A stretch of 64,000 bases of DNA from Stratiformator vulcanicus. Its GTDB lineage: Bacteria > Planctomycetota > Planctomycetia > Planctomycetales > Planctomycetaceae. Position 1 is the stretch's first letter, and each line of letters opens with the position of its first letter. The notes beneath the pieces are model-generated. The model saw nothing but the letters and a program-made list of their open reading frames with translations. It ran no database searches and was not told the DNA's origin. A program made the translations under genes and the position numbers. Location of the stretch: positions 696,482 through 760,481 of the forward strand of contig NZ_CP036268.1 of the NCBI RefSeq assembly GCF_007744515.1. Direction: 5' to 3'. This document shows positions 1-64,000 of this stretch, piece after piece.

Positions 1-2
1 GG

Positions 3-311
3 CAATCACAGGCAGCCCAACGGCGGGTGCTCGCGACGCAATGGGTTCTGTCTGAGCTTGATGAAATCATCGATCAACCGGTGCAACAAATTGACGATGG
101 CCCGATTCAGGTGGACCTTGATGAGGCCGTGTCTCGTCGATTACCCGACGCGAGGCTGGAATTTGTTGCGCATCGCGTAACGCAGCCGGCGGACGGATGC
201 CGGATCGATGGGAGCATTTCTTGGACCGGGGCCAATGGCGAGCTCGTACGACCGGTCCGTCTGTCGACGTGGGTCTTCGACGGCGGGCGTCGAACCGGGG
301 GTGACGAATGA
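3..311 (+). CDS. Minor pseudopilin, GspI-like (5' end outside the window)
   Basis: The frame is open from the first full codon of the window, so the gene starts upstream and only its C-terminal 102 residues are seen. The first visible residues, rich in Gln, Ala and Arg and followed by a helix with WVLSELDEI, resemble the stretch just after the hydrophobic helix of type II secretion minor pseudopilins. The rest is a short beta-rich tail. Its stop overlaps the ATG of the next pseudopilin by 4 nt, so the genes are probably translationally coupled. Assignment to GspI rests mainly on gene order, with a GspJ-like and a GspK-like gene following. The hydrophobic leader itself is not visible. Confidence 0.55.
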   Translation, partial: QSQAAQRRVLATQWVLSELDEIIDQPVQQIDDGPIQVDLDEAVSRRLPDARLEFVAHRVTQPADGCRIDGSISWTGANGELVRPVRLSTWVFDGGRRTGGDE

Positions 312-820
312 ATGCCCGACGTGGAGTCTCCTTAATCGAGCTTATGGTCGTACTCGCGGCCCTATCAATTCTAATGACGGTTGCCGTTCGCTTCGTCGTT
401 CAGGTCATGCAATCTAATTCGGAGCTTCGTGACAATGCCGTGGCAATATCGGAGGCGGCGCGGCTCGGTCGCGACCTGCGTCAAGATTCGATCATGGCCC
501 GAAGTTCGGATTGGGCGAGTGATTCCGGCAGCCTTACGTTAAAGTTTGAGCGGGGGCATGTGGTTTATTGGTTCGACGATCACGGCGTTCAGAATGAGCG
601 GTTCTCTGATGGCGATATCGTCGGTCGGGACCGCTTCTCGATCGGCCCGAGTTCATCGCAGTGGCATACGACCGGCGAAGCCAATGAAGTTCGTCTGTAT
701 CGCATCGACCCGACCACCGACACTCGCAAGTTGAGCCTGCTTGTGCGAGTCGCCGCACCGAGTGAAGCGAATCCAAGCAGTCACGATCCACTCGAGGCCG
801 TCCGACCGGAGGTCGATTAA
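308..820 (+). CDS. Prepilin-type minor pseudopilin, GspJ/PulJ-like
   Basis: This 170-residue protein starts with a short basic leader and a class III signal: Gly6 before VSLIELMVVL, with Glu at mature position 5, then about 20 hydrophobic residues. This is the site that prepilin peptidase would cut and methylate. The remainder is a soluble globular region of unknown specificity. It overlaps the upstream gene by 4 nt and the downstream gene by 1 nt (TAATG). The likely role is a minor subunit of a type II secretion or type IV-like pseudopilus in the inner membrane. The GspJ assignment follows from size and position and not from specific residues. Confidence 0.7.
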   Translation: MNARRGVSLIELMVVLAALSILMTVAVRFVVQVMQSNSELRDNAVAISEAARLGRDLRQDSIMARSSDWASDSGSLTLKFERGHVVYWFDDHGVQNERFSDGDIVGRDRFSIGPSSSQWHTTGEANEVRLYRIDPTTDTRKLSLLVRVAAPSEANPSSHDPLEAVRPEVD

Positions 821-1242
821 TGAAGGGCAATGAGCCAACAAGTCTTGCGTTGAAGACATCTTGTCGGCGTGGGGTCGCGGCTATTGTCGTGCTCGTGCTG
901 CTTACGGTTGTGGCGGGGCTGACTGCGTCATGTCTGCAAGTATCATTGCGGGCAAGGCGGAGTGCGATTTCTTACGGGAAACGTGTCCAAGCCGACCTGC
1001 TGGCTGAGTCGGGGCTACGACTGGCGTCGGCAAGCGAGGCCGCTTCAGGCGGCGAGTTCGTGTGGAGACTTGATGACGGTGAGTTGAAGGGTAGTGCGGA
1101 AGTGACGATCAAGCCGGCGGGATCAAAGGGTGCAACAGCGACCGCACGGTTCCCCCTTTCGGATACTCACCCCGCCAAATCAACCTCGCCAATGCTCGGA
1201 AGTGATTCTAATTCGTCTGTCGATAGTGCAGATACAAAATAA
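820..1242 (+). CDS. GspK/PilX-like minor pseudopilin, short
   Basis: A 140-residue protein with an Arg-Arg-Gly followed by [19 protein letters not shown], then a helix carrying [12 protein letters not shown] leader without Glu at mature position 5, followed by a Ser/Ala/Arg-rich helix, is typical of the GspK and PilX families. GspK proteins are usually near 300 residues, so this one lacks most of the usual soluble domain and is closer to PilX in size. The C-terminal 40 residues are Ser/Thr/Asp-rich and probably disordered. It overlaps the preceding pseudopilin gene and is followed after 16 nt by a DUF1559 pseudopilin gene, so all four are probably one transcript. Confidence 0.6.
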
Positions 1243-1258
1243 TAAAACGAGTGCCGCC

Positions 1259-2227
1259 ATGAAAAACCGATTCAACCGACAGCAGTTCCGCAAACGGGCT
1301 GAGGGGTTCACGTTAATCGAACTTCTCGTGGTGATCGCCATCATCGCGATTCTGATCGCGCTGCTGCTGCCGGCGATTCAAAGTGCACGGGAGGCGGCCC
1401 GCCGGGCGACCTGTCAGGGACACATGGCGCAACTCGGCTTGGCAATCCAAAATTATGAGATGGCTCACGAAGTGCTTCCGCCGGGCAGCGTGAATCGCAC
1501 CGGTCCCGTTTTCAACGTTCCATTAAAAGGTGCTTACTACTTCGGATGGGCCGCTCAGATTACACCGTTTATTGAGCTCGGCAACGTCTATGATCACTTC
1601 GACTTCGATGTCGGCATCTATGCGGAGGCCAATGCGGAGCCGATGTCTGTGACTTGTAGCATCTTTCGCTGTCCCTCTTCGATCTTGCCAGACCAAGGTA
1701 TTTTGAATCAGGCGCTTGGCGATTATGCGGCGTGCCATAACGAAATCGAGGCACCGATCGATGTCACGAACAACGGGTCATTTCTATTGAACGAGGCATT
1801 AAGGATCGATCAAATCAGCGATGGATTGGCCTACACGATCTTTTTGGGTGAAAGCACTTTGCCCGTTCGAAATGGAGTTTCATTCGATTCCGAACTGGGG
1901 ATATTCGGTGGTACTCGTGGATCGTTGCGAAATACCGGGGCCCCAATCAATCGAGAGCAGGTGAGCCCTGCGGTTTCGGCCGCGCTAAGCAACAGGCCCT
2001 ATTGGGGAGATGTCGTCGATCGTGATGAACTGGCCAATGCGCTGGGCAAGGATTGGAGGAGCGATCCGTCGGTTACCTACGTGGGCGGCTTCGGCAGCCT
2101 TCATAAAGGCGGTAGCCAATTCACGCTCGGAGACGGGTCGGTGCGATTCATCTCGGAACTGATCGACATGCCGGTCTATCGCAGCCTCGGTGCGCGCAAC
2201 GACGGACGTTTAATTAAGAAGTTTTAA
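1259..2227 (+). CDS. DUF1559 (SBP_bac_10-like) prepilin-type protein
   Basis: 322 residues. The frame is open further upstream, but ATG at 1259 puts a short basic leader directly before the class III signal (Gly16, then [20 protein letters not shown]), so I use it. Next comes the family signature [17 protein letters not shown] and a globular DUF1559 domain. It ends with the family's usual motif: [14 protein letters not shown] and a short basic tail. DUF1559 proteins are greatly expanded in Planctomycetes and are thought to be pseudopilin-like surface or periplasmic proteins; their function is not established. Its place behind three minor pseudopilin genes suggests it belongs to the same fibre or secretion apparatus. 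Confidence 0.85.
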
Positions 2228-2258
2228 GTGGATCGGTGTCGAGGCGCCCTGCAGATCG

Positions 2259-3410
2259 CTATCGACATCCCAAGACGCGTGTGATTTCCGCCTCGTCGAC
2301 CAGTCCTAGAGCGAGTGCATCTTCGGCATTTCGGCGGAGGGGGATCATTCCGGCGGCCTCCGCCCGTCGCCCGATTTCCGACGCGTCCTCTCTGGCGATG
2401 ATCGCTTTCCCGGTTGATGACTCGTCTGTTGTTAAAACCTCGGCGATCGGACGGCGTCCGACATATCCGGTCCCACGGCAGGACTCGCAGCCGCCCAATT
2501 GCCGACCGCGGCATTCGCAAAGTGTTCTCAGCAGTCGTTGACTGAGGATCGCACGAACTCCGCTGCGAACTTGAAACGGTTCAATGCCCATGTCGAGCAA
2601 TCGCCCAATCGCGCCGGCCGCGGACCCGGCGTGAAACGTGGTCAAGACAAGATGCCCGCTTAGTGCGGCTTGCAGCACAATCTCGGCGGTCGGGCGGTCT
2701 CTAATCTCCCCTACAAAGATGACCTCGGGATCTTGCCGCATTAGAGAACGCAGCCCGGTCGGATAATCGAAACCCGACGCCGGACGAATCTGTGACTGGG
2801 CGACACCGTGGATGAGCGATTCGACGGGGTCTTCCAAACTGACAACGCTGCGCCGCTCGTCGGATGTCGCCACAATTTCTCTGAGGCAGGCGTAAGCCGT
2901 CGTTGTTTTGCCACTACCGGCCGGTCCGGAGATCAGAATGGCCCCGCCGGATTGATTAAGAGAGCGACTTAATTCGTCGGCGACGCTCGGAGTGAGGCCG
3001 AGATCATGGAGTCGAAAAAGTTTTCCGGGATCGGCGAAAAGCCGGATCACCGCGCGTTCGCCATGTACGGTGGGAAATGTGCTAACACGGACCTCTCCCG
3101 GCCGGCCGTCGCGAATGCGGCCCTCCTGCGGGACATCGGTGCGATAGGTCAAGAGCTCCGAAGCGACCTTAAGTCGGGCCACGATGTTCGGTTTGAGTGA
3201 TTCGGGAAAGGCGTAGACGTCGTGCAAGACTCCGTCGATTCGCCAATCCATTAAGAGCGCTTCGGCCGATGGCGTTAAGTGCACATCGCTGACGCGACTT
3301 TGCCGGGCCTGGGACAGAATCAGGTCGACGATTGCCGGGACGGTTTCGGCACCGTCCGCGGCGAGTCGATCCAATTGCTGCCGGGCATCGCCGGAAAGTG
3401 GTGAAGACAT
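2259..3410 (-). CDS. gspE: GspE/PulE-type secretion ATPase
   Basis: This 383-residue cytoplasmic ATPase powers pseudopilus assembly. Visible features are the Walker A GPAGSGKTT, the Asp box ending SLEDPVE, the Walker B region around DPEVIFVGEIRD, and the His box with LTTFHAG. A Cys cluster (LCECRGR, then CESCRGTGY) matches the zinc-binding loop of GspE but is shorter than usual. The protein lacks the N-terminal domain of classical GspE (commonly about 500 residues or more) and starts almost directly with the N2 domain. It is convergent with the pseudopilin genes, 31 nt from the DUF1559 stop, so it is transcribed separately although it probably serves the same machine. Confidence 0.85.
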   Translation of the reverse strand: MSSPLSGDARQQLDRLAADGAETVPAIVDLILSQARQSRVSDVHLTPSAEALLMDWRIDGVLHDVYAFPESLKPNIVARLKVASELLTYRTDVPQEGRIRDGRPGEVRVSTFPTVHGERAVIRLFADPGKLFRLHDLGLTPSVADELSRSLNQSGGAILISGPAGSGKTTTAYACLREIVATSDERRSVVSLEDPVESLIHGVAQSQIRPASGFDYPTGLRSLMRQDPEVIFVGEIRDRPTAEIVLQAALSGHLVLTTFHAGSAAGAIGRLLDMGIEPFQVRSGVRAILSQRLLRTLCECRGRQLGGCESCRGTGYVGRRPIAEVLTTDESSTGKAIIAREDASEIGRRAEAAGMIPLRRNAEDALALGLVDEAEITRVLGCR

Positions 3411-3485
3411 TTCGGCACTCGCGACCCGCGAACGATTTCCTGCTACGTCGATCTGCGAGCTTGGTTCCGCCGAAACGATGGGTGC

Positions 3486-5537
3486 TCAATCTCGCAGATT
3501 GATATCCTTGAACTCGACCTTCATAGCGCGGCCCTTCTTCATCGGCCGGTGGAGTTGCAGGCCGATATAGCCTTCCTTAAAGCCCTTCTCGTCGATCTCT
3601 TTGTCCTGGTATTTCATCAGCGTGACGCCGTTGAGAACGTGCTTGAAGTTGTTGCCGTAAGCGCTGATGCGGTAGTCGTTCCATTCACCCGGCTTGTAAG
3701 GATATTCGCCCTCGTGGGTTCGCTCGCTGAGAATACCGCGGCCAGTTTTCTCTCCATAAAGAATGCCGGTGTATTGGCCGTCGAGATCGATGTCAGCCTG
3801 ATAGCCTTTCAGGACGTGGCTATCCTCATCGCCGACGATCTGGCTGCGGTACTGCACACCGCTGTTGGCCCATCCGCCGTCTTCGACGGGGATGTCGCCT
3901 TGAATGCGGAACTTCAACCGCAGTTCGAAGTTGCCGGGCTGACGGCCCTTCCAGATTAAGAATGTATTCGATTTGATCGGCTTATCGACAGGAAACTGAC
4001 CGACGATCGCGCCATCCTCTACGGACCACAGACCATCGCCGCCTTCCCATGAAGTTAAATCATGCCCATTAAAGATAGGCCGACCGAAGCCGTGGTCGCC
4101 TTGCTGCTTTGCTCGCCGGACTTCTTTCGGCAATTGAGCGATGAGCTCTTCTTTAATGATCTGGTGATGCGGATCATCGACCACATTGTCCCATTCGTTG
4201 GGATCGCTCTTGTGGTCGTAGAGTTCCTCGGAACCATCGCTGTAGCGCGTGTAACGCCAGTGCTCATCCCGGATGCTCATATGCTTGCCGGAATTAATCG
4301 TAATCGCGGGCGTGTCGTCCTCGGCATTCGGGTCTTCGAGTAATGGCACTAAACTGTCGCCGTCGAGGTCGTTTCGCTTGGGCAAATCGCATAGCTCAAT
4401 TAATGTCGGATAGATATCGACGAGGCTGACGGGCCGTGACGATTTCTCTCCGCGTTTTTCGTCCATTGATTTCGGGACCGAAACGATGAGCGGCACCCGC
4501 GTCGCTTCTTCCCACAGTGTGCTTTTGTGCCAGCGGTCCTTCTCGCCGAGGTGCCAACCGTGGTCGGACCACAGCACGATGATCGTGTTGTCGGCCTGCG
4601 TTGAACTGTCGAGTGCGTCGAGCAGTTGGCCGACCATCGTATCGACAAATTGAATGTTCGCGAGGTAAGCCCGCACGGCCTCTTTCCACTTCCCGGCCCG
4701 CGTCACCTGACCGTGCAAGCCGCCGTTGTTGCGGGCGTAGCCTGTGGCGATCTTGGGAATGTCGCTCAGGTCATTTTCGCGGTAGGGCGGCAGTTCGATA
4801 TCGCTCTCGGCGGGCTGCTGGTCGAAGAATTCTGTCGGGCAATACCACGGGCCGTGCGGCTTATAGAGGCCTACCGCCAAGAAGAACGGCTGGTCGCGAT
4901 CCTGCTTCAACTGTTCAACGGCCCACGCGGTGTCCTGACCGTCTTCGGTCTTTTCCGCGGGGACGTCGATGCCGCCCCAATCCCAGTGCCAGATGTCGAG
5001 GCCGTTGAAGTTCTGCCCCGTCGGCACCGGCAAGGCTGGAAGTTGCTGATCATGCGACGGGAAGCGCGCGGTCCATGACTCGGGGTGGTTCTTACCGCGT
5101 AGCCCGCCGTGACCGCCTCCCATCGCGCTGCATTCGCCGCCGTGATTGGCGTGAAAAATCTTGCCCGCCGCGCCGGTCCAGTAGCCGTGCTCCCGGAAGT
5201 ATTGCCCCATCGGGGCTTTTCCTTCGAGGTATTCGGACGCCCGCCAATCCTGCTGGTTGCCATGCACGCCGTTGGTGCTGGGCAGCAGTCCGGTCATCAC
5301 GCTCGCCCGACTCGGATTGCACAGCGGGGCCGTGCAATGGGCATTGGTGAAGAGCGTTCCACGGGCGGCGAGCCGATCCATATTCGGCGTGTTTGCCTGC
5401 GGATGCCCGCCCATGCAGCCGATCCAGTCGTTGAGATCGTCGACCGCGATGAACAGCACATTTGGTTTCTCCGCCGCGGCGGCGAAGTTCATGGTCATCG
5501 CCGTAGCGGCAAGAAGGGCGAGCAATCGAAGTCGCAT
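3486..5537 (-). CDS. Sulfatase fused to a DUF1080 domain
   Basis: 683 residues from ATG at 5537, which has a GAGG 6 nt upstream; a TTG 24 nt further up is less likely. A signal peptide ends near the Ala-rich stretch at residues 18-22. The sulfatase domain (about 23-472) has the metal-binding DD pair at 33-34, the formylglycine motif CNPSR with Cys73, and WSDHGWHLGEK with metal ligands at 325-326. It resembles the iduronate-2-sulfatase-like group. The C-terminal 200 residues form a DUF1080 (3-keto-disaccharide hydrolase/LamG-like) domain beginning near FGRPIFNGHDLTSW. This suggests a secreted enzyme acting on sulfated polysaccharides, with the second domain binding or cleaving glycan. The substrate cannot be read from the sequence. 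Confidence 0.9.
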   Translation of the reverse strand: MRLRLLALLAATAMTMNFAAAAEKPNVLFIAVDDLNDWIGCMGGHPQANTPNMDRLAARGTLFTNAHCTAPLCNPSRASVMTGLLPSTNGVHGNQQDWRASEYLEGKAPMGQYFREHGYWTGAAGKIFHANHGGECSAMGGGHGGLRGKNHPESWTARFPSHDQQLPALPVPTGQNFNGLDIWHWDWGGIDVPAEKTEDGQDTAWAVEQLKQDRDQPFFLAVGLYKPHGPWYCPTEFFDQQPAESDIELPPYRENDLSDIPKIATGYARNNGGLHGQVTRAGKWKEAVRAYLANIQFVDTMVGQLLDALDSSTQADNTIIVLWSDHGWHLGEKDRWHKSTLWEEATRVPLIVSVPKSMDEKRGEKSSRPVSLVDIYPTLIELCDLPKRNDLDGDSLVPLLEDPNAEDDTPAITINSGKHMSIRDEHWRYTRYSDGSEELYDHKSDPNEWDNVVDDPHHQIIKEELIAQLPKEVRRAKQQGDHGFGRPIFNGHDLTSWEGGDGLWSVEDGAIVGQFPVDKPIKSNTFLIWKGRQPGNFELRLKFRIQGDIPVEDGGWANSGVQYRSQIVGDEDSHVLKGYQADIDLDGQYTGILYGEKTGRGILSERTHEGEYPYKPGEWNDYRISAYGNNFKHVLNGVTLMKYQDKEIDEKGFKEGYIGLQLHRPMKKGRAMKVEFKDINLRD

Positions 5538-5701
5538 CGTGGTCCTCAAATTTGTCGTCAAAATGTATGCAAGGTGGCTGATGGGAGCTTACCCCACGGA
5601 CCGGGCGGAGGAAAGGATTCGCGTCGCAATGCCGCACGAGGTTCACACACACTTTTACTTGGTGATCGAGCATGGATGGCGGTGGGGAGATCGAGGCGGC
5701 G

Positions 5702-5736
5702 CTCGGTACGCGGTTCTTTCGAACGCGCGGCTTGTT
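5702..5736 (-). repeat. 35-nt trailer repeat, copy 1 (terminator-like)
   Basis: This 35-nt stretch is identical at all but one position to 6541-6575. Each copy lies 8-11 nt past the stop codon of a DUF1559-like gene on the minus strand. Read on that strand it contains GTTC-GAAA-GAAC, a small hairpin with a GAAA loop, flanked by CG-rich sequence. It may be a terminator-like trailer that was duplicated together with the genes. Confidence 0.6.
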
Positions 5737-5744
5737 GGGAGTAT

Positions 5745-6527
5745 CTAGAACTCGCCGACGATTTCTCCGTCGTTCCGCAAAATGAGGCGACGCAAAGTCT
5801 CAGGTTCAAGATGATCGCCTATGAAGTGGACCGATCCGTCAGCCAATGCGCAGGGAGCCCAACTCTTTCCGGGCACGTGTTCGCTGCGCGTGCCGATCGA
5901 TTCAAGCGGGTCGCCCGGCAGCCGCGCCTCGTCGAAGGTCAAGTCGGTCGGCTTCATCCAATGGATGCCGCTGTTCGATCGTTCGACGATCATGATGGTG
6001 TTGGATGCTCCGTCGGGAACATCTCGGAGAGAGACGACACCGCGTTGGGGAAACATTGTATCAGGGCCGGTGACGGCGAAGTAGCTCGTGTGAACCTCTT
6101 GGTTCTCGTCGGGATAGGCATGCGCGTCCGACGGGCAGCGATAGAAGTTAAACTTCGTACTGTGCAGTTTTCGATTGTGTGGGCCGTCCCATGGCTCGTC
6201 GAAGCGGTAATCGAATTCTGCGTTTTCAACAAGGTGTGGCAGAATTAAGACTCGCCAACTGTGCCGCGGTTTCCCGTCGGGACCGTATGTGACGGCGGGC
6301 GGGAGGCTGTCCCACTTGTCGTGATAGTTGTGTAGGGCGATCGCGATCCTTTTGAGATTATTCTTGCACGCCGACCGCCTAGACACCTCCATGGGTGTCC
6401 CGAGGTTCGGCAGACTCAGAAGGACGAGAATAGCCAGGCCACCGAAGGCCACGAGCCAGTACTTGACGATCTGCCGCCGTGTCGGTTCGACCGGCTCGGC
6501 GTATTGGACGTCGAGATCGTCTGCCAT
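5745..6527 (-). CDS. DUF1559-like membrane-anchored protein, paralogue A
   Basis: 260 residues from the ATG at 6527. The open frame reaches further upstream only through the 35-nt repeat, so I exclude that part. A basic N-terminus (TRRQIVKYW) precedes one transmembrane helix at about residues 23-40, then SRRSACKNNLKRIAIALHNY and DSLPPAVTYGPDGKP, both DUF1559 signatures, and near the end LADGSVHFIGDHLE. The canonical prepilin leader ([17 protein letters not shown]) is absent, so it is probably a simple membrane-anchored protein. It is followed by a near-identical arrangement in paralogue B, with which it shares whole motifs (RFDEPWDGPHNR). The function of the family is unknown. Confidence 0.75.
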   Translation of the reverse strand: MADDLDVQYAEPVEPTRRQIVKYWLVAFGGLAILVLLSLPNLGTPMEVSRRSACKNNLKRIAIALHNYHDKWDSLPPAVTYGPDGKPRHSWRVLILPHLVENAEFDYRFDEPWDGPHNRKLHSTKFNFYRCPSDAHAYPDENQEVHTSYFAVTGPDTMFPQRGVVSLRDVPDGASNTIMIVERSNSGIHWMKPTDLTFDEARLPGDPLESIGTRSEHVPGKSWAPCALADGSVHFIGDHLEPETLRRLILRNDGEIVGEF

Positions 6528-6540
6528 CGTTTTCCCCGTG

Positions 6541-6575
6541 CTCGGTCCGCGGTTCTTTCGAACGCGCGGCTTGTT
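6541..6575 (-). repeat. 35-nt trailer repeat, copy 2
   Basis: Second copy of the element at 5702-5736, with one mismatch at its seventh base. It sits between the stop of paralogue B (6587) and the start of paralogue A (6527) and contains the same GTTC-GAAA-GAAC hairpin on the minus strand. Confidence 0.6.
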
Positions 6576-6586
6576 CGGCACGCACT

Positions 6587-7351
6587 TTATTTATTGCGGA
6601 GTAATAGATTGCGAAGCGATTCTTCGCGGATGTTTTTCGAGAGGCACTGCGCCGAGCCGTCTGCCATCAGGACGTTGATGCCCTCGGCGTGATAGCTTCG
6701 CATTCCTTTTCCGTCACGCTTGGGAATCAGATCGCTGTCATTCAGATCGAACGGTTGCATCCAATGGACGCGGCTATCGAATCGCTCGACGAGGAGGATT
6801 GTCTCGGTGAGATCGTCATGCGCTGCAGAGACGGACTCCGCTGCGTCGGGCGGGAACATCGTGCCCGGTCCGACCACGGCGAGATAGCTTGCGTCCGATT
6901 GATGACCGGGCTCGGGTTGGCGAGGTGGATCCTCCGGGCAGCGAAAATCGCGAACCTCGATCGCATGAAGTTCGCGGTTGTGCGGGCCGTCCCAAGGCTC
7001 GTCGAAGCGATAGGCTTCGGCCACCTCATCTAATTGCGAGCTAGCCGCGCCGTGCATATTTTGCCCGGTCATCTGAGGCAGGATCAGCGCACGCCAACTG
7101 TGCCACGGCTGGCCGTCAGGTCCGTACGTGGCGGCCGGCGGAAGCGATCCCCACTCCTGATTATAGTAATGCAGGGCGAGGCCGATTCGTTTGAGATTAT
7201 TCCGGCACATCGAATGGCGTGCAGCACCGCGCGATTGCTCGATCGGCGGCAGGAAGACGATCAGGCAGACCAACGAAACACCGGTGAGAAGGGCGACCGC
7301 GTAACAGCCGATCGGGCGGCCGTCCGCTGATTCACTTCGTTCGTGTTTCAT
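6587..7351 (-). CDS. DUF1559-like membrane-anchored protein, paralogue B
   Basis: 254 residues from the ATG at 7351 (MKHERSESADG). One transmembrane helix lies at about residues 15-35. The DUF1559-like core follows: MCRNNLKRIGLALHYY, WGSLPPAATYGPDGQPWHSWRALILP and RFDEPWDGPHNRE. The C-terminus keeps the MADGSAQCLSKNI version of the H-x-G-D-GSV motif. As in paralogue A, the prepilin leader is missing. The two genes are tandem, co-oriented and share a 3' trailer repeat, which indicates local duplication. They may be co-transcribed; the gap is 59 nt. No enzymatic motif is visible. Confidence 0.75.
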   Translation of the reverse strand: MKHERSESADGRPIGCYAVALLTGVSLVCLIVFLPPIEQSRGAARHSMCRNNLKRIGLALHYYNQEWGSLPPAATYGPDGQPWHSWRALILPQMTGQNMHGAASSQLDEVAEAYRFDEPWDGPHNRELHAIEVRDFRCPEDPPRQPEPGHQSDASYLAVVGPGTMFPPDAAESVSAAHDDLTETILLVERFDSRVHWMQPFDLNDSDLIPKRDGKGMRSYHAEGINVLMADGSAQCLSKNIREESLRNLLLRNK

Positions 7352-7400
7352 GGTTCCCACCCCATCAGAGGGGCTGGAAGGCGACGCCTTCCACAAGGCG

Positions 7401-9254
7401 TTATCGCTGTCGAATAACCGGGCCGTCGCGTTTGGAGACGGCGTCGGGATCAGCCCCGCGTTTGGTGGCTTCGTCGAGCCGCTTCCGCAAGGTCGCGAAC
7501 GATTTTTTCACGACGGCGGGCCGATAGTTGGCCAGCGAAAGCATCGCGTCACGGACCTGAACTTCGGTGTCGCCGTAAAGGTCTTCGAACTTCGTCACGG
7601 TCGTCGGGTCGACCCGGACGAGGAGTGAGAATTGGTAGACTTCTTCCATCGACTTGAGTTGCTCTTCGACCGATCCTTCGGGGTCTTCGATCCATTCAAA
7701 CGGGACTCCGACCTGCGGCTTCTTGGCGTTCGGATTCCAATCGCGATAAGCGACGGCGAATGCCCAAGCGAGTTGGCGCGAACCGTCGTAATCGTAGATT
7801 TGCTCTTGGCCGACGTTGCAGATTTCTTCCATCACGCGCTGGCCGTAGGCCTCATCCATATCGGCCTGTTCGAGGTCGGCGGCGAGCTGATCGCACCAAG
7901 CTCGAATGGCGGTGCCGGCTTCGACCATGTCGTCCGGCTGTCCGAACGGCTGGCGCGCCAGAGCGGCGTACAATTTTTGGATCGTCGATTGGTACTCGTC
8001 GCCTCGATCTTCGAGCCGAGCCGCGACCGTGACGAGGGCGTTCGGCCATTCGTGGAGCGTGGGCCGACCGGCGCCGGCCGGTTGCGGACGTTCCTGACGC
8101 CAGCTCGGCTGGTAAAGCTCATGATGGCAGGCGTAGCAATTGAAGCTCGACAGTTCGGGCCATTCAGCACTCGGCTTTTCGAGCGGACTGCTGACGGAGG
8201 GATCGCAAATGTCGGCGGCGAGCCCCACCGTTTCACGGAGCGACATCACGGCCCCGATCAGCATCTGGCGGGTCTGATGCTTCTGGTTCACGTCGAAAGT
8301 CAGGTTCAGCTTTTTGAGGTAATCGTCGCGAACATCTGCCGGCTTTTCCTCCATTTCCTTCCAGTGCCGCGGTTCCTGATTGATGAAGGTCCGCAGTTCG
8401 AAACCGGGCAGCGGCGGATGGCCGGCGGCGTACATTTCGTGCGTGACGATCTTGCCCTGCCGCACGTTGCCGACGTGACACGACAGGCAGATGCGCGCCT
8501 GCATCTTGCGATCTCGCACGTCCCAGTAACCATACTTTGAGAGCTTTTCTTCAGATGAGAGGTTGCGCCACTTCGGATCGAGGTGCGGCTGATACCACGA
8601 AGATGCGGTACTTCCTTCGGCGGGGCTGCTCGGCCCGTGACATCCTTCGCAACTGACGCCCATCCCGAACAGCGCAGCTTTCACGCTGCCCTCTTCGACC
8701 GTGCCGAAGTCTTCAATCACGAAGCGGCAGGCATCGCTACGCTCCGCAGCTTGCTGATCGAGGGTGAGTTGACTGACCGGGAACGAGGCGTGGCAGGCAA
8801 GGCAACGCTGATCGCGATGGATGAGCGAAGCCCCGTTCTCGTCGACGACGCCCATGCGTCGGGCCATTGTCTGTGACCGCTCCGACTTTAAGGCCAGCGA
8901 TGCTTTTGCGTGCTTATCGAGTTGGACCCAGATCGCCTGTGAATTCCCCTGAATCCACCCGCCGGTTTGATTCACCAGCAGGCTGGCTCCCGGAGGGGCC
9001 GGTCCAACCGATTTCGTCGGCACCGGCAATTGCGAGTGACAGCGGGCACACAATCCGTAGCCGACCACCTGCCGACCCTTAATTGCATCGTGATACCATT
9101 CCGCCTCGAATTTGCCGCCCGTGCCATAGCGCGTCGGCGCGGGATCAGACTCCTGAGCCTCTTGTGCCGGAGCGATGCCGCAACAGGTCAGAGTGACGAA
9201 CAGAGCCGTGCAGCAGGAGAATCGCGAGGAATAGGACTTCACGAAATCGACCAA
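7401..9254 (-). CDS. Secreted pentaheme cytochrome c
   Basis: 617 residues with an N-terminal signal peptide. The first codon used is TTG at 9254; GTG at 9242 would give a tidier signal and is equally possible. Five CXXCH haem sites are visible at residues 69-73, 151-155, 202-206, 256-260 and 373-377. The segment around site 3 (GVSCEGCHGPSS) and the AAGHP motif after site 4 are typical of the cytochrome c554/c552-like multihaem family. After the last site (FNCYACHHELY) a 240-residue haem-free helical region follows. The role is probably periplasmic electron transfer or reduction of a small nitrogen or sulfur compound; no substrate can be named. It lies 112 nt downstream of another pentahaem gene in the same direction. 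Confidence 0.85.
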   Translation of the reverse strand: MVDFVKSYSSRFSCCTALFVTLTCCGIAPAQEAQESDPAPTRYGTGGKFEAEWYHDAIKGRQVVGYGLCARCHSQLPVPTKSVGPAPPGASLLVNQTGGWIQGNSQAIWVQLDKHAKASLALKSERSQTMARRMGVVDENGASLIHRDQRCLACHASFPVSQLTLDQQAAERSDACRFVIEDFGTVEEGSVKAALFGMGVSCEGCHGPSSPAEGSTASSWYQPHLDPKWRNLSSEEKLSKYGYWDVRDRKMQARICLSCHVGNVRQGKIVTHEMYAAGHPPLPGFELRTFINQEPRHWKEMEEKPADVRDDYLKKLNLTFDVNQKHQTRQMLIGAVMSLRETVGLAADICDPSVSSPLEKPSAEWPELSSFNCYACHHELYQPSWRQERPQPAGAGRPTLHEWPNALVTVAARLEDRGDEYQSTIQKLYAALARQPFGQPDDMVEAGTAIRAWCDQLAADLEQADMDEAYGQRVMEEICNVGQEQIYDYDGSRQLAWAFAVAYRDWNPNAKKPQVGVPFEWIEDPEGSVEEQLKSMEEVYQFSLLVRVDPTTVTKFEDLYGDTEVQVRDAMLSLANYRPAVVKKSFATLRKRLDEATKRGADPDAVSKRDGPVIRQR

Positions 9255-9313
9255 TCGAAAGGAGTGAAATGACAGAAGGGCGTCCGGTCCTGACGTGCTT
9301 TTCCTACAGATTC

Positions 9314-9342
9314 AGAAGTGTACTGCTTTAGAAGTGTACTGC
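9314..9342. promoter_or_regulatory. Two 13-nt direct repeats upstream of the pentaheme gene
   Basis: AGAAGTGTACTGC occurs at 9314-9326 and again at 9330-9342, a 16-nt period, in the 112-nt gap between the two pentahaem cytochrome genes. They lie 60-88 nt upstream of the start at 9254. The spacing and position would suit a regulator-binding site. No known consensus is recognised. Confidence 0.35.
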
Positions 9343-9366
9343 GACGACAATCGCAATCACGAACCG

Positions 9367-10905
9367 CTACAACGTCGGCCCCGGAGGCGAACGCCGCCGG
9401 ATGACTTCGGGATCACCAAGCGGCGCCGGTGCCGCACTTCGAAGATTCTCAAGCACGATCTCGGCATCGCGTGGCCGGAAGGACACCGGACTGGTGGCCT
9501 GTCGACGACTCCCAAGGTAAATCGACGGAGTCCGGAACGCGAGAATCGATCGGGCCGATCGCAAAGAATCTCGAGAAGCGATCCATTGCTCGGGTGTGTA
9601 GAGCGTCGGGCCTGTCCGCAGAGCTGCGGCTGCCAGATAGAGCTGCGCCGTCAGTTCCCAGTTCGGATCGCCGCTCGCGAGCCGGTTGAGCGTTTCATCC
9701 TGCGAGAGATGGTCCATCAGGGCCGCAATTTCGGCCTTTGCTAACGGCTGCGATGCGGCGGTCTCCAGCATCGTAGCGTATTCATCAGCCAGACGACCGA
9801 CCTCGGCCCCGGTCCCTCGTCGCACTACGAAACTGCTCATCTTGTCGGCCAATTCGGACCGGAGCGCTATCGTCTCGTCGGATGCCAATGGCAGTTCGGT
9901 GGCGAGTACGCCGCTCCACGTTCCCCATTGCGGCTGACCGGTGCTGCCCGGTTTGAGCAAGCTGCCCTCGGGATTGAGCAGGTCTTGGTGGCATGAGTAG
10001 CAGTTGTATTCGCTGAATTCCGGCCAAGGTGCGTCGGGGTTGCCGGCCCGATGGGCCGTCAACCGGGCGGTTGACTCGGCGGACACGAGCTGTCCGATCC
10101 GCCACAACTCGGCTTTCAACGTCGAAGCGCGGGCAATGTCGCCGCGCGACAGCGATCCTTCAAATTCCGAGCGATCGACGTACTTCCGTTGGTCTTTGCT
10201 ACGGTCCCAGTGTGCCGGATATCGCTCATGGTACGAGGCGAGTTCGAAGAACAGCCGGGGGTGACCGGCGGCGATCAGATCGTGATTCACTTCGCGGCTG
10301 TCATCGCCGACATGACATGAGGCACACATTCGGGCTCGCGTGACGAGATCTTCGGTATTCTGAAATCCCGCAGCTTCTTTGCGATCGGCAGTCCAAATGG
10401 AAGGGTTTTGCCAGGCGGAGGTCGCGTGTGCCGAAATCCAGTCCCGGGCCGGTCCGTGGCACGACTCGCAGCCGACACCGTAAGACATCCTCGTCTGCAG
10501 GTCGGACCCGGTCACCGCCAACTGGCTTTTCGGAATCGACGTCCCCGGCGGGTCGGCGTGACACACGATGCACGCCCGCGATTCGTAAGCGTATTTCGGC
10601 TGGAGTTCAGCATCCGGCAGTGTCGCCCGGTAGTTCGTCCAGATCTTCTGCGAGCGATCGCCATACAGCACTCGAAAGGCCCCCGCATGAGGGTCGTTGT
10701 TCCAGATGCGAAAGCTGTGCGCGATGATGCCGTCCGCGGCGACGTCGCTACCGTGACATGCGACCGCCGAACAGGAAGGCACGCCGAGATAGCGGTTGGT
10801 CCGCTCCGCCGATACCACACGTTCCTGAGCCAAGGCGAGCCCGTCGAAGCCGACCAAGATGACGACCGCGAGCGCGAGACCGATTTGAGATATTTTTTGA
10901 TTCAC
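9367..10905 (-). CDS. Secreted multiheme cytochrome c with an N-terminal CX4CH site
   Basis: 512 residues from GTG at 10905, chosen because GGAGAAG lies 8 nt upstream and a normal signal peptide follows (LALAVVILVGFDGLALAQ). There are four standard CXXCH sites at residues 112-116, 146-150, 194-198 and 302-306. The first Cys pair, CSAVACH at 45-51, has four residues between the cysteines. VNHDLIAAGHPRLFF after the fourth site and PWPEFSEYNCYSCHQDL at the fifth are shared with the protein at 25828-27438. It is probably a periplasmic c554-like electron-transfer or reductase subunit. The C-terminal 200 residues are helical, without haem sites. It is the first gene of a two-gene minus-strand unit and divergent from the export cluster. 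Confidence 0.85.
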   Translation of the reverse strand: MNQKISQIGLALAVVILVGFDGLALAQERVVSAERTNRYLGVPSCSAVACHGSDVAADGIIAHSFRIWNNDPHAGAFRVLYGDRSQKIWTNYRATLPDAELQPKYAYESRACIVCHADPPGTSIPKSQLAVTGSDLQTRMSYGVGCESCHGPARDWISAHATSAWQNPSIWTADRKEAAGFQNTEDLVTRARMCASCHVGDDSREVNHDLIAAGHPRLFFELASYHERYPAHWDRSKDQRKYVDRSEFEGSLSRGDIARASTLKAELWRIGQLVSAESTARLTAHRAGNPDAPWPEFSEYNCYSCHQDLLNPEGSLLKPGSTGQPQWGTWSGVLATELPLASDETIALRSELADKMSSFVVRRGTGAEVGRLADEYATMLETAASQPLAKAEIAALMDHLSQDETLNRLASGDPNWELTAQLYLAAAALRTGPTLYTPEQWIASRDSLRSARSILAFRTPSIYLGSRRQATSPVSFRPRDAEIVLENLRSAAPAPLGDPEVIRRRSPPGPTL

Positions 10906-11121
10906 GGTGACTCGCTTCTCCGAAAGTGTCGACGGACATCCGATAGGACAAGTACTCGCGTTCGAGTGCCACGAGCCGAGCAAAGGTCATCGACCGCAGC
11001 CCTTATCTCACATGGCCCGAGGCCATCGTGTCAAAGGCGGACTTTACGATCCCGAGGAAAAGACCTAAAAGCCGCAGTTCCTCCAACGTCTGTGCCTGTC
11101 GTCTCCGCCAGCTGAATTGTC

Positions 11122-13314
11122 GTGGAGCCGGATGCCGTGAGCGCGAACTCGATACCGATCGTCGAAGATCGCCCACTTCCGGTCCGGGGTCGTCGTGACC
11201 TTCGGTTCGAGCAGGTTCGCTTCGCGGGCGAAGTATCCTGGATCGTCAGCGATCCGGTCTCCGGCGACTATCATAGGATTTCGCCCGTTCAGTATCTGCT
11301 GCTCCAATCTCTCGACGGCTTAACCTCGCTTGCCGCATTAGCGCGGACGATTGAGCGGGTTTTCCCGTTTATGACCGTGTCATCGGGGGACGTGCAGCGA
11401 GATATTCAGGATTTGCACACCAAAAATTTCTGTGTCGTCGACCGTACCGGTCAGCACGCCGTCATCGATGAGCGGGCGACCAAGCGAGAGAAGCGACAGC
11501 GATTTTCATGGCTCCGCAATCCGTTGTTCATCAGCCTCAGTCTGGTCGATGTGTCGGGATTGCTCAGCGCTCTCGCCCCAGTCGGTCGCCTGATCTTCAC
11601 TCGCGACGTGTTTGCTCTCACGGCTGCACTCATTGCCGTCGCCACATTCGGGTTGGTGGCACAGGTCGAACAACTGGCCTTGGAGACGACGGCTTTGCTC
11701 GCCGGCGGATCGTGGTCGACGCTCGCGCTGTTTTGGGTGACCATTGGGCTGGCCAAGGTCTGCCACGAGTTCGGACACGCCCTGGCCTGCCGGAGATTCG
11801 GCGCTTATTGCAGCGACATCGGCGTCGCCCTGCTGCTGTTCAGTCCGTGCCTCTATTGCGATGTCTCCGACGCGTGGCGACTTCCGAATAAGACGCACCG
11901 ACTGATCATCGGAGCGGCCGGTGTGTGGTTTGAACTGACCCTCATGTCGATCGGTTTCTTCGTGTGGTCGATCACGCTGCCCGGCCCGATTCATACGATC
12001 GCACTGTGCTGGCTGATCGTGACGTCGGTCGGAGCTGTCCTGTTCAATTTGAACCCGCTGCTCCGGTACGACGGCTATCACCTCCTCGCCGACTATTTCG
12101 AGACGCCGAACCTGCGGCAGCGTGCTCGCACCGCGGTGCGGAAAATGTTCGGCCGAATGCTGTTCCGCGGTGAGTCGGGACGCGCGTCGACGCCCGAGCC
12201 GCTCTGGATTCCGATTTACGGGATGCTGTCCGGTCTCTATCAGATGCTCATGCTGCTGTTTATCGCGCAGATGTTTTTCCGATGGTCGTCCGGCTACGGA
12301 TTGGGCGCAGTCGCGACATTGGCTGTGGCAGGGATGGTTTGGGGCCAAATGCGAAACTGGGGAAATGCAATGCGGTTGACGTTTCGAGAGCAGTCCCGCA
12401 GCGGGTTCCGCCCGGCCGGAGCGATGCTCATGCTGATGCTGTTCGGTGGTGTTGGCTACGCTTTCGTCGCGGTGCCGATTCCGCGGTTCGCCGTCGTTCC
12501 TTCGGAACTCGAGCCGACTTCCGCACCGCTCGTTTTCTCCGCGATTCCCGGACAACTCATTGATCTGCACGTTGCCGTCGGCGAGCGCGTCGAGCAGGGA
12601 CAACTCATCGCGACCGTCCGGTCACGTCCGCTGGAAGACTCGGCGATCACTCAGCAGACGAGAATTGGTCGACTCAGGACAGAGCAGGCTCGCCGGATCG
12701 CGATGCGTGATCACGCCGGCCTGATTCTCGCGTCGGCTGCCTTTGAAAACGCGGCCGAGGTGCGTGAACAACTGACCGAGCACCAACGGAAGTGTGAGGT
12801 CCGCGCTCCCCGCGCGGGCATCATTGGTCCGGTCCCCGACTCGGATCGACGTTCGAAAACCGAAATCGACGTGCTCGCGGACGGGGCGATCGGCGCGTTC
12901 ATCGATCGCGGCACACCGTTGTGCAGCGTGAATGACGAGTCTCAATGGCGACTGGCCGGTCTGCTCAACGCCGAAGAGCGTGACGCAGTCGGCGAGCAGG
13001 ACGAAATCGAATTCCGCTTCGTTGCGGAACCTGAGACGGTTTATCGGGGACGAATCATCCGCATTCTGCCGTTCGTCACCGATGACGGTCGGGAAGAGAT
13101 GACTCGCGCGGAGCGGCTCGCCGATGCGGTCGGGCTGCAAGGCGGAGCAAAACATCGGCGGCGGTATCGCATTGAAGTGGTGCCGCACGAGTTGCCGGAG
13201 TTCGCGACCCGCGGATTGACTGCCGAGATTCGCATCCCCCTGCGATCACGCACCGCATTCGAATTTTCGCGCCGCTGGTTTCATGAGAGTTTCGTCGCCC
13301 CGGAACTGCATTGA
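11122..13314 (+). CDS. PqqD-like domain / M50 metalloprotease / HlyD adaptor fusion
   Basis: 730 residues from GTG at 11122; GTG at 11137 has a GGAG 9 nt upstream and may be the true start. Residues 25-107 resemble a PqqD-type winged helix (YHRISPVQYLLLQSLDG, then LHTKNFCVVD). A polytopic membrane region (about 160-450) carries the M50 zinc motif HEFGHA at 215-220 and LNPLLRYDGYH at 309-320, which supplies the third ligand. Residues 460-720 form a HlyD-like lipoyl/barrel section (AIPGQLIDLHVAVGERVEQGQL). The family is usually annotated as a putative peptide zinc metalloprotease. It heads a four-gene run with a SecA-like ATPase and two more HlyD proteins, pointing to processing coupled to export. 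Confidence 0.85.
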   Translation: MEPDAVSANSIPIVEDRPLPVRGRRDLRFEQVRFAGEVSWIVSDPVSGDYHRISPVQYLLLQSLDGLTSLAALARTIERVFPFMTVSSGDVQRDIQDLHTKNFCVVDRTGQHAVIDERATKREKRQRFSWLRNPLFISLSLVDVSGLLSALAPVGRLIFTRDVFALTAALIAVATFGLVAQVEQLALETTALLAGGSWSTLALFWVTIGLAKVCHEFGHALACRRFGAYCSDIGVALLLFSPCLYCDVSDAWRLPNKTHRLIIGAAGVWFELTLMSIGFFVWSITLPGPIHTIALCWLIVTSVGAVLFNLNPLLRYDGYHLLADYFETPNLRQRARTAVRKMFGRMLFRGESGRASTPEPLWIPIYGMLSGLYQMLMLLFIAQMFFRWSSGYGLGAVATLAVAGMVWGQMRNWGNAMRLTFREQSRSGFRPAGAMLMLMLFGGVGYAFVAVPIPRFAVVPSELEPTSAPLVFSAIPGQLIDLHVAVGERVEQGQLIATVRSRPLEDSAITQQTRIGRLRTEQARRIAMRDHAGLILASAAFENAAEVREQLTEHQRKCEVRAPRAGIIGPVPDSDRRSKTEIDVLADGAIGAFIDRGTPLCSVNDESQWRLAGLLNAEERDAVGEQDEIEFRFVAEPETVYRGRIIRILPFVTDDGREEMTRAERLADAVGLQGGAKHRRRYRIEVVPHELPEFATRGLTAEIRIPLRSRTAFEFSRRWFHESFVAPELH

Positions 13315-13330
13315 GGAGCAACAGGTCGCT

Positions 13331-15175
13331 GTGTCTGGGATGCTCGATTTCATTCGCCGAACAAGTGACGCGGTATGCCTCACCGCCGCGGGCCGGATTG
13401 CGCGACGTGCGAAATCGTTTGCGGCGCGGGCCAGTTCATGGTCAGCCGATCGTTTGCTCGAAGAAAGCCGGGAATTGAAGGCGGAAGCGACCGCCGGAGC
13501 GCCGAGCGCATCGCTCATCGTGCCGGCCTTCGGTCTCGTATGCGAAGCATCGCGCCGCGTGACCGGTTTGTCTCATCGGCGTCCGCAATTTGTCGGGGGG
13601 GCGGAATTGGCGAAGGGCCGAATCCTTGAAATGGATACGGGGGAAGGCAAGACGCTCACTGCTTTGTTGCCGACGTACGTGTTCGCACTCACCGGCAAAG
13701 GTTGTCACGTCGTCACGGCGAACGACTATCTCTCCTCGCGCGATGCCGAACACGCTCGAAAAATCTTCGAACTACTCGGGTTGACGGTCGGCTTTCTCGA
13801 ACCCGATTCCGAATTCGATGATCGCAAAGCGGCCTATTTGTGCGACGTCACGTTTGGCACTGAAAAGGAATTCGGATTCGACTACCTGCGTGACCAATTG
13901 CGAATCGCCGACGCCCGCGCAAAGGGCATTAGGCCGGAAGTCGTGCAGCGTGGTCAGCACTTTGCAATCCTCGACGAGGCCGACAGCATCCTGATTGATC
14001 AGGCACGTACACCTCTTGTGATCGCCGTTCCGCGGGCGGAGCAACGTCGTGACGACCGTCTTGCCCGCTGGGCCTGGGCTGCGGCCTGCGAACTCGATCC
14101 GCAAGCTGACTTCGAAAACTCGAATCGCTCGCGTGAAGTTCGGCTAACTCGCAACGGGCTTTCAAAGGTCGTGTCGCGGGTCAAGCCGACCGCATTGGAA
14201 GAACTTCGTTTTGAACGGCTTGTTCGGCAGGTGGAAAGCTCTGTCGAAGCCCGCCGCCATGTCGAACGCGATCGCGACTACGTCGTGCTCGACGGGCGGA
14301 TCGAGATCATCGATGAGTCGACCGGTCGCATTCTGACGGGGCGTCGTTGGCGGAACGGGCTGCACCAAGCGATCGAAGTAAAAGAACGGCTCGACCCGAG
14401 TCCGGACGATGGAACCGCCGCAGAAATCACCGTTCAGTCGTACTTCCGAAAATATGAGTTTCTCGCGGGGCTGACAGGAACGGCCCGCGATGTCGCCGGC
14501 GAAATTCGGCTAGTCTTCAACAGAGACGTCGTGAGGGTGCCTCCGTTTCTGCCGTGTCAGCGCAAGAGGCATCCAACGATAGTGACGCGAACTATTGCGG
14601 AGAAATTTACCGCGATCGTCCGCGAAACCGCTCGCGTGAGCGAAGCCGGTCGATCTGTGCTGATCGGGACGGGCACGGTCGAAGATTCGGAAAGGCTGTC
14701 GGCCGAATTTGAACGCGACGGAATCGCCCACGAGCTTCTGCACGCCCGCCATGACGCCCGTGAAGCGGAGATCGTGGCGCAGGCCGGTCAGGCCGGACAA
14801 ATCACAGTGGCCACCAACATGGCCGGTCGCGGGACCGACATCCGCCTCGCACCGCAAGTGAAAAACGCCGGCGGTCTGCACGTGATTATCGCCACTTTTC
14901 ACCGCTCGCGCCGCTACGACCGGCAACTCGTCGGTCGCGCGGCCAGACAGGGCGACCCGGGCAGCTATCGCATCATCCTCTCTCGTGAGGAGATCGAACT
15001 GGCGCGAAACAAGGAACCGGGGCTGACGGTGCGTAGGTTCGCGAACTTGCAACGAGCCCTCGAACGTCGTGACCGCAAGAGTCGTGCGGAGTTACTGAAG
15101 TCCGAAGAGACACGTTTCGAAGCGGCCGAGGATCTCGGCCTCGATCCCGTTCTTGAATGGCCGACCGCGGCGTGA
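13331..15175 (+). CDS. SecA-like ATPase lacking the C-terminal scaffold/wing domains
   Basis: 614 residues from GTG at 13331, with GAGGAG 12 nt upstream; an in-frame ATG at 13283 would overlap the preceding gene. The SecA DEAD motor is clear: MDTGEGKT (101-108), VVTANDYLSSRDAE, FGTEKEFGFDYLRD, ILDEADSILID (213-223), ATNMAGRGTDIRL, and VGRAARQGDPGS as the last motor motif. Preprotein cross-linking features such as GRR-W-GLHQAIEVKE are retained. Canonical SecA is near 850-900 residues. Here only about 50 residues follow the motor, so the two-helix finger, wing domain and zinc-binding tail are missing. It probably couples ATP hydrolysis to the neighbouring M50/HlyD machine and is not a housekeeping SecA. 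Confidence 0.88.
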   Translation: MSGMLDFIRRTSDAVCLTAAGRIARRAKSFAARASSWSADRLLEESRELKAEATAGAPSASLIVPAFGLVCEASRRVTGLSHRRPQFVGGAELAKGRILEMDTGEGKTLTALLPTYVFALTGKGCHVVTANDYLSSRDAEHARKIFELLGLTVGFLEPDSEFDDRKAAYLCDVTFGTEKEFGFDYLRDQLRIADARAKGIRPEVVQRGQHFAILDEADSILIDQARTPLVIAVPRAEQRRDDRLARWAWAAACELDPQADFENSNRSREVRLTRNGLSKVVSRVKPTALEELRFERLVRQVESSVEARRHVERDRDYVVLDGRIEIIDESTGRILTGRRWRNGLHQAIEVKERLDPSPDDGTAAEITVQSYFRKYEFLAGLTGTARDVAGEIRLVFNRDVVRVPPFLPCQRKRHPTIVTRTIAEKFTAIVRETARVSEAGRSVLIGTGTVEDSERLSAEFERDGIAHELLHARHDAREAEIVAQAGQAGQITVATNMAGRGTDIRLAPQVKNAGGLHVIIATFHRSRRYDRQLVGRAARQGDPGSYRIILSREEIELARNKEPGLTVRRFANLQRALERRDRKSRAELLKSEETRFEAAEDLGLDPVLEWPTAA

Positions 15176-15318
15176 CGCCTGTGAGCCTCCGTCTTGACCG
15201 GTGGGACACGCAAAAACTACAAGCCGGGCGGTCCCTGTCGGAGTGACGACGATTTTTCGAATTGTCATTCGTCGTGGATCATCGAGTTTATTCAATCGTT
15301 TCCTTAATCGTCGGCAAT

Positions 15319-16197
15319 ATGCGACCTCACATCGTTTGCAGTGCAGTGCTCGCGACTTATTTCGTTGGGGCGATCGCTTCCGCTGAGGGAGGTTCGCTGG
15401 TCATTGATCGCTGTCGTATCGAACCATGGCGAACGACGACGCTGTCTTCTGCGGTCAACGGAGTGCTCCAGACGATCGACGTCGAAGAGGGCGACACCGT
15501 TCAAGCCGGAAGTGTCCTCGCCCGGCTCGACGCCAAAGCGGTGCGGGCCTCGCTGACGTACCTGGCCAAACAGGCCGAAAACGATATCGATCTACGCTTC
15601 GCTCGCAAGGCCGCCGAACTGGCCGAAGCGGAGTACCTCGCCGCGCGCGAACTCAACAAAGAGTTTGCTGGGGCGCGGCCGGAGTTCGATCTCAAAAAAC
15701 TTCGTCTTGCCGCCGAACGCTCCATTCTGCAAATCGAACAGGCTGAGCACGCCCGACATCTGGCGCAGCTCAGGGTGAGAGAACTCGAACTGACACTGGC
15801 CGACTACTCGATCGTGGCCCCGCGTCGCGGTCTGGTCACCAAAGTTGAGAACCGTGCCGGCGAATTCGCCCGGTCGGGTAATGCGATCATCGAAATTGCC
15901 GAACTCGACCGCGTCGAGGTCACCGGCGACGTCCCCGCGGCGGTCCGCTACCGGCTTGCCGTCGGGACGCCGGTCCGGTTCACCGTGACGGGAGACGTCG
16001 GTGATGGTCCCCTTCGTAACCGTGTTTTCGCCGGGACGTTGAGCCTGATTGGTTCGCGCGTCGAACCGGTCTCGCAAACGGTGACGATTCGAGCCGTGGT
16101 CGATAATGCCGACGGGCTCCTGCTTCCCGGATTGGACGGACGAATGATCGTTGACGAACAGCCGTTCGCCAATCGCCGGGCAGCCCGGCGGCGTTAA
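15319..16197 (+). CDS. HlyD/RND-type periplasmic adaptor
   Basis: 292 residues from ATG at 15319 (an upstream ATG at 15262 would put 19 extra residues before the signal peptide). A signal sequence ends near residue 22. Then comes a biotinyl-lipoyl half-motif (SSAVNGVLQTIDVEEGDTVQAGSVLARLD), a long helical hairpin rich in Ala/Glu/Leu (about 80-160), the second lipoyl half (YSIVAPRRGLVTKVENRAGEF) and a beta-barrel domain. This is a membrane-fusion protein of a tripartite system. No inner-membrane RND or ABC pump is encoded beside it; the partners are M50, SecA-like and GAF-HlyD proteins. The 143-nt gap to the SecA-like gene is the largest in the run and may contain an internal promoter. Confidence 0.85.
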   Translation: MRPHIVCSAVLATYFVGAIASAEGGSLVIDRCRIEPWRTTTLSSAVNGVLQTIDVEEGDTVQAGSVLARLDAKAVRASLTYLAKQAENDIDLRFARKAAELAEAEYLAARELNKEFAGARPEFDLKKLRLAAERSILQIEQAEHARHLAQLRVRELELTLADYSIVAPRRGLVTKVENRAGEFARSGNAIIEIAELDRVEVTGDVPAAVRYRLAVGTPVRFTVTGDVGDGPLRNRVFAGTLSLIGSRVEPVSQTVTIRAVVDNADGLLLPGLDGRMIVDEQPFANRRAARRR

Positions 16198-16275
16198 TTC
16201 GGGAAGCCGAAACGTGGCCCGGCGAATTGATCCGGAATCACGAAGATCGCAGTCGTGCTTCGAGGTTGAAATCGG

Positions 16276-18246
16276 ATGCAAACCGAGAGCGAAATTCGAC
16301 CATTTTCCGAACGCCTCGGCGATGCCGCGCGCGATGATTTCGTCCGTCTGGCCGACGATGCCTCCGACGCGCGACGTTTCTTCGCAGACCTCTTGCCGCG
16401 TCTGACCGAGCTGTTGGGCGGCCGCGCGGCCGGCGTCTGGATCGGAGAAGGGGGCAATCTCGGATTGCTCGCCGACTATCAACTCGCGCAGGTGCAGATC
16501 GGACAGGATGTCCGCGTTACCCGCGGGGCCGAAGCCTGCGTGCGTTCCGCACTGGGCAAAACCCTGCCGTCTAATCGTACTCTGACGCTGCCGGGCGGCG
16601 AACCTCTCGACTTGCTGCTGATTCCGTTCTCGCCGGATCGGTCCTTGCCGGGCGTACTGAAAATTGCCGGGCCGGCAGGTTCGCTCACGCTCGCAGACGA
16701 CTCCGATCGGTCGGCTGCGGAAGAGATCGGCACACTGATCGAGCGATTCTTCGACCGCGCTGCCGAGGCGGCCCGGTCGACCGATCCCAGTTGGGTGACC
16801 GCTCAATTCGCCCCCTTTTGCGAACAGTTGCACGCGACGCTCAACGCGAAAACCGTGTGCCGTGTCGCCGTCGATGAAGGCCGTCATCTACTCAATTGCG
16901 ATCGTTTGATGATCGTGCGACGGCGCGGGGGTCGTTGGCGCGTTAGCGCGGTCTCCGGTCAGGGCACAATCAGTCGACGCTCGCCGTTGGTGAAACAAGT
17001 TGAAAAACTGGCGCAGGTGATTGGTCGCCGGACAGAGCCGCTGCGCTACCGGGGTAATCTCGACGACTTCCCCAAACAGCCGGGGCGTTTGTTGGCCCAG
17101 TATGTTGATGCTCACGACGTCCGCCTCCTGGATTTAATTCCGCTCATACCTGAAGAACCGAAGGGTGATGGCCCCAAGCGCCGGCGGAGAAAGCCGCGGG
17201 CAATTCTCATGTGCGAGAATTTTCGCTCCAATGCCCCTTCGACCGAATACGAACACTGGGGCGCCGAATGCACCGGTCAAATTGCGACCGCTTTAACGAA
17301 CGCCGAGCGTTTCGAACGCCTTCGACGAATCGCTCCTTTGGAATCGCTCGGCGCGGCGGTCGAGAGTCTGTGTTCTCGCCGCATCGCGATCGTCGCGCTG
17401 GTCATCTCATTGGTGCTCGGGGCGGGTAAGGTCGCTTCGCTGGTGCCGGTGCCCGATCGTGTCCGCTGTTCCGGAAATCTGTGGCCGACTGTCCGGCGCT
17501 CGGTCTTCGCCCCGGCAGAAGGTGAGGTTGTTGCCCTTCATGTTGGTGAGGGTGCCCGCGTTACGCCGGGAATGCCATTAATCCAACTCGAAAGCGACCT
17601 GCTGAAGACACGGGAAGTAAAGCTGAAAGGAACGATCAGCGAGAAAGAACTGTTGGCTCATGCGCTCGAAATCTCAGCGACCTCGGACACCAACCTCGAT
17701 CAGCAGCGGCGAATCGAATTAAAGAGCGACTTGGCAGCGCTGCACGTCGAACTAATCGGTTTGCGACAGCAACTCGAACTCGTTCAAGAGTCGCAGGCTG
17801 AGTTGTCGATTGTGGCACCAATTCGAGGTGTGATCGTCGAGCGAGACCTGTCGCGGCGACTTCTCGGCAAGCCGGTCGGCATCGGCGAAACATTCCTGAC
17901 GGTCGCCGATGATCAAGGCGATTGGAAAGTGGAAGCCGACTTACCGGAGCGACGTTGGCGAAAATTTGATGACGCGAATAGCCGTGGAGACGTCACCATT
18001 CGATATCGCTTCGCGGATGGTTCCGGCGAGTGGGCAGAGGCGCAATTCGTAAGCTATGCGACTGGTGCAGAAAGAGCCGACCTCGGTCAGGTCATTAAGA
18101 TCGATGCGGAACTCGAACTAAAAGATCAAAAGCTGCCGCCGATCGGCTCTGCGGTCGAAGTGGAAATTGATTGTGGCCAAGTCGACCTGTTAAGTTTTCT
18201 GTTCGAAGACGCGATTGCCTTCGCCCGGCGGACGCTCTGGCTGTGA
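16276..18246 (+). CDS. GAF-domain / HlyD adaptor membrane protein
   Basis: 656 residues, ATG with GAGG 10 nt upstream. Two GAF-like sensor regions occupy about 30-160 and 185-345. One transmembrane helix follows at 369-388 (AIVALVISLVLGAGKVASLV). The periplasmic C-terminal half is HlyD-like: FAPAEGEVVALHVGEGARV (410-428), a helical hairpin, SIVAPIRGVIVERDLSRRL and a barrel. The topology puts the ligand-sensing part in the cytoplasm and the adaptor in the periplasm. It is the last gene of the export run and ends 18 nt before the convergent Fe-S protein gene. It might gate the exporter in response to a small molecule, which is inference from the fusion. Confidence 0.82.
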   Translation: MQTESEIRPFSERLGDAARDDFVRLADDASDARRFFADLLPRLTELLGGRAAGVWIGEGGNLGLLADYQLAQVQIGQDVRVTRGAEACVRSALGKTLPSNRTLTLPGGEPLDLLLIPFSPDRSLPGVLKIAGPAGSLTLADDSDRSAAEEIGTLIERFFDRAAEAARSTDPSWVTAQFAPFCEQLHATLNAKTVCRVAVDEGRHLLNCDRLMIVRRRGGRWRVSAVSGQGTISRRSPLVKQVEKLAQVIGRRTEPLRYRGNLDDFPKQPGRLLAQYVDAHDVRLLDLIPLIPEEPKGDGPKRRRRKPRAILMCENFRSNAPSTEYEHWGAECTGQIATALTNAERFERLRRIAPLESLGAAVESLCSRRIAIVALVISLVLGAGKVASLVPVPDRVRCSGNLWPTVRRSVFAPAEGEVVALHVGEGARVTPGMPLIQLESDLLKTREVKLKGTISEKELLAHALEISATSDTNLDQQRRIELKSDLAALHVELIGLRQQLELVQESQAELSIVAPIRGVIVERDLSRRLLGKPVGIGETFLTVADDQGDWKVEADLPERRWRKFDDANSRGDVTIRYRFADGSGEWAEAQFVSYATGAERADLGQVIKIDAELELKDQKLPPIGSAVEVEIDCGQVDLLSFLFEDAIAFARRTLWL

Positions 18247-18264
18247 TGAGAACAGTTTGCGTTC

Positions 18265-20805
18265 TCACTGAATTTCGAGAGCGGCGATCCCCCGGTCTTT
18301 ACGGATTTCCTCAAGCAATTCGGACCCCCTCATACGATGGGCGGCATCATGCGGGCAGGCGTAAACACAAGCCGGCTCTCGCTTTTTAAGCTTCTTGATC
18401 AAAGTGTTGTCGACGTTTTCACTGGTATCGTCTGCCGATCGACCGCCCGGGGACTGGCACAGGTCACAGATGGTCGCCCGAACCTGAAGTTCGGCTTTGC
18501 CGTCGCGGCCTTGGATCGGAGCATCGCGTGAACTGCCCCCGCCACGGAGCCAACCGAGCGCCGTCGTGGCGTTGGCTTTGACCTCATGCATGTTGATATT
18601 GCCGTAAGGGCAATTATCCGCGCACTCCCCGCAACCGATGCACCAGTTTTCGATTTTCATCTCGCCACTATCGCCGCGGTGAATCGCGTCGACGGGGCAA
18701 CCCACCATGCAGGTCGGGTCGAGACAGGCTCTGCAGGAACTGGCGACGAGAAACTTGTCGAATCTCATCCCATCGCGAATTAAGCGCGTAACTCCTTCGT
18801 GAGCATCCGCGCACGCGCGGACGCACTCATCGCAGCGCGTGCATTTATGAAGATCGAGAACGAGCAAGCTGCGCGCATTTTGCAGGCCCTGTTCGAGGAA
18901 CTCACCGAGCCCCATCGATTCAGGGTTAAAATTGACGGTGTCGTCCGCCTGCAACCGCTTAATCGCGACCTTGTCGATCTGTTCCCGGAAATCGGAGTTG
19001 GAGCGATATAACTCGGCAAACTTGTCGGCCGGTATTCGTAGTAGTTCGACATGATCAACCGCGGTGCAAGTTGCGGTGCGTCGACCTCGGACGGCCTCAG
19101 GTAAGAGCTGCTTAATCTCCTCGCCGGCGTCCGGAAATCCGCTGATGCAGGCCAGTTCGCCAATGCAACTGTTCGGTCCGACGTAACTGCGGACGAACTC
19201 TTCCCCGTTTGCGGTCGTCGTTGACACCTTGACGAATCCGATCCGGACCAGATCGACCGAATCGGCTGGGCCGCCTTGCTGGTAAATCGTTTGGCCGGGG
19301 TTGACCTCGATGAGTTGAACTCGATCGCGCAGATATTCTGTAATCTCATTGAATTTCTGGCCGTCATTCTTCAACGGCCGAAGGATATCAATTTGCCCGA
19401 GGAAGCTGCTAATCGCGCTGCGGCGGAAGCGTTCATCGAGAATGCGTCGCGTCTTCAGGTTTCGCTTCAATGCTTGAAGCAAGTTTCGCCGGATCTCGAT
19501 CACCGAGCAATCGTCGTCAAGAGCGACGACGGTGGCCGAACGGGGGTAATTGCTCAGGCAGGTCATTTCACCGAAGAGCAGGTCTTTTTCATCGAGAATC
19601 GTGCGACCATTCTCATCGTGGCCAGCGACCGCCTCGCCGACACCGCCCGAATTCTCGCCTTGGGAATCGCGTACGACCGTCTTAAAACTGTTGAATAAAC
19701 CGAAAAAACTTTCGGGCTTTGATTCGGTCTTGCCACGTTCACGTCGCTTGACCTCGAATCGCCCTGATTCGATTAAAAACGCAGTTGAACCATGCTCACC
19801 CTCTTCGAAGACAGTATCACCTTTCTTTAGGCTTCGTCGCCAAAATGCCCGTTCATTAAACTGCAATAGGCGTGGAGGAAGGTCGCGGACGAGCGGAAAG
19901 CTCTTCCGCAGTTCGACAAACGAGATGTCCTCGGCGTAATCCGGAAGTTGATGCTTAGAACCTTCCTTAAAGGACAGCGCATCGGTGGGGCAACTGATCG
20001 CGCACTCGCCGCACGAGACGCAATTTGATTGACCCATCGGATCATTCAAATCAAACGATATTTTGGCGGCGTAGCCCCTTCCCGTCCGGGAAATAATATC
20101 GTTCTTCACGACTGTCTGGCAGGCCCGGACGCATCGGTCGCACAAGATGCACGCCGAGTGGTCGACATCGATCATTGAGGAGGAGCGGTCCTGCCCGCGA
20201 TTCGCTGAACTGCGACCGAACCGAGGGACGCCTACGCCGACCTCACGGGCGATACTCGACAGTTCCTGCGTAATGTCGGACTCGCGGGTTGGATTCAGAT
20301 GCTCTCGGGGATCCGGTTGGTCGGACGAAAGCAACTCAGTCACCATGCCGACGACCGACTTCACTTTGTCGCTGGTTTTCGCCGTGAAGATGTCGGTCTT
20401 GTCGTCGACCAGCCGGTGACATGCCGGTGCGAGCGATCCTTCCGACCTTCCCTCGGACCGAACCTCAACCATGCACACGCGGCAGACCGCGGCCGGCTCC
20501 ATATGCTCGCGATGGCACAGCACATGAATCGGATTTTGCTCGTGCAGCTTCGAATAGGCCTCGTTTGCCGCGTCGTAAATTGTGGTGTAGCGATACTGCG
20601 CATTCCCGGCGGCATCCCGGATCGGTTCGGCGTTGGCATCGCGCGCGATCTGCACCCGCGGCACGGTGATCGCGCGACCGTCGATCGTCACGGAGACGAA
20701 CTGATTGATCATCTGCTCGTCGGCCGGTTCAAGCGAGACGAGCTGGCCCTCGACCGTATATTGAAGAATCTCATCCCCGGTCGTGGGGTTTAAATCGAGA
20801 GCCAT
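18265..20805 (-). CDS. NuoG-like Fe-S protein with two cNMP-binding domains
   Basis: 846 residues. Order of parts: a [2Fe-2S] plant-type segment with Cys97, 108, 111 and 129; two [4Fe-4S] motifs (CILCDRCVRAC at 219-229, CVSCGECAISCP at 262-273); two cyclic-nucleotide-binding-like domains (about 318-450 and 490-620, each with the FGE/IGEL turn); and a four-cluster ferredoxin domain (CTRCDECVRAC 655-665, CRACLDPTCMVGCP 691-704, CIGCGECADNCP 722-733, plus CDLC/CVYACP). AAGGGAT precedes the ATG. It is the last gene of a tight operon with a NuoE-NuoF fusion and likely passes electrons from that flavoprotein. Two CRP-type domains inside a redox subunit are unusual and imply allosteric control. Confidence 0.85.
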   Translation of the reverse strand: MALDLNPTTGDEILQYTVEGQLVSLEPADEQMINQFVSVTIDGRAITVPRVQIARDANAEPIRDAAGNAQYRYTTIYDAANEAYSKLHEQNPIHVLCHREHMEPAAVCRVCMVEVRSEGRSEGSLAPACHRLVDDKTDIFTAKTSDKVKSVVGMVTELLSSDQPDPREHLNPTRESDITQELSSIAREVGVGVPRFGRSSANRGQDRSSSMIDVDHSACILCDRCVRACQTVVKNDIISRTGRGYAAKISFDLNDPMGQSNCVSCGECAISCPTDALSFKEGSKHQLPDYAEDISFVELRKSFPLVRDLPPRLLQFNERAFWRRSLKKGDTVFEEGEHGSTAFLIESGRFEVKRRERGKTESKPESFFGLFNSFKTVVRDSQGENSGGVGEAVAGHDENGRTILDEKDLLFGEMTCLSNYPRSATVVALDDDCSVIEIRRNLLQALKRNLKTRRILDERFRRSAISSFLGQIDILRPLKNDGQKFNEITEYLRDRVQLIEVNPGQTIYQQGGPADSVDLVRIGFVKVSTTTANGEEFVRSYVGPNSCIGELACISGFPDAGEEIKQLLPEAVRGRRTATCTAVDHVELLRIPADKFAELYRSNSDFREQIDKVAIKRLQADDTVNFNPESMGLGEFLEQGLQNARSLLVLDLHKCTRCDECVRACADAHEGVTRLIRDGMRFDKFLVASSCRACLDPTCMVGCPVDAIHRGDSGEMKIENWCIGCGECADNCPYGNINMHEVKANATTALGWLRGGGSSRDAPIQGRDGKAELQVRATICDLCQSPGGRSADDTSENVDNTLIKKLKKREPACVYACPHDAAHRMRGSELLEEIRKDRGIAALEIQ

Positions 20806-20806
20806 G

Positions 20807-22573
20807 TTATAGATCCCTTGGCTGGACGGTTCGCATCATCATATCTTTTGCACCGTCTTCGCTGGTGTATTCCGGGAAGAACTCCAGGAACGACGCGATG
20901 GGTACTGAGGCGACCTGCCCGAGACCGCAAATCGAGGCCTCTCGCATCGTCTGCTGTAAGGCTTCAAATAAATTCGAGTCAGGGGCCTTGCCTTCTCGAA
21001 TGCCGTCGCTGATTTCGACAAGTTTCTGTCCGCCGACTCGGCACGGCACGCACTTGCCGCACGATTCGTTGCGATAGAACTCGGTCGCATTTTTAATAAG
21101 TGAATACATGTCGGTTTGCTCGCCGACAAAAATGATGGCGGCTCCAACGGCAAAGCGACCTTCGAGTGTTCTTCGGAAGAAATTATTATCGACTGGCAAT
21201 TTCAAGATGTCGAAATGATCTTCATCTTTCGACATGTATTTGTCTTGAAAGCCGGACGGGAGCACGCGACGCGAAAGGCGAGGCGGCAGGAATCCTCCGG
21301 AAGGTCCCGATAAGCCGACCGCTTGCATCGCCCGGCCCCCCGCGATCCCGCCGCACAACTCAAGCATGTCGCCGACGGTGCAACCCAGAGGGACTTCATG
21401 CACGCCCGGTTTTTCGACGTCGCCGCTGACCGAGATGAATCGCCGGCCGGTGCAGCCGTTAGCGCCTTGGTCAAGATACCACTGCGGCCCTTTTCTTAAG
21501 ATTGCGGGGATCCAAGCGAATGTCTCGACGTTGTTAACCAATGTCGGCTTTTGAAATAGCCCCTTGATTTCGAGGTTCGGTGGCCGCTGCCTCGGTTCCG
21601 GGCGTTTCAATTCCATCGCTTCGATCAGAGCAGTCTGCTCACCGCAAATATAATTGCCGGGGCTTACAAATACGTCGATATCGCAATCGAGCCTGGAACC
21701 GAGAATGTTTCGGCCGCAAACACCCATTTCGCGTGCCCGGGTGATCGCCTTTCGCAACGTTTCGATTTGCTGCGGGTATTCGTGACGAACGTAAATCCAG
21801 CACTCTCGGGCACCCAAAGTTAAGCCCGCAATGAGAACTCCTTCAATCACCAAGTGCGGTGCTTTGGAAAAGAGTTCGCGATCTTTAAACGTACCCGGTT
21901 CGCTTTCATCGCCATTGCAAACGACATAGCGAACATCTTGTTTTTGCGACCCGACGGTCCGCCATTTCTTCCCTGTCCGTGCACCGGGGCCACCCTTGCC
22001 GACCAGCTTTGACTCTTCGAGTGATTTCAGGACCAATTCCTGCTGGCCGCTCAAGTCATCTTTATTTGAGATGAAATCCTTAAGTGCCTCGTAAGTTTCC
22101 TCTCCCTGATACGGATCAATCTTCCACTCGGGCGGAATCGGACCTTCGTAGAGATCGTCCTGTTCAGCATTTCCTTTCAGAGCGGCTTCTATATTGCTGA
22201 TGCACTGGTCCGGATTGGTGGCTTGATAAAAGTGGTGGCCGATACCAAAGGCGACCGGTTGATCGCAGCGCCCCAGGCAGGACGCACCAACGACTTTCAC
22301 CCGACTTTCATCGTCGCCGAAGTGCCGCTCGACCGCTCCCCTCAATTGCGCCGAACCTCGCATGTGGCACGCCATGTCGCGGCACACCCGCACCTCGACG
22401 TCGGCGGGTTTTTCGAGATGGTACGAATTGTAAAAACTCGCCACCTCCTGAAGACGGTACAGCGGCATTCCTCGCTGTAACGCCAGCGTTCTGAGTTCTT
22501 CTTTCGGCAACCAGCCGCACCGCTGCTCGATCTCGTCGAGCATATCGAAAAGCGTTCGTTGAACCGTCGGCAT
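20807..22573 (-). CDS. NuoE-NuoF fusion, NADH-binding flavoprotein
   Basis: 588 residues. The N-terminal 140 form a thioredoxin-like [2Fe-2S] domain as in NuoE, with Cys64, 69, 99 and 103. The NuoF part follows: the FMN-binding loop GKGGPGARTGKKW (192-204), the NAD loop with CNGDESEPGTFKDRE (219-233), an SLBB-like middle, and the [4Fe-4S] motif ESCGKCVPCRVG completed by ICGLGQ. The fusion resembles the diaphorase modules of NAD-linked hydrogenases and formate dehydrogenases, but no hydrogenase or dehydrogenase gene is nearby. Spacing is 4 nt to the decahaem gene upstream and 1 nt to the Fe-S gene downstream. Predicted role: NADH oxidation, or NAD reduction, feeding the operon's Fe-S protein. 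Confidence 0.9.
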   Translation of the reverse strand: MPTVQRTLFDMLDEIEQRCGWLPKEELRTLALQRGMPLYRLQEVASFYNSYHLEKPADVEVRVCRDMACHMRGSAQLRGAVERHFGDDESRVKVVGASCLGRCDQPVAFGIGHHFYQATNPDQCISNIEAALKGNAEQDDLYEGPIPPEWKIDPYQGEETYEALKDFISNKDDLSGQQELVLKSLEESKLVGKGGPGARTGKKWRTVGSQKQDVRYVVCNGDESEPGTFKDRELFSKAPHLVIEGVLIAGLTLGARECWIYVRHEYPQQIETLRKAITRAREMGVCGRNILGSRLDCDIDVFVSPGNYICGEQTALIEAMELKRPEPRQRPPNLEIKGLFQKPTLVNNVETFAWIPAILRKGPQWYLDQGANGCTGRRFISVSGDVEKPGVHEVPLGCTVGDMLELCGGIAGGRAMQAVGLSGPSGGFLPPRLSRRVLPSGFQDKYMSKDEDHFDILKLPVDNNFFRRTLEGRFAVGAAIIFVGEQTDMYSLIKNATEFYRNESCGKCVPCRVGGQKLVEISDGIREGKAPDSNLFEALQQTMREASICGLGQVASVPIASFLEFFPEYTSEDGAKDMMMRTVQPRDL

Positions 22574-22577
22574 CTCG

Positions 22578-24443
22578 CTATCTCGGCTTGACGTTCAGCA
22601 TTTCGTCTGCACGTCGGAAGGTTTCTGTTCCGGGGGCGGGCAGAGAAAGGCCGGCGGGAATGTGGTCGGAACTATGATAATTGTGACAAAGCGAACAATT
22701 GTGATTAATGCCGCCAGAAACGGTGCCCGATGCGCTAGTGGTCCTTGGGGCGTGGCAACCGACGCAATTGTTAATTCCGGGAATGAGCTTTTCGTTGGCC
22801 ATCGTCACGAGCCAAGTACCCTGTGTGACACTCTTCGGTCGAGTATCATCGCCGGTGACGGCACCGTCATGGCACCCGAGGCAATCGATCGTGCGGTGAG
22901 AAACGTGGTCGAACTTTGCGCTCTTAAACCAGACGGTGGGTACGTTGGTCGCCGCAATTTTAATTTGTTCGTAAGGGTTGGTGTCGTTTGACGTCTCGCC
23001 AATCAACTGCTCGCCGTTTTCCGCAACATCGCCGGCGGCTTCATAGAAGTGACACTGCGCACAAGATTGATCGGAATTGAGCATGGCATCTCGGATGCGG
23101 GCCACGCCTGCTGCCGTGGCGACAGCGTCAGAATCGTTCTTCGGCCCGGATTCAACGCGAAACCCGCGTAAAATATCTCGGACATCGGCCGAGGGAGATC
23201 GCAAATCGTATTGCCGTAATTGTTCGATGAGGCTGGTCGATTCGGTCAGCGCATTCTTGGTGACAAAAGCGGAGACCCAGTCGAGCGTTGTATCCAGCGA
23301 AAGCCCGTGAGGCACCGGCACGATCACCGGGTCAGCGCCGCTTCCCTTCGGACCCGCGGTTGCCGGTACCGCAAGATCCTGTTGATGGCAGGCGACACAA
23401 TGCCGCTCGAAATTGATCGCGGAGAAATATCGCCCCGACGTTAATTCAGTCGCGGAGGCGTTGTTTGAGCCGGATTCATGACAGGAGTTACAGTTCAGCT
23501 CGACGAGCGTATCAAGGTCTGCTCGGTTCGAACCGGCATGATGAGTAAGGTATGTCGTCCGCAATGCCGCGTCCTCAATGTTTCGGTAGCGGAAATAGGC
23601 GTCGGTCTGACCGGGAATACCGGCGGCCATGTGCATTTGATGATTGAATTTCAATTTGCCTGGGTCTTCAAAATCTTTCTGCTCAGTCGAGAAGTTCGGA
23701 TGCCCCTGCGTGCTGAACGACGCGATCTTCAGCCAGCCATCAGCGTGGTTTGACCCCGGGGGAGGCTCCGTCTTTAGGAACGGAGTTAAATCTGCATGGC
23801 AAACAATACATTTTGAATCTGCCACTGCGACTAAGTCAGCCTCCCGTCCGCGATGGTCGATATGACAGGAAGCGCAGGCGGCTTTTGCCCCGTAGGCTTT
23901 CAATGTCGCAATGACATGCGGATCGGGCTGATCGGCCACGTCTGGCGAATCCAAATCTTGAAGCGTGATCAGGTTTGCGTGATGGGTCGTGCCGAGGTGG
24001 CAGCGATTGCATTTCGCGTTGGTCCGCTCGATCGCACCGGTCATCAGTAAGTGAGCTGCGCTCTCGGGGCGAATCGGCGCGAAGGGCACGTGGCAGGCAT
24101 CGCAGTCGTTATCCCACGCTGCATGAACCGACGATAAGACGCCATGATTCGCCCCGGCTTTAAGCAGAGGTAGCAGCGCCGCATCGATCGACGTGTCTTC
24201 GTCTCCCGAAACCGCCCTGGCAGCTTCGGGCCAATTGATCATTAACCCAATCAAAATGATAGAGGCGATCGCACCAAACCATGCCAGCCGCGTTTTCCAT
24301 CGCGTCAGGCGATCGGGACGTCGAAAATAATCGTGCTCGATGTCCGCAGGAATGTCGCCGATCCGTTGACGGCTTCCGGCCATCTGCTGGCTGCGCGCCT
24401 GCAGCGACGAGGATGAGTCAGTTTCGGCACGATTAGAGGACAT
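22578..24443 (-). CDS. Membrane-anchored decaheme cytochrome c
   Basis: 621 residues from ATG at 24443, which follows the upstream stop by 20 nt; the longer frame would overlap that gene by 142 nt. A transmembrane anchor lies at about 50-66 (LAWFGAIASIILIGLMINW). Ten CXXCH sites follow, beginning with CDACH, CNRCH, CASCH and CIVCH and ending with CLGCH, CVGCH and CSLCH. Extra histidines such as HQMHM and HHAG could be distal ligands. The pattern is c3/NapC/octahaem-like but I cannot name a family. It is placed between a b-type membrane cytochrome and a NADH flavoprotein, so it is the likely periplasmic acceptor of the complex. The second part has a 90-residue stretch without haem. Confidence 0.88.
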   Translation of the reverse strand: MSSNRAETDSSSSLQARSQQMAGSRQRIGDIPADIEHDYFRRPDRLTRWKTRLAWFGAIASIILIGLMINWPEAARAVSGDEDTSIDAALLPLLKAGANHGVLSSVHAAWDNDCDACHVPFAPIRPESAAHLLMTGAIERTNAKCNRCHLGTTHHANLITLQDLDSPDVADQPDPHVIATLKAYGAKAACASCHIDHRGREADLVAVADSKCIVCHADLTPFLKTEPPPGSNHADGWLKIASFSTQGHPNFSTEQKDFEDPGKLKFNHQMHMAAGIPGQTDAYFRYRNIEDAALRTTYLTHHAGSNRADLDTLVELNCNSCHESGSNNASATELTSGRYFSAINFERHCVACHQQDLAVPATAGPKGSGADPVIVPVPHGLSLDTTLDWVSAFVTKNALTESTSLIEQLRQYDLRSPSADVRDILRGFRVESGPKNDSDAVATAAGVARIRDAMLNSDQSCAQCHFYEAAGDVAENGEQLIGETSNDTNPYEQIKIAATNVPTVWFKSAKFDHVSHRTIDCLGCHDGAVTGDDTRPKSVTQGTWLVTMANEKLIPGINNCVGCHAPRTTSASGTVSGGINHNCSLCHNYHSSDHIPAGLSLPAPGTETFRRADEMLNVKPR

Positions 24444-24463
24444 GGCAGGTGACGAAATCCTTC

Positions 24464-25453
24464 CTACCAGTACAAGATTGAGACGACGATGTGGACCGCG
24501 AGCAATACCATTACGACGACGGAGATCGGAAGGTGCAATAACAGCCAGACGTGCAGCCAGAAATGAATTTTCTTCTGTCGAATCAAATCTCGGCGACGGC
24601 CGCAAAGAGCTTCAAGCATGTCGACCGGTTTGAGCATCTCCGGCTCGACGTGTGATTTGAGAGTGCGGAACAAGGCCTGAGACTTTTTGGCGTCGGCCAG
24701 CGGGTGTGCATCATCGATCTCCGGTCGCAAAAAGGAATCGACGTAGTCTTTGCCGAACTGCTCAATCTCTTTGGTCTCGCCGGCCGACATTCCGGGAAGA
24801 TCGATCACGGCAACACGGCCGGTCGCCAAGCCGGCTGACCGGACGACACCCGATACGCGATAGTTCTGCCGTTTCTGTTCGAGCTGTGCACGTTCTTCAG
24901 AGAGTTGGTCGTGGAAGGTCGGGTCGAACTTAAATTTGCTGTTTAACTGATGGAATACTCTCAACGCATCGGCTCGGATGAGTGCGGTCATGCGGTCGAT
25001 TTGCGAGTAGACGGTTTCGCTTTGGACCTGTTCGAACATCAGCGTCGGCAGAATGGTCTGCAGCAGCGCCCCGATGATCCCGCTGAACCAGACGACCAGG
25101 AACAGCCACATCAACGTCTGGTTGAGCCAGCCGCCCCAACTGAATCCCGCGTGGCAAAGGGTGAGCGGGAGAATCAGGATGCCGAGCCAGATGTGAGCGG
25201 CCAGCCACATTCGTGCGGAACCGATCCGCCAGACGCGAAGCCACTTCTTGCGGACGCCCAGCAGCGCTTCGAACACCATGAGCGCGGCGGCAGCAATTCC
25301 CAGTGAAAGGCAGATGCCGCTACTGCCGCTCGGCCACCCTTGCGAAGCGAACACGCTGTAGCAAAACAGCCCGAGGCAGACCACCACGCCGATCACCAGC
25401 GCGATAATCCACGGCCGATGCTGCGGCCACGTTTGCCGAGTAAACAGTGCCAC
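24464..25453 (-). CDS. b-type membrane cytochrome (b561/ferric-reductase-like)
   Basis: 329 residues, GTG start. About five or six transmembrane helices: 15-35, 44-64, 83-101, 110-135 and the last 33 residues. His87 and His101 on the third helix and His307 and His319 on the last are spaced to bind two haems across the membrane. Between helices four and the last lies a 150-residue soluble, charged region (about 140-290). It is the first gene of the minus-strand operon and would move electrons between the cytosolic Fe-S/flavin subunits and the decahaem cytochrome. I cannot assign it to a named family with certainty; cytochrome b561 or PepSY-like reductases are alternatives. Confidence 0.7.
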   Translation of the reverse strand: MALFTRQTWPQHRPWIIALVIGVVVCLGLFCYSVFASQGWPSGSSGICLSLGIAAAALMVFEALLGVRKKWLRVWRIGSARMWLAAHIWLGILILPLTLCHAGFSWGGWLNQTLMWLFLVVWFSGIIGALLQTILPTLMFEQVQSETVYSQIDRMTALIRADALRVFHQLNSKFKFDPTFHDQLSEERAQLEQKRQNYRVSGVVRSAGLATGRVAVIDLPGMSAGETKEIEQFGKDYVDSFLRPEIDDAHPLADAKKSQALFRTLKSHVEPEMLKPVDMLEALCGRRRDLIRQKKIHFWLHVWLLLHLPISVVVMVLLAVHIVVSILYW

Positions 25454-25827
25454 CGATGATTATCCCAGGGAGTCGACCGTGATTGGCGGGCGGTTCCAAA
25501 GTCGGATCGAGGCAAACATCAGATTGAGTTCGTCGCGGTGATCCAACTTCGACTGTCACCCGTGCCGCCAGCGTGCCTGCTCCGAACCGATTCGGCGTTG
25601 GATCGATTCGGTGATCCTGCGTGTCGCCCTTCCGCGATTAAGAAGAAGTCAACCCGATCGGACGTGATGCGTGCAGGCTGACCTTCCCTGATCAAAGCAA
25701 TCGCGCCGAATTCACTTTTGCGAATCGCAGCCGGGACGATAGGCTGCGAAAAGTGAGGTGTCAACGAAATACGGATCGGATGTTCGCAGGCATTACGTTC
25801 GGTCGATCCGTCCCCATCTGAAGTGAG
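25454..25827. other. Divergent intergenic region between the b-cytochrome operon and a pentaheme gene
   Basis: No gene is supported in these 374 nt. A small minus-strand reading frame runs through it into the pentahaem gene but has no ribosome site and no recognisable content. The only structure I see is the bulged inverted repeat at 25713-25755, listed separately. Promoters for both directions must lie here. Confidence 0.6.
25713..25755. repeat. Bulged 14-bp inverted repeat in the divergent promoter region
   Basis: CACTTTT (25713-25719) and CGCAGCC (25726-25732), separated by a 6-nt bulge, pair perfectly with GGCTGCG (25742-25748) and AAAAGTG (25749-25755) across a 9-nt loop. It could be an operator, an attenuator hairpin in the 5' leader of either gene, or a terminator. 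Confidence 0.5.
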
Positions 25828-27438
25828 TTGATGATCCTGTCCAATTTGCCTGACGATCCACAGAACTTTCCAAGGTGTGTCCCCGTGACGAGTGACGCCC
25901 CTCTGTCCCATTGTCGGCGGCTCGTAGCATCCGTCGCGCTGAGCTTACTGTTTGTCACGCCGCAATTAGCAACGGCAGAGAATGCGCAAGTTTCGACTGG
26001 CAGCCCGGAAGCGGAGAACTCGAACCCGAAGAGCAGTGAAGACCACCGTCATTCCGAACTGCTAAGCGCGGCGAGTTCATGCAGCGGGCGAGGCTGTCAT
26101 GGCAGAGCCCGGCCGACTGAAGGAGAGGGAGCAGGGCTCAACGAGTTTACGCTGTGGCAATACCGCGACCCTCACACGACGGCGTACGCGGTTCTCAAGA
26201 GTGCGGAGAGCGTCCGCATTTCCGAATTGCTCTATGCTGACCGGCTTTCAAAGGATGGTCGTCTACCAGATGAACTGAAACCGTGGAACGACGTCACCTG
26301 CGTTGCCTGTCACGGCTCGATTGCCAAAGTGAAAACCGAGCGGCCGGATCGGCAGGCAAACTTCACGGCGACCGGCAGAGGAATCAGTTGTGACAGTTGC
26401 CACGTCGAGCCTGCGAAGTGGATGGGAGGACATGTCGAGCTGGCCTCGTATCAAGCTGAAGCCGACCGGCGAGCCGCTTACAAGAATGTCGGGATGCCGT
26501 ATCTTTCCGATCCCTACGTGGCCGGGGAAACGTGTGCGGCGTGTCATGTCGGCTCTGCGGCGACTGCTGAATTTCCCGCCCGCGACGTCAATCACGACCT
26601 GATCGCCGCCGGACATCCGCGGCTGCTGTTCGACCTGCCGACGTTTCTCGACGCCATACCGCCTCACTGGCGTGGCAAAGGGCCCGCAACCAATCGACTG
26701 GAATGCTGGGCGGCGGGGCAAGTGACCGGCTCTCGAGCTTGGATCGGACTGATGAAAGACCGTGCTCAGTTGACGCGGGCGGACCGTGACCGACCCTGGC
26801 CCGAGTTCGCCGAATCTTCCTGCTACGGGTGTCACCAAGATCTCGTCCCGCTGATGTGGAAGAGATCGGAGAGCAACGGTCGACCCCAATGGGGGAATCA
26901 CTTCGCCGATTTAACGGGGGAAGCGGCCATTGTCAGCGGGATCGCAGGGAAAGATGTCCGCCGACTAGAAGAGGTGTTGGGCGAATTGACCGGCGAGATG
27001 AGTCGCTTTCGCCCGGAGCCTGATCGTGTGATCGAATTGGGGAACCAAGCGGATGGCTTGCTAGCAAAGTGCCGGATCGCAAAGCGCCCGTCGAATCAGA
27101 ACGTGATCCGAGAGAAGATCGCCAGCTCCGTCCTCGATCGGCTCCCGCAGTTCGAGGCGTGGGATGGCGTCGTCAAAGCCTATTTTCTGATCGATGCACT
27201 CAACCAGGATCGCTCCGGCGGTTCACAATCGACAGAGCTCAGCGAGCTGTTTCAGAGGATCGAAATTAACAAGACGACTGGCAAGTTCGGTCGGGAGCTG
27301 AGTCCGGTCCGATTTCGGTTCGACCGTCGTGATCGTGCGATCGAGACGATGCGCGAGCTTTTGGAACGTCAGTTGAAAACACCCGGCGAACCACTTTCCG
27401 AACGGGCGGAGCCTTCTGGGCAGATCGTTGCCAACTGA
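25828..27438 (+). CDS. Secreted multiheme cytochrome c, CX4CH paralogue
   Basis: 536 residues from ATG at 25828. GTG at 25885 would give a more usual signal peptide (RRLVASVALSLLFVTPQLATAE) and may be the true start. Haem sites in order: CSGRGCH (four residues between the cysteines), CVACH, CDSCH, CAACH and CYGCH. It is a paralogue of the protein at 9367-10905: both share DPH-(A/T)-AY near the first site, VNHDLIAAGHPRL after the fourth, and PWPEF ahead of the fifth. The C-terminal 180 residues are helical and haem-free. It is probably a periplasmic electron carrier or reductase of the c554 group and is divergent from the NADH/decahaem operon, which suggests a functional link. Confidence 0.85.
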   Translation: MMILSNLPDDPQNFPRCVPVTSDAPLSHCRRLVASVALSLLFVTPQLATAENAQVSTGSPEAENSNPKSSEDHRHSELLSAASSCSGRGCHGRARPTEGEGAGLNEFTLWQYRDPHTTAYAVLKSAESVRISELLYADRLSKDGRLPDELKPWNDVTCVACHGSIAKVKTERPDRQANFTATGRGISCDSCHVEPAKWMGGHVELASYQAEADRRAAYKNVGMPYLSDPYVAGETCAACHVGSAATAEFPARDVNHDLIAAGHPRLLFDLPTFLDAIPPHWRGKGPATNRLECWAAGQVTGSRAWIGLMKDRAQLTRADRDRPWPEFAESSCYGCHQDLVPLMWKRSESNGRPQWGNHFADLTGEAAIVSGIAGKDVRRLEEVLGELTGEMSRFRPEPDRVIELGNQADGLLAKCRIAKRPSNQNVIREKIASSVLDRLPQFEAWDGVVKAYFLIDALNQDRSGGSQSTELSELFQRIEINKTTGKFGRELSPVRFRFDRRDRAIETMRELLERQLKTPGEPLSERAEPSGQIVAN

Positions 27439-27470
27439 TAGAAGTCATCAGTTGGGCCTCACCGTCGTGA

Positions 27471-29393
27471 CTACTCAACAGGCAGCGCATCGTACGTTCG
27501 GGCCGGCTGGCGCGAGAGTTCGGGCTGCGTCGACTCTTCAAGAACCGACTCGTTGAGAGAGGAATCTTCGAGTAACGCCGGTGCCGGTGGGGGCGAATCG
27601 ATGCCCCGAGGTGGAACGCCGCCGCTCGGAGGACGCTGATTGACGAGCGTCCCGGTTGAAGCGAACCAATCGGTGACCGCGTTGGCCAGATCGACTTCCG
27701 CCGAGAATCTTGCTTGGACGGCGACGCCCCATTCGCGGCGTGCCCGTACAAGCCGGTCGACATCGCATTGCCCGTGGCGATGTAGTGACGTGATCGCATC
27801 GAGGTGTGTTTTCGCGGCACTTTCCGCTGTCCGGCTGCGATCGACCAATTCCCGCCGATAGCGAACGTCATCAGCGGCCTGGCGGACTTCGTCTTCGACC
27901 TGCCGTTTTAACTGTTGAAGCCGTAACGTCTCCTGATGCAGGTCCACTTCGGCTTGGCGGACCGACGCGTTCGCGGCTCGCTGACCGACCCAGTGCTGGT
28001 ACCGGATGCCCGCGGACAAGCTCCCGAATTCTCCGCTGGAAAACGCGTCGAGGCTTCCCGGAATGTCTTCGGCCAAGCCATTCAGACCCGCACCGGCGAA
28101 TAGTGACAGATCGGGCTCCAGGCCATCGCGCGCTTGCTTCAGGCGGAGGTGAGCCGACCGCACTCGGTAACGCTGCGAGTTTAGGTCAGGGCGACGCAAG
28201 CTCGACTCGGCCAATCCCCAATCGACGTCAATTTCAGCCGATTGCACCGACGGGCGATCGGCGATCAGCAATGGTTCGACCGCATCGTCCGGAAGCTCGA
28301 GCAGGCGCCGCAGTTGTCGTGATGCGGCCGCTTGCCGCCGGAATGCTTCGGTCTGCTCGCGACGAAGCTGCGCCCAATTCGACTCGGCTTGGGCTAACCC
28401 ACTGGCCGACCCGTTGCCGACCTGCAGTCGCTTCCGCTCCAAATCGACGGTCCATGAAGCCTGTTCAATTAACAGTTCCAGTTGGGCAACCTCTTCCTGA
28501 GCGAGGAATGCCTGCCAGTATTGGCGATGGACCGTCAGGATCGTCTCGTTGACGGCGGCTTCCGATTCCTCGATCGAAGCGGCATGTGTTTGTCGCGCGA
28601 GGAGGATCGGAATCCGGTTGATGTCACTGCCGCGTCCCCTCATCAGCGGTTGTTCGGCGGTGACGGCTACCGCCGATCGCCAAGCCGGATTGAGGATCAG
28701 CAGCGAGCCGGTCGGATCGGACTGCTGAAAGCCGTTCGAATAACCGATTCGTGTTCGCGTTCCATACTCCCAAAGTTTGGTCGCTTCCAGCTGATCGCCT
28801 AACCCGTTGGGGGCGTCGGCATTAGTCGTCTGGATGCGATCGATGCCGGTGCCGAACGACTCGACCGCCGACGCGACCTGCTCGTTCGCCGTGCTCAGAG
28901 CCAAGCCAGCTGCGAGTCGAACATCGAAGACCGATTCCGCCGCGGTGATTTCCGGGCGCGTTCGCTGCGGGAGATACCCTGCGATCCGAATGCCGAGGTT
29001 TCGCTCCAAGGCCAGGTAAATCGCGTGGTCGAGTTCCAGCAGATCGTCGTCGGATAGCGGGGACTCGAATGAGGCTGGAATGACCTCTCGATCAACCACT
29101 TCCGATTCCTGCCCGTCAGTGAATACGGCGCTTGCGACCAGTTCGGAGGCCTTTTTGCCTGTCCCGGACGCCTCCATCGGATGGTCCGGTTGGGTCTGGC
29201 CGCGTCCTGTGAAGGAAGTCACATTCTCTCGAAATCGTTCCCACGCGGCCCGCTCGGAGGATTCCGGGACCGAAAGCGAGGCGCAACCCACTGGTATGAA
29301 TAACGTTATCGCAATCGATATGGCCGCGAGCGCAGCGCGGACCGCTCCCGATGTTGAACGACGGCACGGCGGAGGTAATGTGGGCGCGCTCAT
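27471..29393 (-). CDS. TolC-family outer-membrane efflux protein
   Basis: 640 residues from ATG at 29393; a TTG four codons upstream is less likely. The signal peptide ends at a Gly-Cys (residues near 36-37), so it may be a lipoprotein. Two OEP repeats are visible: one with LALERNLGIRIA and long helices rich in Gln, Ala and Glu (LERKRLQVGNGSASGLAQAE), and a second with RRPDLNSQRYRVRSAHLRLKQARDGLEPDLSL. The Pro/Ser-rich C-terminal tail (about 50 residues) is probably disordered. This is the only outer-membrane channel gene seen in the window, and 9 kb upstream three HlyD-type adaptors lack a channel. A functional pairing is plausible but not shown. Confidence 0.88.
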   Translation of the reverse strand: MSAPTLPPPCRRSTSGAVRAALAAISIAITLFIPVGCASLSVPESSERAAWERFRENVTSFTGRGQTQPDHPMEASGTGKKASELVASAVFTDGQESEVVDREVIPASFESPLSDDDLLELDHAIYLALERNLGIRIAGYLPQRTRPEITAAESVFDVRLAAGLALSTANEQVASAVESFGTGIDRIQTTNADAPNGLGDQLEATKLWEYGTRTRIGYSNGFQQSDPTGSLLILNPAWRSAVAVTAEQPLMRGRGSDINRIPILLARQTHAASIEESEAAVNETILTVHRQYWQAFLAQEEVAQLELLIEQASWTVDLERKRLQVGNGSASGLAQAESNWAQLRREQTEAFRRQAAASRQLRRLLELPDDAVEPLLIADRPSVQSAEIDVDWGLAESSLRRPDLNSQRYRVRSAHLRLKQARDGLEPDLSLFAGAGLNGLAEDIPGSLDAFSSGEFGSLSAGIRYQHWVGQRAANASVRQAEVDLHQETLRLQQLKRQVEDEVRQAADDVRYRRELVDRSRTAESAAKTHLDAITSLHRHGQCDVDRLVRARREWGVAVQARFSAEVDLANAVTDWFASTGTLVNQRPPSGGVPPRGIDSPPPAPALLEDSSLNESVLEESTQPELSRQPARTYDALPVE

Positions 29394-29438
29394 GGTTGAT
29401 ACCAAAAGAATCGGCTCAACCGGTGTACGCCCTCTAGT

Positions 29439-29475
29439 GGAAATATTCCGCGCGCTTCGAATATTCGGAAATATT
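29439..29475. promoter_or_regulatory. AT-rich repeat pair around a perfect palindrome upstream of the TolC gene
   Basis: GGAAATATT occurs at 29439-29447 and 29467-29475, 28 nt apart, and the perfect 10-nt palindrome CGAATATTCG lies at 29458-29467 between them. The block is 46-82 nt upstream of the ATG at 29393, in an otherwise GC-rich region. The layout is that of an operator or promoter element. It also lies just past the stop of the cyclase gene. Confidence 0.45.
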
Positions 29476-29483
29476 GATGACGC

Positions 29484-31184
29484 TCAATGCCGCGGTCCCA
29501 CCGTCCTTTGCAACAGGTCGTCCAAGCGGTTATCGCAGATCCGAAATGGTCGGACCGGCTCGGCGATTCCTTTCAGGCGGGTTTCTTCAAGTTCTTCGAA
29601 TCGAAATTTGTCGCCGAGCAATGTCCGCGTGGCTGGACTGACGACAATTTGTCCCGGTCGGGCGACCTTCGATTCGAGCCGGCTCGCGACGTTGACGGTG
29701 TCTCCGATGACGGTGAAATTTCGGGCCTTCGGAGTGCCGATATCCCCGTAGACGACGGGCCCGCTATTGACGCCGACCCGGATTCGGAGCGTCACCTCAG
29801 GGGCATCGGGGACCTTGAGACCGTCGATCGCCAGCATCATATCGATCCCCGCCGCGACCGCCCGTTCTGCATGATCTGGTTGAGCAAGAGGAGCTCCAAA
29901 GTAGGCGAGCAATCCGTCACCCATGAACTTGTCGAGCGTGCCTCCGTGTTCGAAGATTGCTTCGATTAGATGTTCGTAGAGCGTGTTGAGCACGCTGACG
30001 ACTTGGTGAGGCTCCATATTCGAAGACATCGCGGTGAAGCCGGAGAGATCGGCAAACATAACTGTGACGTCTGCCCGCTTGGAGCTCATCTGCCCGACAT
30101 TTTGTTCCTCGAGCACCTGTTCCATCACCGCCGGTGGCAGGTAACCCTCGAGTCTGCGGCGCTTCCGGCGTTCTTCCTTCACCCGCGCCCGGGCCTCGAA
30201 CATATTCATCGCGACAGCCGCATACAGGCTGAGTGAAAGCAGGTATTCGAGGTGATTTCGTTCGAAGGCGTCTCCACTCGTTTTCGTATCGGCATAGCAG
30301 AGCCCGACCGTTCGCCCATCGCGGTACATCGGGGCGCAGATCAGGGACGAGAGCTTCTGCCGGAGAATACTGACGGCGACCTCCGCTTCTTCCTCCACAT
30401 TTCCAATCAGAACTGCCTGATTCTTTTCGATCACGTCGCGGATGACGGTTCGGCTCAGATCGATTTCATCATTATCTGTGCCGAGTCCTCGGAAGACGCA
30501 AGGTTGAAGCTGGCCCTCTGCGTCCAACAGAAAGAAGGCCGCCCGCTCGGCCGGGCAAAACATGAACAGCAGATTGAGAACGCACTCGAAGAACTCGTCG
30601 AGGTCAGTCGCGGTGATCAGTGCCTTGCCCAATTCTCCAAACGATTGCACGTAGAGCTGCAGCAAGTCGACCGTGGTCGACTGCTTCAGTCGATCACTGC
30701 TCGACAGCGCGATCGAATTCAAAATCGAGCTTGGGTCGTCCGCCAATTCGGCATGGGAGTCGCCGCCGCCCAAGGCTCTCGCGTATGAGCGGGCATTGAG
30801 TGACAAACTGGCTGACATGTCGGTGTCGTTGACCGCAAGCCGCCCAGAGGACTCGAAAAAAACCTTGCCTTGTTGCGCGACCGTCGAATTGGGATCTTCG
30901 AAGAGCAGGGTCGTCCCGCCGAGTCGCACGACATCGCGAGATCGCAATTGCGATTCTTCGACCTTTCTGTCGTTGACGTAGACGCCGTTGAGGCTCTTCT
31001 GGTCACGGATCGTCCAGACGCGGTTCTCCCGCGTCAGGACCGCATGGACCCGAGAGATATCCCGATCGGTCGGGATCGACAGGTCGACGTTCGTCGTTTG
31101 GCGACCGATGACGAAGCGATCGCGATTCAACTCGAAGACGTGCCCGGTCGCCTCGTTTTTTAGGTAGGGAGTCGAACTGGCCAT
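29484..31184 (-). CDS. FHA-GAF-class III adenylate cyclase
   Basis: 566 residues. FHA domain at about 16-95 (FVIGRQ, SRVHA, SLNGVYVNDRKV). GAF domain at roughly 185-325. A short basic coiled linker (KEERRKRRRLEGYLPPAVMEQVL) precedes a class III cyclase domain. Metal-binding Asp residues are in VMFADLSGFTAMS and FMGDGLLAYFG. The Lys in TLDKFMGDG and the Asp in VIGDTVNVASRLE are the pair associated with adenine specificity, and NVASR keeps the transition-state residues, so it should be an active adenylate cyclase. FHA would link it to Ser/Thr phosphorylation, and GAF to a small ligand. It follows, in the same direction, a receiver-phosphatase gene. Confidence 0.9.
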   Translation of the reverse strand: MASSTPYLKNEATGHVFELNRDRFVIGRQTTNVDLSIPTDRDISRVHAVLTRENRVWTIRDQKSLNGVYVNDRKVEESQLRSRDVVRLGGTTLLFEDPNSTVAQQGKVFFESSGRLAVNDTDMSASLSLNARSYARALGGGDSHAELADDPSSILNSIALSSSDRLKQSTTVDLLQLYVQSFGELGKALITATDLDEFFECVLNLLFMFCPAERAAFFLLDAEGQLQPCVFRGLGTDNDEIDLSRTVIRDVIEKNQAVLIGNVEEEAEVAVSILRQKLSSLICAPMYRDGRTVGLCYADTKTSGDAFERNHLEYLLSLSLYAAVAMNMFEARARVKEERRKRRRLEGYLPPAVMEQVLEEQNVGQMSSKRADVTVMFADLSGFTAMSSNMEPHQVVSVLNTLYEHLIEAIFEHGGTLDKFMGDGLLAYFGAPLAQPDHAERAVAAGIDMMLAIDGLKVPDAPEVTLRIRVGVNSGPVVYGDIGTPKARNFTVIGDTVNVASRLESKVARPGQIVVSPATRTLLGDKFRFEELEETRLKGIAEPVRPFRICDNRLDDLLQRTVGPRH

Positions 31185-31448
31185 GGTCTTCGCGGGACGC
31201 CGCCGTACTCGTCGATTTCAAATCGGCACCGTGCGGCGCCGGGCATAGGCTACGAGATTACCGCGGCTGCCCACATTGCTCTAGCGCTTCCGCGATTCGG
31301 TCGGCGTTTCCGACTGATATTCCCTTTGACAACGCCCCCAGTTGATCCCTATTCGGTCGCGCCGCTACACAGAATATCGACACCGAATTGTCCCGATAGA
31401 GCATGTTTCGAGATCAGACTCAAAACGATTGATCGGCCGGCAAACGGA

Positions 31449-32735
31449 TCACCAACCGTGTTCCGGGCTGCCGAGAAATTTGACGGCCAGCAAGGTGCGA
31501 TCGTCGGCGGACGACGCTCCGGAGTATGAGTCGACCGCTCCCAAGATTGCCGCGGTCAGTTCTGATGAGGGGAAGCCGGAATGCTTGCTGACCAGTTTCT
31601 CCAAACCTGCCGGGGTCAACATCTCGCCCTCAAGTCCGAAAGCTTCGGTAATTCCGTCGCTAAAGAGTAGCAGTCCTTCACCAGGTTTGAGTTGTCCCTC
31701 GAAGGTGGGAATTGGAGCCGTCCCGGCCGGGGTCGACGGTGCGATCCCGATCGGAGGAATGCCGTCGAATTCAAGCTGCCGTGTCTCGCCCTTGGCGTCA
31801 AACAGGATCGGCGCCGGGTGCCCCGCTAACGAGACAGAATACTCGCCGCTTTCGTGATCAATCAGTAAATAGACTAGCGTAAAAAACATGGCCGTCTCGT
31901 TCATCGCGAACCGCCGCGTGAGCCTTGAGAGCACTGCCGCAGGATCGGCGGCTCTGACTGGGGGCCGATCCGAGTTGAGAAGATTCCACCAATTTTTCGG
32001 GGATTCTTCGGTAATAATGCATGAGTCGTCGAACGTGACCTGCAACAGTTGATGCGCGGAGACCGCCTGAAGTGCGGAGGCGATGCCGTGGCCGGTCGCG
32101 TCGAGCACGAAGAACGCCGATTTCGTTTCATCGACCTGGCAGGCTCCGAGTAAATCTCCGCCGAGAATATCGCACGGATCGAATGACCATCCGACATCGA
32201 GATTTGAGAAGGTCGTGTCTTCGGCCGGGAGCCGGGAACGCTGCAAACTGGCAGCCGCCCGAAAGTCGGTATTGATCGATGCCTGCCGCTCCGCCAGCAG
32301 CGTGTTCGCCTGTCGCAGCGCGACGGTCGAGTTGCGGAGTTCGAGTGCCTGCCTGACGCGGGCATTCAAAATCTCGGCGTCAGTCCCCTTCGTCACAAAG
32401 TCATTCGCCCCGGCATGAAGAGCCTTCACGATCGAGTCGGTATCGGCACTTGCCGAATAGACGACGATCGGCAATTCGCCAATGCTGAAGCGCTGCCGGA
32501 ACTGACGGACCAACTCGAAGCCCGAAATCTCTGGCATCGTCAGGTCGATGATCGCAAGATCAAATTCACCGTGTTCGATCAACTCCAGAGCTTCGGAGGT
32601 GGTGGATGCTTCGACAAATTTTCGATCGCCCTGATCAAGGAGCACTCGAACGAAACCCCGCTGATCGGCGGAGTCGTCAACCAGTAGGATTCTTTTCTGC
32701 CCGACATCGGACGAAGTTTCGGTAGCGACGATCAA
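31449..32735 (-). CDS. Receiver domain / SpoIIE-type (RsbU-like) protein phosphatase
   Basis: 428 residues from TTG at 32735: GGAGAA ends 6 nt before it and the receiver domain begins about 15 residues later, whereas the longer frame adds 48 residues with no homology. Receiver domain: RILLVDD and the phosphoacceptor Asp64 in AIIDLTMPEISG. After a short coiled coil (RQANTLLAERQ) comes the PP2C-like SpoIIE domain: DILGGDLLGACQVDE, FFVLDATGHGIASAL and LLLFSDGITEAFG, with the metal-binding Asp residues present. Such proteins dephosphorylate anti-sigma-factor antagonists in partner-switching pathways. No antagonist or anti-sigma kinase gene is in the window. It is 264 nt upstream of the cyclase gene, same strand. 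Confidence 0.9.
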   Translation of the reverse strand: MIVATETSSDVGQKRILLVDDSADQRGFVRVLLDQGDRKFVEASTTSEALELIEHGEFDLAIIDLTMPEISGFELVRQFRQRFSIGELPIVVYSASADTDSIVKALHAGANDFVTKGTDAEILNARVRQALELRNSTVALRQANTLLAERQASINTDFRAAASLQRSRLPAEDTTFSNLDVGWSFDPCDILGGDLLGACQVDETKSAFFVLDATGHGIASALQAVSAHQLLQVTFDDSCIITEESPKNWWNLLNSDRPPVRAADPAAVLSRLTRRFAMNETAMFFTLVYLLIDHESGEYSVSLAGHPAPILFDAKGETRQLEFDGIPPIGIAPSTPAGTAPIPTFEGQLKPGEGLLLFSDGITEAFGLEGEMLTPAGLEKLVSKHSGFPSSELTAAILGAVDSYSGASSADDRTLLAVKFLGSPEHGW

Positions 32736-33071
32736 TTGAAGTTCTCCGAAGCGGACCGGCCTTCGGCCGACAGTCGCGGTATTGCGGGAGAGGGTAGGAC
32801 CGAAAACGCAGTGCGAGGTCCGAGTTGCAAACCTGTTGTTGTTGATTGCCACTCTGAGCAACCGCCGCGGCGGCGGCAAACCAAACTCTCACTACATTGT
32901 GCGACCGACGGACGAAAAGTTCTTTGACGAGCAGGGGCGAGAACCACGAAGTATTTTGGAAAAGCCGATGAATGCTGGCCATTTTAATTTACAGACGGCT
33001 GGACTTGAACGTATGAACCCACGAGAATACGGTCTTTGCCGACATGTCTTTCAGGGATTGCCGGGGGCGAA
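32736..33071. other. Divergent intergenic region, phosphatase and TIR genes
   Basis: These 336 nt separate the phosphatase and TIR-protein starts. Apart from ribosome-binding sequences at both ends I see no gene, repeat or clear promoter. The stretch near 32940-33000 is more AT-rich than its surroundings and is where the TIR gene promoter would be expected. Confidence 0.5.
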
Positions 33072-35063
33072 ATGGCAAAGCTTTTCATCTGTCGCAAGTG
33101 CGGACAGCGGATTCGCACTTCAGGTTACGCCCAGGTCCGGCCGGAACGATGCAGTCGATGTCGGGCGTTGCTCGAAGGCGACGGAATCGAGTGTCCGGAT
33201 CACGATGTATTCATCAGCTTTTCGTCAGTTGATCTGGAGGATGCAACGCAGATTTCCCAGTTGCTGCAACGAGAAGGCTTCCCCAGTTTTTTCTCCCAAA
33301 CCGGCATCAGTGCCGGCGATGACTGGCAGGAAAAATTGGTCTCTGCGCTCGAAGAAGTCCGTGCAGTCGTACTGGTGCTATCCCGCGATGCCGATCAATC
33401 AGTGCATGTTCAGCGGGAAATTAAAATTGCGGTCGAGGAAAAACTCCCGATTGTCACGTATAAACTCAAGAGCTTTCGCGAAAAGAAATTAAGGTATGCT
33501 GTTACCGGCCTTCACTTCATTGAGGCTTACAGATTAGGTAAGAAAGAGTCCCGCAGGCGCTTAGTTAAAGACGTTGAAGAAGCGGTTAAGCGTGGCAGGT
33601 CGAGAAAGACTTTCGTCGTTCAGGTTTCCCAGTGGGCTCAAGAACGATGGCGCGGCATTCGAAAGACGTCAAAGTATTTAACTCTTGCTGCGACTGTGGC
33701 CATTGTGACGCTCTGCGCGACGGTATGGAGCATGTCGACGACATCGGCTGCACGTACTGAGCAATTGGCCGAATCGATCCAAACGTCGCTTCCTTCGACG
33801 TGGGGACGACGGGAACCTTCGGACGCTTCGTTCTCCGTTGAGCCGGGAGAACACGAATTAATCGTCACCGGAACTCTCGATCAACAGATCGCGGTGATGA
33901 AAGATCTGAACGGCCGCCGGAGAAGCAGTGATGTCGAACCTTTGAAGGCGCTGGTGGAGGGGGAGATGTGTCGGGGGTTTTGTGATCCCGCCGACCGGCC
34001 GGTCTACGAAAAGCTGTTTCAGTTGGTTCGGACGAATTTCGACGGGATGCCGCTCAGGCAAAGCCTTGACGCGTTCGACGACGTTTTGCGCCTCGGGCTC
34101 GATATCGACGAAGCCGCGTTGAAGAGGGAGGGTGTCTATTCCGGAGTCGAGATCGAACTAAAATTGCCGCCACGACCGCTGCACGAAATTTTCCGACGGG
34201 TGCTGCATCAGCATGGGTGGGGGTACTTTGTTGATCGCGGTGTGTTAAGGATCGTTCCAAAAGGGGACGCCGCAAAAAGGCGGTATCGCGTTTTTTTCGA
34301 TGTGCGTGATCTCGTCGGTATCGAAATTCCAGAGGAGGATTTAGCAGCGATCTCGCCCTCGCTCACGACGACGTCGAATGCCTCGGACGTAACGACGTCG
34401 GAAATCCCCGTTGTGCCGCCGGAAGTCGTACTCGACTCCGATATCGCGGAGCAACGGCAGACGGTGCCGATCTACCGGGAGAAGGTTGAGATTAAGTTGA
34501 CCGGCCCCTCAACGATTCGGGCCGCTTTCGTCGACGATAACGCGGAGACAAGTCATTTCTTTCGTCCCCCCGAGCATCTCGTTTACGAGGCTGAAGCTTT
34601 CTCTAACATAGCAAGAGCTGCATCGGACGCTCGTGAAACATCATTGACGGAATTCAAAATTCGGTTTGCCGACCTGAGTCGTACAGAGGGGAAAGAGATC
34701 GTCGGCCGGTTTGTTGCCTATGGAAATCGGGAGCGGCTCAGCAACGACCCGTTCCATCTGAAGTCGAATGACGACGACCTGGGCGGGCTCCCGCTGCCCC
34801 TGAAAATCACCGATCGGATCGCCAGTTTTGTCGCGTCCGGATGTCAGGTTGATGTGGTGTGGTACCGACCCGCTCCCGACTCTGTCGCGATGCTGCTTGA
34901 GCCCGAAGTCAGCGTGACCGATTCGACCGATCACGAGTTGAGCCAATTGTCGGAAAGCTGCGCGTCTGGGGCGTCACCACCGGCGGGCGCTCAAACGGCA
35001 CTCGAATGGGCCCACGCACGGGGGCTTGTCATCGGACGGATGACACTATCGAAGGCCGAGTGA
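33072..35063 (+). CDS. Zinc-ribbon / TIR / transmembrane protein with STN-like domain
   Basis: 663 residues from ATG at 33072, preceded by a GGGGGCGA stretch. A zinc ribbon (Cys7, 10, 27, 30) leads into a TIR domain, about 44-150: HDVFISFSSVD, SISAGDDW-like box and SVHVQREIKIA, whose Glu116 is in the position of the catalytic Glu of TIR NADases. A basic linker and one transmembrane helix (201-219) follow. The periplasmic part contains an STN-like fold at about 315-398 (NFDGMPLRQSLDAFDDVL, RVLHQHGWGYFVDRGVLRIVP) as at secretin N-termini, then a C-terminal region of about 260 residues that I do not recognise. It could be an NAD-cleaving effector or a signalling scaffold triggered from the envelope; both are inference. 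Confidence 0.75.
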   Translation: MAKLFICRKCGQRIRTSGYAQVRPERCSRCRALLEGDGIECPDHDVFISFSSVDLEDATQISQLLQREGFPSFFSQTGISAGDDWQEKLVSALEEVRAVVLVLSRDADQSVHVQREIKIAVEEKLPIVTYKLKSFREKKLRYAVTGLHFIEAYRLGKKESRRRLVKDVEEAVKRGRSRKTFVVQVSQWAQERWRGIRKTSKYLTLAATVAIVTLCATVWSMSTTSAARTEQLAESIQTSLPSTWGRREPSDASFSVEPGEHELIVTGTLDQQIAVMKDLNGRRRSSDVEPLKALVEGEMCRGFCDPADRPVYEKLFQLVRTNFDGMPLRQSLDAFDDVLRLGLDIDEAALKREGVYSGVEIELKLPPRPLHEIFRRVLHQHGWGYFVDRGVLRIVPKGDAAKRRYRVFFDVRDLVGIEIPEEDLAAISPSLTTTSNASDVTTSEIPVVPPEVVLDSDIAEQRQTVPIYREKVEIKLTGPSTIRAAFVDDNAETSHFFRPPEHLVYEAEAFSNIARAASDARETSLTEFKIRFADLSRTEGKEIVGRFVAYGNRERLSNDPFHLKSNDDDLGGLPLPLKITDRIASFVASGCQVDVVWYRPAPDSVAMLLEPEVSVTDSTDHELSQLSESCASGASPPAGAQTALEWAHARGLVIGRMTLSKAE

Positions 35064-35143
35064 CAGGCCGAAGGCGGCGGTCAAATTTGCGATCGCTATA
35101 ACGACACACAAGTGTAGTGGTGTCGATCTTAATAGCACTTTGC

Positions 35144-35177
35144 GGCAATCGCAGCAGCGAGGCCTTTAGCGATTGCC
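35144..35177. terminator. Hairpin between convergent genes
   Basis: GGCAATCGC (35144-35152) and GCGATTGCC (35169-35177) form a perfect 9-bp stem with a 16-nt loop. It lies between the TIR gene and the convergent GYF_2 gene, overlapping the last codons of the latter. No long T-run follows, so terminator function is tentative. Confidence 0.4.
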
Positions 35178-38100
35178 AAGGCCCAAGTCTTTGTCATCGA
35201 CCGTGAATTGAAATAGCTCTGTGAATTCGGCTCCGACGTCAACATTAATGTTGGGCGGGATCACGCCGAGTTCGACGACATAGCGTTTGTAGTCATATGG
35301 AAGAATTTTCGCGCCGATGACATGGGTGGCGCCGTCCTCCCTCAATGTGTTGACTAATTTAACTTCGTCGGTCCCGATCGACCGACGTCCTACGGACGAA
35401 CGGCCCGAATTGTTACCGCCACGGTTGGGGTCCGGGACACGTCGATACCGGATACCGAGTTTGTCGAAGCGGCCTCCGAAGATCGACGTCAACTGGCCGC
35501 TGGCCGCGACGGTCGTCTGGCGAACTCGATTCACAAAGTCAAAGAACTTCTGTTTCTTAACTTCGAAGTTTTCCGCTCCCGGCCTTGGATCGAGTCGATT
35601 CGCCCGGAGATAGATTGGGTAGGTCGGCAGCGGGTCGTAGTAGATCGGAGGAATGAATCCGAGGATCGTCGTTGAATAGTCGCGTGTGACAACGATGTCT
35701 TCGGGGCGAATTTCGTCGGGCTGCCAGAATGCCTCAAGCCCATTTGGTTCCACTGTAACAATGGCGTGACGGTCCTGAATTTCTTTTACCTTTAACAAGG
35801 TTGCCAGGTAGCGGCCGGGTAGTCCGCTGCTGTCGCTTCCCAGCGACTGAAAACTGTCTGCGTCCGCACGCGCGGCCCCGGAGGGACGAAAGACGCGGAG
35901 CCGATCGCCGATCTGAATTTTGTCACTGCGTCCGAGGTCGACGACGTACTCTCCCTCCCGAATAAATCGAGCCCGACTGGCTCGCGGCAGCGTCTTCCGC
36001 AGGAGCTGGTTCATCACATATCGCAGCGCGAGATCTTTATCATCATCATGTCGGCGACTCGTAATCAGAAATCGGTCGAGCGCGTTTTCGATCGACTCGA
36101 TTTCCGCGATTTGATCGCGGGGGACACGGTGGTTTTCCTTATCGAGAGAGTAAAACGGAGTGCGGTACCACATTTCGGTTCCACGTTCTGCGTCGCCCTC
36201 TTCTTCAACGTAGACGAGATGCCGGGCCGGGGCCTCCGGAGTTCGGGCATAACCGAGCAGCGGCGGCACTTCTGCGCCGCGGAAATCTTCACGAAATTCT
36301 TCTTTAACTGTCGCGATCGAGAGATTGCCGGAGTCGAGATGAAATTGAACCGGGAGACTGGGCGGAGGCATACACCGATCGGCCGCTCCCTGCCAAACGA
36401 CCTCCCCGGTCGTCGTTTTAATCAGCCGAAAACTAAGGTGGTAGGGCGCTCCACCCGATGACGGACTTACGGCGACCGACAAGACGTGTGAGGCCGAGGC
36501 GAGAAAGCCTTCGGTCTGATTGGCGGAATCACGGTGGGTGCCGGTTGCGTCGCGAATCGCGGTGACTCCCTCCTCCTGCAGCAAGTCGTGCAGAGAATCG
36601 GACGGCGTAGCGCGAGGAATCCCGAGTCGCGCCAAACGCTCGCCGACCGTGTCGCGGATTTCCTGAATTGCACTCACCAGAGGAAGACTCCGACGGAAGA
36701 GGAATGTCGCGAGCATTGCCTTACGAAATTGAACGTCGCGAGCTCGCGGCGAATTGGCAATTTCGTCAATCGCTTCTTTCGACCAGTCTTTCTCGGCCCC
36801 GCCTGCAGAGTTGATGCTGACCTCGGTCAACACGCGGACGTGCCCCGGAGCAGTGCGTCGCAACCGGTGGGCGACATTCAATAGGGCGTAATCGACAAAG
36901 TCTGTGAATGTGGCGGAATCGAGGATGTTCTCCCCTTCGGCTTTTCGAGCCGAGCCGACGTCGACATCGCGACGGCTGACAGTTTTGACCTCCCCGCGGG
37001 ACGTCAGCATGCTCAACGAATTGTCATCGGCCCCGAGAAAAATCCCCAATTCGGAACGATCCGACAGCGACCGCTTCAGCACCGCAAATTCGATGGCGTC
37101 ATCGCTCAGCAACTTGATAAAGCTCCAGGACTTCCAAAGTTGAGCCAGTTCCCGTGCGAATTCATCGGGGACGTCTTCATCTTCTCGCAAGGTGGCGAGA
37201 CCGTCGCGGAATTCCCGCCGAGGGTCACGGATGACCGGAATGCGATTTCGATAACCGGCGAGGATCGCCCAGCGGGCCTGATCGTCGCTGACGGCACGGG
37301 CCACGAAACGGCCTGAACGGTCACCCTCGCGTCCGGTCGGATCCCATGCGATCCCGACCGCCGAGTTCCCGCCGGTGACGATTACAAAATCCGATCGCTG
37401 GACACGGTCGAGCATCTCGGCCATTTGGACGAGCCGTTCCACGCTCGCCTGAACGTCCCGTAACTCGCGCTCCAGGTCGGAACGAATCCCGCCGAGCCGG
37501 AGCATGAGTTGTCGACCCTCCGCCAGCATTGCGGCGCCCTCGGCCGGTCCCGATATCGTGCCCGAAAACGACTCGAACTTGTTGCTTGCCGTCCCGGCGG
37601 CAATCCCGGCCGTCTGTTGCTGACCAGCGGTGAGCTCGCCGCTGCCTGCCAATGTCGTGTTTCCCACCGGGCCTCCGACTGCGCCCGTTATTCCAGTTGT
37701 TTGTTGATTCTGAGCAATGCCGACGGTGGCATCGAAGTCGGATGTCCGGGCGAAGTATTGGAAGTGTTTCGTTTCCCGAAACAGCTCATCCATCTCCGCG
37801 GTGTAACGTGATTTTGTCAGCCCGGAAGAAAGGGCGACCTCGACGCGTGGATGCAGCCCGGCACGTGTTTCGATGAGATTGGCCTGATCGGTCCAATTCC
37901 GACGCGCCTGGTCTTTCTTCTGTTCCAGCCGGTCGATTTCCGCAACGATTGCGTCGACCCGCTTGAACATCGATTGGAACGCATCGTCCTTTTCGTCGGC
38001 CGTCCCCTCCGGATCCGAGGTCAGTACATCTTCGATCTGATCCAGCGGCCCGGTGCGAAGACTGTCGCGGGCGTCGCCGCCGGACCACGAAACGATTCCC

Positions 38101-38708
38101 CACCCGGCAACTCCGAGCCCGAGCAGCACGGCAGCGGCAAGGCCGCCCGTGATGAGCCAATCCTTTGACGTACTCGGAGGCCAATCGATCATCGGCCCGT
38201 TGCCCCCGGCCGTTGAAATCTGGCCGGGCTGAATTTCCGCTGCGAGTTCGCTTTGCCGGATCGCCTCTTCGGCTTCATGCCGCGAGATTTCCTGCTCTGA
38301 TTCAGAGCGGGCGTCGCCTGACGAAGACGTGTCGATGTGATGCGTCGATGGGTCAGAACCGCCGAGATCGCCGGTGTTTGTCTCGCTCGGACCTTCGGCG
38401 GTGCTCGGTTTCAGTGACTCCGGGTCGACCGGGACGTTCGCGGCTGAGCCGGCTGCTTCGGTTGAGACAGCTCCGCCGTTGGTCGCGATCGACTTTTTCT
38501 TTCGCTTTGCCGCCTGAGAAAGGCGCGCAAAAAGCTGTTGGAGCTCCGGCACATCGTGAGCAGGCACCCATTGCTCAGTCCCTTTCCGCAACACGTAGGT
38601 CGACTTCTTCAGCGAAATCTGCCCCGTCCGATGCAAGGCCGGAAGTGCATCGACTTCAAAGGGGCCGGCCGGTTTGCCGTCGACCGCCACGTAGAAAAGG
38701 TCGCTCAT
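35166..38708 (-). CDS. Large GYF_2-domain membrane protein of unknown function
   Basis: 1180 residues. The N-terminal 55 residues are a GYF_2 (DUF4339-type) domain (YVAVDGKPAGPFEVDALPAL, YVLRKGTEQWVPA). A Ser/Glu/Thr-rich linker follows, then one transmembrane helix at about 185-205 (WLITGGLAAAVLLGLGVAGWG). The large remainder is mostly unrecognised. It begins with a coiled-coil region (IVAEIDRLEQKKDQARRN). A part near 730-800 (LQEEGVTAIRDATG, LSVAVSPSSGG, TTTGEVVWQGAAD) recalls CsgG/LpoB-like lipoprotein folds, and the last 60 residues (EDGATHVIGAKILPYDYKRY) do the same. Topology suggests a cytosolic GYF_2 end and a very large periplasmic portion. It is convergent with the TIR gene, and a functional link is open. 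Confidence 0.65.
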   Translation of the reverse strand: MSDLFYVAVDGKPAGPFEVDALPALHRTGQISLKKSTYVLRKGTEQWVPAHDVPELQQLFARLSQAAKRKKKSIATNGGAVSTEAAGSAANVPVDPESLKPSTAEGPSETNTGDLGGSDPSTHHIDTSSSGDARSESEQEISRHEAEEAIRQSELAAEIQPGQISTAGGNGPMIDWPPSTSKDWLITGGLAAAVLLGLGVAGWGIVSWSGGDARDSLRTGPLDQIEDVLTSDPEGTADEKDDAFQSMFKRVDAIVAEIDRLEQKKDQARRNWTDQANLIETRAGLHPRVEVALSSGLTKSRYTAEMDELFRETKHFQYFARTSDFDATVGIAQNQQTTGITGAVGGPVGNTTLAGSGELTAGQQQTAGIAAGTASNKFESFSGTISGPAEGAAMLAEGRQLMLRLGGIRSDLERELRDVQASVERLVQMAEMLDRVQRSDFVIVTGGNSAVGIAWDPTGREGDRSGRFVARAVSDDQARWAILAGYRNRIPVIRDPRREFRDGLATLREDEDVPDEFARELAQLWKSWSFIKLLSDDAIEFAVLKRSLSDRSELGIFLGADDNSLSMLTSRGEVKTVSRRDVDVGSARKAEGENILDSATFTDFVDYALLNVAHRLRRTAPGHVRVLTEVSINSAGGAEKDWSKEAIDEIANSPRARDVQFRKAMLATFLFRRSLPLVSAIQEIRDTVGERLARLGIPRATPSDSLHDLLQEEGVTAIRDATGTHRDSANQTEGFLASASHVLSVAVSPSSGGAPYHLSFRLIKTTTGEVVWQGAADRCMPPPSLPVQFHLDSGNLSIATVKEEFREDFRGAEVPPLLGYARTPEAPARHLVYVEEEGDAERGTEMWYRTPFYSLDKENHRVPRDQIAEIESIENALDRFLITSRRHDDDKDLALRYVMNQLLRKTLPRASRARFIREGEYVVDLGRSDKIQIGDRLRVFRPSGAARADADSFQSLGSDSSGLPGRYLATLLKVKEIQDRHAIVTVEPNGLEAFWQPDEIRPEDIVVTRDYSTTILGFIPPIYYDPLPTYPIYLRANRLDPRPGAENFEVKKQKFFDFVNRVRQTTVAASGQLTSIFGGRFDKLGIRYRRVPDPNRGGNNSGRSSVGRRSIGTDEVKLVNTLREDGATHVIGAKILPYDYKRYVVELGVIPPNINVDVGAEFTELFQFTVDDKDLGLGNR

Positions 38709-39308
38709 GTCGGGCCCGCTGAATTATCAAGAACGATCGCCAAATTTCTGGGAGATTCGAAGTTACCAGACAGTGACTTAATTTCCAGTAGTGGCGGATC
38801 GTTTCCGGCAAATTCGGCCAATTTGAAAAGTCGAACCGCACCTGCCGGCATCGACCATTCGCATTCGGTCCCAAAAACTTATACAAAGGCGATGCGCTCG
38901 TTCGATCGATTCTGCAGCGACAGTCTGGTCCGACGAATATCGTCGACGCAGGCGGAGTTCGCTTTGACCGTCCGATTCTCTTCCCGCCGCGTTCCTGAAT
39001 GGCGGAATGTCGGGAAATCGTTGACGGCACGGCGGTGCCGATCGAAATTTGTTGTGTCAAAGTCCCTACAGTGGCGTTCTCGGTTCTGTGCGGAACATCG
39101 TCTGCACAGGTTCGGCCCTACGATGACTGTTCTGGTATGCTTTGGCGAAGCAGGACTCGACGGCGGGCGATCGCTCAGTGGCGTGGCAGACTTGCCTGCC
39201 GTTTCAGCTTTCGGCTTGGTTCCTCCACGTGCCCGGCGCAATCACCCACGATTAACAGAGCACGCGGATCTGACTGCATCGCGCGGAATTGATTGACAGG
39301 AGAGCGTC
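38709..39308. other. 600-nt divergent intergenic region without a supported gene
   Basis: Short reading frames exist on both strands, but none has a ribosome site or family features, and their composition looks non-coding. A 6-bp hairpin (CGGCAC/GTGCCG, 39025-39040) and an extended -10-like TGGTATGCT (39133-39141) are present. The latter would suit a promoter for the ATP-grasp operon, but no matching -35 is seen. A Shine-Dalgarno AGGAG ends the region. Confidence 0.5.
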
Positions 39309-39311
39309 ATT
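39298..39311 (+). promoter_or_regulatory. Shine-Dalgarno followed by an AUU start codon
   Basis: AGGAG at 39298-39302 is followed after 6 nt by ATT at 39309-39311, the first codon of the conserved ATP-grasp N-terminus. An in-frame TGA lies at 39294-39296, and no ATG, GTG or TTG occurs in frame between that stop and position 39597, so AUU is the best start candidate. Confidence 0.7.
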
Positions 39312-40841
39312 TACCGGTCTGATAGCTACGACGAAATTTTCGGCGATGACGGGAACCCTCGCGGTATTTGCGAGGAGTTCGTTGATCGCCTGCGGACGAT
39401 CTCGCGCGACGAACTGCTGGAGCGGCAGAAGGCCGCCGAGCTTGACCTGCAGAACCTGGGCATCACATTCAACGTTTACGGCCACGAGGACGGGACGGAA
39501 AAGGTCTGGCCGTTCGACATCATCCCCCGCATCATCGACGGAACGCAGTGGGAGCAGGTCGAAGCCGGAATCGAGCAGCGCATTCGTGCCCTCAACATGT
39601 TCGTCGACGACCTCTACAACGACCAGAAAATCCTGAAAGACAAAGTCGTCCCGCGCGAGGTGATCGACAGCGGAAAAAGCCTTCGCGACCAGATGCGGGG
39701 CTTCAGCCCGCCGCAGGGTGTGTGGTGTCACATCAGCGGGATCGATCTGATCCGCCATTCCGATGGCGAGTTCTACGTTCTCGAAGACAACCTGCGGTGT
39801 CCCTCCGGCGTCTCATACGTGCTGGAGAATCGCGAGATCATGAAGCGGTCGCTCGCCAAGGTATTTGGCGGGATGACCGTCACGCCGGTGGAGGAATATC
39901 CGGAACGCCTGTTAGAGATGATGATCGACTGCGCTCCGTCGAAGGTGCAAAATCCTCTCGCCGTCGTGCTGACGCCAGGCATCTACAATTCCGCTTACTT
40001 CGAACACACGTTCCTGGCCCAGCAGATGGGCGTCGAACTGGTGCAGGGTTCGGACCTCGTCGTCGAAAACGATCACGTTTATATGCGGACGACCCGCGGA
40101 CTGCGGCGGGTCGACGTGATCTATCGGCGGATCGATGACGACTTCCTCGACCCTGAGTGCTTCCGGCCCGATTCGACGCTCGGCGTGCCCGGCATTATGC
40201 GGGCCTACCATGCCGGCAACGTGACGATCGCCAACGCTCCGGGTGCCGGCGTCGCCGACGACAAGGCGGTTTACGCCTTTGTCCCCGAGGTGATCCGCTA
40301 CTACCTCAGTGAAGATCCGATCCTCAACAACGTGCCGACGTATCTTTGCGACGACCCCGAGCAGCGACAGTACGTGCTGGAACATATCCATGAGCTTGTG
40401 GTCAAACCGACCGGCGAGTCGGGCGGCTACGGGATCGTGATCGGCCCGCACTCATCCAAGAGCGAATTGGCCGAATGTGCCGAGCAAATTAAGGCGCACC
40501 CCCGCAAGTTCGTCGCCCAACCGATGCTAAATCTTTCGACCGTCCCCACGATGTTCGACGGCGTGATGAAGCCGCGACATGTCGATCTGCGATCGTTCGT
40601 GCTGTCGGGGAAAGAGGTTTACGTGATGCCCGGCGGATTGACTCGCGTGGCGTTGCGGGAGGGTTCGATGGTCGTCAATTCCTCTCAGGGTGGCGGCAGT
40701 AAAGATACGTGGGTGCTCAAGCCGCCGAAGAATTCGTCCGGTAAAACAATGGGCCAGTCGCAGGCTCAGTCCCAATCACAGTCTGGGTCCGGGTCCCAAA
40801 CGCAGTCACAGTCTACTGGCCCGGTCGGAGGGAATGCCTGA
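39309..40841 (+). CDS. Circularly permuted ATP-grasp protein (DUF404/407-like)
   Basis: 510 residues if initiated at ATT 39309. The first ATG (39597) would delete 96 residues that clearly belong to the family: [37 protein letters not shown] and [11 protein letters not shown]. The ATP-grasp core includes [54 protein letters not shown] and [31 protein letters not shown]. The last 35 residues are a Gln/Ser/Gly low-complexity tail. ATP-grasp enzymes of this type are predicted to form amide bonds, and comparative genomics places them with alpha-E and transglutaminase proteins in a putative peptide-synthesis or tagging system. Its stop overlaps the next start by 1 nt (TGATG). Confidence 0.88.
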
Positions 40842-41824
40842 TGCTCAGTCGCGTGGCAGACTCAATCTACTGGCTTAGCCGATATGTCGAGCGGGCCGAG
40901 AATTACTCCCGATTTATCGACGTCAATTACAACCTCGCGCTCAATGAGCACGGGGACGAGACGTCGAATCAATGGTGGCCGCTCATTTACACGACCGGCG
41001 ATCAGGACCTGTTTCGGGAATTGCATCAGGAAGCGGATCGCGAAACCGTCTTGCAGTTTCTCGCGTTCGAAAAGGAAAACCCCAACTCCATCGTTTCATG
41101 CGTCGCCTCCGCTCGTGAGAACGCCCGCAGCGTGCGCGAGTCGATCCCGACGCCATTGTGGGAGCAGATCAATACGTTCTATCTGCTGGTGAAATCGGCG
41201 GCCCGGCAGGACGGCCCCTTCACCGACCCCCAGAGCTTCTGCCGCAGTGTGCGGATCGCCAGTCACACCATCATCGGCCAGACTTACGGCACGATGTCGC
41301 ACAACGAGGCGTGGCACTTCAATCGCATCGGGCGCTTATTGGAGCGGGCCGACAAGACCTCGCGGATCGTCGACGTTCAGTACTTTCACCTGTTGCCCTC
41401 GGCCGCCGACGTCGGTTCGTCGATCGACATCGTTCGCTGGTCGGCGCTACTTCGCTCCGCCGATGCCCTGACGATGTATCGCAAAAGTCACGGGCGGATC
41501 ACGCCGAACGAGGTCGCCGAATTTCTGCTGCTCGATCGCGAGTTCCCGCGATCGTTCCACTTCTGTCTGATGAACGTGCAGGAGTCGATGTCGGAGATCA
41601 CCGGCAGCAAGCCCGGCACCTTTCAGTGTGAATCGGAGAAGTTAGTCGGTCGGCTCCGGACGGAATTGGACTACACATCGGTCGAAGACGTCGTTCGGAT
41701 CGGGCTGCACGAGTACATCGACAGCCTCCAAACGCGTTTGAACGATATAGGCGGTGCAATCGGCGACGATTTCTTCTCGCCTCAGAGTCGAGTGACTTCT
41801 TCGCAATTTCAAAGTCAGGGATGA
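40841..41824 (+). CDS. Alpha-E domain protein (DUF403)
   Basis: 327 residues, almost entirely helical. The family signature opens the protein: [28 protein letters not shown]. Other hallmarks are ENARSVRESIPTPLWEQIN, HNEAWHFNRIGRLLERADKTSRI and REFPRSFHFCL. The alpha-E fold is thought to work with the circularly permuted ATP-grasp enzyme encoded directly upstream (1-nt overlap), although its chemistry is unknown. A second alpha-E domain is fused to the second ATP-grasp protein of the same operon. The C-terminal 20 residues are Ser/Gln-rich, echoing the tail of the upstream protein. Confidence 0.9.
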   Translation: MLSRVADSIYWLSRYVERAENYSRFIDVNYNLALNEHGDETSNQWWPLIYTTGDQDLFRELHQEADRETVLQFLAFEKENPNSIVSCVASARENARSVRESIPTPLWEQINTFYLLVKSAARQDGPFTDPQSFCRSVRIASHTIIGQTYGTMSHNEAWHFNRIGRLLERADKTSRIVDVQYFHLLPSAADVGSSIDIVRWSALLRSADALTMYRKSHGRITPNEVAEFLLLDREFPRSFHFCLMNVQESMSEITGSKPGTFQCESEKLVGRLRTELDYTSVEDVVRIGLHEYIDSLQTRLNDIGGAIGDDFFSPQSRVTSSQFQSQG

Positions 41825-41921
41825 GCGCAATATCCAGTAGGACTTACCCTCTTTCGCCCGGTAGATGTCGGAACGCCGTTTCGCATCCTCCCACTCCCCC
41901 TGATGATCTCCAGTTAAAATT

Positions 41922-44900
41922 ATGAGTATTCGCGTCGCCCTGAATCACCGTACGCATTACACCTACGACCGGCCGGTCAGCCTCGGGCCGCAGGTGATCC
42001 GCCTGCGACCGGCCGTCCACAGCCGAACGCCGATCGACAGCTATTCGCTGACCGTCAAACCGGATGGCCACTTTCTGAACTGGCAGCAGGATCCGTACGG
42101 GAACTTTCTGGCCCGGTGCGTCTTCTCTGAGCCGACGACCGAATTCAGTATCGAAGTCGATCTCGTCGCTAACATGACGACCATCAACCCGTTCGACTTC
42201 TTTCTGGAACCGCAGGCGACGGACTACCCGTTTGACTACTCCACCGGAAATATTCACGACCTCGGGCCGTATCTGGCGGAGGTTCCGGTCGGACCGAAGT
42301 TCGAAAAGATCCTCGCCGACGTCGACCGCACGCCCCGCCGCACCATCGACTTCCTTGTCGACCTCAACCAAACCGTGCAGAACCACGTCGGGTATATCGT
42401 CCGCATGGAGCCGGGCGTCCAGACACCGGAGCAAACGCTGGAGTTGGGCTCCGGCTCGTGTCGTGATTCCGCTTGGCTGCTCGTCGCACTGCTCCGCCGA
42501 CTCGGATTCGCCGCCCGATTCGTGTCGGGCTATCTGATTCAACTCGTTGCCGACCAGAAGCCGCTCGATGGGCCGGAAGGGCCTGTTGCGGACTTCACCG
42601 ATCTGCACGCGTGGACCGAAGTCTTCCTGCCCGGGGCGGGTTGGGTCGGACTCGACCCCACGTCGGGGTTACTCACCGGCGAAGGTCACATTCCGCTCGC
42701 CTGCACGCCGGAGCCGACCTCGGCTGCGCCGATTAGCGGAGGGGTCAGTCAGGCGGAAGTCGAATTCGGCTTCTCGATGTCGGTCTCGCGGATCTTCGAA
42801 GACCCGCGCGTGACCAAGCCATACACCGAAGAACAGTGGGAACGGATCGAAAAGCTCGGGCACGTCGTTGACGAGCACCTCAAGAACCACGATTGCCGTC
42901 TCACGATGGGAGGCGAACCGACGTTCGTCGCGATCGATGACCAGGACGGCGATGAATGGAACACCGCGGCCGTCGGCCCGACCAAGCGGAAACTCGGTCA
43001 CGAACTGATGGAGCGGCTCAAGCAACGCTTTTCGACCGGCGGCCTACTGCACAATGGTCAGGGCAAATGGTATCCCGGCGAGCCACTGCCGCGGTGGGCT
43101 TTTCAGTGCTTCTGGCGCAAAGACGGTGAGCCGATCTGGGAGAACGAAGAACTCTTCGCCAAAGAGGGTGTGAACTACGGACACACCGCCGACGATGCCG
43201 ATCGCTTCGCGAAAGCTCTGGCGGCCCGGCTCGGCGTGAACCCCGAGCACGCGATCAACGGCTATGAAGATGTCTTTTATTACGCCTGGCGTGAGCGACG
43301 GCTGCCCGCAGACGTCGACCTGAGCGATTCGAAGCTGGAAAGCAAAGAAGAACGAACCCGCTTCGCGAAGGTCGTCGAGCAGGGCCTGACAGCGCCGGTC
43401 GGTGTCGCGCTTCCGCTGCAATTCGGTTGGTGGAATCAGCAACCGGCGTGGCGCTCGGGGAAATGGGTGGTGCGATCGGACGAAATGTTCCTCCTGCCCG
43501 GCGACTCGCCGATGGGCTACCGCCTGCCGCTCGAATCGTTGCTCTATGAGGGCGGCTCAGCCGACTCGCCGCGGCATTACGAACTTGATCAGATGAACGC
43601 CGTCGAGGAACTGCCGACACGGTCGGAATTGCAGCGGCAAACAGCATTCGACAGCGTTAGTTCGGGCGGCGTTACCGCGACGAATCGGCTCTCGCAGGCT
43701 CAGACGCCGGCTCAACTGCGACAACTCGTGGGCGTCGGTTCCGGCGATGCGGCTCCCGGGTCGGACGTCCGCCCCGGCGACTCGAACGGTCACCAACAAC
43801 CGGTCGGCCGCGAAAATGGGCAGCATTCTTCACCCGGCGACGGTCGCGCGGGGTCGAGCCAGTTCGACGACGAGGTTATCCGCACGGCCCTGTGCATTGA
43901 GCCGCGTGACGGCAAATTGCACCTCTTCCTACCGCCGCTCGATCGGCTCGAGCCCTTCCTCGACCTGATCGCATCGATCGAAGATACCGCGGCCGAATTG
44001 GACCTGCCCGTCGTTTTGGAAGGCTATCTTCCGCCCCGAGACAGCCGCATCGAACATATTAAGGTCACGCCCGACCCCGGCGTGCTCGAAGTCAACGTTC
44101 ACCCGGCGAACGATTGGAACGAACTCGTTGAGATCACGCAGGGCGTCTACGACGAAGCCCGGCAAACGCGGCTCGGGACTGAGAAGTTCGACACCGACGG
44201 CTCACACACCGGCACCGGGGGTGGCAATCACGTCGTGCTGGGCGGGCCGACCGTTGCGGACAGCCCCTTCCTGCGTCGCCCCGATTTGCTCAAAAGTCTG
44301 GTCGGGTATTGGCAGAATCACCCGTCGCTGTCCTACTTGTTCAGCGGCAAGTTTATCGGCCCGACCAGTCAGGCTCCGCGGGTTGACGAAACTCGTGGCG
44401 ATGCCATCAGCGAACTTCGAATCGCCTTTGAGCAAATTAAGTCGGGCCGCGAGTATCCGTCCTGGCTTGTCGATCGCGTCTTTCGGCATTTGCTGGTTGA
44501 CCTGACCGGCAACACGCACCGCGCCGAATTCTGCATCGATAAGCTTTTCTCACCCGACACCGCGACGGGTCGGCTCGGGCTCGTTGAGTTCCGCGCGTTC
44601 GAAATGCCCCCGCACGCCCGGATGAGCCTGACGCAACAACTCCTGCTGCGTTCGATGGTCGTCCGGTTCTGGGAACAACCTTACGAGGTTCCGCTCGTCG
44701 ATTGGGATACTTCGCTGCACGATCGCTTCATGCTGCCGCACTTCGTGTGGCGCGACTTCGAAGACGTTATCGATGACTGCCGGCGCTCGGGCTTTCCGCT
44801 CGAGAAAGAGTGGTTCGCCGCGCATCAGGAATTCCGCTTCCCCCGGCTTGGCGAGTTCTCTCAGCGTGACGTGCATGTCGAACTGAGAAAGGCGATTGAG

Positions 44901-45386
44901 CCGTGGTACGTCCTTGGTGAAGAGCCGGCCGGCGGAGCAACGGCCCGTTACGTCGATTCCTCGAATGAGCGGATGCAGGTCAAACTCCGCGGAATGACCG
45001 ACGGCCGACACATCCTGACCTGCAACGGACGCCGCGTGCCGCTGCATCCGACCGGGACCGAAGGCGAATACGTCGCCGGAATCCGCTATCGTGCGTATCA
45101 ACCGCCGAGTTGCCTGCACCCGACGATTCCCGCGACCGGCCCCCTAGTGTTCGACCTGATCGACACGTGGAACGGACGCTCGATCGGCGGCGGACGCTAT
45201 TACGTTGGGCATCCGGGCGGGTTGAATCCCGATTCCTTCCCGATCAACGCCTTGGAAGCGGAAAGCCGGCGGGGGACGCGATTCCACAACTTCGGCCATA
45301 CGGGCGGAGCGGTTGAAATTCCCCCTGTCGAAGCGAATCCTGATTACCCCATGACGCTCGATCTCAGACGTGAAGCGATTCGATGA
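41922..45386 (+). CDS. Transglutaminase-like / DUF2126 two-domain protein
   Basis: 1154 residues. The N-terminal 80 residues are the beta-rich cap (VALNHRTHYTYDRPVSLGPQ). The transglutaminase core has Cys180 in GSGSCRDSAW, His229 in DLHAWTEVF and Asp245 in GLDPTSG, so the triad is intact. From about residue 290 to the end runs a DUF2126 region, starting CRLTMGGEPTFVAIDD, with GGNHVVLGGPT, LVEFRAFEMPPH and RFHNFGHTGG. DUF2126 has been related to glutamine-synthetase-like COOH-NH2 ligases. An insertion near residues 570-640 is Ser/Gly/Gln-rich and probably a flexible linker. The stop overlaps the next ATG by 4 nt. It is likely a peptidase-plus-ligase of the predicted peptide system. Confidence 0.9.
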   Translation: MSIRVALNHRTHYTYDRPVSLGPQVIRLRPAVHSRTPIDSYSLTVKPDGHFLNWQQDPYGNFLARCVFSEPTTEFSIEVDLVANMTTINPFDFFLEPQATDYPFDYSTGNIHDLGPYLAEVPVGPKFEKILADVDRTPRRTIDFLVDLNQTVQNHVGYIVRMEPGVQTPEQTLELGSGSCRDSAWLLVALLRRLGFAARFVSGYLIQLVADQKPLDGPEGPVADFTDLHAWTEVFLPGAGWVGLDPTSGLLTGEGHIPLACTPEPTSAAPISGGVSQAEVEFGFSMSVSRIFEDPRVTKPYTEEQWERIEKLGHVVDEHLKNHDCRLTMGGEPTFVAIDDQDGDEWNTAAVGPTKRKLGHELMERLKQRFSTGGLLHNGQGKWYPGEPLPRWAFQCFWRKDGEPIWENEELFAKEGVNYGHTADDADRFAKALAARLGVNPEHAINGYEDVFYYAWRERRLPADVDLSDSKLESKEERTRFAKVVEQGLTAPVGVALPLQFGWWNQQPAWRSGKWVVRSDEMFLLPGDSPMGYRLPLESLLYEGGSADSPRHYELDQMNAVEELPTRSELQRQTAFDSVSSGGVTATNRLSQAQTPAQLRQLVGVGSGDAAPGSDVRPGDSNGHQQPVGRENGQHSSPGDGRAGSSQFDDEVIRTALCIEPRDGKLHLFLPPLDRLEPFLDLIASIEDTAAELDLPVVLEGYLPPRDSRIEHIKVTPDPGVLEVNVHPANDWNELVEITQGVYDEARQTRLGTEKFDTDGSHTGTGGGNHVVLGGPTVADSPFLRRPDLLKSLVGYWQNHPSLSYLFSGKFIGPTSQAPRVDETRGDAISELRIAFEQIKSGREYPSWLVDRVFRHLLVDLTGNTHRAEFCIDKLFSPDTATGRLGLVEFRAFEMPPHARMSLTQQLLLRSMVVRFWEQPYEVPLVDWDTSLHDRFMLPHFVWRDFEDVIDDCRRSGFPLEKEWFAAHQEFRFPRLGEFSQRDVHVELRKAIEPWYVLGEEPAGGATARYVDSSNERMQVKLRGMTDGRHILTCNGRRVPLHPTGTEGEYVAGIRYRAYQPPSCLHPTIPATGPLVFDLIDTWNGRSIGGGRYYVGHPGGLNPDSFPINALEAESRRGTRFHNFGHTGGAVEIPPVEANPDYPMTLDLRREAIR

Positions 45387-48019
45387 CAGAGCAGCGGCAG
45401 ACTCAGGCGGCCTCCTCCGCCCCGGCTGATGCTGCGTCGCCGGAGGCGCTGTCATCACCGCCACCGGTTCCGCTCTCCAATTCGAATCCGGCGACCGCGG
45501 CTTCGGCGCTGTCCGCCTACCGGGCACCGGCGGGGCGTTATGACGAGATGATCGATAACGCCGGGCATATTCGCTCGGCGTGGACCGGTTTCCGCTCGAT
45601 CGTCGACCGCCTCGGCGAACGGGTTCTGTCACGTCGCTGGGATCGGTCGCAGCGGCTGATCTACGAAAACGGCATCACCTTCGCCGCCTACGGCGACCCG
45701 TCCGACACACCCCGACCCTGGCGTGTGGACGCGCTTCCGATTTTGGTCGGCGAAGATGAATGGGGGGCGATCGCGGAGGGCCTTAAGCAACGGGCTCGCT
45801 TGATGTCGGCGCTCCTGGCCGATCTGTACGGACCTCGAACGATCCTCGCCGCGGGCGTGATGCCTGCCGAGGCGATCTATCGAAATCCGGGATACCGGCT
45901 GCCCTATCACGCTCACCTCAACGCGGAATCGAACTGGCTGCCGTTCTTCTCCAGTGATCTGGGACGAAGCCCCGACGGGCGGTGGTGGGTGTTGGCCGAT
46001 CGGACCGAAGCGGCCTCCGGGCTCGGCTTCGCGCTGGAAAACCGGATCGTCGTCTCGCGAATGCTTCCCGAACCATTCCGCGATTGCCAAGTGCAGCGGC
46101 TCGCGTCGTTCTTCATGAACATGCGGAAAACGCTCGGCGAACTGGCCCCCCGCAACCGCGAGAATCCTCGGGTCGTGCTGCTGACAAACGGGCCTTCGCA
46201 CCGGAATTATTTCGAAGATGCCTACCTCGCCCGCTATCTCGGTTACCCGCTCGCCGAAGGGGGCGACCTGACCGTACGCGGCGATGCGGTTTACCTCAAA
46301 ACGCTCGACGGCCTGCGGATGGTCGACGTCATCTTCCGCCGACCGACCAGCCACGACTGCGACCCTTTGGAATTGGGTGGGAATTCCAGCAGCGGCATCG
46401 CCGGGTTGCTCAGCGCGGTGCGGCGCGGCGGTGTTTCGGTCGCCAATCCGCTCGGGTCAGGCTTGGTCGAGTCGCCCGCGATCATGGCGTTCCTGCCCCG
46501 GTTGTGCCGCTTTCTGTTCGGCGAGGAATTAAAGCTACCGGGTGTTGCCTCGTGGTGGTGCGGTGAAGCGGCATCGAAGGACTACGTACTGAAGAATCTG
46601 GATCGCCTCGACATCAAACCGGCATTTCGTCTTCGAGGCCGAGATGCCTCGCTGATTGAAGAAATTAAGCATCTCGATAAGGCCGCGCTCGCCGAACGGA
46701 TTAAAGCCGAGCCGACGGCGTTCGTTGCTCAGGAGAAAGTCGATCGCTCGACGGCGCCTCTCTGGAACGCCAATTCGATCACTCCGACTCGTATAGCGGT
46801 CCGGACCTATCTGGTGGCGACCGGCGACGACTATGACGTGATGCCCGGAGGTTTGGCCCGCACTTCGGTCGAAACCGATCAGCTTGAAGTTTCGCTGCTT
46901 TCCGGCGAAGGGAGCAAAGATACCTGGGTCGTCGGCAGCAGCCCGGTCGAGCACACCTCGCTGTTGCCCCGCGGCGACGAATCGATCGCGCTGTTGCGCG
47001 ACGGCGTCGACGTGCCGAGCCGTGTCGCCGGAAACATTTTCTGGTTCGGACGTCAGCTCGAACGGCTCGACGCGGCCGCCCGGCTCGTCCGGACGGCGAT
47101 CTCGCGACTCTCCGGCGAGCGATCGGATGACCAGCTTCCCGAACTTCCGGCCATTTACCGCGCGCTGTCGGAACTCGGATTGGTGCGGTCGGATATGATG
47201 TATGAGTCGGTGCCCGATTTGGTGCCTCAACTGGCCGATGCCCTCTCGTCCGGGCTGTTCGATGTCCGTCGGCCCGGGACGCTTCGAGGGATATTCAACC
47301 GGCTGCAACGCGTGGCGACCATCACTCGAGACCGCCTTTCGCCCGATACCTGGCGGAGCGTCATCCGGATCGAAGAACGTCTTCACCGCGCTGAGAAAGC
47401 CGCGACCGACCCGGCTGACCTGCTCGATTTGTCCAACGCGCTCATTATCGACGTGGCCGCGATCAGCGGGATGGTCATCGAGAGTACCACCCGCACGACG
47501 TTGTTCGCGTTCCTCGAACTGGGCCGCCGCATGGAACGCTCGGTGCAGGGGCTGAACATCATTCGGAACTGCCTTGTCGAGCCCGAATATGTAGGCGGCG
47601 AATTGCTCGAGGTGTGCTTGGAGTTGTCTGACAGCCTGATGACCTATCGCTCCCGATACCTCGCTCGCCTGCAACTCGAAGCCGTGTTCGACCTCGTGAT
47701 GACCGATGAATCGAATCCAAGGAGTGTGGCGTACCAACTCGCCGACATCTGTCGGCAGGTCGATCGGCTGCCGCGGGAGAAGTCGGCCAGCGGCTACTCG
47801 TCCGATCAGCGACTGGCGATGTCGATGTTGCACGCGGTCCGCATGGCCGATGTGGAAAAGATTTGTGACCAACGTCGGCTCGGCGACAAGGCTCCTCTGG
47901 AGAAACTGGTCGACGAAATCGACGAATCGCTACCGAAGTTGAACAATGTCGTTGCGCATCGCTATCTCGAGTTGACCGGCAAGACCCATCAACTCTCAGA
48001 GCCGGAGCACGCGGGATGA
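45383..48019 (+). CDS. Circularly permuted ATP-grasp / alpha-E fusion
   Basis: 878 residues. After a Ser/Ala/Pro-rich 45-residue start comes the ATP-grasp module (YDEMIDNAGHIRSAWTGF, RLIYENGITFAAYGD, RPWRVDALPILV, SSGIAGLLSAVRRGGV, DYDVMPGGLARTSVE, SGEGSKDTWVV) to about residue 530. The alpha-E domain follows (VPSRVAGNIFWFGRQLERLDAAARLVRT, with FLELGRRMERSVQGLNI later). It repeats in one chain what the first two genes of the operon encode separately. The ATP-grasp half diverges more from the family consensus. It overlaps both neighbours by 4 nt (ATGA), so translation is coupled with the two transglutaminase genes. Confidence 0.9.
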   Translation: MTEQRQTQAASSAPADAASPEALSSPPPVPLSNSNPATAASALSAYRAPAGRYDEMIDNAGHIRSAWTGFRSIVDRLGERVLSRRWDRSQRLIYENGITFAAYGDPSDTPRPWRVDALPILVGEDEWGAIAEGLKQRARLMSALLADLYGPRTILAAGVMPAEAIYRNPGYRLPYHAHLNAESNWLPFFSSDLGRSPDGRWWVLADRTEAASGLGFALENRIVVSRMLPEPFRDCQVQRLASFFMNMRKTLGELAPRNRENPRVVLLTNGPSHRNYFEDAYLARYLGYPLAEGGDLTVRGDAVYLKTLDGLRMVDVIFRRPTSHDCDPLELGGNSSSGIAGLLSAVRRGGVSVANPLGSGLVESPAIMAFLPRLCRFLFGEELKLPGVASWWCGEAASKDYVLKNLDRLDIKPAFRLRGRDASLIEEIKHLDKAALAERIKAEPTAFVAQEKVDRSTAPLWNANSITPTRIAVRTYLVATGDDYDVMPGGLARTSVETDQLEVSLLSGEGSKDTWVVGSSPVEHTSLLPRGDESIALLRDGVDVPSRVAGNIFWFGRQLERLDAAARLVRTAISRLSGERSDDQLPELPAIYRALSELGLVRSDMMYESVPDLVPQLADALSSGLFDVRRPGTLRGIFNRLQRVATITRDRLSPDTWRSVIRIEERLHRAEKAATDPADLLDLSNALIIDVAAISGMVIESTTRTTLFAFLELGRRMERSVQGLNIIRNCLVEPEYVGGELLEVCLELSDSLMTYRSRYLARLQLEAVFDLVMTDESNPRSVAYQLADICRQVDRLPREKSASGYSSDQRLAMSMLHAVRMADVEKICDQRRLGDKAPLEKLVDEIDESLPKLNNVVAHRYLELTGKTHQLSEPEHAG

Positions 48020-48963
48020 CGCCGGATCCTCAAGCGAATTCAACCGGTTCGACGGCCGTGCCTGCGGAAGCGGGACCGGTTCGCTATCGCATCACGCACA
48101 CGACCAGCTTCAACTACTCTGCCCCGTCACCGGTTTGTCACAATCGAGCCCGGTTGTCGCCGCGTGAGCGGGCCGGGCAATCGACCGATTTCTTTCGACT
48201 CGTTATTTCGCCGGAACCCTCCGACGCTTGGGTCAACCAAGACTACTTCGGCAACCGCGTCGACTATTTTTCCATTCAGGACGCTCACAGCGGCTTGACC
48301 GTAACGGCGGTGAGTGACGTCACCGTGCAACCGCCGATCGCGAAGTCAGTGCCGAATACTTCTTTGCCGTGGGAATCGGTCCGCGATGAATTGGCCGGTC
48401 CAAAATTGAAGTCGGACGATCTGCCGCTGCTGCGATTTCGCTCACCACTGGTTCCAATGTCGGATCAGGCGACGGCGTACGCCCAAGAGTCATTCCTGCC
48501 GGATCGACCAATCGTCGAGGCGGGGCTCGACCTTACCCGGCGGATTCACACCGACTTCAAATACGACACGCGGGCGACGACGGTCAGCACTCCCGTCGAT
48601 GAAGTCTTTGAAAAGCGCGCGGGTGTCTGCCAGGACTTTGCCCATGTCCAACTCGCCTGTCTGCGGTCGTTGGGTCTCGCATCACGGTACGTGAGCGGTT
48701 ACCTCCGCACATTACCGCCACCGGGGAAGCCAAGACTCGTGGGCGTTGATGCCTCCCATGCGTGGGTCGGACTGTATTGCGGCGAAGAGGTCGGGTGGGT
48801 CGATTTCGACCCGACCAACGATGTGATCCCCAAGACTGACCATGTCACGCTGGCCCTCGGTCGCGACTACGCCGACACCTGCCCGGTGGCGGGCGTCTTT
48901 ATCGGCGGGGGCGACCATACCATGAGCGTCTCGGTCGACGTCGCGCCGATGGACGAGACGTAA
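48016..48963 (+). CDS. Transglutaminase-like cysteine peptidase
   Basis: 315 residues. An N-terminal beta cap (YRITHTTSFNYSAPSPVCHN) and a transglutaminase core with Cys205 in RAGVCQDFAH, His248 in ASHAWVGLY and Asp265 in VDFDPTND; the triad is complete. No signal peptide is visible, so it should be cytoplasmic, as expected for a partner of ATP-grasp ligases. It is the last gene of the five-gene operon, overlapping the fusion gene by 4 nt. Its stop is 1 nt from the stop of the convergent cobA-hemD gene, so the two transcripts must overlap. Possible roles are trimming or hydrolysing the peptide product. Confidence 0.9.
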   Translation: MTPDPQANSTGSTAVPAEAGPVRYRITHTTSFNYSAPSPVCHNRARLSPRERAGQSTDFFRLVISPEPSDAWVNQDYFGNRVDYFSIQDAHSGLTVTAVSDVTVQPPIAKSVPNTSLPWESVRDELAGPKLKSDDLPLLRFRSPLVPMSDQATAYAQESFLPDRPIVEAGLDLTRRIHTDFKYDTRATTVSTPVDEVFEKRAGVCQDFAHVQLACLRSLGLASRYVSGYLRTLPPPGKPRLVGVDASHAWVGLYCGEEVGWVDFDPTNDVIPKTDHVTLALGRDYADTCPVAGVFIGGGDHTMSVSVDVAPMDET

Positions 48964-48964
48964 A

Positions 48965-50491
48965 TTACGCTCGCTGCAAAGCTGAGAAGATGCCGTCCCA
49001 CGTATAGGTCGTCGCTTCGGCGGCTACGGGGATTCCGACCTCTTTTGCCGCGGCGGTCGTGACCGGGCTGATCGTGGCGAGGCGGACGGTCTGGCCCAAG
49101 TGGGATCGCATCTCATCGTCGAGCAGGTTCGCGAAGTTCCGGGCGATCGACGGGCTGCTCAGGCCGATCCAATGAATCTTTCCGGCTCGCAATAGTCGCG
49201 CGGCGTCGGCGGGAAAGCGGTCGGCATCGACGTTGCGATAAGTCGCAACCTTTGTCACGTCGGCCCCCGCCGAAGTGAGTCGATCGATCAAAACCTCGCG
49301 CCCCCGGTCGGCCCCGGCCCATAGAACACGTCGACCTGCGGCCTCTGGCTCTAATGCTCCGGCAAGGGCTTCGGCCCGATATTCGTCGGGCACGAGATCA
49401 GCCGTGAGGCAATAGGCCGTCAGAGCCGCCGCCGTGGCCGGACCGATCGCGGCGATCTTTAACCCGGCCAGCCGACGGGCATCGTAGTCGCGCGTTCTTA
49501 AACGGTCCAGAAAATACTGCACGCCGTTGGCGCTGGTAAAAATAAGCCAGTCGAATTCAGGCAGCTTCTTAATCGCCTCGTCGACCGGAGCCCAGTCTGC
49601 CGGGGGACCGATTTCGATCATCGGCATCACGATCGGTTCGGCGCCCAGTTCCAGGGCTTGATTGATCGCTCCGTCGGCCTGGCCGTCCGGCCGCGTGATG
49701 CCGATTCGCGTACCGAACAGCGTCTTCTGCTCGAACCAGCAGATCGCTTCACGCTGCCGAACGCAATCACCAATGATCGTCAATGACGGCGCGACGAGCT
49801 TTGCGTTACGGGCCGCTTCGGCGATCGTCGATAGGGAAGATGTCACGGTTTGCTGCAGGGCTTGTGCGCCGCGGCTGATGACACATGCAGGCGTCTCGGC
49901 GGCCATGCCGTGCCGAATTAATTCCGAAGAAATTTGCGTCAAACGGTGAAGTCCCATATAGAACACGAGCGTTCCCGGCCAAGTCGCAAGCTGCTGATAG
50001 TCGAGTGACGAATCGGGTTTTGTAGGGTCTTCGTGACCGGTCACGAAAGCGACCGATGATGCGTGCTTGCGATGCGTTAACGAAATTCCCGCATACTCGG
50101 CTGCCGCAACGGCGGCGGTGATCCCCGGGACAATTTCATAGGGAATCGCTTCTGCAGCCAGCGCCGCCGCCTCTTCGCTGCCGCGGCCAAATATAAAAGG
50201 GTCACCACCCTTAAGTCTCACAACGATCTTGCCGGCTTTGGCTTCGGAAATTAAGCGTTGATTGATTTCGTCCTGATTCACTCGTGGACCGCCCGGTCCG
50301 GACTCGCGGCCCGCGTGTTCACATTGCGCCTTTGTGTGGCGAAGCAAGAGGGGCGAGACGAGCGTGTCGTAGAGGACGAGGTCGGCTTCACGCAAACACT
50401 CGACACCGCGAACCGAAATTAACCGAGGATCACCCGGACCACCTCCGACGATATAGACCCGGCCGGATTGAGTGGAGGACTTGTCGGGCAT
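48965..50491 (-). CDS. cobA-hemD: Uroporphyrinogen-III C-methyltransferase / uroporphyrinogen-III synthase fusion
   Basis: 508 residues. The first 250 are CobA/SUMT-like: [18 protein letters not shown] near the start, [26 protein letters not shown] and [19 protein letters not shown]. This part methylates uroporphyrinogen III at C2 and C7 with S-adenosylmethionine. The rest is a HemD domain ([46 protein letters not shown]-like [11 protein letters not shown]), which closes hydroxymethylbilane to uroporphyrinogen III. The fusion is common and feeds the branch to sirohaem or cobalamin and to haem. The haem demand of the nearby multihaem cytochromes fits, although the genes are not co-transcribed. 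Confidence 0.93.
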
Positions 50492-50559
50492 CGCGAAATG
50501 AGTATCAGTAATGAAAGGCGGCAGTGCTAAGAAGTATTAATAAGGCAGTTCGAGTCGCG

Positions 50560-51813
50560 TCAGGTAACGCGAAGGATCAATCCATTCAGATAGGCGGTTT
50601 CGGGGCATTCCGCAGCGATCGGATGATCAGGCGCCGCTCCGCGGGTGTAAAGAACCTGCCCGCGACGATCGAAAGGGATCGATGAGCAGACGATCTTATG
50701 AAATTCGTCGGCTGACATCAGGCCGGAGCAACTGAATGTCGCCAGCAGCCCCCCGGAGGCGACGAGTTGTGATGCCAGCCGATTTAAATCGAAATAGGTC
50801 TTTCGGCCGTCTTCGAATTCGTCGCGGGAATGAATTAGTTTTGGCGGGTCGAGAACGACAACGTCAAACCGTCGGCCGCCGGATAGAATATCTCGCATAT
50901 ACGGGAAAGCGTCGGCATGCACGAATCGCCCGTCCGCTCGGTTTAATTTAGCATTCCGTTTCGCAACTTCGACCGCGTCCTCGTCGAGGTCGACGCCGGT
51001 GACTTCGGACGCGCCTCCGGCCACTTTGGCCGCCACGGCGAATCCTCCGGTATAGCAGCACACGTCGAGCACCGATTTCCCTGCCGCGTGGGATGCGATG
51101 AAAGCTCGATTGTCCCGCTGGTCACAGAAGAAACCGGTCTTGTGTCCTTGGGCAAAGTCGACGTGATAGCGGACCCCGTTTTCAGTGATCACCGTCGATT
51201 CCGGAAGCTCCTCCGTAGATTCCGGTTCGCCTTCGAAGCCTTCCTGCTCCAACGTTCGCGGTCCGGTTCTTAAATGGAGGTGCTTGGTTTCGAGCCGTTG
51301 AGAAATTAATTCGAGAAGTTCGGCCGCCCGCTGCCACATCGCGAGGCTGAAGACCTCCGCTGAGAGTACATCGCCGAATCGATCGACGATAAATCCTGGC
51401 AAGCCGTCCGCTTCGGCATGAATGACGCGATAGGCGTCAGTCACATCGGGTAGCTTTAAATAATCGTGCCGCAGCTCGATCGCGTCTTCGATGCGACCGG
51501 CCCACCAAGATCGTGCCGGCGGTTTCGGCTCTCGGTTTAAGACCCGGACGGCGATCTCTGCCCGCGGATTGAACATGCCGTGACCGTAGGTCGTGCCGTC
51601 GTCGCTGAGCAATTCGACGAGGTCGCCGTGCGATGCGTCGCGGGGGAACGTACCTAAGCGGCTGCGCATCAGCAGGGGATTGCGCGTGATCGAACGAAGC
51701 GGTAGCTGAGGCAACGGACTGTCGGGCAGACCGAGTCCCCGCGGCTGCAAATGCTCCGGGGAAAGGGGAGGCGCCGGCTTCGATCTTCGTGGTTTGTTCG
51801 CGGTCCGCTTCAT
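50560..51813 (-). CDS. Class I SAM-dependent rRNA (cytosine) methyltransferase, RlmI-like
   Basis: 417 residues. After a basic, Pro-rich N-terminus of 40 residues comes a PUA-like domain (NPLLMRSRLGTF, GDLVELLSDDG), then EADGLPGFIVDRFGDVLSAEVFS. The methyltransferase domain shows motif I (VLDVCCYTGGFAVAAKVAGG), DLDEDAVEVAKRNAKLN, and DVVVLDPPKLIHSR with the catalytic DPPK. The layout is that of RlmI-type 23S rRNA m5C methyltransferases, but the exact target cannot be read. It stands alone between cobA-hemD (68 nt) and a quinone oxidoreductase gene (58 nt), all on the minus strand. Confidence 0.85.
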   Translation of the reverse strand: MKRTANKPRRSKPAPPLSPEHLQPRGLGLPDSPLPQLPLRSITRNPLLMRSRLGTFPRDASHGDLVELLSDDGTTYGHGMFNPRAEIAVRVLNREPKPPARSWWAGRIEDAIELRHDYLKLPDVTDAYRVIHAEADGLPGFIVDRFGDVLSAEVFSLAMWQRAAELLELISQRLETKHLHLRTGPRTLEQEGFEGEPESTEELPESTVITENGVRYHVDFAQGHKTGFFCDQRDNRAFIASHAAGKSVLDVCCYTGGFAVAAKVAGGASEVTGVDLDEDAVEVAKRNAKLNRADGRFVHADAFPYMRDILSGGRRFDVVVLDPPKLIHSRDEFEDGRKTYFDLNRLASQLVASGGLLATFSCSGLMSADEFHKIVCSSIPFDRRGQVLYTRGAAPDHPIAAECPETAYLNGLILRVT

Positions 51814-51871
51814 CGAAAATCGCTTCGTGGGTAGGGAAACAGTCTGAGGTGTTCGGCAAGTACTGTGCGAG

Positions 51872-52876
51872 TTACGGAACGATCACGATCTTTCCCGAGA
51901 GCGTTCCCTCATTCTCAAGCGTATTCGCTTCTTGAAGCCGGTGCGCCTCGGCGGCTTCGGCGAGCGACATGGTTGTTCCGATTTGCGGTTTCCACGATCC
52001 GGCTTCATAGAGTCGGTTGATTGCCTCGCCGCAGACCCGCTGCTCGTCGGCTGAGGCTTTGAACATCGCGAAGCCGCGGATGCTCAAGTCCTGGGTGTAG
52101 AATGAACCTAAAGGGAACTCCGGGCGAGCGTCGCGGCCTGCCATCAGGATTATTCGGCCGCCTTCGGCCATCATCCCGATCGTCCGTTCCAAAGTCGGTT
52201 GCCGCAGCGTCTCGTACCACAGGTCGAAACCACTTCTTTCGGACTGCTCCAGAAACGCTCTGATTTGCTCGTCGAGGTCATGCGACCTGTAATCGAACGC
52301 GATGTCGGCCCCTAAGTCGCGGCAGCGTTCGAGTTTCTCCGGCGAACCGGCGGTTGTCGCCACAACTGCACCGGTGGCCTTGGCGAGTTGAACGACGGAC
52401 GAGCCAACTCCCCCGGTGCCGCCGTTGACGAACACAGAATCGCCCGGCTGCAATTGCCCGGTGCGGTGCAATCCGAGATGAGCCGTGATGCCGACCAATG
52501 CCCCGGCGGCGGCTTCGGTGTCGGTTTCTCCTTCCGGAGTCGCGTTGCACCACTGCTCATCGACAACGATCTGCTCTGCGAACGTCCCCTGCCGACCGAA
52601 GAACGTCTGATTGCTGCCCCAAACACGGTCCCCGGGCCGAAACCGTTCGACGGCGGAGCCGACTTTCGTGACGGTGCCGGCAAAGTCGCAACCGATGATT
52701 TGCGGATTCTGAACGGGCAGCGGCACCGCGCCGGATCGGATGTATGTGTCGATCGGGTTGACCGATGCGGCGCCGAGTTCAATACGGACCTCGCACTCAC
52801 CCGGTTCCGGGGTCGGCAGGTCGACGACCTCGATGACATTGGGCGGACCGGTCTTGGTGAAGACGGCGGCTTTCAT
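51872..52876 (-). CDS. NADPH:quinone oxidoreductase, zinc-free MDR family
   Basis: 334 residues, ATG with GGGAGA 7 nt upstream. It is a medium-chain dehydrogenase/reductase of the quinone reductase (QOR/zeta-crystallin) type: a GroES-like N-terminal half (GCDFAGTVTKVGSAVERFRPGDRVWG) and a Rossmann half with FVNGGTGGVGSSVVQLAKA for NADPH. The structural and catalytic zinc cysteines of alcohol dehydrogenases are absent. It would reduce quinones or other alpha,beta-unsaturated carbonyls in the cytoplasm. No linked pathway genes are visible. Confidence 0.88.
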   Translation of the reverse strand: MKAAVFTKTGPPNVIEVVDLPTPEPGECEVRIELGAASVNPIDTYIRSGAVPLPVQNPQIIGCDFAGTVTKVGSAVERFRPGDRVWGSNQTFFGRQGTFAEQIVVDEQWCNATPEGETDTEAAAGALVGITAHLGLHRTGQLQPGDSVFVNGGTGGVGSSVVQLAKATGAVVATTAGSPEKLERCRDLGADIAFDYRSHDLDEQIRAFLEQSERSGFDLWYETLRQPTLERTIGMMAEGGRIILMAGRDARPEFPLGSFYTQDLSIRGFAMFKASADEQRVCGEAINRLYEAGSWKPQIGTTMSLAEAAEAHRLQEANTLENEGTLSGKIVIVP

Positions 52877-53145
52877 CGGTGAATCTCCCAGTACGCACGA
52901 GTGCTGACGCGATCAGACCGATTATACGGCTCTGTTAACCGGTCCAAACCGTACGTCATGCAGTTTCCGCAACGACAGAATGGTACGAAGAACCGGTGTT
53001 GCGGAAACAACCGACGGTCGATCGTCTGTGGTTGCCGCTACCACCGAAGTTCGGATCGCCGCATGGATCAAGTGGTACCGATGACAAAGGAGGACTGGAG
53101 CCGACCGTCGGGAGGAACCGGCGGACTGCAACGAAGGAGCAGCCG

Positions 53146-53886
53146 ATGCAGCAACTACGAACCCGCGCCCTAATTTCGTCGCGATCCGCTTTCGCCCTCG
53201 CGGCGACGGCCTCAATCACGTTGCTTGTCGCCTCCGGCTGCCGCACGACCAAGGAGCCGGCGCTCTCGCCCCCGTTGCGACCGGCTTATTCCGGACAGAC
53301 GGACCTGGAAGAGATCCTTCCCTACACTCCGCCGTCGGTCGACCGGTCGGTGGCCCCGCAGCCGCCCAGTGTCGAACCTGAATTCAATATCCCCGAGACT
53401 CCGGAGTTTGACGGCGAACCGTTGCTGCTGCCCCCTCCGGTCCCGAGCGCTGCGCTCGAGAAAGATCCCGGCGAGTTCTACGATGTCGGCCAATCGGAGA
53501 AGAAACGCAAAGCCAAACGAACATCCTGGTTCGGCCGACGGATCAAGAGAACCAGTCGCACCGAGAGTGATTCTGCATCGCAACAAATGCCGGAACCAAA
53601 GTGGCAAGATCGGTTCAAGACACTCTTCGGAGTCGTCCCCGAGCAAGAAGGCGATGTCGCCATCATGCCTGTGGCGGCGAAAGGGGAGGATGACTCCCAG
53701 CAGGTCAGTTTCAGCGAAACTTCTGACAACGCCGAAGCCCCTCTGGTTGAACTCGGCCGACCGATCTTTCTCGACGCCGGCGAGGACGAAGCGATCGTCT
53801 CTTCCCCGGCAACGCTGCTGCCGTTGCAATTCGGTGACGAGCCGCCGCTCAAAGCCCCGTCGCCCTTGCGATTTACTGACTTCTAG
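53146..53886 (+). CDS. Hypothetical lipoprotein, Pro-rich
   Basis: 246 residues from ATG at 53146, which has AAGGAG 6 nt upstream; the frame is open 150 nt further up without support. A signal peptide ends with LLVASGC, a lipobox variant with Ala at -3, so it is probably a lipoprotein. The mature part is rich in Pro and Glu with no recognised domain. A strongly basic stretch (KKRKAKRTSWFGRRIKR) lies near residue 125. Low-complexity composition suggests an extended, unstructured protein. It is convergent with yidD, 35 nt away. I cannot assign a function. Confidence 0.6.
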   Translation: MQQLRTRALISSRSAFALAATASITLLVASGCRTTKEPALSPPLRPAYSGQTDLEEILPYTPPSVDRSVAPQPPSVEPEFNIPETPEFDGEPLLLPPPVPSAALEKDPGEFYDVGQSEKKRKAKRTSWFGRRIKRTSRTESDSASQQMPEPKWQDRFKTLFGVVPEQEGDVAIMPVAAKGEDDSQQVSFSETSDNAEAPLVELGRPIFLDAGEDEAIVSSPATLLPLQFGDEPPLKAPSPLRFTDF

Positions 53887-53921
53887 GGCGTTGATCCGCG
53901 AGCTTAACCGGTTGCGAGCAC

Positions 53922-54200
53922 TTACGGCGGGTCATAGCCACCGGGATGAAACGGGTGGCACCGTCCGATTCGGCACAGACCTTTCCAAGCGCCGCGAACG
54001 GCACCGTACTTCCGGACGGCTTGGATGAAGTAGTTGCTGCAACTCGGGTGAAATCGACAGCGACCGCCGATGATCAGGCCGAGCGATACCTGATAGACAC
54101 GCACCGCGGCGATCAGGATGTCTCCCGGCAGTCGCCACAGCGTCCCGCCGAGTGATCGCGGCCGACTCTGATCGCTCGAATCGCCGATCTGATCTTCCAT
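53922..54200 (-). CDS. yidD: Membrane protein insertion efficiency factor YidD
   Basis: 92 residues from ATG at 54200, with a purine-rich GAGAAGCGGAA ahead of it; the longer frame adds an unrelated basic extension. The YidD signature is intact: [20 protein letters not shown], then [20 protein letters not shown] and [15 protein letters not shown]. YidD helps YidC insert inner-membrane proteins and normally sits in rpmH-rnpA-yidD-yidC. Here none of these partners is adjacent. Neighbours are a hypothetical lipoprotein gene (convergent) and an aldolase gene (divergent, 204 nt). Confidence 0.93.
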
Positions 54201-54404
54201 TTCCGCTTCTCGCAAGTCCCTCCCCACATCGGAATAGAGACGTCGGATTCGAAGTGCACGCCTCTTTGATCTGTGATTGCATCCGAATGTCGGTCGGGAC
54301 GGCAAGTCTACTGACATGTAGCCCGTTCATTCCGCCGGTCGATTCTCTATCGTTGCCGGGACGATTGCGAACGGTCGGCCGGTCACCGTAGCCTGCCCGC
54401 TACT

Positions 54405-55166
54405 ATGAAAAATCATTTAGTTGAGAGCTGGAACGAAGGCCGTTCGACTCTGAACGGCTGGATCGCGATACCGTCGTCGGCCACGGCCGAAGTGATGGCC
54501 CGAGCGGGTTGGGACTCGCTCACGATCGACATGCAGCACGGCTTGGCCGACTACCAAGCGGCACTGGGCGTGCTGACGGCGATCTCCACGACCCCGACCG
54601 TCCCGCTCGCCAGAGTGCCTTGGCTCGACGAAGGCATCGTGATGCGGATGCTCGATGCCGGTTGCCTCGGAATCATTTGTCCGATGGTCAACTCTGTTGA
54701 TGAGGCGGCTCGATTTGCATCGGCCTGTCGATATGCTCCGCGCGGCAGCCGCAGCTACGGTCCTGTGCGGGCGGCGACGGTCTACGGCGCGGATTACTGG
54801 AAGCAAGCGAACGACCAAGTCGTTTCGCTGGCAATGATCGAAACGGCCGAGGCTCTCGATCAACTCGACGCGATTCTCGGCGTCGAGGAACTCTCCGGCG
54901 TCTATATCGGCCCGTCCGACCTCGCGTTGTCGCTTGGCGTCGCGCCGCGGTTTGATCCTGATGAGCCCAAGGTCGTCGAGGCAATTACCCACATCATCAA
55001 GACGGCCACAGCCGCCGGAAAACGGGTCGGGATGCACACGATGACGCCGGAGTATGCCAAGCGGATGGCCGACCTGGGCGCCGACCTCGTGACCGTCGGC
55101 TCTGATCTGCGAATGCTCAAGGCGACTGCGGAAGCGACGGTCGAGCAGTGGCGCGGTCTGCAATGA
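54405..55166 (+). CDS. HpcH/HpaI-family aldolase
   Basis: 253 residues, the usual length of class II pyruvate aldolases of the HpaI/GarL group. The catalytic His is in IDMQHGLADYQ, the metal-binding Glu in MIETAEALDQL, and the Asp in YIGPSDLALSLG. GCLGIICPMVNS matches the substrate-binding loop. It would cleave a 4-hydroxy-2-oxo acid to pyruvate (or hydroxypyruvate) and an aldehyde; the natural substrate is unknown. The stop overlaps the next start by 4 nt, so it forms an operon with an alpha/beta hydrolase. Confidence 0.9.
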   Translation: MKNHLVESWNEGRSTLNGWIAIPSSATAEVMARAGWDSLTIDMQHGLADYQAALGVLTAISTTPTVPLARVPWLDEGIVMRMLDAGCLGIICPMVNSVDEAARFASACRYAPRGSRSYGPVRAATVYGADYWKQANDQVVSLAMIETAEALDQLDAILGVEELSGVYIGPSDLALSLGVAPRFDPDEPKVVEAITHIIKTATAAGKRVGMHTMTPEYAKRMADLGADLVTVGSDLRMLKATAEATVEQWRGLQ

Positions 55167-55966
55167 CACGGCAGTCTCCAACGATGATCGAAGTCGACCG
55201 TCATCAGATCACCTATTTCCGTGACGGCCGAACCGACGGCCCGACGTTGGTGCTGTCTCATTCGTTGGGGGCGTGCTCCCAGATGTGGCGGCCGCAGGTC
55301 GCGAAGTTCGAGGCCGCCTTCAATGTCGTCCGCTTCGACTTCCCCGGCCACGGCGATTCGTCCGCCGCTGCCGAAGGCATCACGATCGAGGATCTCGGCC
55401 GACTCACGCTCGCTGTCTGCGATCGGCTCGGCATTGATCGATTCCACTTCGGCGGGCTGTCGCTCGGCGGGATGGTCGGGCTGTGGCTGGGACGATACGC
55501 CGCGGAGAGGATCGACCGGTTGGTCCTCTCAAATACGGCCGCCCGAATTGCGGATACTCGGTTGCTCGTAGAACGACTGCAGACCATCGAGCGAGACGGT
55601 TTGTCATCAATCGAGCAAAGCGTCATGGCTGGCTGGCTGACGAGTGATTTTCAAAGTGCCCATCATGAGGCGACGGCTGAGATTTCGTCGATGTTCTGTC
55701 GCACGACGGCGGCGGGATATGTCAATATTGCCCGAGCGGTTTGCTGCTTCGACTTTGAGCGGGAACTGCGATCGATCAAAGTGCCGACGCTCGTTCTCGG
55801 CGGAGAGCATGATCGCGCCACGCCGCCCGAGTGGAATTCGCACATCGCCGAGCGAGTGGGGAATGGCCGATACCATTCGCTCAACGCCGCTCACCTCTCC
55901 AACGTCGAAGCGGCCGAGGCATGGAACGACGCCGTCGCCGAGTTCTTGAATGCCCCGGTCGTGTGA
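55163..55966 (+). CDS. Alpha/beta hydrolase, 3-oxoadipate enol-lactonase-like
   Basis: 267 residues from the ATG at 55163 that overlaps the aldolase stop (ATGA); five extra residues upstream are unlikely. The fold markers are SHSLGACSQMW (oxyanion region), DFPGHGDSS, the nucleophile Ser in GGLSLGGMVG, Asp in GGEHDRATPP and His in LNAAHLSNVE. It is closest in pattern to PcaD (enol-lactonase) proteins. Coupled translation with a HpaI-type aldolase suggests a small catabolic unit for an aromatic- or sugar-acid-derived compound, but no other pathway gene is present. Confidence 0.88.
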   Translation: MTRQSPTMIEVDRHQITYFRDGRTDGPTLVLSHSLGACSQMWRPQVAKFEAAFNVVRFDFPGHGDSSAAAEGITIEDLGRLTLAVCDRLGIDRFHFGGLSLGGMVGLWLGRYAAERIDRLVLSNTAARIADTRLLVERLQTIERDGLSSIEQSVMAGWLTSDFQSAHHEATAEISSMFCRTTAAGYVNIARAVCCFDFERELRSIKVPTLVLGGEHDRATPPEWNSHIAERVGNGRYHSLNAAHLSNVEAAEAWNDAVAEFLNAPVV

Positions 55967-55975
55967 CCGCCAGTC

Positions 55976-56857
55976 TTACAGCGAGTGGCGATAGCCTTCT
56001 CGGCTCGAGAACTCGCTGAGCAGACGCCCCGATGCGGATTCGACGAGCTCCGGCTGCTCGGTCAATTTGCCGATCGGAATGACGTCGAAGTCGGTGATAT
56101 CCTGCGGCGTTGCAAATAGCAGTTCGAAGTCTTCGCCTGTCGAGATCGCCTCTGCGATCGGCGCGCCGTCCCTTCTCGGAACACTTGCGAGATCGATCGC
56201 GGCTCCGACGCCACTCGCGCGGCACAAATGGCCGAGGTCGCTGAGCAACCCGTCGCTAATGTCGATCATCGCGTGGATCGGAATAGACTGGTGGAGCCGG
56301 ATTGCTTCGGCCACACGCGGGCGAAACGAAAGATGATGGCCGGTCTCGAAACTCCTTCCGAGCGGCCCGGTCACGTAGAGGACGTCGCCCGGCTTCGCCC
56401 CCGATCGCAACACCGGTCCCGCTCCGGTCGGCTCGCCTAACGCGGTGACCGTTATCGCGAGCGGCCCGTCCCACGAGGTCGTGTCGCCTCCGGCGATCGA
56501 CACATCGAACTCCGCAGCGAGTTCGATCAACCCCTCCATGAGTTCTTCAGCAAACCGTCGGCCTCGCCGCAGGCTCAGGCCGACGAACGCGGCCGTCGGG
56601 CGACCCGCCATTGCCGCGATGTCACTCAGATTCACCGCGAGCGATTTGCGACCGATGAGGCGGGGGTCATGTTCGGGAATTCGAAAGTGCGTGCCTTCCA
56701 AAATCGTATCGCACGCCACCAGCAATTCGTCCCCGTTCGGCGTGCGTATCACGGCGGCATCGTCACCAATGCCGACGGGCACATTCGCCGCCGGCGCGGC
56801 GCGCGCGGCAATGAAATCGATCAGGTCGAATTCATCGGAGGAAGTCGCCACTGTCAC
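55976..56857 (-). CDS. thiL: Thiamine-monophosphate kinase
   Basis: 293 residues from GTG at 56857; GTG at 56851 is also possible, and the longer frame adds 39 residues without homology. ThiL motifs are clear: EFDLIDFIAARAA, VPVGIGDDAAVI (Mg/ATP site), DTILEGTHFRI, NLSDIAAMAGRP, SIAGGDTTSW, HAMIDISDGLLSDLGHL and STGEDFELLFA. The enzyme phosphorylates thiamine monophosphate to the active diphosphate with ATP. It is convergent with the alpha/beta hydrolase gene, 9 nt away. No other thi gene is nearby. Confidence 0.93.
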   Translation of the reverse strand: MTVATSSDEFDLIDFIAARAAPAANVPVGIGDDAAVIRTPNGDELLVACDTILEGTHFRIPEHDPRLIGRKSLAVNLSDIAAMAGRPTAAFVGLSLRRGRRFAEELMEGLIELAAEFDVSIAGGDTTSWDGPLAITVTALGEPTGAGPVLRSGAKPGDVLYVTGPLGRSFETGHHLSFRPRVAEAIRLHQSIPIHAMIDISDGLLSDLGHLCRASGVGAAIDLASVPRRDGAPIAEAISTGEDFELLFATPQDITDFDVIPIGKLTEQPELVESASGRLLSEFSSREGYRHSL

Positions 56858-57025
56858 ACCGGCCGCGGAAAGGGTGAAATGCGAACGAAGAGTATAGGTC
56901 GGCCGGAGCCGATTGCGATGCCCGACGCTTTGCCGCAGATGTCCGCAATATCGCGGTTCGGTCGCCAATCCCACACGCCCCGTTATACTCGCGGCGGGTG
57001 AGTTGTCGGAGGCAATCTGAGAATA

Positions 57026-57073
57026 GCCCGACGCGCAAGCGAGAGATTCAAAGTATGGGGATGGGTGGCCCGG
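57026..57073 (+). repeat. Planctomycete-type intergenic repeat, copy A
   Basis: The unit starts GCCCGACGCGCAAGCGAGAG and ends GGGTGGCCCGG. It matches copies B (57203-57246, inverted) and C (58002-58045) in both the first 20 nt and the GGGTGG/GGGTGA end. Copies A and B face each other across 130 nt upstream of the deoxyribosyltransferase gene. Confidence 0.65.
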
Positions 57074-57089
57074 ACCCTACAGGTCCGGG
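57069..57089. repeat. Short GC-rich hairpin
   Basis: CCCGGACC and GGTCCGGG pair perfectly (8 bp) around the loop CTACA. It begins at the end of repeat copy A and may be part of the same mobile or regulatory element, or a terminator of unclear direction. Confidence 0.5.
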
Positions 57090-57202
57090 TCGCGCAACGA
57101 CAAGAGGTCTCAGAAGGGCATTTCGAATAACGGCACCTATTGATTCGTTCGGAAGATGTCGTCAAGACCTTCTGCGGCTTCGCCGCCCGGACCTAAAGAG
57201 CT

Positions 57203-57246
57203 CGGGCCACCCTTTATGATCGGCTCCCTCGCTTGCGCTTCGGGCT
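57203..57246 (-). repeat. Planctomycete-type intergenic repeat, copy B (inverted)
   Basis: On the minus strand it begins CCCGAAGCGCAAGCGAGGGA and ends AAAGGGTGGCCCG, the same unit as copies A and C in the opposite orientation. Its right end is 44 nt ahead of the ATG at 57290. Confidence 0.65.
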
Positions 57247-57289
57247 TGTTGAATTCGCGCTTCGGGGTTGTGTGAAGCAAGGAAGATTC

Positions 57290-57988
57290 ATGAGCGAGCG
57301 TAACGGCGACGGGGCGATTCGGGTGTACTGCGCTGGGCCGCTGTTCAATGAGGCTGAGCGGCGGGAGATGACCGAGATTGCCGACGCGATGCAGTCGAAC
57401 GGATATGCGGTCTACCTGCCGCACCGCGACGGCATGGAGTTCCGCCTCGTACTCGACGTGCTCGAAGAGCGGGGCTGGGAGAAGCCGGTTGCCGGGGCGT
57501 TTCTGCACGCGGCGATCTTCGCCCTCGACGTCTATCAACTCGCCGTCGAATGCGATGCGATGGTCTGGAACCTCAACGGCCGCGTCCCCGATGAAGGAGC
57601 CGTTTCCGAAGCCGCGATGGCGTGGACGTTGGGCAAGCCGCTCGTCGCGTTCGCCGATGACGTCCGCACGCTGATCGCGGGGCGCGTCAATCCGCTGCTC
57701 GTCGGGCTGGTCGACTTCCAAACGTGCGAGCGAATTGATGACCTGCCTGCGCTCCTGTCGGAGGCAATCGAAGCGACGCCGCCACGATCAACGTACCTGA
57801 CCGACCTTCCCCCGAAGATGCGCCGCGCCGTCAGCGATGGTCGCATGCTCTGGGCCGTCATGCAGGAACAGGGAGACGACCTCGACGACGCCGCAATCGC
57901 CGATATGGTCGAAGAATTGTTCGCCCCTTCAGACAAGCCCGCGACCGATCTCGTTGAGAACGCTCCAATCGGCGTTCGCACGGCGTAA
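57290..57988 (+). CDS. Nucleoside 2-deoxyribosyltransferase-like protein
   Basis: 232 residues from ATG at 57290, 44 nt past repeat copy B; the longer frame reads through the repeat. The family core is present: VYCAGPLFNEAERREM near the start, YLPHRDGMEF, DAMVWNLNGRVPDEGAVSEAAMAWTLGKPLV, where the Glu in AVSEAAM fits the catalytic nucleophile position of PF05014 enzymes. Members exchange bases between deoxynucleosides or hydrolyse deoxynucleoside monophosphates. The C-terminal 80 residues (DLPPKMRRAVSDGRMLWAVM) are extra and of unknown role. It is bracketed by repeats on both sides; the next gene encodes an HD phosphohydrolase. Confidence 0.8.
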   Translation: MSERNGDGAIRVYCAGPLFNEAERREMTEIADAMQSNGYAVYLPHRDGMEFRLVLDVLEERGWEKPVAGAFLHAAIFALDVYQLAVECDAMVWNLNGRVPDEGAVSEAAMAWTLGKPLVAFADDVRTLIAGRVNPLLVGLVDFQTCERIDDLPALLSEAIEATPPRSTYLTDLPPKMRRAVSDGRMLWAVMQEQGDDLDDAAIADMVEELFAPSDKPATDLVENAPIGVRTA

Positions 57989-58001
57989 TGAAAAGACCAA
58001 C

Positions 58002-58079
58002 AAGCCCGCAGCGCAAGCGAGGGACGCAAGATTAAAGGGTGACCCAGTATGTCCGGTCCCTCGCTTGCGCGTCGGGCTT
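58002..58079. repeat. 78-nt element with 24-nt terminal inverted repeats (copy C)
   Basis: The left arm 58002-58025 and right arm 58056-58079 are inverted repeats matching at 22 of 24 positions. The left arm continues into AAAGGGTGACCC as in copies A and B. It fills the gap between the deoxyribosyltransferase stop (13 nt away) and the HD-domain gene start (23 nt away). MITE- or REP-like. It would form a strong RNA hairpin and could act as a terminator. Confidence 0.7.
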
Positions 58080-58102
58080 ATTTCACGTCATCATTTGAAG
58101 TC

Positions 58103-59446
58103 ATGTCTGAATCGCTCTTCGACATTCCGGAACTGCAGCAGCGCGGCTCGCGTGTCGGGATCATTCGGCTGCCGTTCGAACAGGACGTGCCCTTTTCGAC
58201 CCGGGTCCGCCGGCTCGTCGACACACCCGAGTTCCAACGGCTCAAGCACGTCAGTCAGCTCGGTGTCGTCGCGCGGGTCTATCCGGGAGCAACGCACTCT
58301 CGCTTCGAACATGCCCTCGGCGTCTTTCACAACGCTGTCCGCTATCTCGACCAGCTCAGCCGGGACGACCGCTTCGCCGCTGCCGTCGATCGGCACGAAG
58401 CCGAGGTGTTGCTGACGTCGTCCCTGCTGCATGACCTCGGGCATTGGCCATTCGCCCATCCGATCGAAGACATGAAACTCGACGACCTCCCGCCGCACGA
58501 GGAGTTTGCCGCCGAGTTCTTAGGCGATGGCTCTGAACTCGCCGCTGTTCTGCGCGACGATTGGGGCGTTTCATCAGATGAAGTTCTTGACGCCCTCAAT
58601 GGCAAGGGAGGCTCGCCCGGTCGCAAGCTGACGCGATCGATCCTCTCCGGGCCGATCGACGTCGACAAGATGGACTATCTCGACCGCGACAGCCTGCACG
58701 CCGGCGTGCCCTACGGCCGCAACTTCGACCGCGCCCGGCTGATCGGCTCGTTGGTCGTCAATGAAGCAGGCGACGGTCTCGCGTTGAGTGAGAAGGGCAA
58801 AACAGCCGCCGAGCTGATGGTCTTCGCCCGCTACGTGATGTTCAGCGAAGTCTATTGGCACCACGCCGTCCGCAGCGCGACCGCGATGTTTGCCCGAGCG
58901 TTCTATGACTTGAAAGACCGCCTCGACCTCCGGGCCTTCTTCCGCGGCACCGAGCAGGACGTGATCGACACGCTCCGCAGCGAGGCACAGGGCACGCCGA
59001 GCGAAGACCTCATCGAAGGTGTGTTCGGCCCCAAACGCCGACTCTACAAGCAGGTCGCCGAGTTCAGCCTGTTCCAGTCGCGGGAGATCTACACGCAACT
59101 CGCCCGCAGAAGTTATTCAGACCTCGTTCGCTGCGCTACGTGTCTGGCCGATGATCTCGCCGCCGCGGGGATTGCCGATCTTCGACCGACGGATCTGGTG
59201 ATCGATGCCCCGCCCCCCGGTCGCGAGGTCGAGTTCAATGTCGACATCTACTTCCCGAAGGAAAACGTGTACCGCAAGCTGGCCGACATCTCCCCCGTCA
59301 CCGACGCCCTCGCCCGTCGCCAATTCGATGATTATGTGAAGCGCGTGCGCGTGTTCGTGCATCCCGATCGACGGGATGCCGTTCGGGCCACCAATGGCCT
59401 CACCGACCGTATCGCCAATGCCGCCAACGATTTAGGCCCCGTTTAG
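58103..59446 (+). CDS. HD-domain phosphohydrolase (SAMHD1/dNTPase-like)
   Basis: 447 residues from ATG at 58103; an upstream ATG would read through the repeat element. HD motifs: GATHSRFEHALGVFHNA (first His), LLHDLGHWPFAHPIED (HD pair) and GPIDVDKMDYLDRDSLHAG (last Asp region). VDTPEFQRLKHVSQLG is the typical lead-in of the SAMHD1/YpgQ-like group. These enzymes hydrolyse dNTPs or other nucleotides in the cytoplasm. The neighbouring deoxyribosyltransferase-like gene, same direction, suggests a shared role in deoxynucleotide turnover. The HD family also includes antiphage dNTPases, but nothing else in this region supports defence. Confidence 0.88.
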   Translation: MSESLFDIPELQQRGSRVGIIRLPFEQDVPFSTRVRRLVDTPEFQRLKHVSQLGVVARVYPGATHSRFEHALGVFHNAVRYLDQLSRDDRFAAAVDRHEAEVLLTSSLLHDLGHWPFAHPIEDMKLDDLPPHEEFAAEFLGDGSELAAVLRDDWGVSSDEVLDALNGKGGSPGRKLTRSILSGPIDVDKMDYLDRDSLHAGVPYGRNFDRARLIGSLVVNEAGDGLALSEKGKTAAELMVFARYVMFSEVYWHHAVRSATAMFARAFYDLKDRLDLRAFFRGTEQDVIDTLRSEAQGTPSEDLIEGVFGPKRRLYKQVAEFSLFQSREIYTQLARRSYSDLVRCATCLADDLAAAGIADLRPTDLVIDAPPPGREVEFNVDIYFPKENVYRKLADISPVTDALARRQFDDYVKRVRVFVHPDRRDAVRATNGLTDRIANAANDLGPV

Positions 59447-59448
59447 CC

Positions 59449-59480
59449 GCGACCGAAAGGAAGCGCTCCCGATCGGTCGC
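59449..59480 (+). terminator. Inverted repeat after the HD-domain gene
   Basis: GCGACCGA (59449-59456) and TCGGTCGC (59473-59480) make an 8-bp stem with a 16-nt loop starting 2 nt after the stop codon. No T-run follows. Its position fits a terminator ahead of the regulator gene. Confidence 0.4.
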
Positions 59481-59549
59481 ATCTAGACACCCGTAAAGCG
59501 AACCTGCCACACTTGCCGCGCTGTCATAGCTGTCGTTACGCTCTGCCAA

Positions 59550-60968
59550 ATGGACAGCCCTGCCAAAAGCGATGACGTTTCTGAAATCCCGATCCGCGTC
59601 CTTGTTGTGGACGATGATGAGGCCCATGCGCAGGCCGTTGCGGAGAGCCTGCGCGTGATCGGCTCCGACTGCACCGTCGCCAACAGCGGCGAGAGCGGGG
59701 CGAACCGGATCGAGAGCGACCAGTACGATGTGGTCGTAACCGACATGATGATGGAGGGCACCGACGGCCTCGCGATTCTCTCCAAGGCCAAGGAGGAACT
59801 GCCCGATGCGGAAGTGATTGTGGTCACAGGCCACGGGTCGATCAGCTCTGCCGTCACCGCGATGCAGCACGGGGCCTACTCGTACCTCGCCAAGCCGCTC
59901 GACATCCAGGAGCTGCGGGCCGCCGTCGACAAGGCGTCGACCCGCGTGCGACTCATCCGCAAGAATGCCGAACTCTCCCGTCGGCTCGACGAACGCTTCG
60001 GTTTCGAAGGCGTGATCGGCACCAGCACGCAGATGAACCGCATTATCGACATCCTGCGGAACGTCTCGCCAACTGACAGCACGGTCCTTATCACCGGCGA
60101 AAACGGCACCGGCAAAGAACTTGTCGCCCGGGCCCTGCATCAGAATAGCCCGCGGAAGAACAAGCCCTTCGTGCCCCTGAACGTCGCGGCGCTTCCCGAA
60201 AGCATTCTTGAAAGCGAACTGTTCGGGCATGAGGCGGGAGCCTTTACCGGAGCGATGGGACGCCGTGTCGGGAAATTTGAATACGCCAACGGCGGCACCC
60301 TCTTCCTCGACGAAGTGGGCGAGATGCCGCTCGATATTCAGGTCAAGTTATTAAGAGTGCTCGAGGAGCGAAAAATCACCCGTCTCGGCGGCAATGATGA
60401 AGTGCCGATTAATGTCCGACTCGTCGCTGCGACGAACGCCGACTTAAAACAATTGGTCGCTGAGAAACGTTTTCGCGACGATCTCTATTACCGCATTAAT
60501 GTCGTCAGTATTCATTTGCCGCCCTTAAGGGAGCGGCGCGGTGATATTCCGTTGCTGCTCGATCACTTTCAAAAGGAAATCACGCAGCGCTCGGGCAAAG
60601 AGGTCCGCGGCTTCACCCGCACGGCCCGTCAGGCCCTAATGAGCTATGAGTGGCCCGGAAATATTCGGCAGTTAAGGAACTCCGTCGAGCGGATGATCGT
60701 GCTCGATATCGACGGGATGCTCGATAAGGACGACCTCCCCGAAGAAATCGCCCCCCTCGCCCGAGATGAAGACGAGACCGGCGAAATCCTCCCCACCGCC
60801 GACTCCGGAGCCGACCAACTCATCGGTCGCCCCATGAACGAGGTCGAAAAATACTACATCCAACGGGCATTAGAAGTCACCAGCGGCAAACGCGAAGAAG
60901 CGGCAAAGATGCTGGGCATCGGCGAGCGGACGCTGTATCGAAAGATTAAGGAGTTTGGGTTGAAGTGA
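59550..60968 (+). CDS. Sigma-54-dependent NtrC-type response regulator
   Basis: 472 residues. Receiver domain 14-130 with phosphoacceptor Asp65 ([13 protein letters not shown]) and the switch Lys in LAKPLDI. The AAA+ domain has Walker A GENGTGKE (183-190), the sigma-54-contacting GAFTGA loop (230-235), Walker B LFLDEVGE (251-258) and the R-finger region. A Fis-type helix-turn-helix closes the protein ([24 protein letters not shown]). It activates transcription from -24/-12 promoters once phosphorylated. No histidine kinase gene is adjacent and the targets are unknown. Confidence 0.93.
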
Positions 60969-61079
60969 TTAGTTCTCGCGGCAACATTTTGCGTGGTGCC
61001 GAGTGGCGAATAATTTGATACTGATTTTTCCTATATCTCAGTGATGAAATGTCAGCACTACCTCTTGAATTGCGTGAGG

Positions 61080-62210
61080 CTAGCCAAGCCTCGCAGGCTC
61101 TTCGGCGGTGCAAGCATTGATCAGCTGGGCGTCTATCATTGCTGCGAAATTGGTTTCAAACGACCATGGGATCAAGAGGCGTCGACCGTCCTCGCCACTC
61201 CAATCCCAAACAAACTCGACTGCAGTTTTTACGGCTTGAGTCGCCATGGATTGGCTTATCTGATGTGGGTCAATGCGCCCATGGGCAATTCGATTACGAG
61301 GGCTAAACAAATGATTCTGGAGTTTTCGCTGCACTCGTGAAATTTGATTTTGAGAATAGTGTCTATCCACTGAATTGATTAACTGGCCAATTTTTGCGAT
61401 GAGCCTAGTGCTTACAATAATTTCCTCACAGAATTTCTCAGTCAGGCTTGCTACTTCTAACAGTTGTGAGATTGTTTCATCAATAAATGATTCAACTGCA
61501 AAGGTCGCATGAAGAACCGCCATCGCGTAACGCTGTCGTGACGCTTCATGCATTGCGCGTTTGAGTAAAGTCCTCCACATCGGCCACTGTGCTTCTGTAG
61601 TCGACGTACCCGCAACTGCGAAACCGAAGAAGAACGGGAGCCGGGATGTCGTCGTTCGGTAATGATCTTCGAAGCACGAAATTATTGAGAAGCCCCTATC
61701 TGAAAGCGACAGAGCCTCTATGCGAATTGGGAATTGTCCGTAGCCAGATTCTCTGACTCTTGCGTTAGGGGCGTTTGGGTTTCTAGCAGGAAAGTGATGT
61801 TTTTGTATCGATGTTGGCGATTCGAGCGGATCATCAAAGATAATGTCGAGCGGCTCTCCGACTTTGATTGCAGCGAGTACGTTTCGTTGGCAACTCGCTA
61901 TGTAATGGTCTTCAAAGCCGGGGAGTGACAAGGAGCGTACTTCGTAGGTCTCGACGACAGCGTCGCGAAGCGTGAAAGAGTAGATGCCATCTGACAACGT
62001 CTCATCACCGCTCAATTCGCGTGCGGTTAATTGTGATTTCGGGTAAAAGGGGCGAAAGGAGTTCTCGTTTTTAATCTGGGCCTGAAGTTCGAGTCTAGAA
62101 ATTGCCTTCGGCAAGTCGTCGCGAGGGTGAGCATTTCGTGGAACGAGTAGCTCGACGCGTCGAGCGGGTGTCCACTGGCGCACGAATTCGCTGCGGATGA
62201 CTGATGGCAT
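61080..62210 (-). CDS. Hypothetical protein with a HEPN-like C-terminus
   Basis: 376 residues. The N-terminal 200 show no family I recognise; about 75-200 looks beta-rich. The C-terminal part is helical: HATFAVESFIDETISQLLEV (about 234-253), then LFSPRNRIAHGRI (301-313) and QAVKTAVEFVWDWSG. Helix pairs ending in R-x4-H (Arg305 to His310) are the hallmark of HEPN ribonuclease-like domains. The same helices occur in Apea-like HEPN proteins. The gene is visibly more AT-rich than its neighbours and has no operon partner, both hints of horizontal transfer. Function is unknown; an RNase or nucleic-acid-related role is inference. Confidence 0.55.
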   Translation of the reverse strand: MPSVIRSEFVRQWTPARRVELLVPRNAHPRDDLPKAISRLELQAQIKNENSFRPFYPKSQLTARELSGDETLSDGIYSFTLRDAVVETYEVRSLSLPGFEDHYIASCQRNVLAAIKVGEPLDIIFDDPLESPTSIQKHHFPARNPNAPNARVRESGYGQFPIRIEALSLSDRGFSIISCFEDHYRTTTSRLPFFFGFAVAGTSTTEAQWPMWRTLLKRAMHEASRQRYAMAVLHATFAVESFIDETISQLLEVASLTEKFCEEIIVSTRLIAKIGQLINSVDRHYSQNQISRVQRKLQNHLFSPRNRIAHGRIDPHQISQSMATQAVKTAVEFVWDWSGEDGRRLLIPWSFETNFAAMIDAQLINACTAEEPARLG

Positions 62211-62480
62211 GATACCGTCGGTTTTTTAGAATCTAATACGGTCAGTCGGATTGACAAGAACACTTTTAGTATGGTTCGTGCCGGGTTTGCGACAACCTAC
62301 TCATCAGTGTCAATTCGATTTCCGCTGGCGACACTGTCCCTCCGCTTTCGCCTCTGGGACAAATCGGTACCGCCAGGGGTCAGCCCCGGGGAATTGCCAG
62401 TCGCAATCGAGGCTCTCCGTGAGTGACAGACAACCTTAACATCGCTCCAGCAATGCAGTTGCAGACCTCGCACCAGGAGC

Positions 62481-62588
62481 CGATGAACTTGAAGGTACCA
62501 AGGTTCCTCGTCGCACCATTGTGGTGGTAGCCTCGCACTTGATCGCCTCTTGTGCCTGCGGCACCCAGCCCGTTGGGCCGGGCCACCC
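62481..62588 (-). repeat. 108-nt dispersed repeat, copy 1
   Basis: Aligns without gaps to 63491-63598; by my count 85 of 108 positions match. The best-conserved core is TGTGCCTGCGGCACCCAGCC, which itself contains the inverted GTGCC/GGCAC. The strand is arbitrary. It may be a decayed coding fragment or a non-autonomous element. Confidence 0.65.
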
Positions 62589-62613
62589 ATTGCAAATTGG
62601 GGCCCGCCACCAG

Positions 62614-62634
62614 CCTTCTCCTCTCGGGAGAAGG
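62614..62634. repeat. REP-like hairpin 1
   Basis: CCTTCTCC and GGAGAAGG form a perfect 8-bp stem with a 5-nt loop, followed by a GGTCGGATGAGGGG tail. The second element at 62768-62787 has the same arrangement in the opposite orientation. This is the architecture of widespread bacterial REP/BIME repeats. Confidence 0.55.
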
Positions 62635-62767
62635 TGGCCGACAGGTCGGATGAGGGGGCGGTGGGGTGTTGATCGAACGGCACTGCGACGTTGCTCTTTG
62701 CAGGTTCTCAGCGAGGAATCAAGATGCGGCGATGATATGAGCCGCCGCCGTGGGCCCCTCACCCCGG

Positions 62768-62787
62768 CCCTCTCCCGAGGGAGAGGG
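62768..62787. repeat. REP-like hairpin 2 (inverted to hairpin 1)
   Basis: CCCTCTCC and GGAGAGGG form an 8-bp stem around CGAG, preceded by CCCCTCACCCCGG. Together with hairpin 1, 133 nt away, it makes an inverted pair as in BIME elements. Confidence 0.55.
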
Positions 62788-63266
62788 GGTTCTTCTATTT
62801 GAGATGGACACGACGGCAAGCGTGGCTCGGGCCTCGGCACCTTCAAGGAATTTGTCGGTTTATTGAAACGCCCTCAATCCTGTTGATCGAGGCTGTGATT
62901 TCATGAACTGTTCGATCTGTCTGCCTTAACTCTGGGCTGTCGTTTTATGACGATAAAAATCCGAACGCGTTCGGGCAGTATGCCGCGGCATCCTCCGCCG
63001 CATGGGGTTGCGCAGCCGGTCGGCTGCACCCACCGGCGGGTTGGAGAGGCGGTGCACCATGGCCTCCAACTAAGAGAATCCAGTTGCGCGTAGAACTTCT
63101 GGAGGAGCAGTGAGACCTTCCGATTGCTTGAAAGCCGAGACCCATTGCTTGAGTCTGTATATTGCGATCGGTGTCGCGTACGCTGGCTACCTCGCTGAGA
63201 CCTCGTATCGGTGTGCGACCCTGACGGGTAGAGTCCGGGCCGCCCCTGGTTGAGTGAGACGATTTC

Positions 63267-63428
63267 GTGAAGGCTTTGATCGATCTCGGTATTGTCTACT
63301 GTCTCGGCTTTGGCGCCTGTGTCGTGCTGACCGGGCTATTCTCTGGTCTGCAGATTCTCCTCGTCGGACTTGTGCATGTCGCCATCGGAACCGGACTGAT
63401 CTTTGCCAGACGAACATCCCAAAAGTGA
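63267..63428 (+). CDS. Possible small hydrophobic protein
   Basis: A 53-residue frame starting with GTG. It is almost wholly hydrophobic, with two potential transmembrane helices (LGIVYCLGFGACVVLTGLF and LVGLVHVAIGTGLIF) separated by SGLQI, and ends with a basic RRTSQK, which would face the cytoplasm. A GAGTGAGA stretch lies upstream at reasonable distance. No family is recognised. It lies between repeats, so it could be a chance frame; the membrane-protein-like residue pattern argues for a gene. Confidence 0.35.
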   Translation: MKALIDLGIVYCLGFGACVVLTGLFSGLQILLVGLVHVAIGTGLIFARRTSQK

Positions 63429-63490
63429 GGCAATCCTGTGAAGCGGGTGGCCAGTCCCAAGCTTCGGGCCGGGTCGCGTAGCGACAAATG

Positions 63491-63598
63491 GCGATGAACT
63501 TCGAGGTCTTCATGTTCCTCGGCGCGGAATCTTCGTGGCAGCCTTGCAATCCATCGCCTCGTGTGCCTGCGGCACCCAGCCCGGTGGGCTGGGCTACC
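63491..63598 (-). repeat. 108-nt dispersed repeat, copy 2
   Basis: Second copy of the repeat at 62481-62588, in the same orientation and 1010 nt downstream. It ends 37 nt before the ABA4-like gene's stop codon. Confidence 0.65.
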
Positions 63599-63635
63599 CT
63601 CTATTGACTTTTTGACTCTTAACTCAAATGGCAGC

Positions 63636-64000
63636 TTATGCCGGTACGTCGTTGACGGGGCTGGCGGCAAGTTCCGGCTGTCGTGTTCTGATAATTAAGA
63701 CTCTGAAGACCAGGTAAATTAAGAGGCCGAGCGGGCCGGCGAGGAATGTTAAGAGAAGGCATGGGAGCACGAACCAGTGTGATAGACCGATGCGCTGCGA
63801 GTTTCGGACCTCCCATGAGCCGACGAAAATGTCGAATGCGAGGTAGTGAATCCAACCGGCGACGACGATAAATCGATTGGTAAATAGGTTTTCGACCGCC
63901 TCGAGGGAATCGAACCCACCTTCGACCCGGCCGACCTGAGAAATGAAGATCGCTAAGTAGGCAACGCCCAGTAGAGCCGGTATGGTAAACGCAGCAATCG
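63636..64000 (-). CDS. ABA4-like (DUF4281) membrane protein, 5' end outside the window
   Basis: The frame is open from the window edge to TAA at 63636-63638, giving the last 121 residues. The family core is readable: LLGVAYLAIFI, GGFDSLEAVENLFTNRFIVV, AGWIHYLAFDIFVGSWEVRN, LSHWFVLPCLLLTFLAGPLG and LLIYLVFRVL. This corresponds to three of the usual four transmembrane helices. ABA4-like proteins are known from plant neoxanthin synthesis; bacterial members have no proven function. The C-terminal 20 residues (RQPELAASPVNDVPA) are polar and cytoplasmic. Upstream neighbours are not visible. Confidence 0.8.
   Translation of the reverse strand, partial: IAAFTIPALLGVAYLAIFISQVGRVEGGFDSLEAVENLFTNRFIVVAGWIHYLAFDIFVGSWEVRNSQRIGLSHWFVLPCLLLTFLAGPLGLLIYLVFRVLIIRTRQPELAASPVNDVPA

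Follow-up and report, generated by a model that had tools for sequence, protein, structure and literature searches.

What would be exported by four neighbouring genes that encode a SecA-like motor, a membrane protease with its own adaptor domain, a free adaptor and an adaptor joined to a putative sensor, and by which route? Such a set, here termed cassette A, lies in a 64 kb stretch of the Stratiformator vulcanicus genome (the window, 64,000 nucleotides in all). The four frames are intact, co-directional and closely spaced (Table 1), and the start of the SecA-like frame overlaps the M50-HlyD frame by 32 bases. Two further complete four-gene cassettes occur in the same genome, so the arrangement is not due to chance. 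Pfam and NCBIfam searches of the four genes bear out a preliminary description of this DNA in finding no ABC, RND-pump or FtsX component among them; nor did these searches return a radical-SAM or other modifying enzyme. Multihaem cytochromes and NuoEF-like and Fe-S proteins are encoded around cassette A.

The same description had put the system forward as undescribed, a claim that has to be given up. Kamneva, Poudel and Ward (2015; PMC4452313) already reported a locus with a secondary SecA_DEAD protein, M50/HlyD, HlyD and GAF/HlyD in Planctomycetes, Verrucomicrobia, Proteobacteria, Nitrospirae and Chlorobi, and proposed that SecA hydrolyses ATP, M50 forms the membrane pore and HlyD the conduit. 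The main text of that paper names no substrate, and the words 'PqqD' and 'LEPR' are absent from it. A later paper, where it refers to this work, only cites it. In the two papers found to name it, the LEPR-XLL domain receives a single passing mention and no function. Among open-licence PubMed Central papers, we found none that joins the M50-HlyD/short SecA locus with LEPR-XLL.

Table 1. Genes of cassette A and a candidate outer membrane partner in the window
Feature	Coordinates	Strand	Evidence
M50-HlyD fusion	11122..13314	+	Pfam/NCBIfam, conserved motifs, structure model
Short SecA-like ATPase, 630 aa	13283..15175	+	Pfam, profile alignment, structure model
Free HlyD/RND-type periplasmic adaptor	15262..16197	+	Pfam HlyD_D23, NCBIfam RND_mfp, hydrophobic N-terminus
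GAF-HlyD	16276..18246	+	Pfam HlyD_3; GAF weak in window copy
TolC-type outer membrane protein	27471..29405	-	OEP, type_I_sec_TolC; operon membership uncertain

The proteins of cassette A

The M50-HlyD protein combines a PqqD-like (RRE-type) domain (residues ~21-106), an RseP-like intramembrane metalloprotease core and a MacA/HlyD-type adaptor (~450-710). Site-2 proteases of the M50 type carry a second metal-binding motif of the form NxNPxxRxDG. The cassette A protein has HExxH (H215, E216, H219) together with NxNPLxRxDG (309-318), and matches Pfam Peptidase_M50 above the cut-off (6e-7) as well as HlyD_3 (1e-7). H215, E216, H219, N309, N311, P312, D317 and G318 are invariant in the five copies of this genome and 51 aligned sequences. 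A structure model (pLDDT 85) resembles MacA over residues 454-709 (Z 16.1) and A. aeolicus RseP over residues 199-391 (Z 10.0), and gives the N-terminal domain a bbb-aaa order. A profile of 37 family N-termini matched the PqqD structure 3g2b at 5e-5 and 5sxy at 0.009, and lasso-peptide RREs weakly (TfuB1 0.02, TbiB1 0.74). Pfam PqqD (PF05402) was found at E<=0.1 in 35 of the 37; the window's own match is marginal (E=0.083; 13.7 bits, under the gathering score of 23.4). Folds of this kind bind leader peptides in RiPP pathways.

The short SecA matches SecA_DEAD (1e-87), SecA_PP_bind (1e-24) and P-loop_SecA (3e-43), and SecA_SW, the wing/scaffold domain, is absent from its Pfam matches. A profile alignment with B. 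subtilis SecA (3jv2) spans residues 15-608 of the latter and stops there. Of the SecA domains, the short protein retains the two that bind nucleotide and the preprotein cross-linking domain, followed by one long helix, and lacks the helical wing, the two-helix finger and the C-terminal linker. The missing parts are those through which SecA contacts SecY. Its motor motifs do not vary across 14 sequences, which also share a C-terminal GxDP end, and the model (pLDDT 85) superposes on SecY-bound SecA (5eul) with a TM score of 0.83. By pairwise comparison, the protein is 38% identical to the full-length SecA of its own genome and 45-48% identical to the short paralogues.

SecA and M50 distance matrices agree (r=0.90 over 24 pairs; 0.76 over 16 planctomycete pairs), a correlation reached in 0 of 20,000 permutations. 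The earlier idea of an export-related module is supported, as is its conservation as a unit. The place given to SecA within it stood in part: a SecA-family motor does belong to the conserved module, but it is not obligatory. Three of the five M50-HlyD loci in the genome are full cassettes with SecA and two lack it, which makes SecA optional in M50-HlyD systems. Elsewhere, SecA accompanies M50-HlyD in at least 13 of 80 related loci (short contigs account for many of the 80) and in 9 of 22 plasmid loci (13 have none); one further genome (G018) has M50-HlyD and a full-length SecA only.

The free adaptor matches HlyD_D23 (4e-22) and RND_mfp (104 bits; cut-off 94.9). Judged from the sequence, it more likely starts at the ATG at 15319, followed by a putative Sec-type signal, than at a TTG. 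GAF-HlyD matches HlyD_3 (3e-11) and consists of a cytoplasmic GAF-like region, a hydrophobic stretch near residue 375 (placed by eye) and a periplasmic HlyD adaptor. The earlier domain calls thus held for M50, HlyD and SecA; the GAF call is weak in the window copy (E=0.086, under Pfam's cut-off), one of three among four aligned copies with GAF at E<=0.1, and the PqqD-like domain had been missed. Also unmentioned was a TolC-type gene 9 kb downstream of cassette A on the opposite strand, whose product matches OEP (7e-29) and type_I_sec_TolC (70 bits, short of the curated cut-off). This protein is a possible outer membrane exit for cassette A, its operon membership being uncertain. In cassettes C and D of the same genome, TolC-type genes adjoin the adaptor genes.

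LEPR-XLL proteins as candidate substrates

Candidate substrates emerged from the N-terminal LEPR-XLL domain (NF012209, curated cut-off 17 bits). The S. vulcanicus genome has seven LEPR-XLL sites. Three adjoin cassettes B, C and D and meet the cut-off in the genome search (23.8, 17.0 and 21.9 bits, the cassette C score including neighbouring matches in its frame), and four genes lie away from any M50-HlyD locus. The 64 kb window has no such site, so a substrate of cassette A would need to be encoded elsewhere in the genome. Among 80 related loci, many on short contigs, only 4 to 6 have a leader-like neighbour.

The two features were scored across 148 genomes of the phylum Planctomycetota. M50-HlyD is present in 43 and LEPR-XLL, above its cut-off, in 24, of which 23 carry M50-HlyD (Fisher p=3.7e-14). 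Leaving out the S. vulcanicus genome, the source of the idea, gives 22 of 23 (p=1e-13). All ten LEPR-bearing families also bear M50-HlyD (p=6e-6), and permutation within seven mixed families gives p=0.011. PEP-CTERM, a control of equal length, is less closely tied to M50-HlyD (23/63, p=0.06). LEPR-XLL genomes are themselves richer in PEP-CTERM (17/24, p=0.002), and part of the signal therefore reflects shared lineage or lifestyle. No M50-HlyD was found in one LEPR-XLL genome (G087), and 20 of the 43 M50-HlyD genomes have no LEPR-XLL above the cut-off. Among 20 loci drawn from 18 of the latter genomes we saw only a few degenerate look-alikes, most of them found after the fact; in two (L202 and L204) a hydrophobic stretch precedes the motif in frame.

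A second sample comprised 22 proteobacterial plasmid records chosen for carrying M50-HlyD. These rows are not independent, two Rhizobium records being near-identical at the motif. LEPR-XLL exceeds the cut-off on 17, in every case beside M50 and on its strand. On 15 of the 17 the motif starts one uninterrupted frame of 2,381-12,957 aa directly upstream of M50; 1.6-4.1 kb separate the end of the frame from M50, a gap that holds the other adaptor genes where these are annotated or could be detected, and one frame runs in phase across the origin of its record. One of the five remaining plasmids has a sub-cut-off match at the start of its giant. A Pseudosulfitobacter plasmid carries a second LEPR-XLL giant far from the examined locus, and its record has another M50 place. 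The preliminary description had named giant repeat proteins as possible co-tracking partners, a guess that the LEPR-XLL giants support in both samples.

The motif itself varies with the exporter. Endings are LL(S/N/A)AD on 9 of 9 plasmids with SecA and (F/Y)D(A/G)x on 8 of 9 without (p=4e-4), a split that follows lineage in part. No hydrophobic run in any of the 24 motif regions (from 40 aa ahead of LEPR-XLL to 20 aa beyond it) is as strong as those of six Sec-type controls (maximum 1.82 versus 2.07-2.98); the frame of the cassette B protein has a hydrophobic run further upstream, ahead of later possible starts. LEPR-XLL proteins, often giant, bear the motif close to the N-terminus, usually have no Sec-like signal and are put forward as a candidate substrate class.

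A proposed export route and its rivals

We consider it probable, at roughly 60%, that cassette A supplies the inner-membrane and periplasmic components for a type I-like, TolC-dependent exporter, of the kind in the 2015 report, for often giant substrates with a LEPR-XLL-type leader. Such substrates would frequently be surface proteins, lacking a hydrophobic Sec signal and beginning with a mostly basic stretch that ends in the leader. The PqqD-like domain of M50-HlyD may bind the leader, and the short SecA, an ATPase with a polypeptide clamp, may drive the chain, unfolded, into the membrane domain of M50 or past it. M50 may also cleave the leader. Three proteins would contribute HlyD parts that, with a TolC-type protein, conduct the chain outside, and the GAF domain may gate the complex. 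The domains, the gene order, the agreement of SecA and M50 distances, the co-occurrence and linkage with LEPR-XLL proteins and the lack of a Sec-like signal beside the motif are observed; leader binding, the pore, energy coupling, cleavage and gating are inferred. More tentatively, and at somewhat less than even odds, these systems would form a separate secretion class, in which a SecA-family motor would thread leader-tagged, often giant proteins, independently of SecYEG, via a fused recognition domain, intramembrane protease and adaptor into a TolC-type conduit. LEPR-XLL would then be the signal in two dialects, one LLSAD-like for exporters that have SecA and one FDAA-like for those that lack it.

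Among the alternatives, the one with most in its favour, though still unlikely, leaves export of LEPR-XLL proteins to M50-HlyD and makes the short SecA an unfoldase or chaperone that serves very long substrates, with energy from another source, be it the proton-motive force, folding on the outside or the housekeeping SecA. It would account for the frequency of M50-HlyD loci without a short SecA and for the loss of the SecY-contacting parts seen in the alignment. Plasmid SecA also accompanies the longest LEPR frames (8,199-12,957 aa, against 1,893-7,208 aa without SecA, one interrupted frame left out). However, cassette B pairs SecA with a LEPR-XLL protein of only 898 aa, and a Variovorax record, one of the five plasmids without LEPR-XLL above cut-off, has a giant neighbour of 48.7 kb and no SecA nearby; the invariant motor motifs, and SecA distances that follow those of M50, also speak for a motor. 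That cassette A, unlike its paralogues, serves the electron-transfer locus around it, placing or processing surface electron carriers, seems improbable. The LEPR-free window fits this idea, as do two other loci: in L089 an M50+SecA cassette is flanked by relatives of the cytochromes, of the Fe-S/CRP and NuoEF-like proteins and, weakly, of the cyclase, and in L084 two cytochromes lie directly upstream of M50+SecA+GAF. Yet just 2 of 84 compared loci have relatives of the cytochromes that flank cassette A, the Fe-S/CRP protein is found in 12 of 148 genomes and with M50-HlyD in only two of the 12, in the second on another contig, and three measured cytochromes have ordinary Sec-type N-termini.

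Maturation or export of a small molecule or RiPP, with M50 cleaving a short peptide in the manner of daptide or YydH/LiaK systems and the LEPR-XLL giants linked only indirectly, is very unlikely. The PqqD-like domain, the best NCBIfam match (daptide_HExxH, NF041824, 185 bits) and a further match to RiPP_HExxH_LiaK point that way, but the daptide score falls under the curated cut-off of 300. No modifying enzyme is among the four genes, and none is named next to M50-HlyD where plasmid operons are annotated (five further records are unannotated there); the usual neighbour on plasmids is a giant LEPR-XLL gene. We give still less credence to shared ancestry only, under which descent or transfer would keep M50-HlyD and LEPR-XLL in the same lineages with no joint function. 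Clade structure explains part of the signal, 7 of the 24 LEPR genomes belonging to the window's own family, and LEPR-XLL also accompanies PEP-CTERM. Against this, the signal holds at family level and within mixed families, the M50-HlyD/PEP-CTERM association is far weaker, and in a second phylum the linkage is immediate and on the same strand on 15 of 17 LEPR plasmids, with a motif variant that tracks SecA.

Should the exporter reading be correct, TolC-type conduits for proteins would have a second kind of ATPase able to power them, and there would be an N-terminal tag open to searching and engineering. The 2015 locus came, in its main text, with no substrate or biology, and LEPR-XLL with no function in its passing mention; linking them makes both testable. 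The link also raises the questions of how proteins of up to ~13,000 residues leave a Gram-negative cell when they carry no Sec signal, and of what SecA can do once reduced to motor and clamp.

Comparison with known systems

Cassette A shares its four genes and the missing SecA scaffold and wing with the locus in the main text of Kamneva et al.: a SecA_DEAD protein of this reduced kind neighbours M50+HlyD, HlyD and GAF/HlyD, the GAF match of the cassette A copy being weak. It differs from that account in the three paralogous full cassettes of one genome and in the comparison with SecA-less versions. The gene set was already known; new here are the LEPR-XLL substrate candidates, the PqqD-like domain on M50-HlyD, and the SecA/M50 agreement with its split of motif endings.

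The N-terminal domain of the M50-HlyD family matches PqqD, other PqqD-type chaperones and, weakly, lasso-peptide RREs. Unlike these it is fused to a membrane protease and an adaptor, and we propose that it binds the leader of a giant protein. Daptide and YydH-LiaK metalloproteases have an M50 core of the same type and give the top NCBIfam matches, but M50-HlyD scores under their curated cut-offs, carries a fused HlyD adaptor and is linked not to short peptides but to giant proteins. Accessory SecA2 systems likewise place a second SecA beside the full-length one, and solved relatives of the short SecA include C. difficile SecA2. SecA2 keeps the C-terminal scaffold and wing domains; their absence from the Pfam matches, alignment and model led us to reject this assignment, and the partner here is an M50-HlyD protein.

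Type I secretion (HlyB-HlyD-TolC) and MacAB-TolC share HlyD/MacA-type adaptors with these cassettes and use TolC-type proteins, which adjoin cassettes C and D and are a candidate exit for cassette A; one-step export of large proteins is the job proposed here. Cassette A was considered as a classical type I system and set aside: it has HlyD-type adaptors, but in place of the ABC transporter it has a SecA-family ATPase, with no ABC gene among the four. Classical type I substrates carry a C-terminal signal, whereas the leader proposed here is N-terminal.

Cassettes, paralogues and flanking genes

The window lies on a single 5.23 Mb contig (696482-760481). The preliminary description had singled out a block of four genes: an M50-HlyD protein, a short SecA, a free HlyD and a GAF-HlyD. 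This reading was confirmed. Cassette A is a compact block of four intact genes with flanking genes on the opposite strand, and cassettes B and C repeat the set in the same genome. Full-length SecA is coded elsewhere in that genome. The 80 nearest M50-HlyD loci all fall in records named as planctomycetes. By eye, the neighbours of locus E include a glycosyltransferase and an ABC-type polysaccharide or lipid exporter.

Features of the cassettes, their flanks and selected LEPR-XLL frames (G000, the window's own genome; L handles, DNA loci)
Feature	Location	Strand	Description
M50-HlyD	cassette A	+	730 aa
Short SecA	cassette A	+	630 aa
HlyD	cassette A	+	311 aa; probably 292 from ATG at 15319
GAF-HlyD	cassette A	+	656 aa
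Electron-transfer genes	window 7401-10983, 18265-27438		four multihaem cytochromes, NuoEF-like fusion
Cassette B	L006		SecA, GAF-HlyD, HlyD, M50-HlyD
Cassette B neighbour			haem peroxidase with RTX repeats, 898 aa; LEPR-XLL start over cut-off
Cassette C	L007		SecA, M50-HlyD, GAF-HlyD co-directional; HlyD on the opposite strand, adjoining a TolC-type gene
Cassette C neighbour	G000:C1:2425648, starts in L007		open frame, 9375 aa; LEPR-XLL start over cut-off
Locus D	L017		M50-HlyD, GAF-HlyD, HlyD, TolC-type gene; without SecA
Locus D neighbour			DUF4347 protein; LEPR-XLL start over cut-off
Locus E	L016:7647-10824		M50-HlyD with a single HlyD; neither SecA nor GAF-HlyD found
Unlinked LEPR-XLL giant	G000:C1:550813 (L023)		5921 aa frame; LEPR-XLL start

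The three parts of M50-HlyD, a PqqD-like domain, an M50 protease core and an HlyD adaptor, could each be placed by homology. In the predicted model, residues 21-106 form a bbb-aaa domain, and the family profile for this N-terminus finds PqqD (3g2b, 5e-5), with weaker hits to the recognition domains of lasso peptides (0.02 and 0.74). The PqqD match holds for 35 of 37 family members at E<=0.1; the window's own copy alone is marginal (E=0.083). Structure comparison of the model gives an RseP-like M50 core (Z 10.0) and a MacA-like adaptor (Z 16.1). VIA-align rows for the model lie within residues 429-726, apart from one RseP row at 199-391, and none covers residues 1-110. The metal-binding residues of the protease are invariant in 51 sequences. 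Alignment A5 comprised 50 of the 80 related loci, with L032 left out for a stop codon.

In the short SecA, the two motor domains plus the preprotein cross-linking domain are retained, and the protein terminates beyond the scaffold's first long helix; in a profile alignment it matches B. subtilis SecA over residues 15-608. Its predicted model (pLDDT 85) has its best TM-score among the matches listed, 0.83, with SecY- and substrate-bound SecA (5eul and 6itc). In SecA, the absent part contains the wing domain together with the two-helix finger. A chance or degenerate product is ruled out because the truncation and a conserved GxDP C-terminal end are common to 14 diverse SecA-like sequences, and on this comparison the truncation is judged to be old. 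Current annotation conceals the family: SecA-like proteins are labelled 'prepilin peptidase' in Methylosinus (L148:14111-16027) and Pseudosulfitobacter (L151:14963-16987) and 'DEAD/DEAH box helicase' in L147 and L163. The SecA-like gene of Rhizobium johnstonii (L150:3270-5410) is broken into two reading frames; the closely related gene in L149 occupies a single frame.

SecA and M50 distance matrices correlate at r=0.90 over 24 loci with both genes, a value that 20,000 permutations never reached, and at 0.76 over 16 planctomycete pairs; both values may reflect species history too, the statistic being unadjusted for kinship. The 24 pairs comprise the three own cassettes, 13 of the 80 loci and eight of nine plasmids, L150 being left out for its split SecA frame. 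The two trees have many supported clades in common but not all: cassette C groups with L106/L107 in the M50 tree and with L042 in the SecA tree. Judged from these distances and trees, SecA and M50 evolve together. The mechanism first put forward, in which SecA drives export along a path formed by the protease, stands in part: matching distances and giant partners favour it, but SecA is not an obligatory component. SecA is dispensable for the M50-HlyD module. Among the 80 related loci, many of them on short contigs, at least 13 include SecA, as do 9 of the 22 plasmid loci; one genome with M50-HlyD, G018, has a long SecA only. Short SecA, assigned from the length of its frame or its proximity to M50, occurs in at least 31 of 43 M50-HlyD genomes, counted without rows for G004, G069, G077, G092 and G107. 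This first survey of 148 genomes scored up to seven M50-HlyD and eight SecA candidates per genome, and copies may be missed.

LEPR-XLL proteins as candidate substrates

Which third gene families track with M50-HlyD and short SecA had been posed as a question for genome surveys, and our candidates are LEPR-XLL proteins (NF012209, cut-off 17 bits). The window's genome has seven LEPR-XLL sites, of which three adjoin B, C and D; the other four, in frames of 758, 811, 4102 and 5921 aa, are not near any M50-HlyD locus. Over the 40 residues upstream of the motif, net charge is positive in 21 of 24 leaders (seven from this genome, 17 from plasmids), and none of the 24 has a hydrophobic run near the motif as strong as in six Sec-type controls. 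Reading the entire upstream frame reveals a stronger run in one leader, that of the protein beside cassette B, where it lies farther upstream and ahead of alternative later starts. A strict regular expression missed six of nine leaders, and NF012209 was used instead together with a profile from 26 leaders. At 8 bits this profile matched 8 of 1145 real N-termini (two of the eight among the seeds), 2 of 1145 shuffled ones and 0 of 735 internal segments. Among 14 control genomes, Deinobacterium chartae alone has LEPR-XLL over cut-off.

In a single sample of 148 genomes, each 90% complete or better and from the window's phylum (taken as Planctomycetota from the names of the 80 related loci), M50-HlyD occurs in 43 and LEPR-XLL over cut-off in 24, with 23 genomes carrying both (Fisher p=3.7e-14). 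The association persists with the window's genome left out (22 of 23 LEPR-XLL genomes, p=1e-13), at family level (of 55 families, 20 have M50-HlyD and these include all ten with LEPR-XLL; p=6e-6) and under shuffling inside the seven families holding both states (p=0.011). PEP-CTERM, another 24-position sorting motif used as a control, shows 23/63 against M50-HlyD (p=0.06). It is associated with LEPR-XLL itself (17 of 24 genomes, p=0.002), and lineage or lifestyle therefore contributes to the signal. Twenty of the 43 M50-HlyD genomes have no LEPR-XLL over cut-off. At 20 loci from 18 of these, long frames by M50 carry degenerate motifs near their starts in L202, L203, L204, L214, L215 and L217. 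Their likeness to leaders is suggestive only, because just L203 and L217 score as high as 8 bits with the profile, for which shuffled and internal segments served as calibration, and a hydrophobic stretch precedes the motif in L202 and L204.

No LEPR-XLL gene lies within the 64 kb window. Cassette A may serve the four unlinked LEPR-XLL genes, all of which have the motif form EPLEQRV(M/L)LSG. Alternatively, cassette A, unlike its paralogues, could be tied to the surrounding electron-transfer locus, whose further members include a 4Fe-4S protein joined to three cyclic-nucleotide-binding stretches (Fe-S/CRP) and a membrane protein that is weakly ferric-reductase-like, under cut-off. We regard this as unlikely: multihaem cytochromes, NuoEF-like and Fe-S/CRP proteins and a cyclase also surround M50+SecA in L089 and, in part, in L084, yet only 2 of the 12 genomes with Fe-S/CRP, among 148, have M50-HlyD. 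This distribution rules out the flanks as a general partner of the cassette and limits the link to a rival for cassette A. Further along the window, 33036-35063 encodes a TIR-domain protein (TIR_2 1e-15, Thoeris ThsB-like 1e-5); inspection by eye shows a start resembling a zinc ribbon and a single hydrophobic stretch, and the protein may act in defence or signalling.

Plasmid cassettes in proteobacteria

A second-phylum test used 22 plasmid loci across alpha-, beta- and gammaproteobacteria, four from a set of 64 M50-HlyD records and 18 from a set of 76 (60 listed), chosen by hand for spread over genera and not at random. LEPR-XLL is over cut-off in 17 of 22 (13/15 and 4/7), the motif beside M50 always being on the same strand as M50. 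In 15 of the 17 the motif opens one uninterrupted frame of 2,381-12,957 aa reaching up to the M50 operon, in Pseudohalocynthiibacter in phase across the record's origin. In Tistrella the motif is downstream of M50, and Caballeronia has an interruption in its upstream frame. Five records lack a LEPR-XLL match above cut-off: Magnetospirillum, Variovorax, an E. coli plasmid, Phyllobacterium and Eleftheria, the last with a 12.7-bit match at the start of its giant gene.

Motif dialect and frame size differ with SecA. The form LL(S/N/A)AD is found in all nine SecA-plus records (one as LLAAD) and in SecA-minus Thalassospira; (F/Y)D(A/G)x is found in the other eight SecA-minus records with a readable motif, sub-cut-off Eleftheria included (p=4e-4, the records not being independent). 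LEPR frames span 8,199-12,957 aa with SecA versus 1,893-7,208 aa without, leaving out the interrupted Caballeronia frame. Exceptions to this size rule are cassette B, where a protein of only 898 aa goes with SecA, and Variovorax (a 48.7 kb neighbour, no SecA and no LEPR).

Several further observations concern the plasmids. Pseudosulfitobacter plasmid NZ_CP085155.1 carries a second LEPR-XLL giant of 12,780 aa (W09:C1:43761), far from the M50-HlyD locus fetched, and a second M50-HlyD place. On the E. coli G5 plasmid (IncHI1B, L160), TolC, two adaptors and M50-HlyD stand behind an 11 kb Ig-like giant gene, with no SecA nearby and no LEPR-XLL over cut-off. The 76-record set includes 18 Escherichia and 8 Citrobacter. 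In five alphaproteobacterial cassettes (L143, L144, L147, L148, L163) a gene for a small DUF3467 protein separates the giant gene from the adaptor genes.

Working model and relation to the 2015 report

From anatomy, homology and co-occurrence, we infer a working model in which the PqqD-like domain would bind the LEPR-XLL leader at the membrane and the short SecA would clamp and drive the unfolded chain. The M50 domain would form or border the path, possibly cutting the leader there, and the adaptors would couple to a TolC-type protein. As a sensor, the GAF domain may set the timing of export. Of these steps, the pore and the requirement for SecA are the weakest.

In the open-licence PubMed Central literature, no papers were found combining HlyD, SecA and M50 in Planctomycetes, or HlyD, M50 and PqqD, or on IncHI plasmids with Ig-like, TolC and HlyD genes. 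The system is not undescribed, as had been supposed: because the locus was published in 2015 (PMC4452313), the earlier idea is a rediscovery. There, Kamneva, Poudel and Ward named the SecA-like protein 'secondary SecA_DEAD', and proposed ATP hydrolysis by SecA_DEAD and a membrane pore from the M50 protein beside HlyD and OEP components. In Methylorubrum extorquens AM1 their paper assigns all four genes to a single operon. A word search of its main text returns no 'giant', 'adhesin', 'leader', 'PqqD' or 'LEPR', and 'substrate' once, in general use. Over that report, our analysis adds a candidate substrate class, concrete and testable, and a candidate recognition domain for an orphan secretion-like system.
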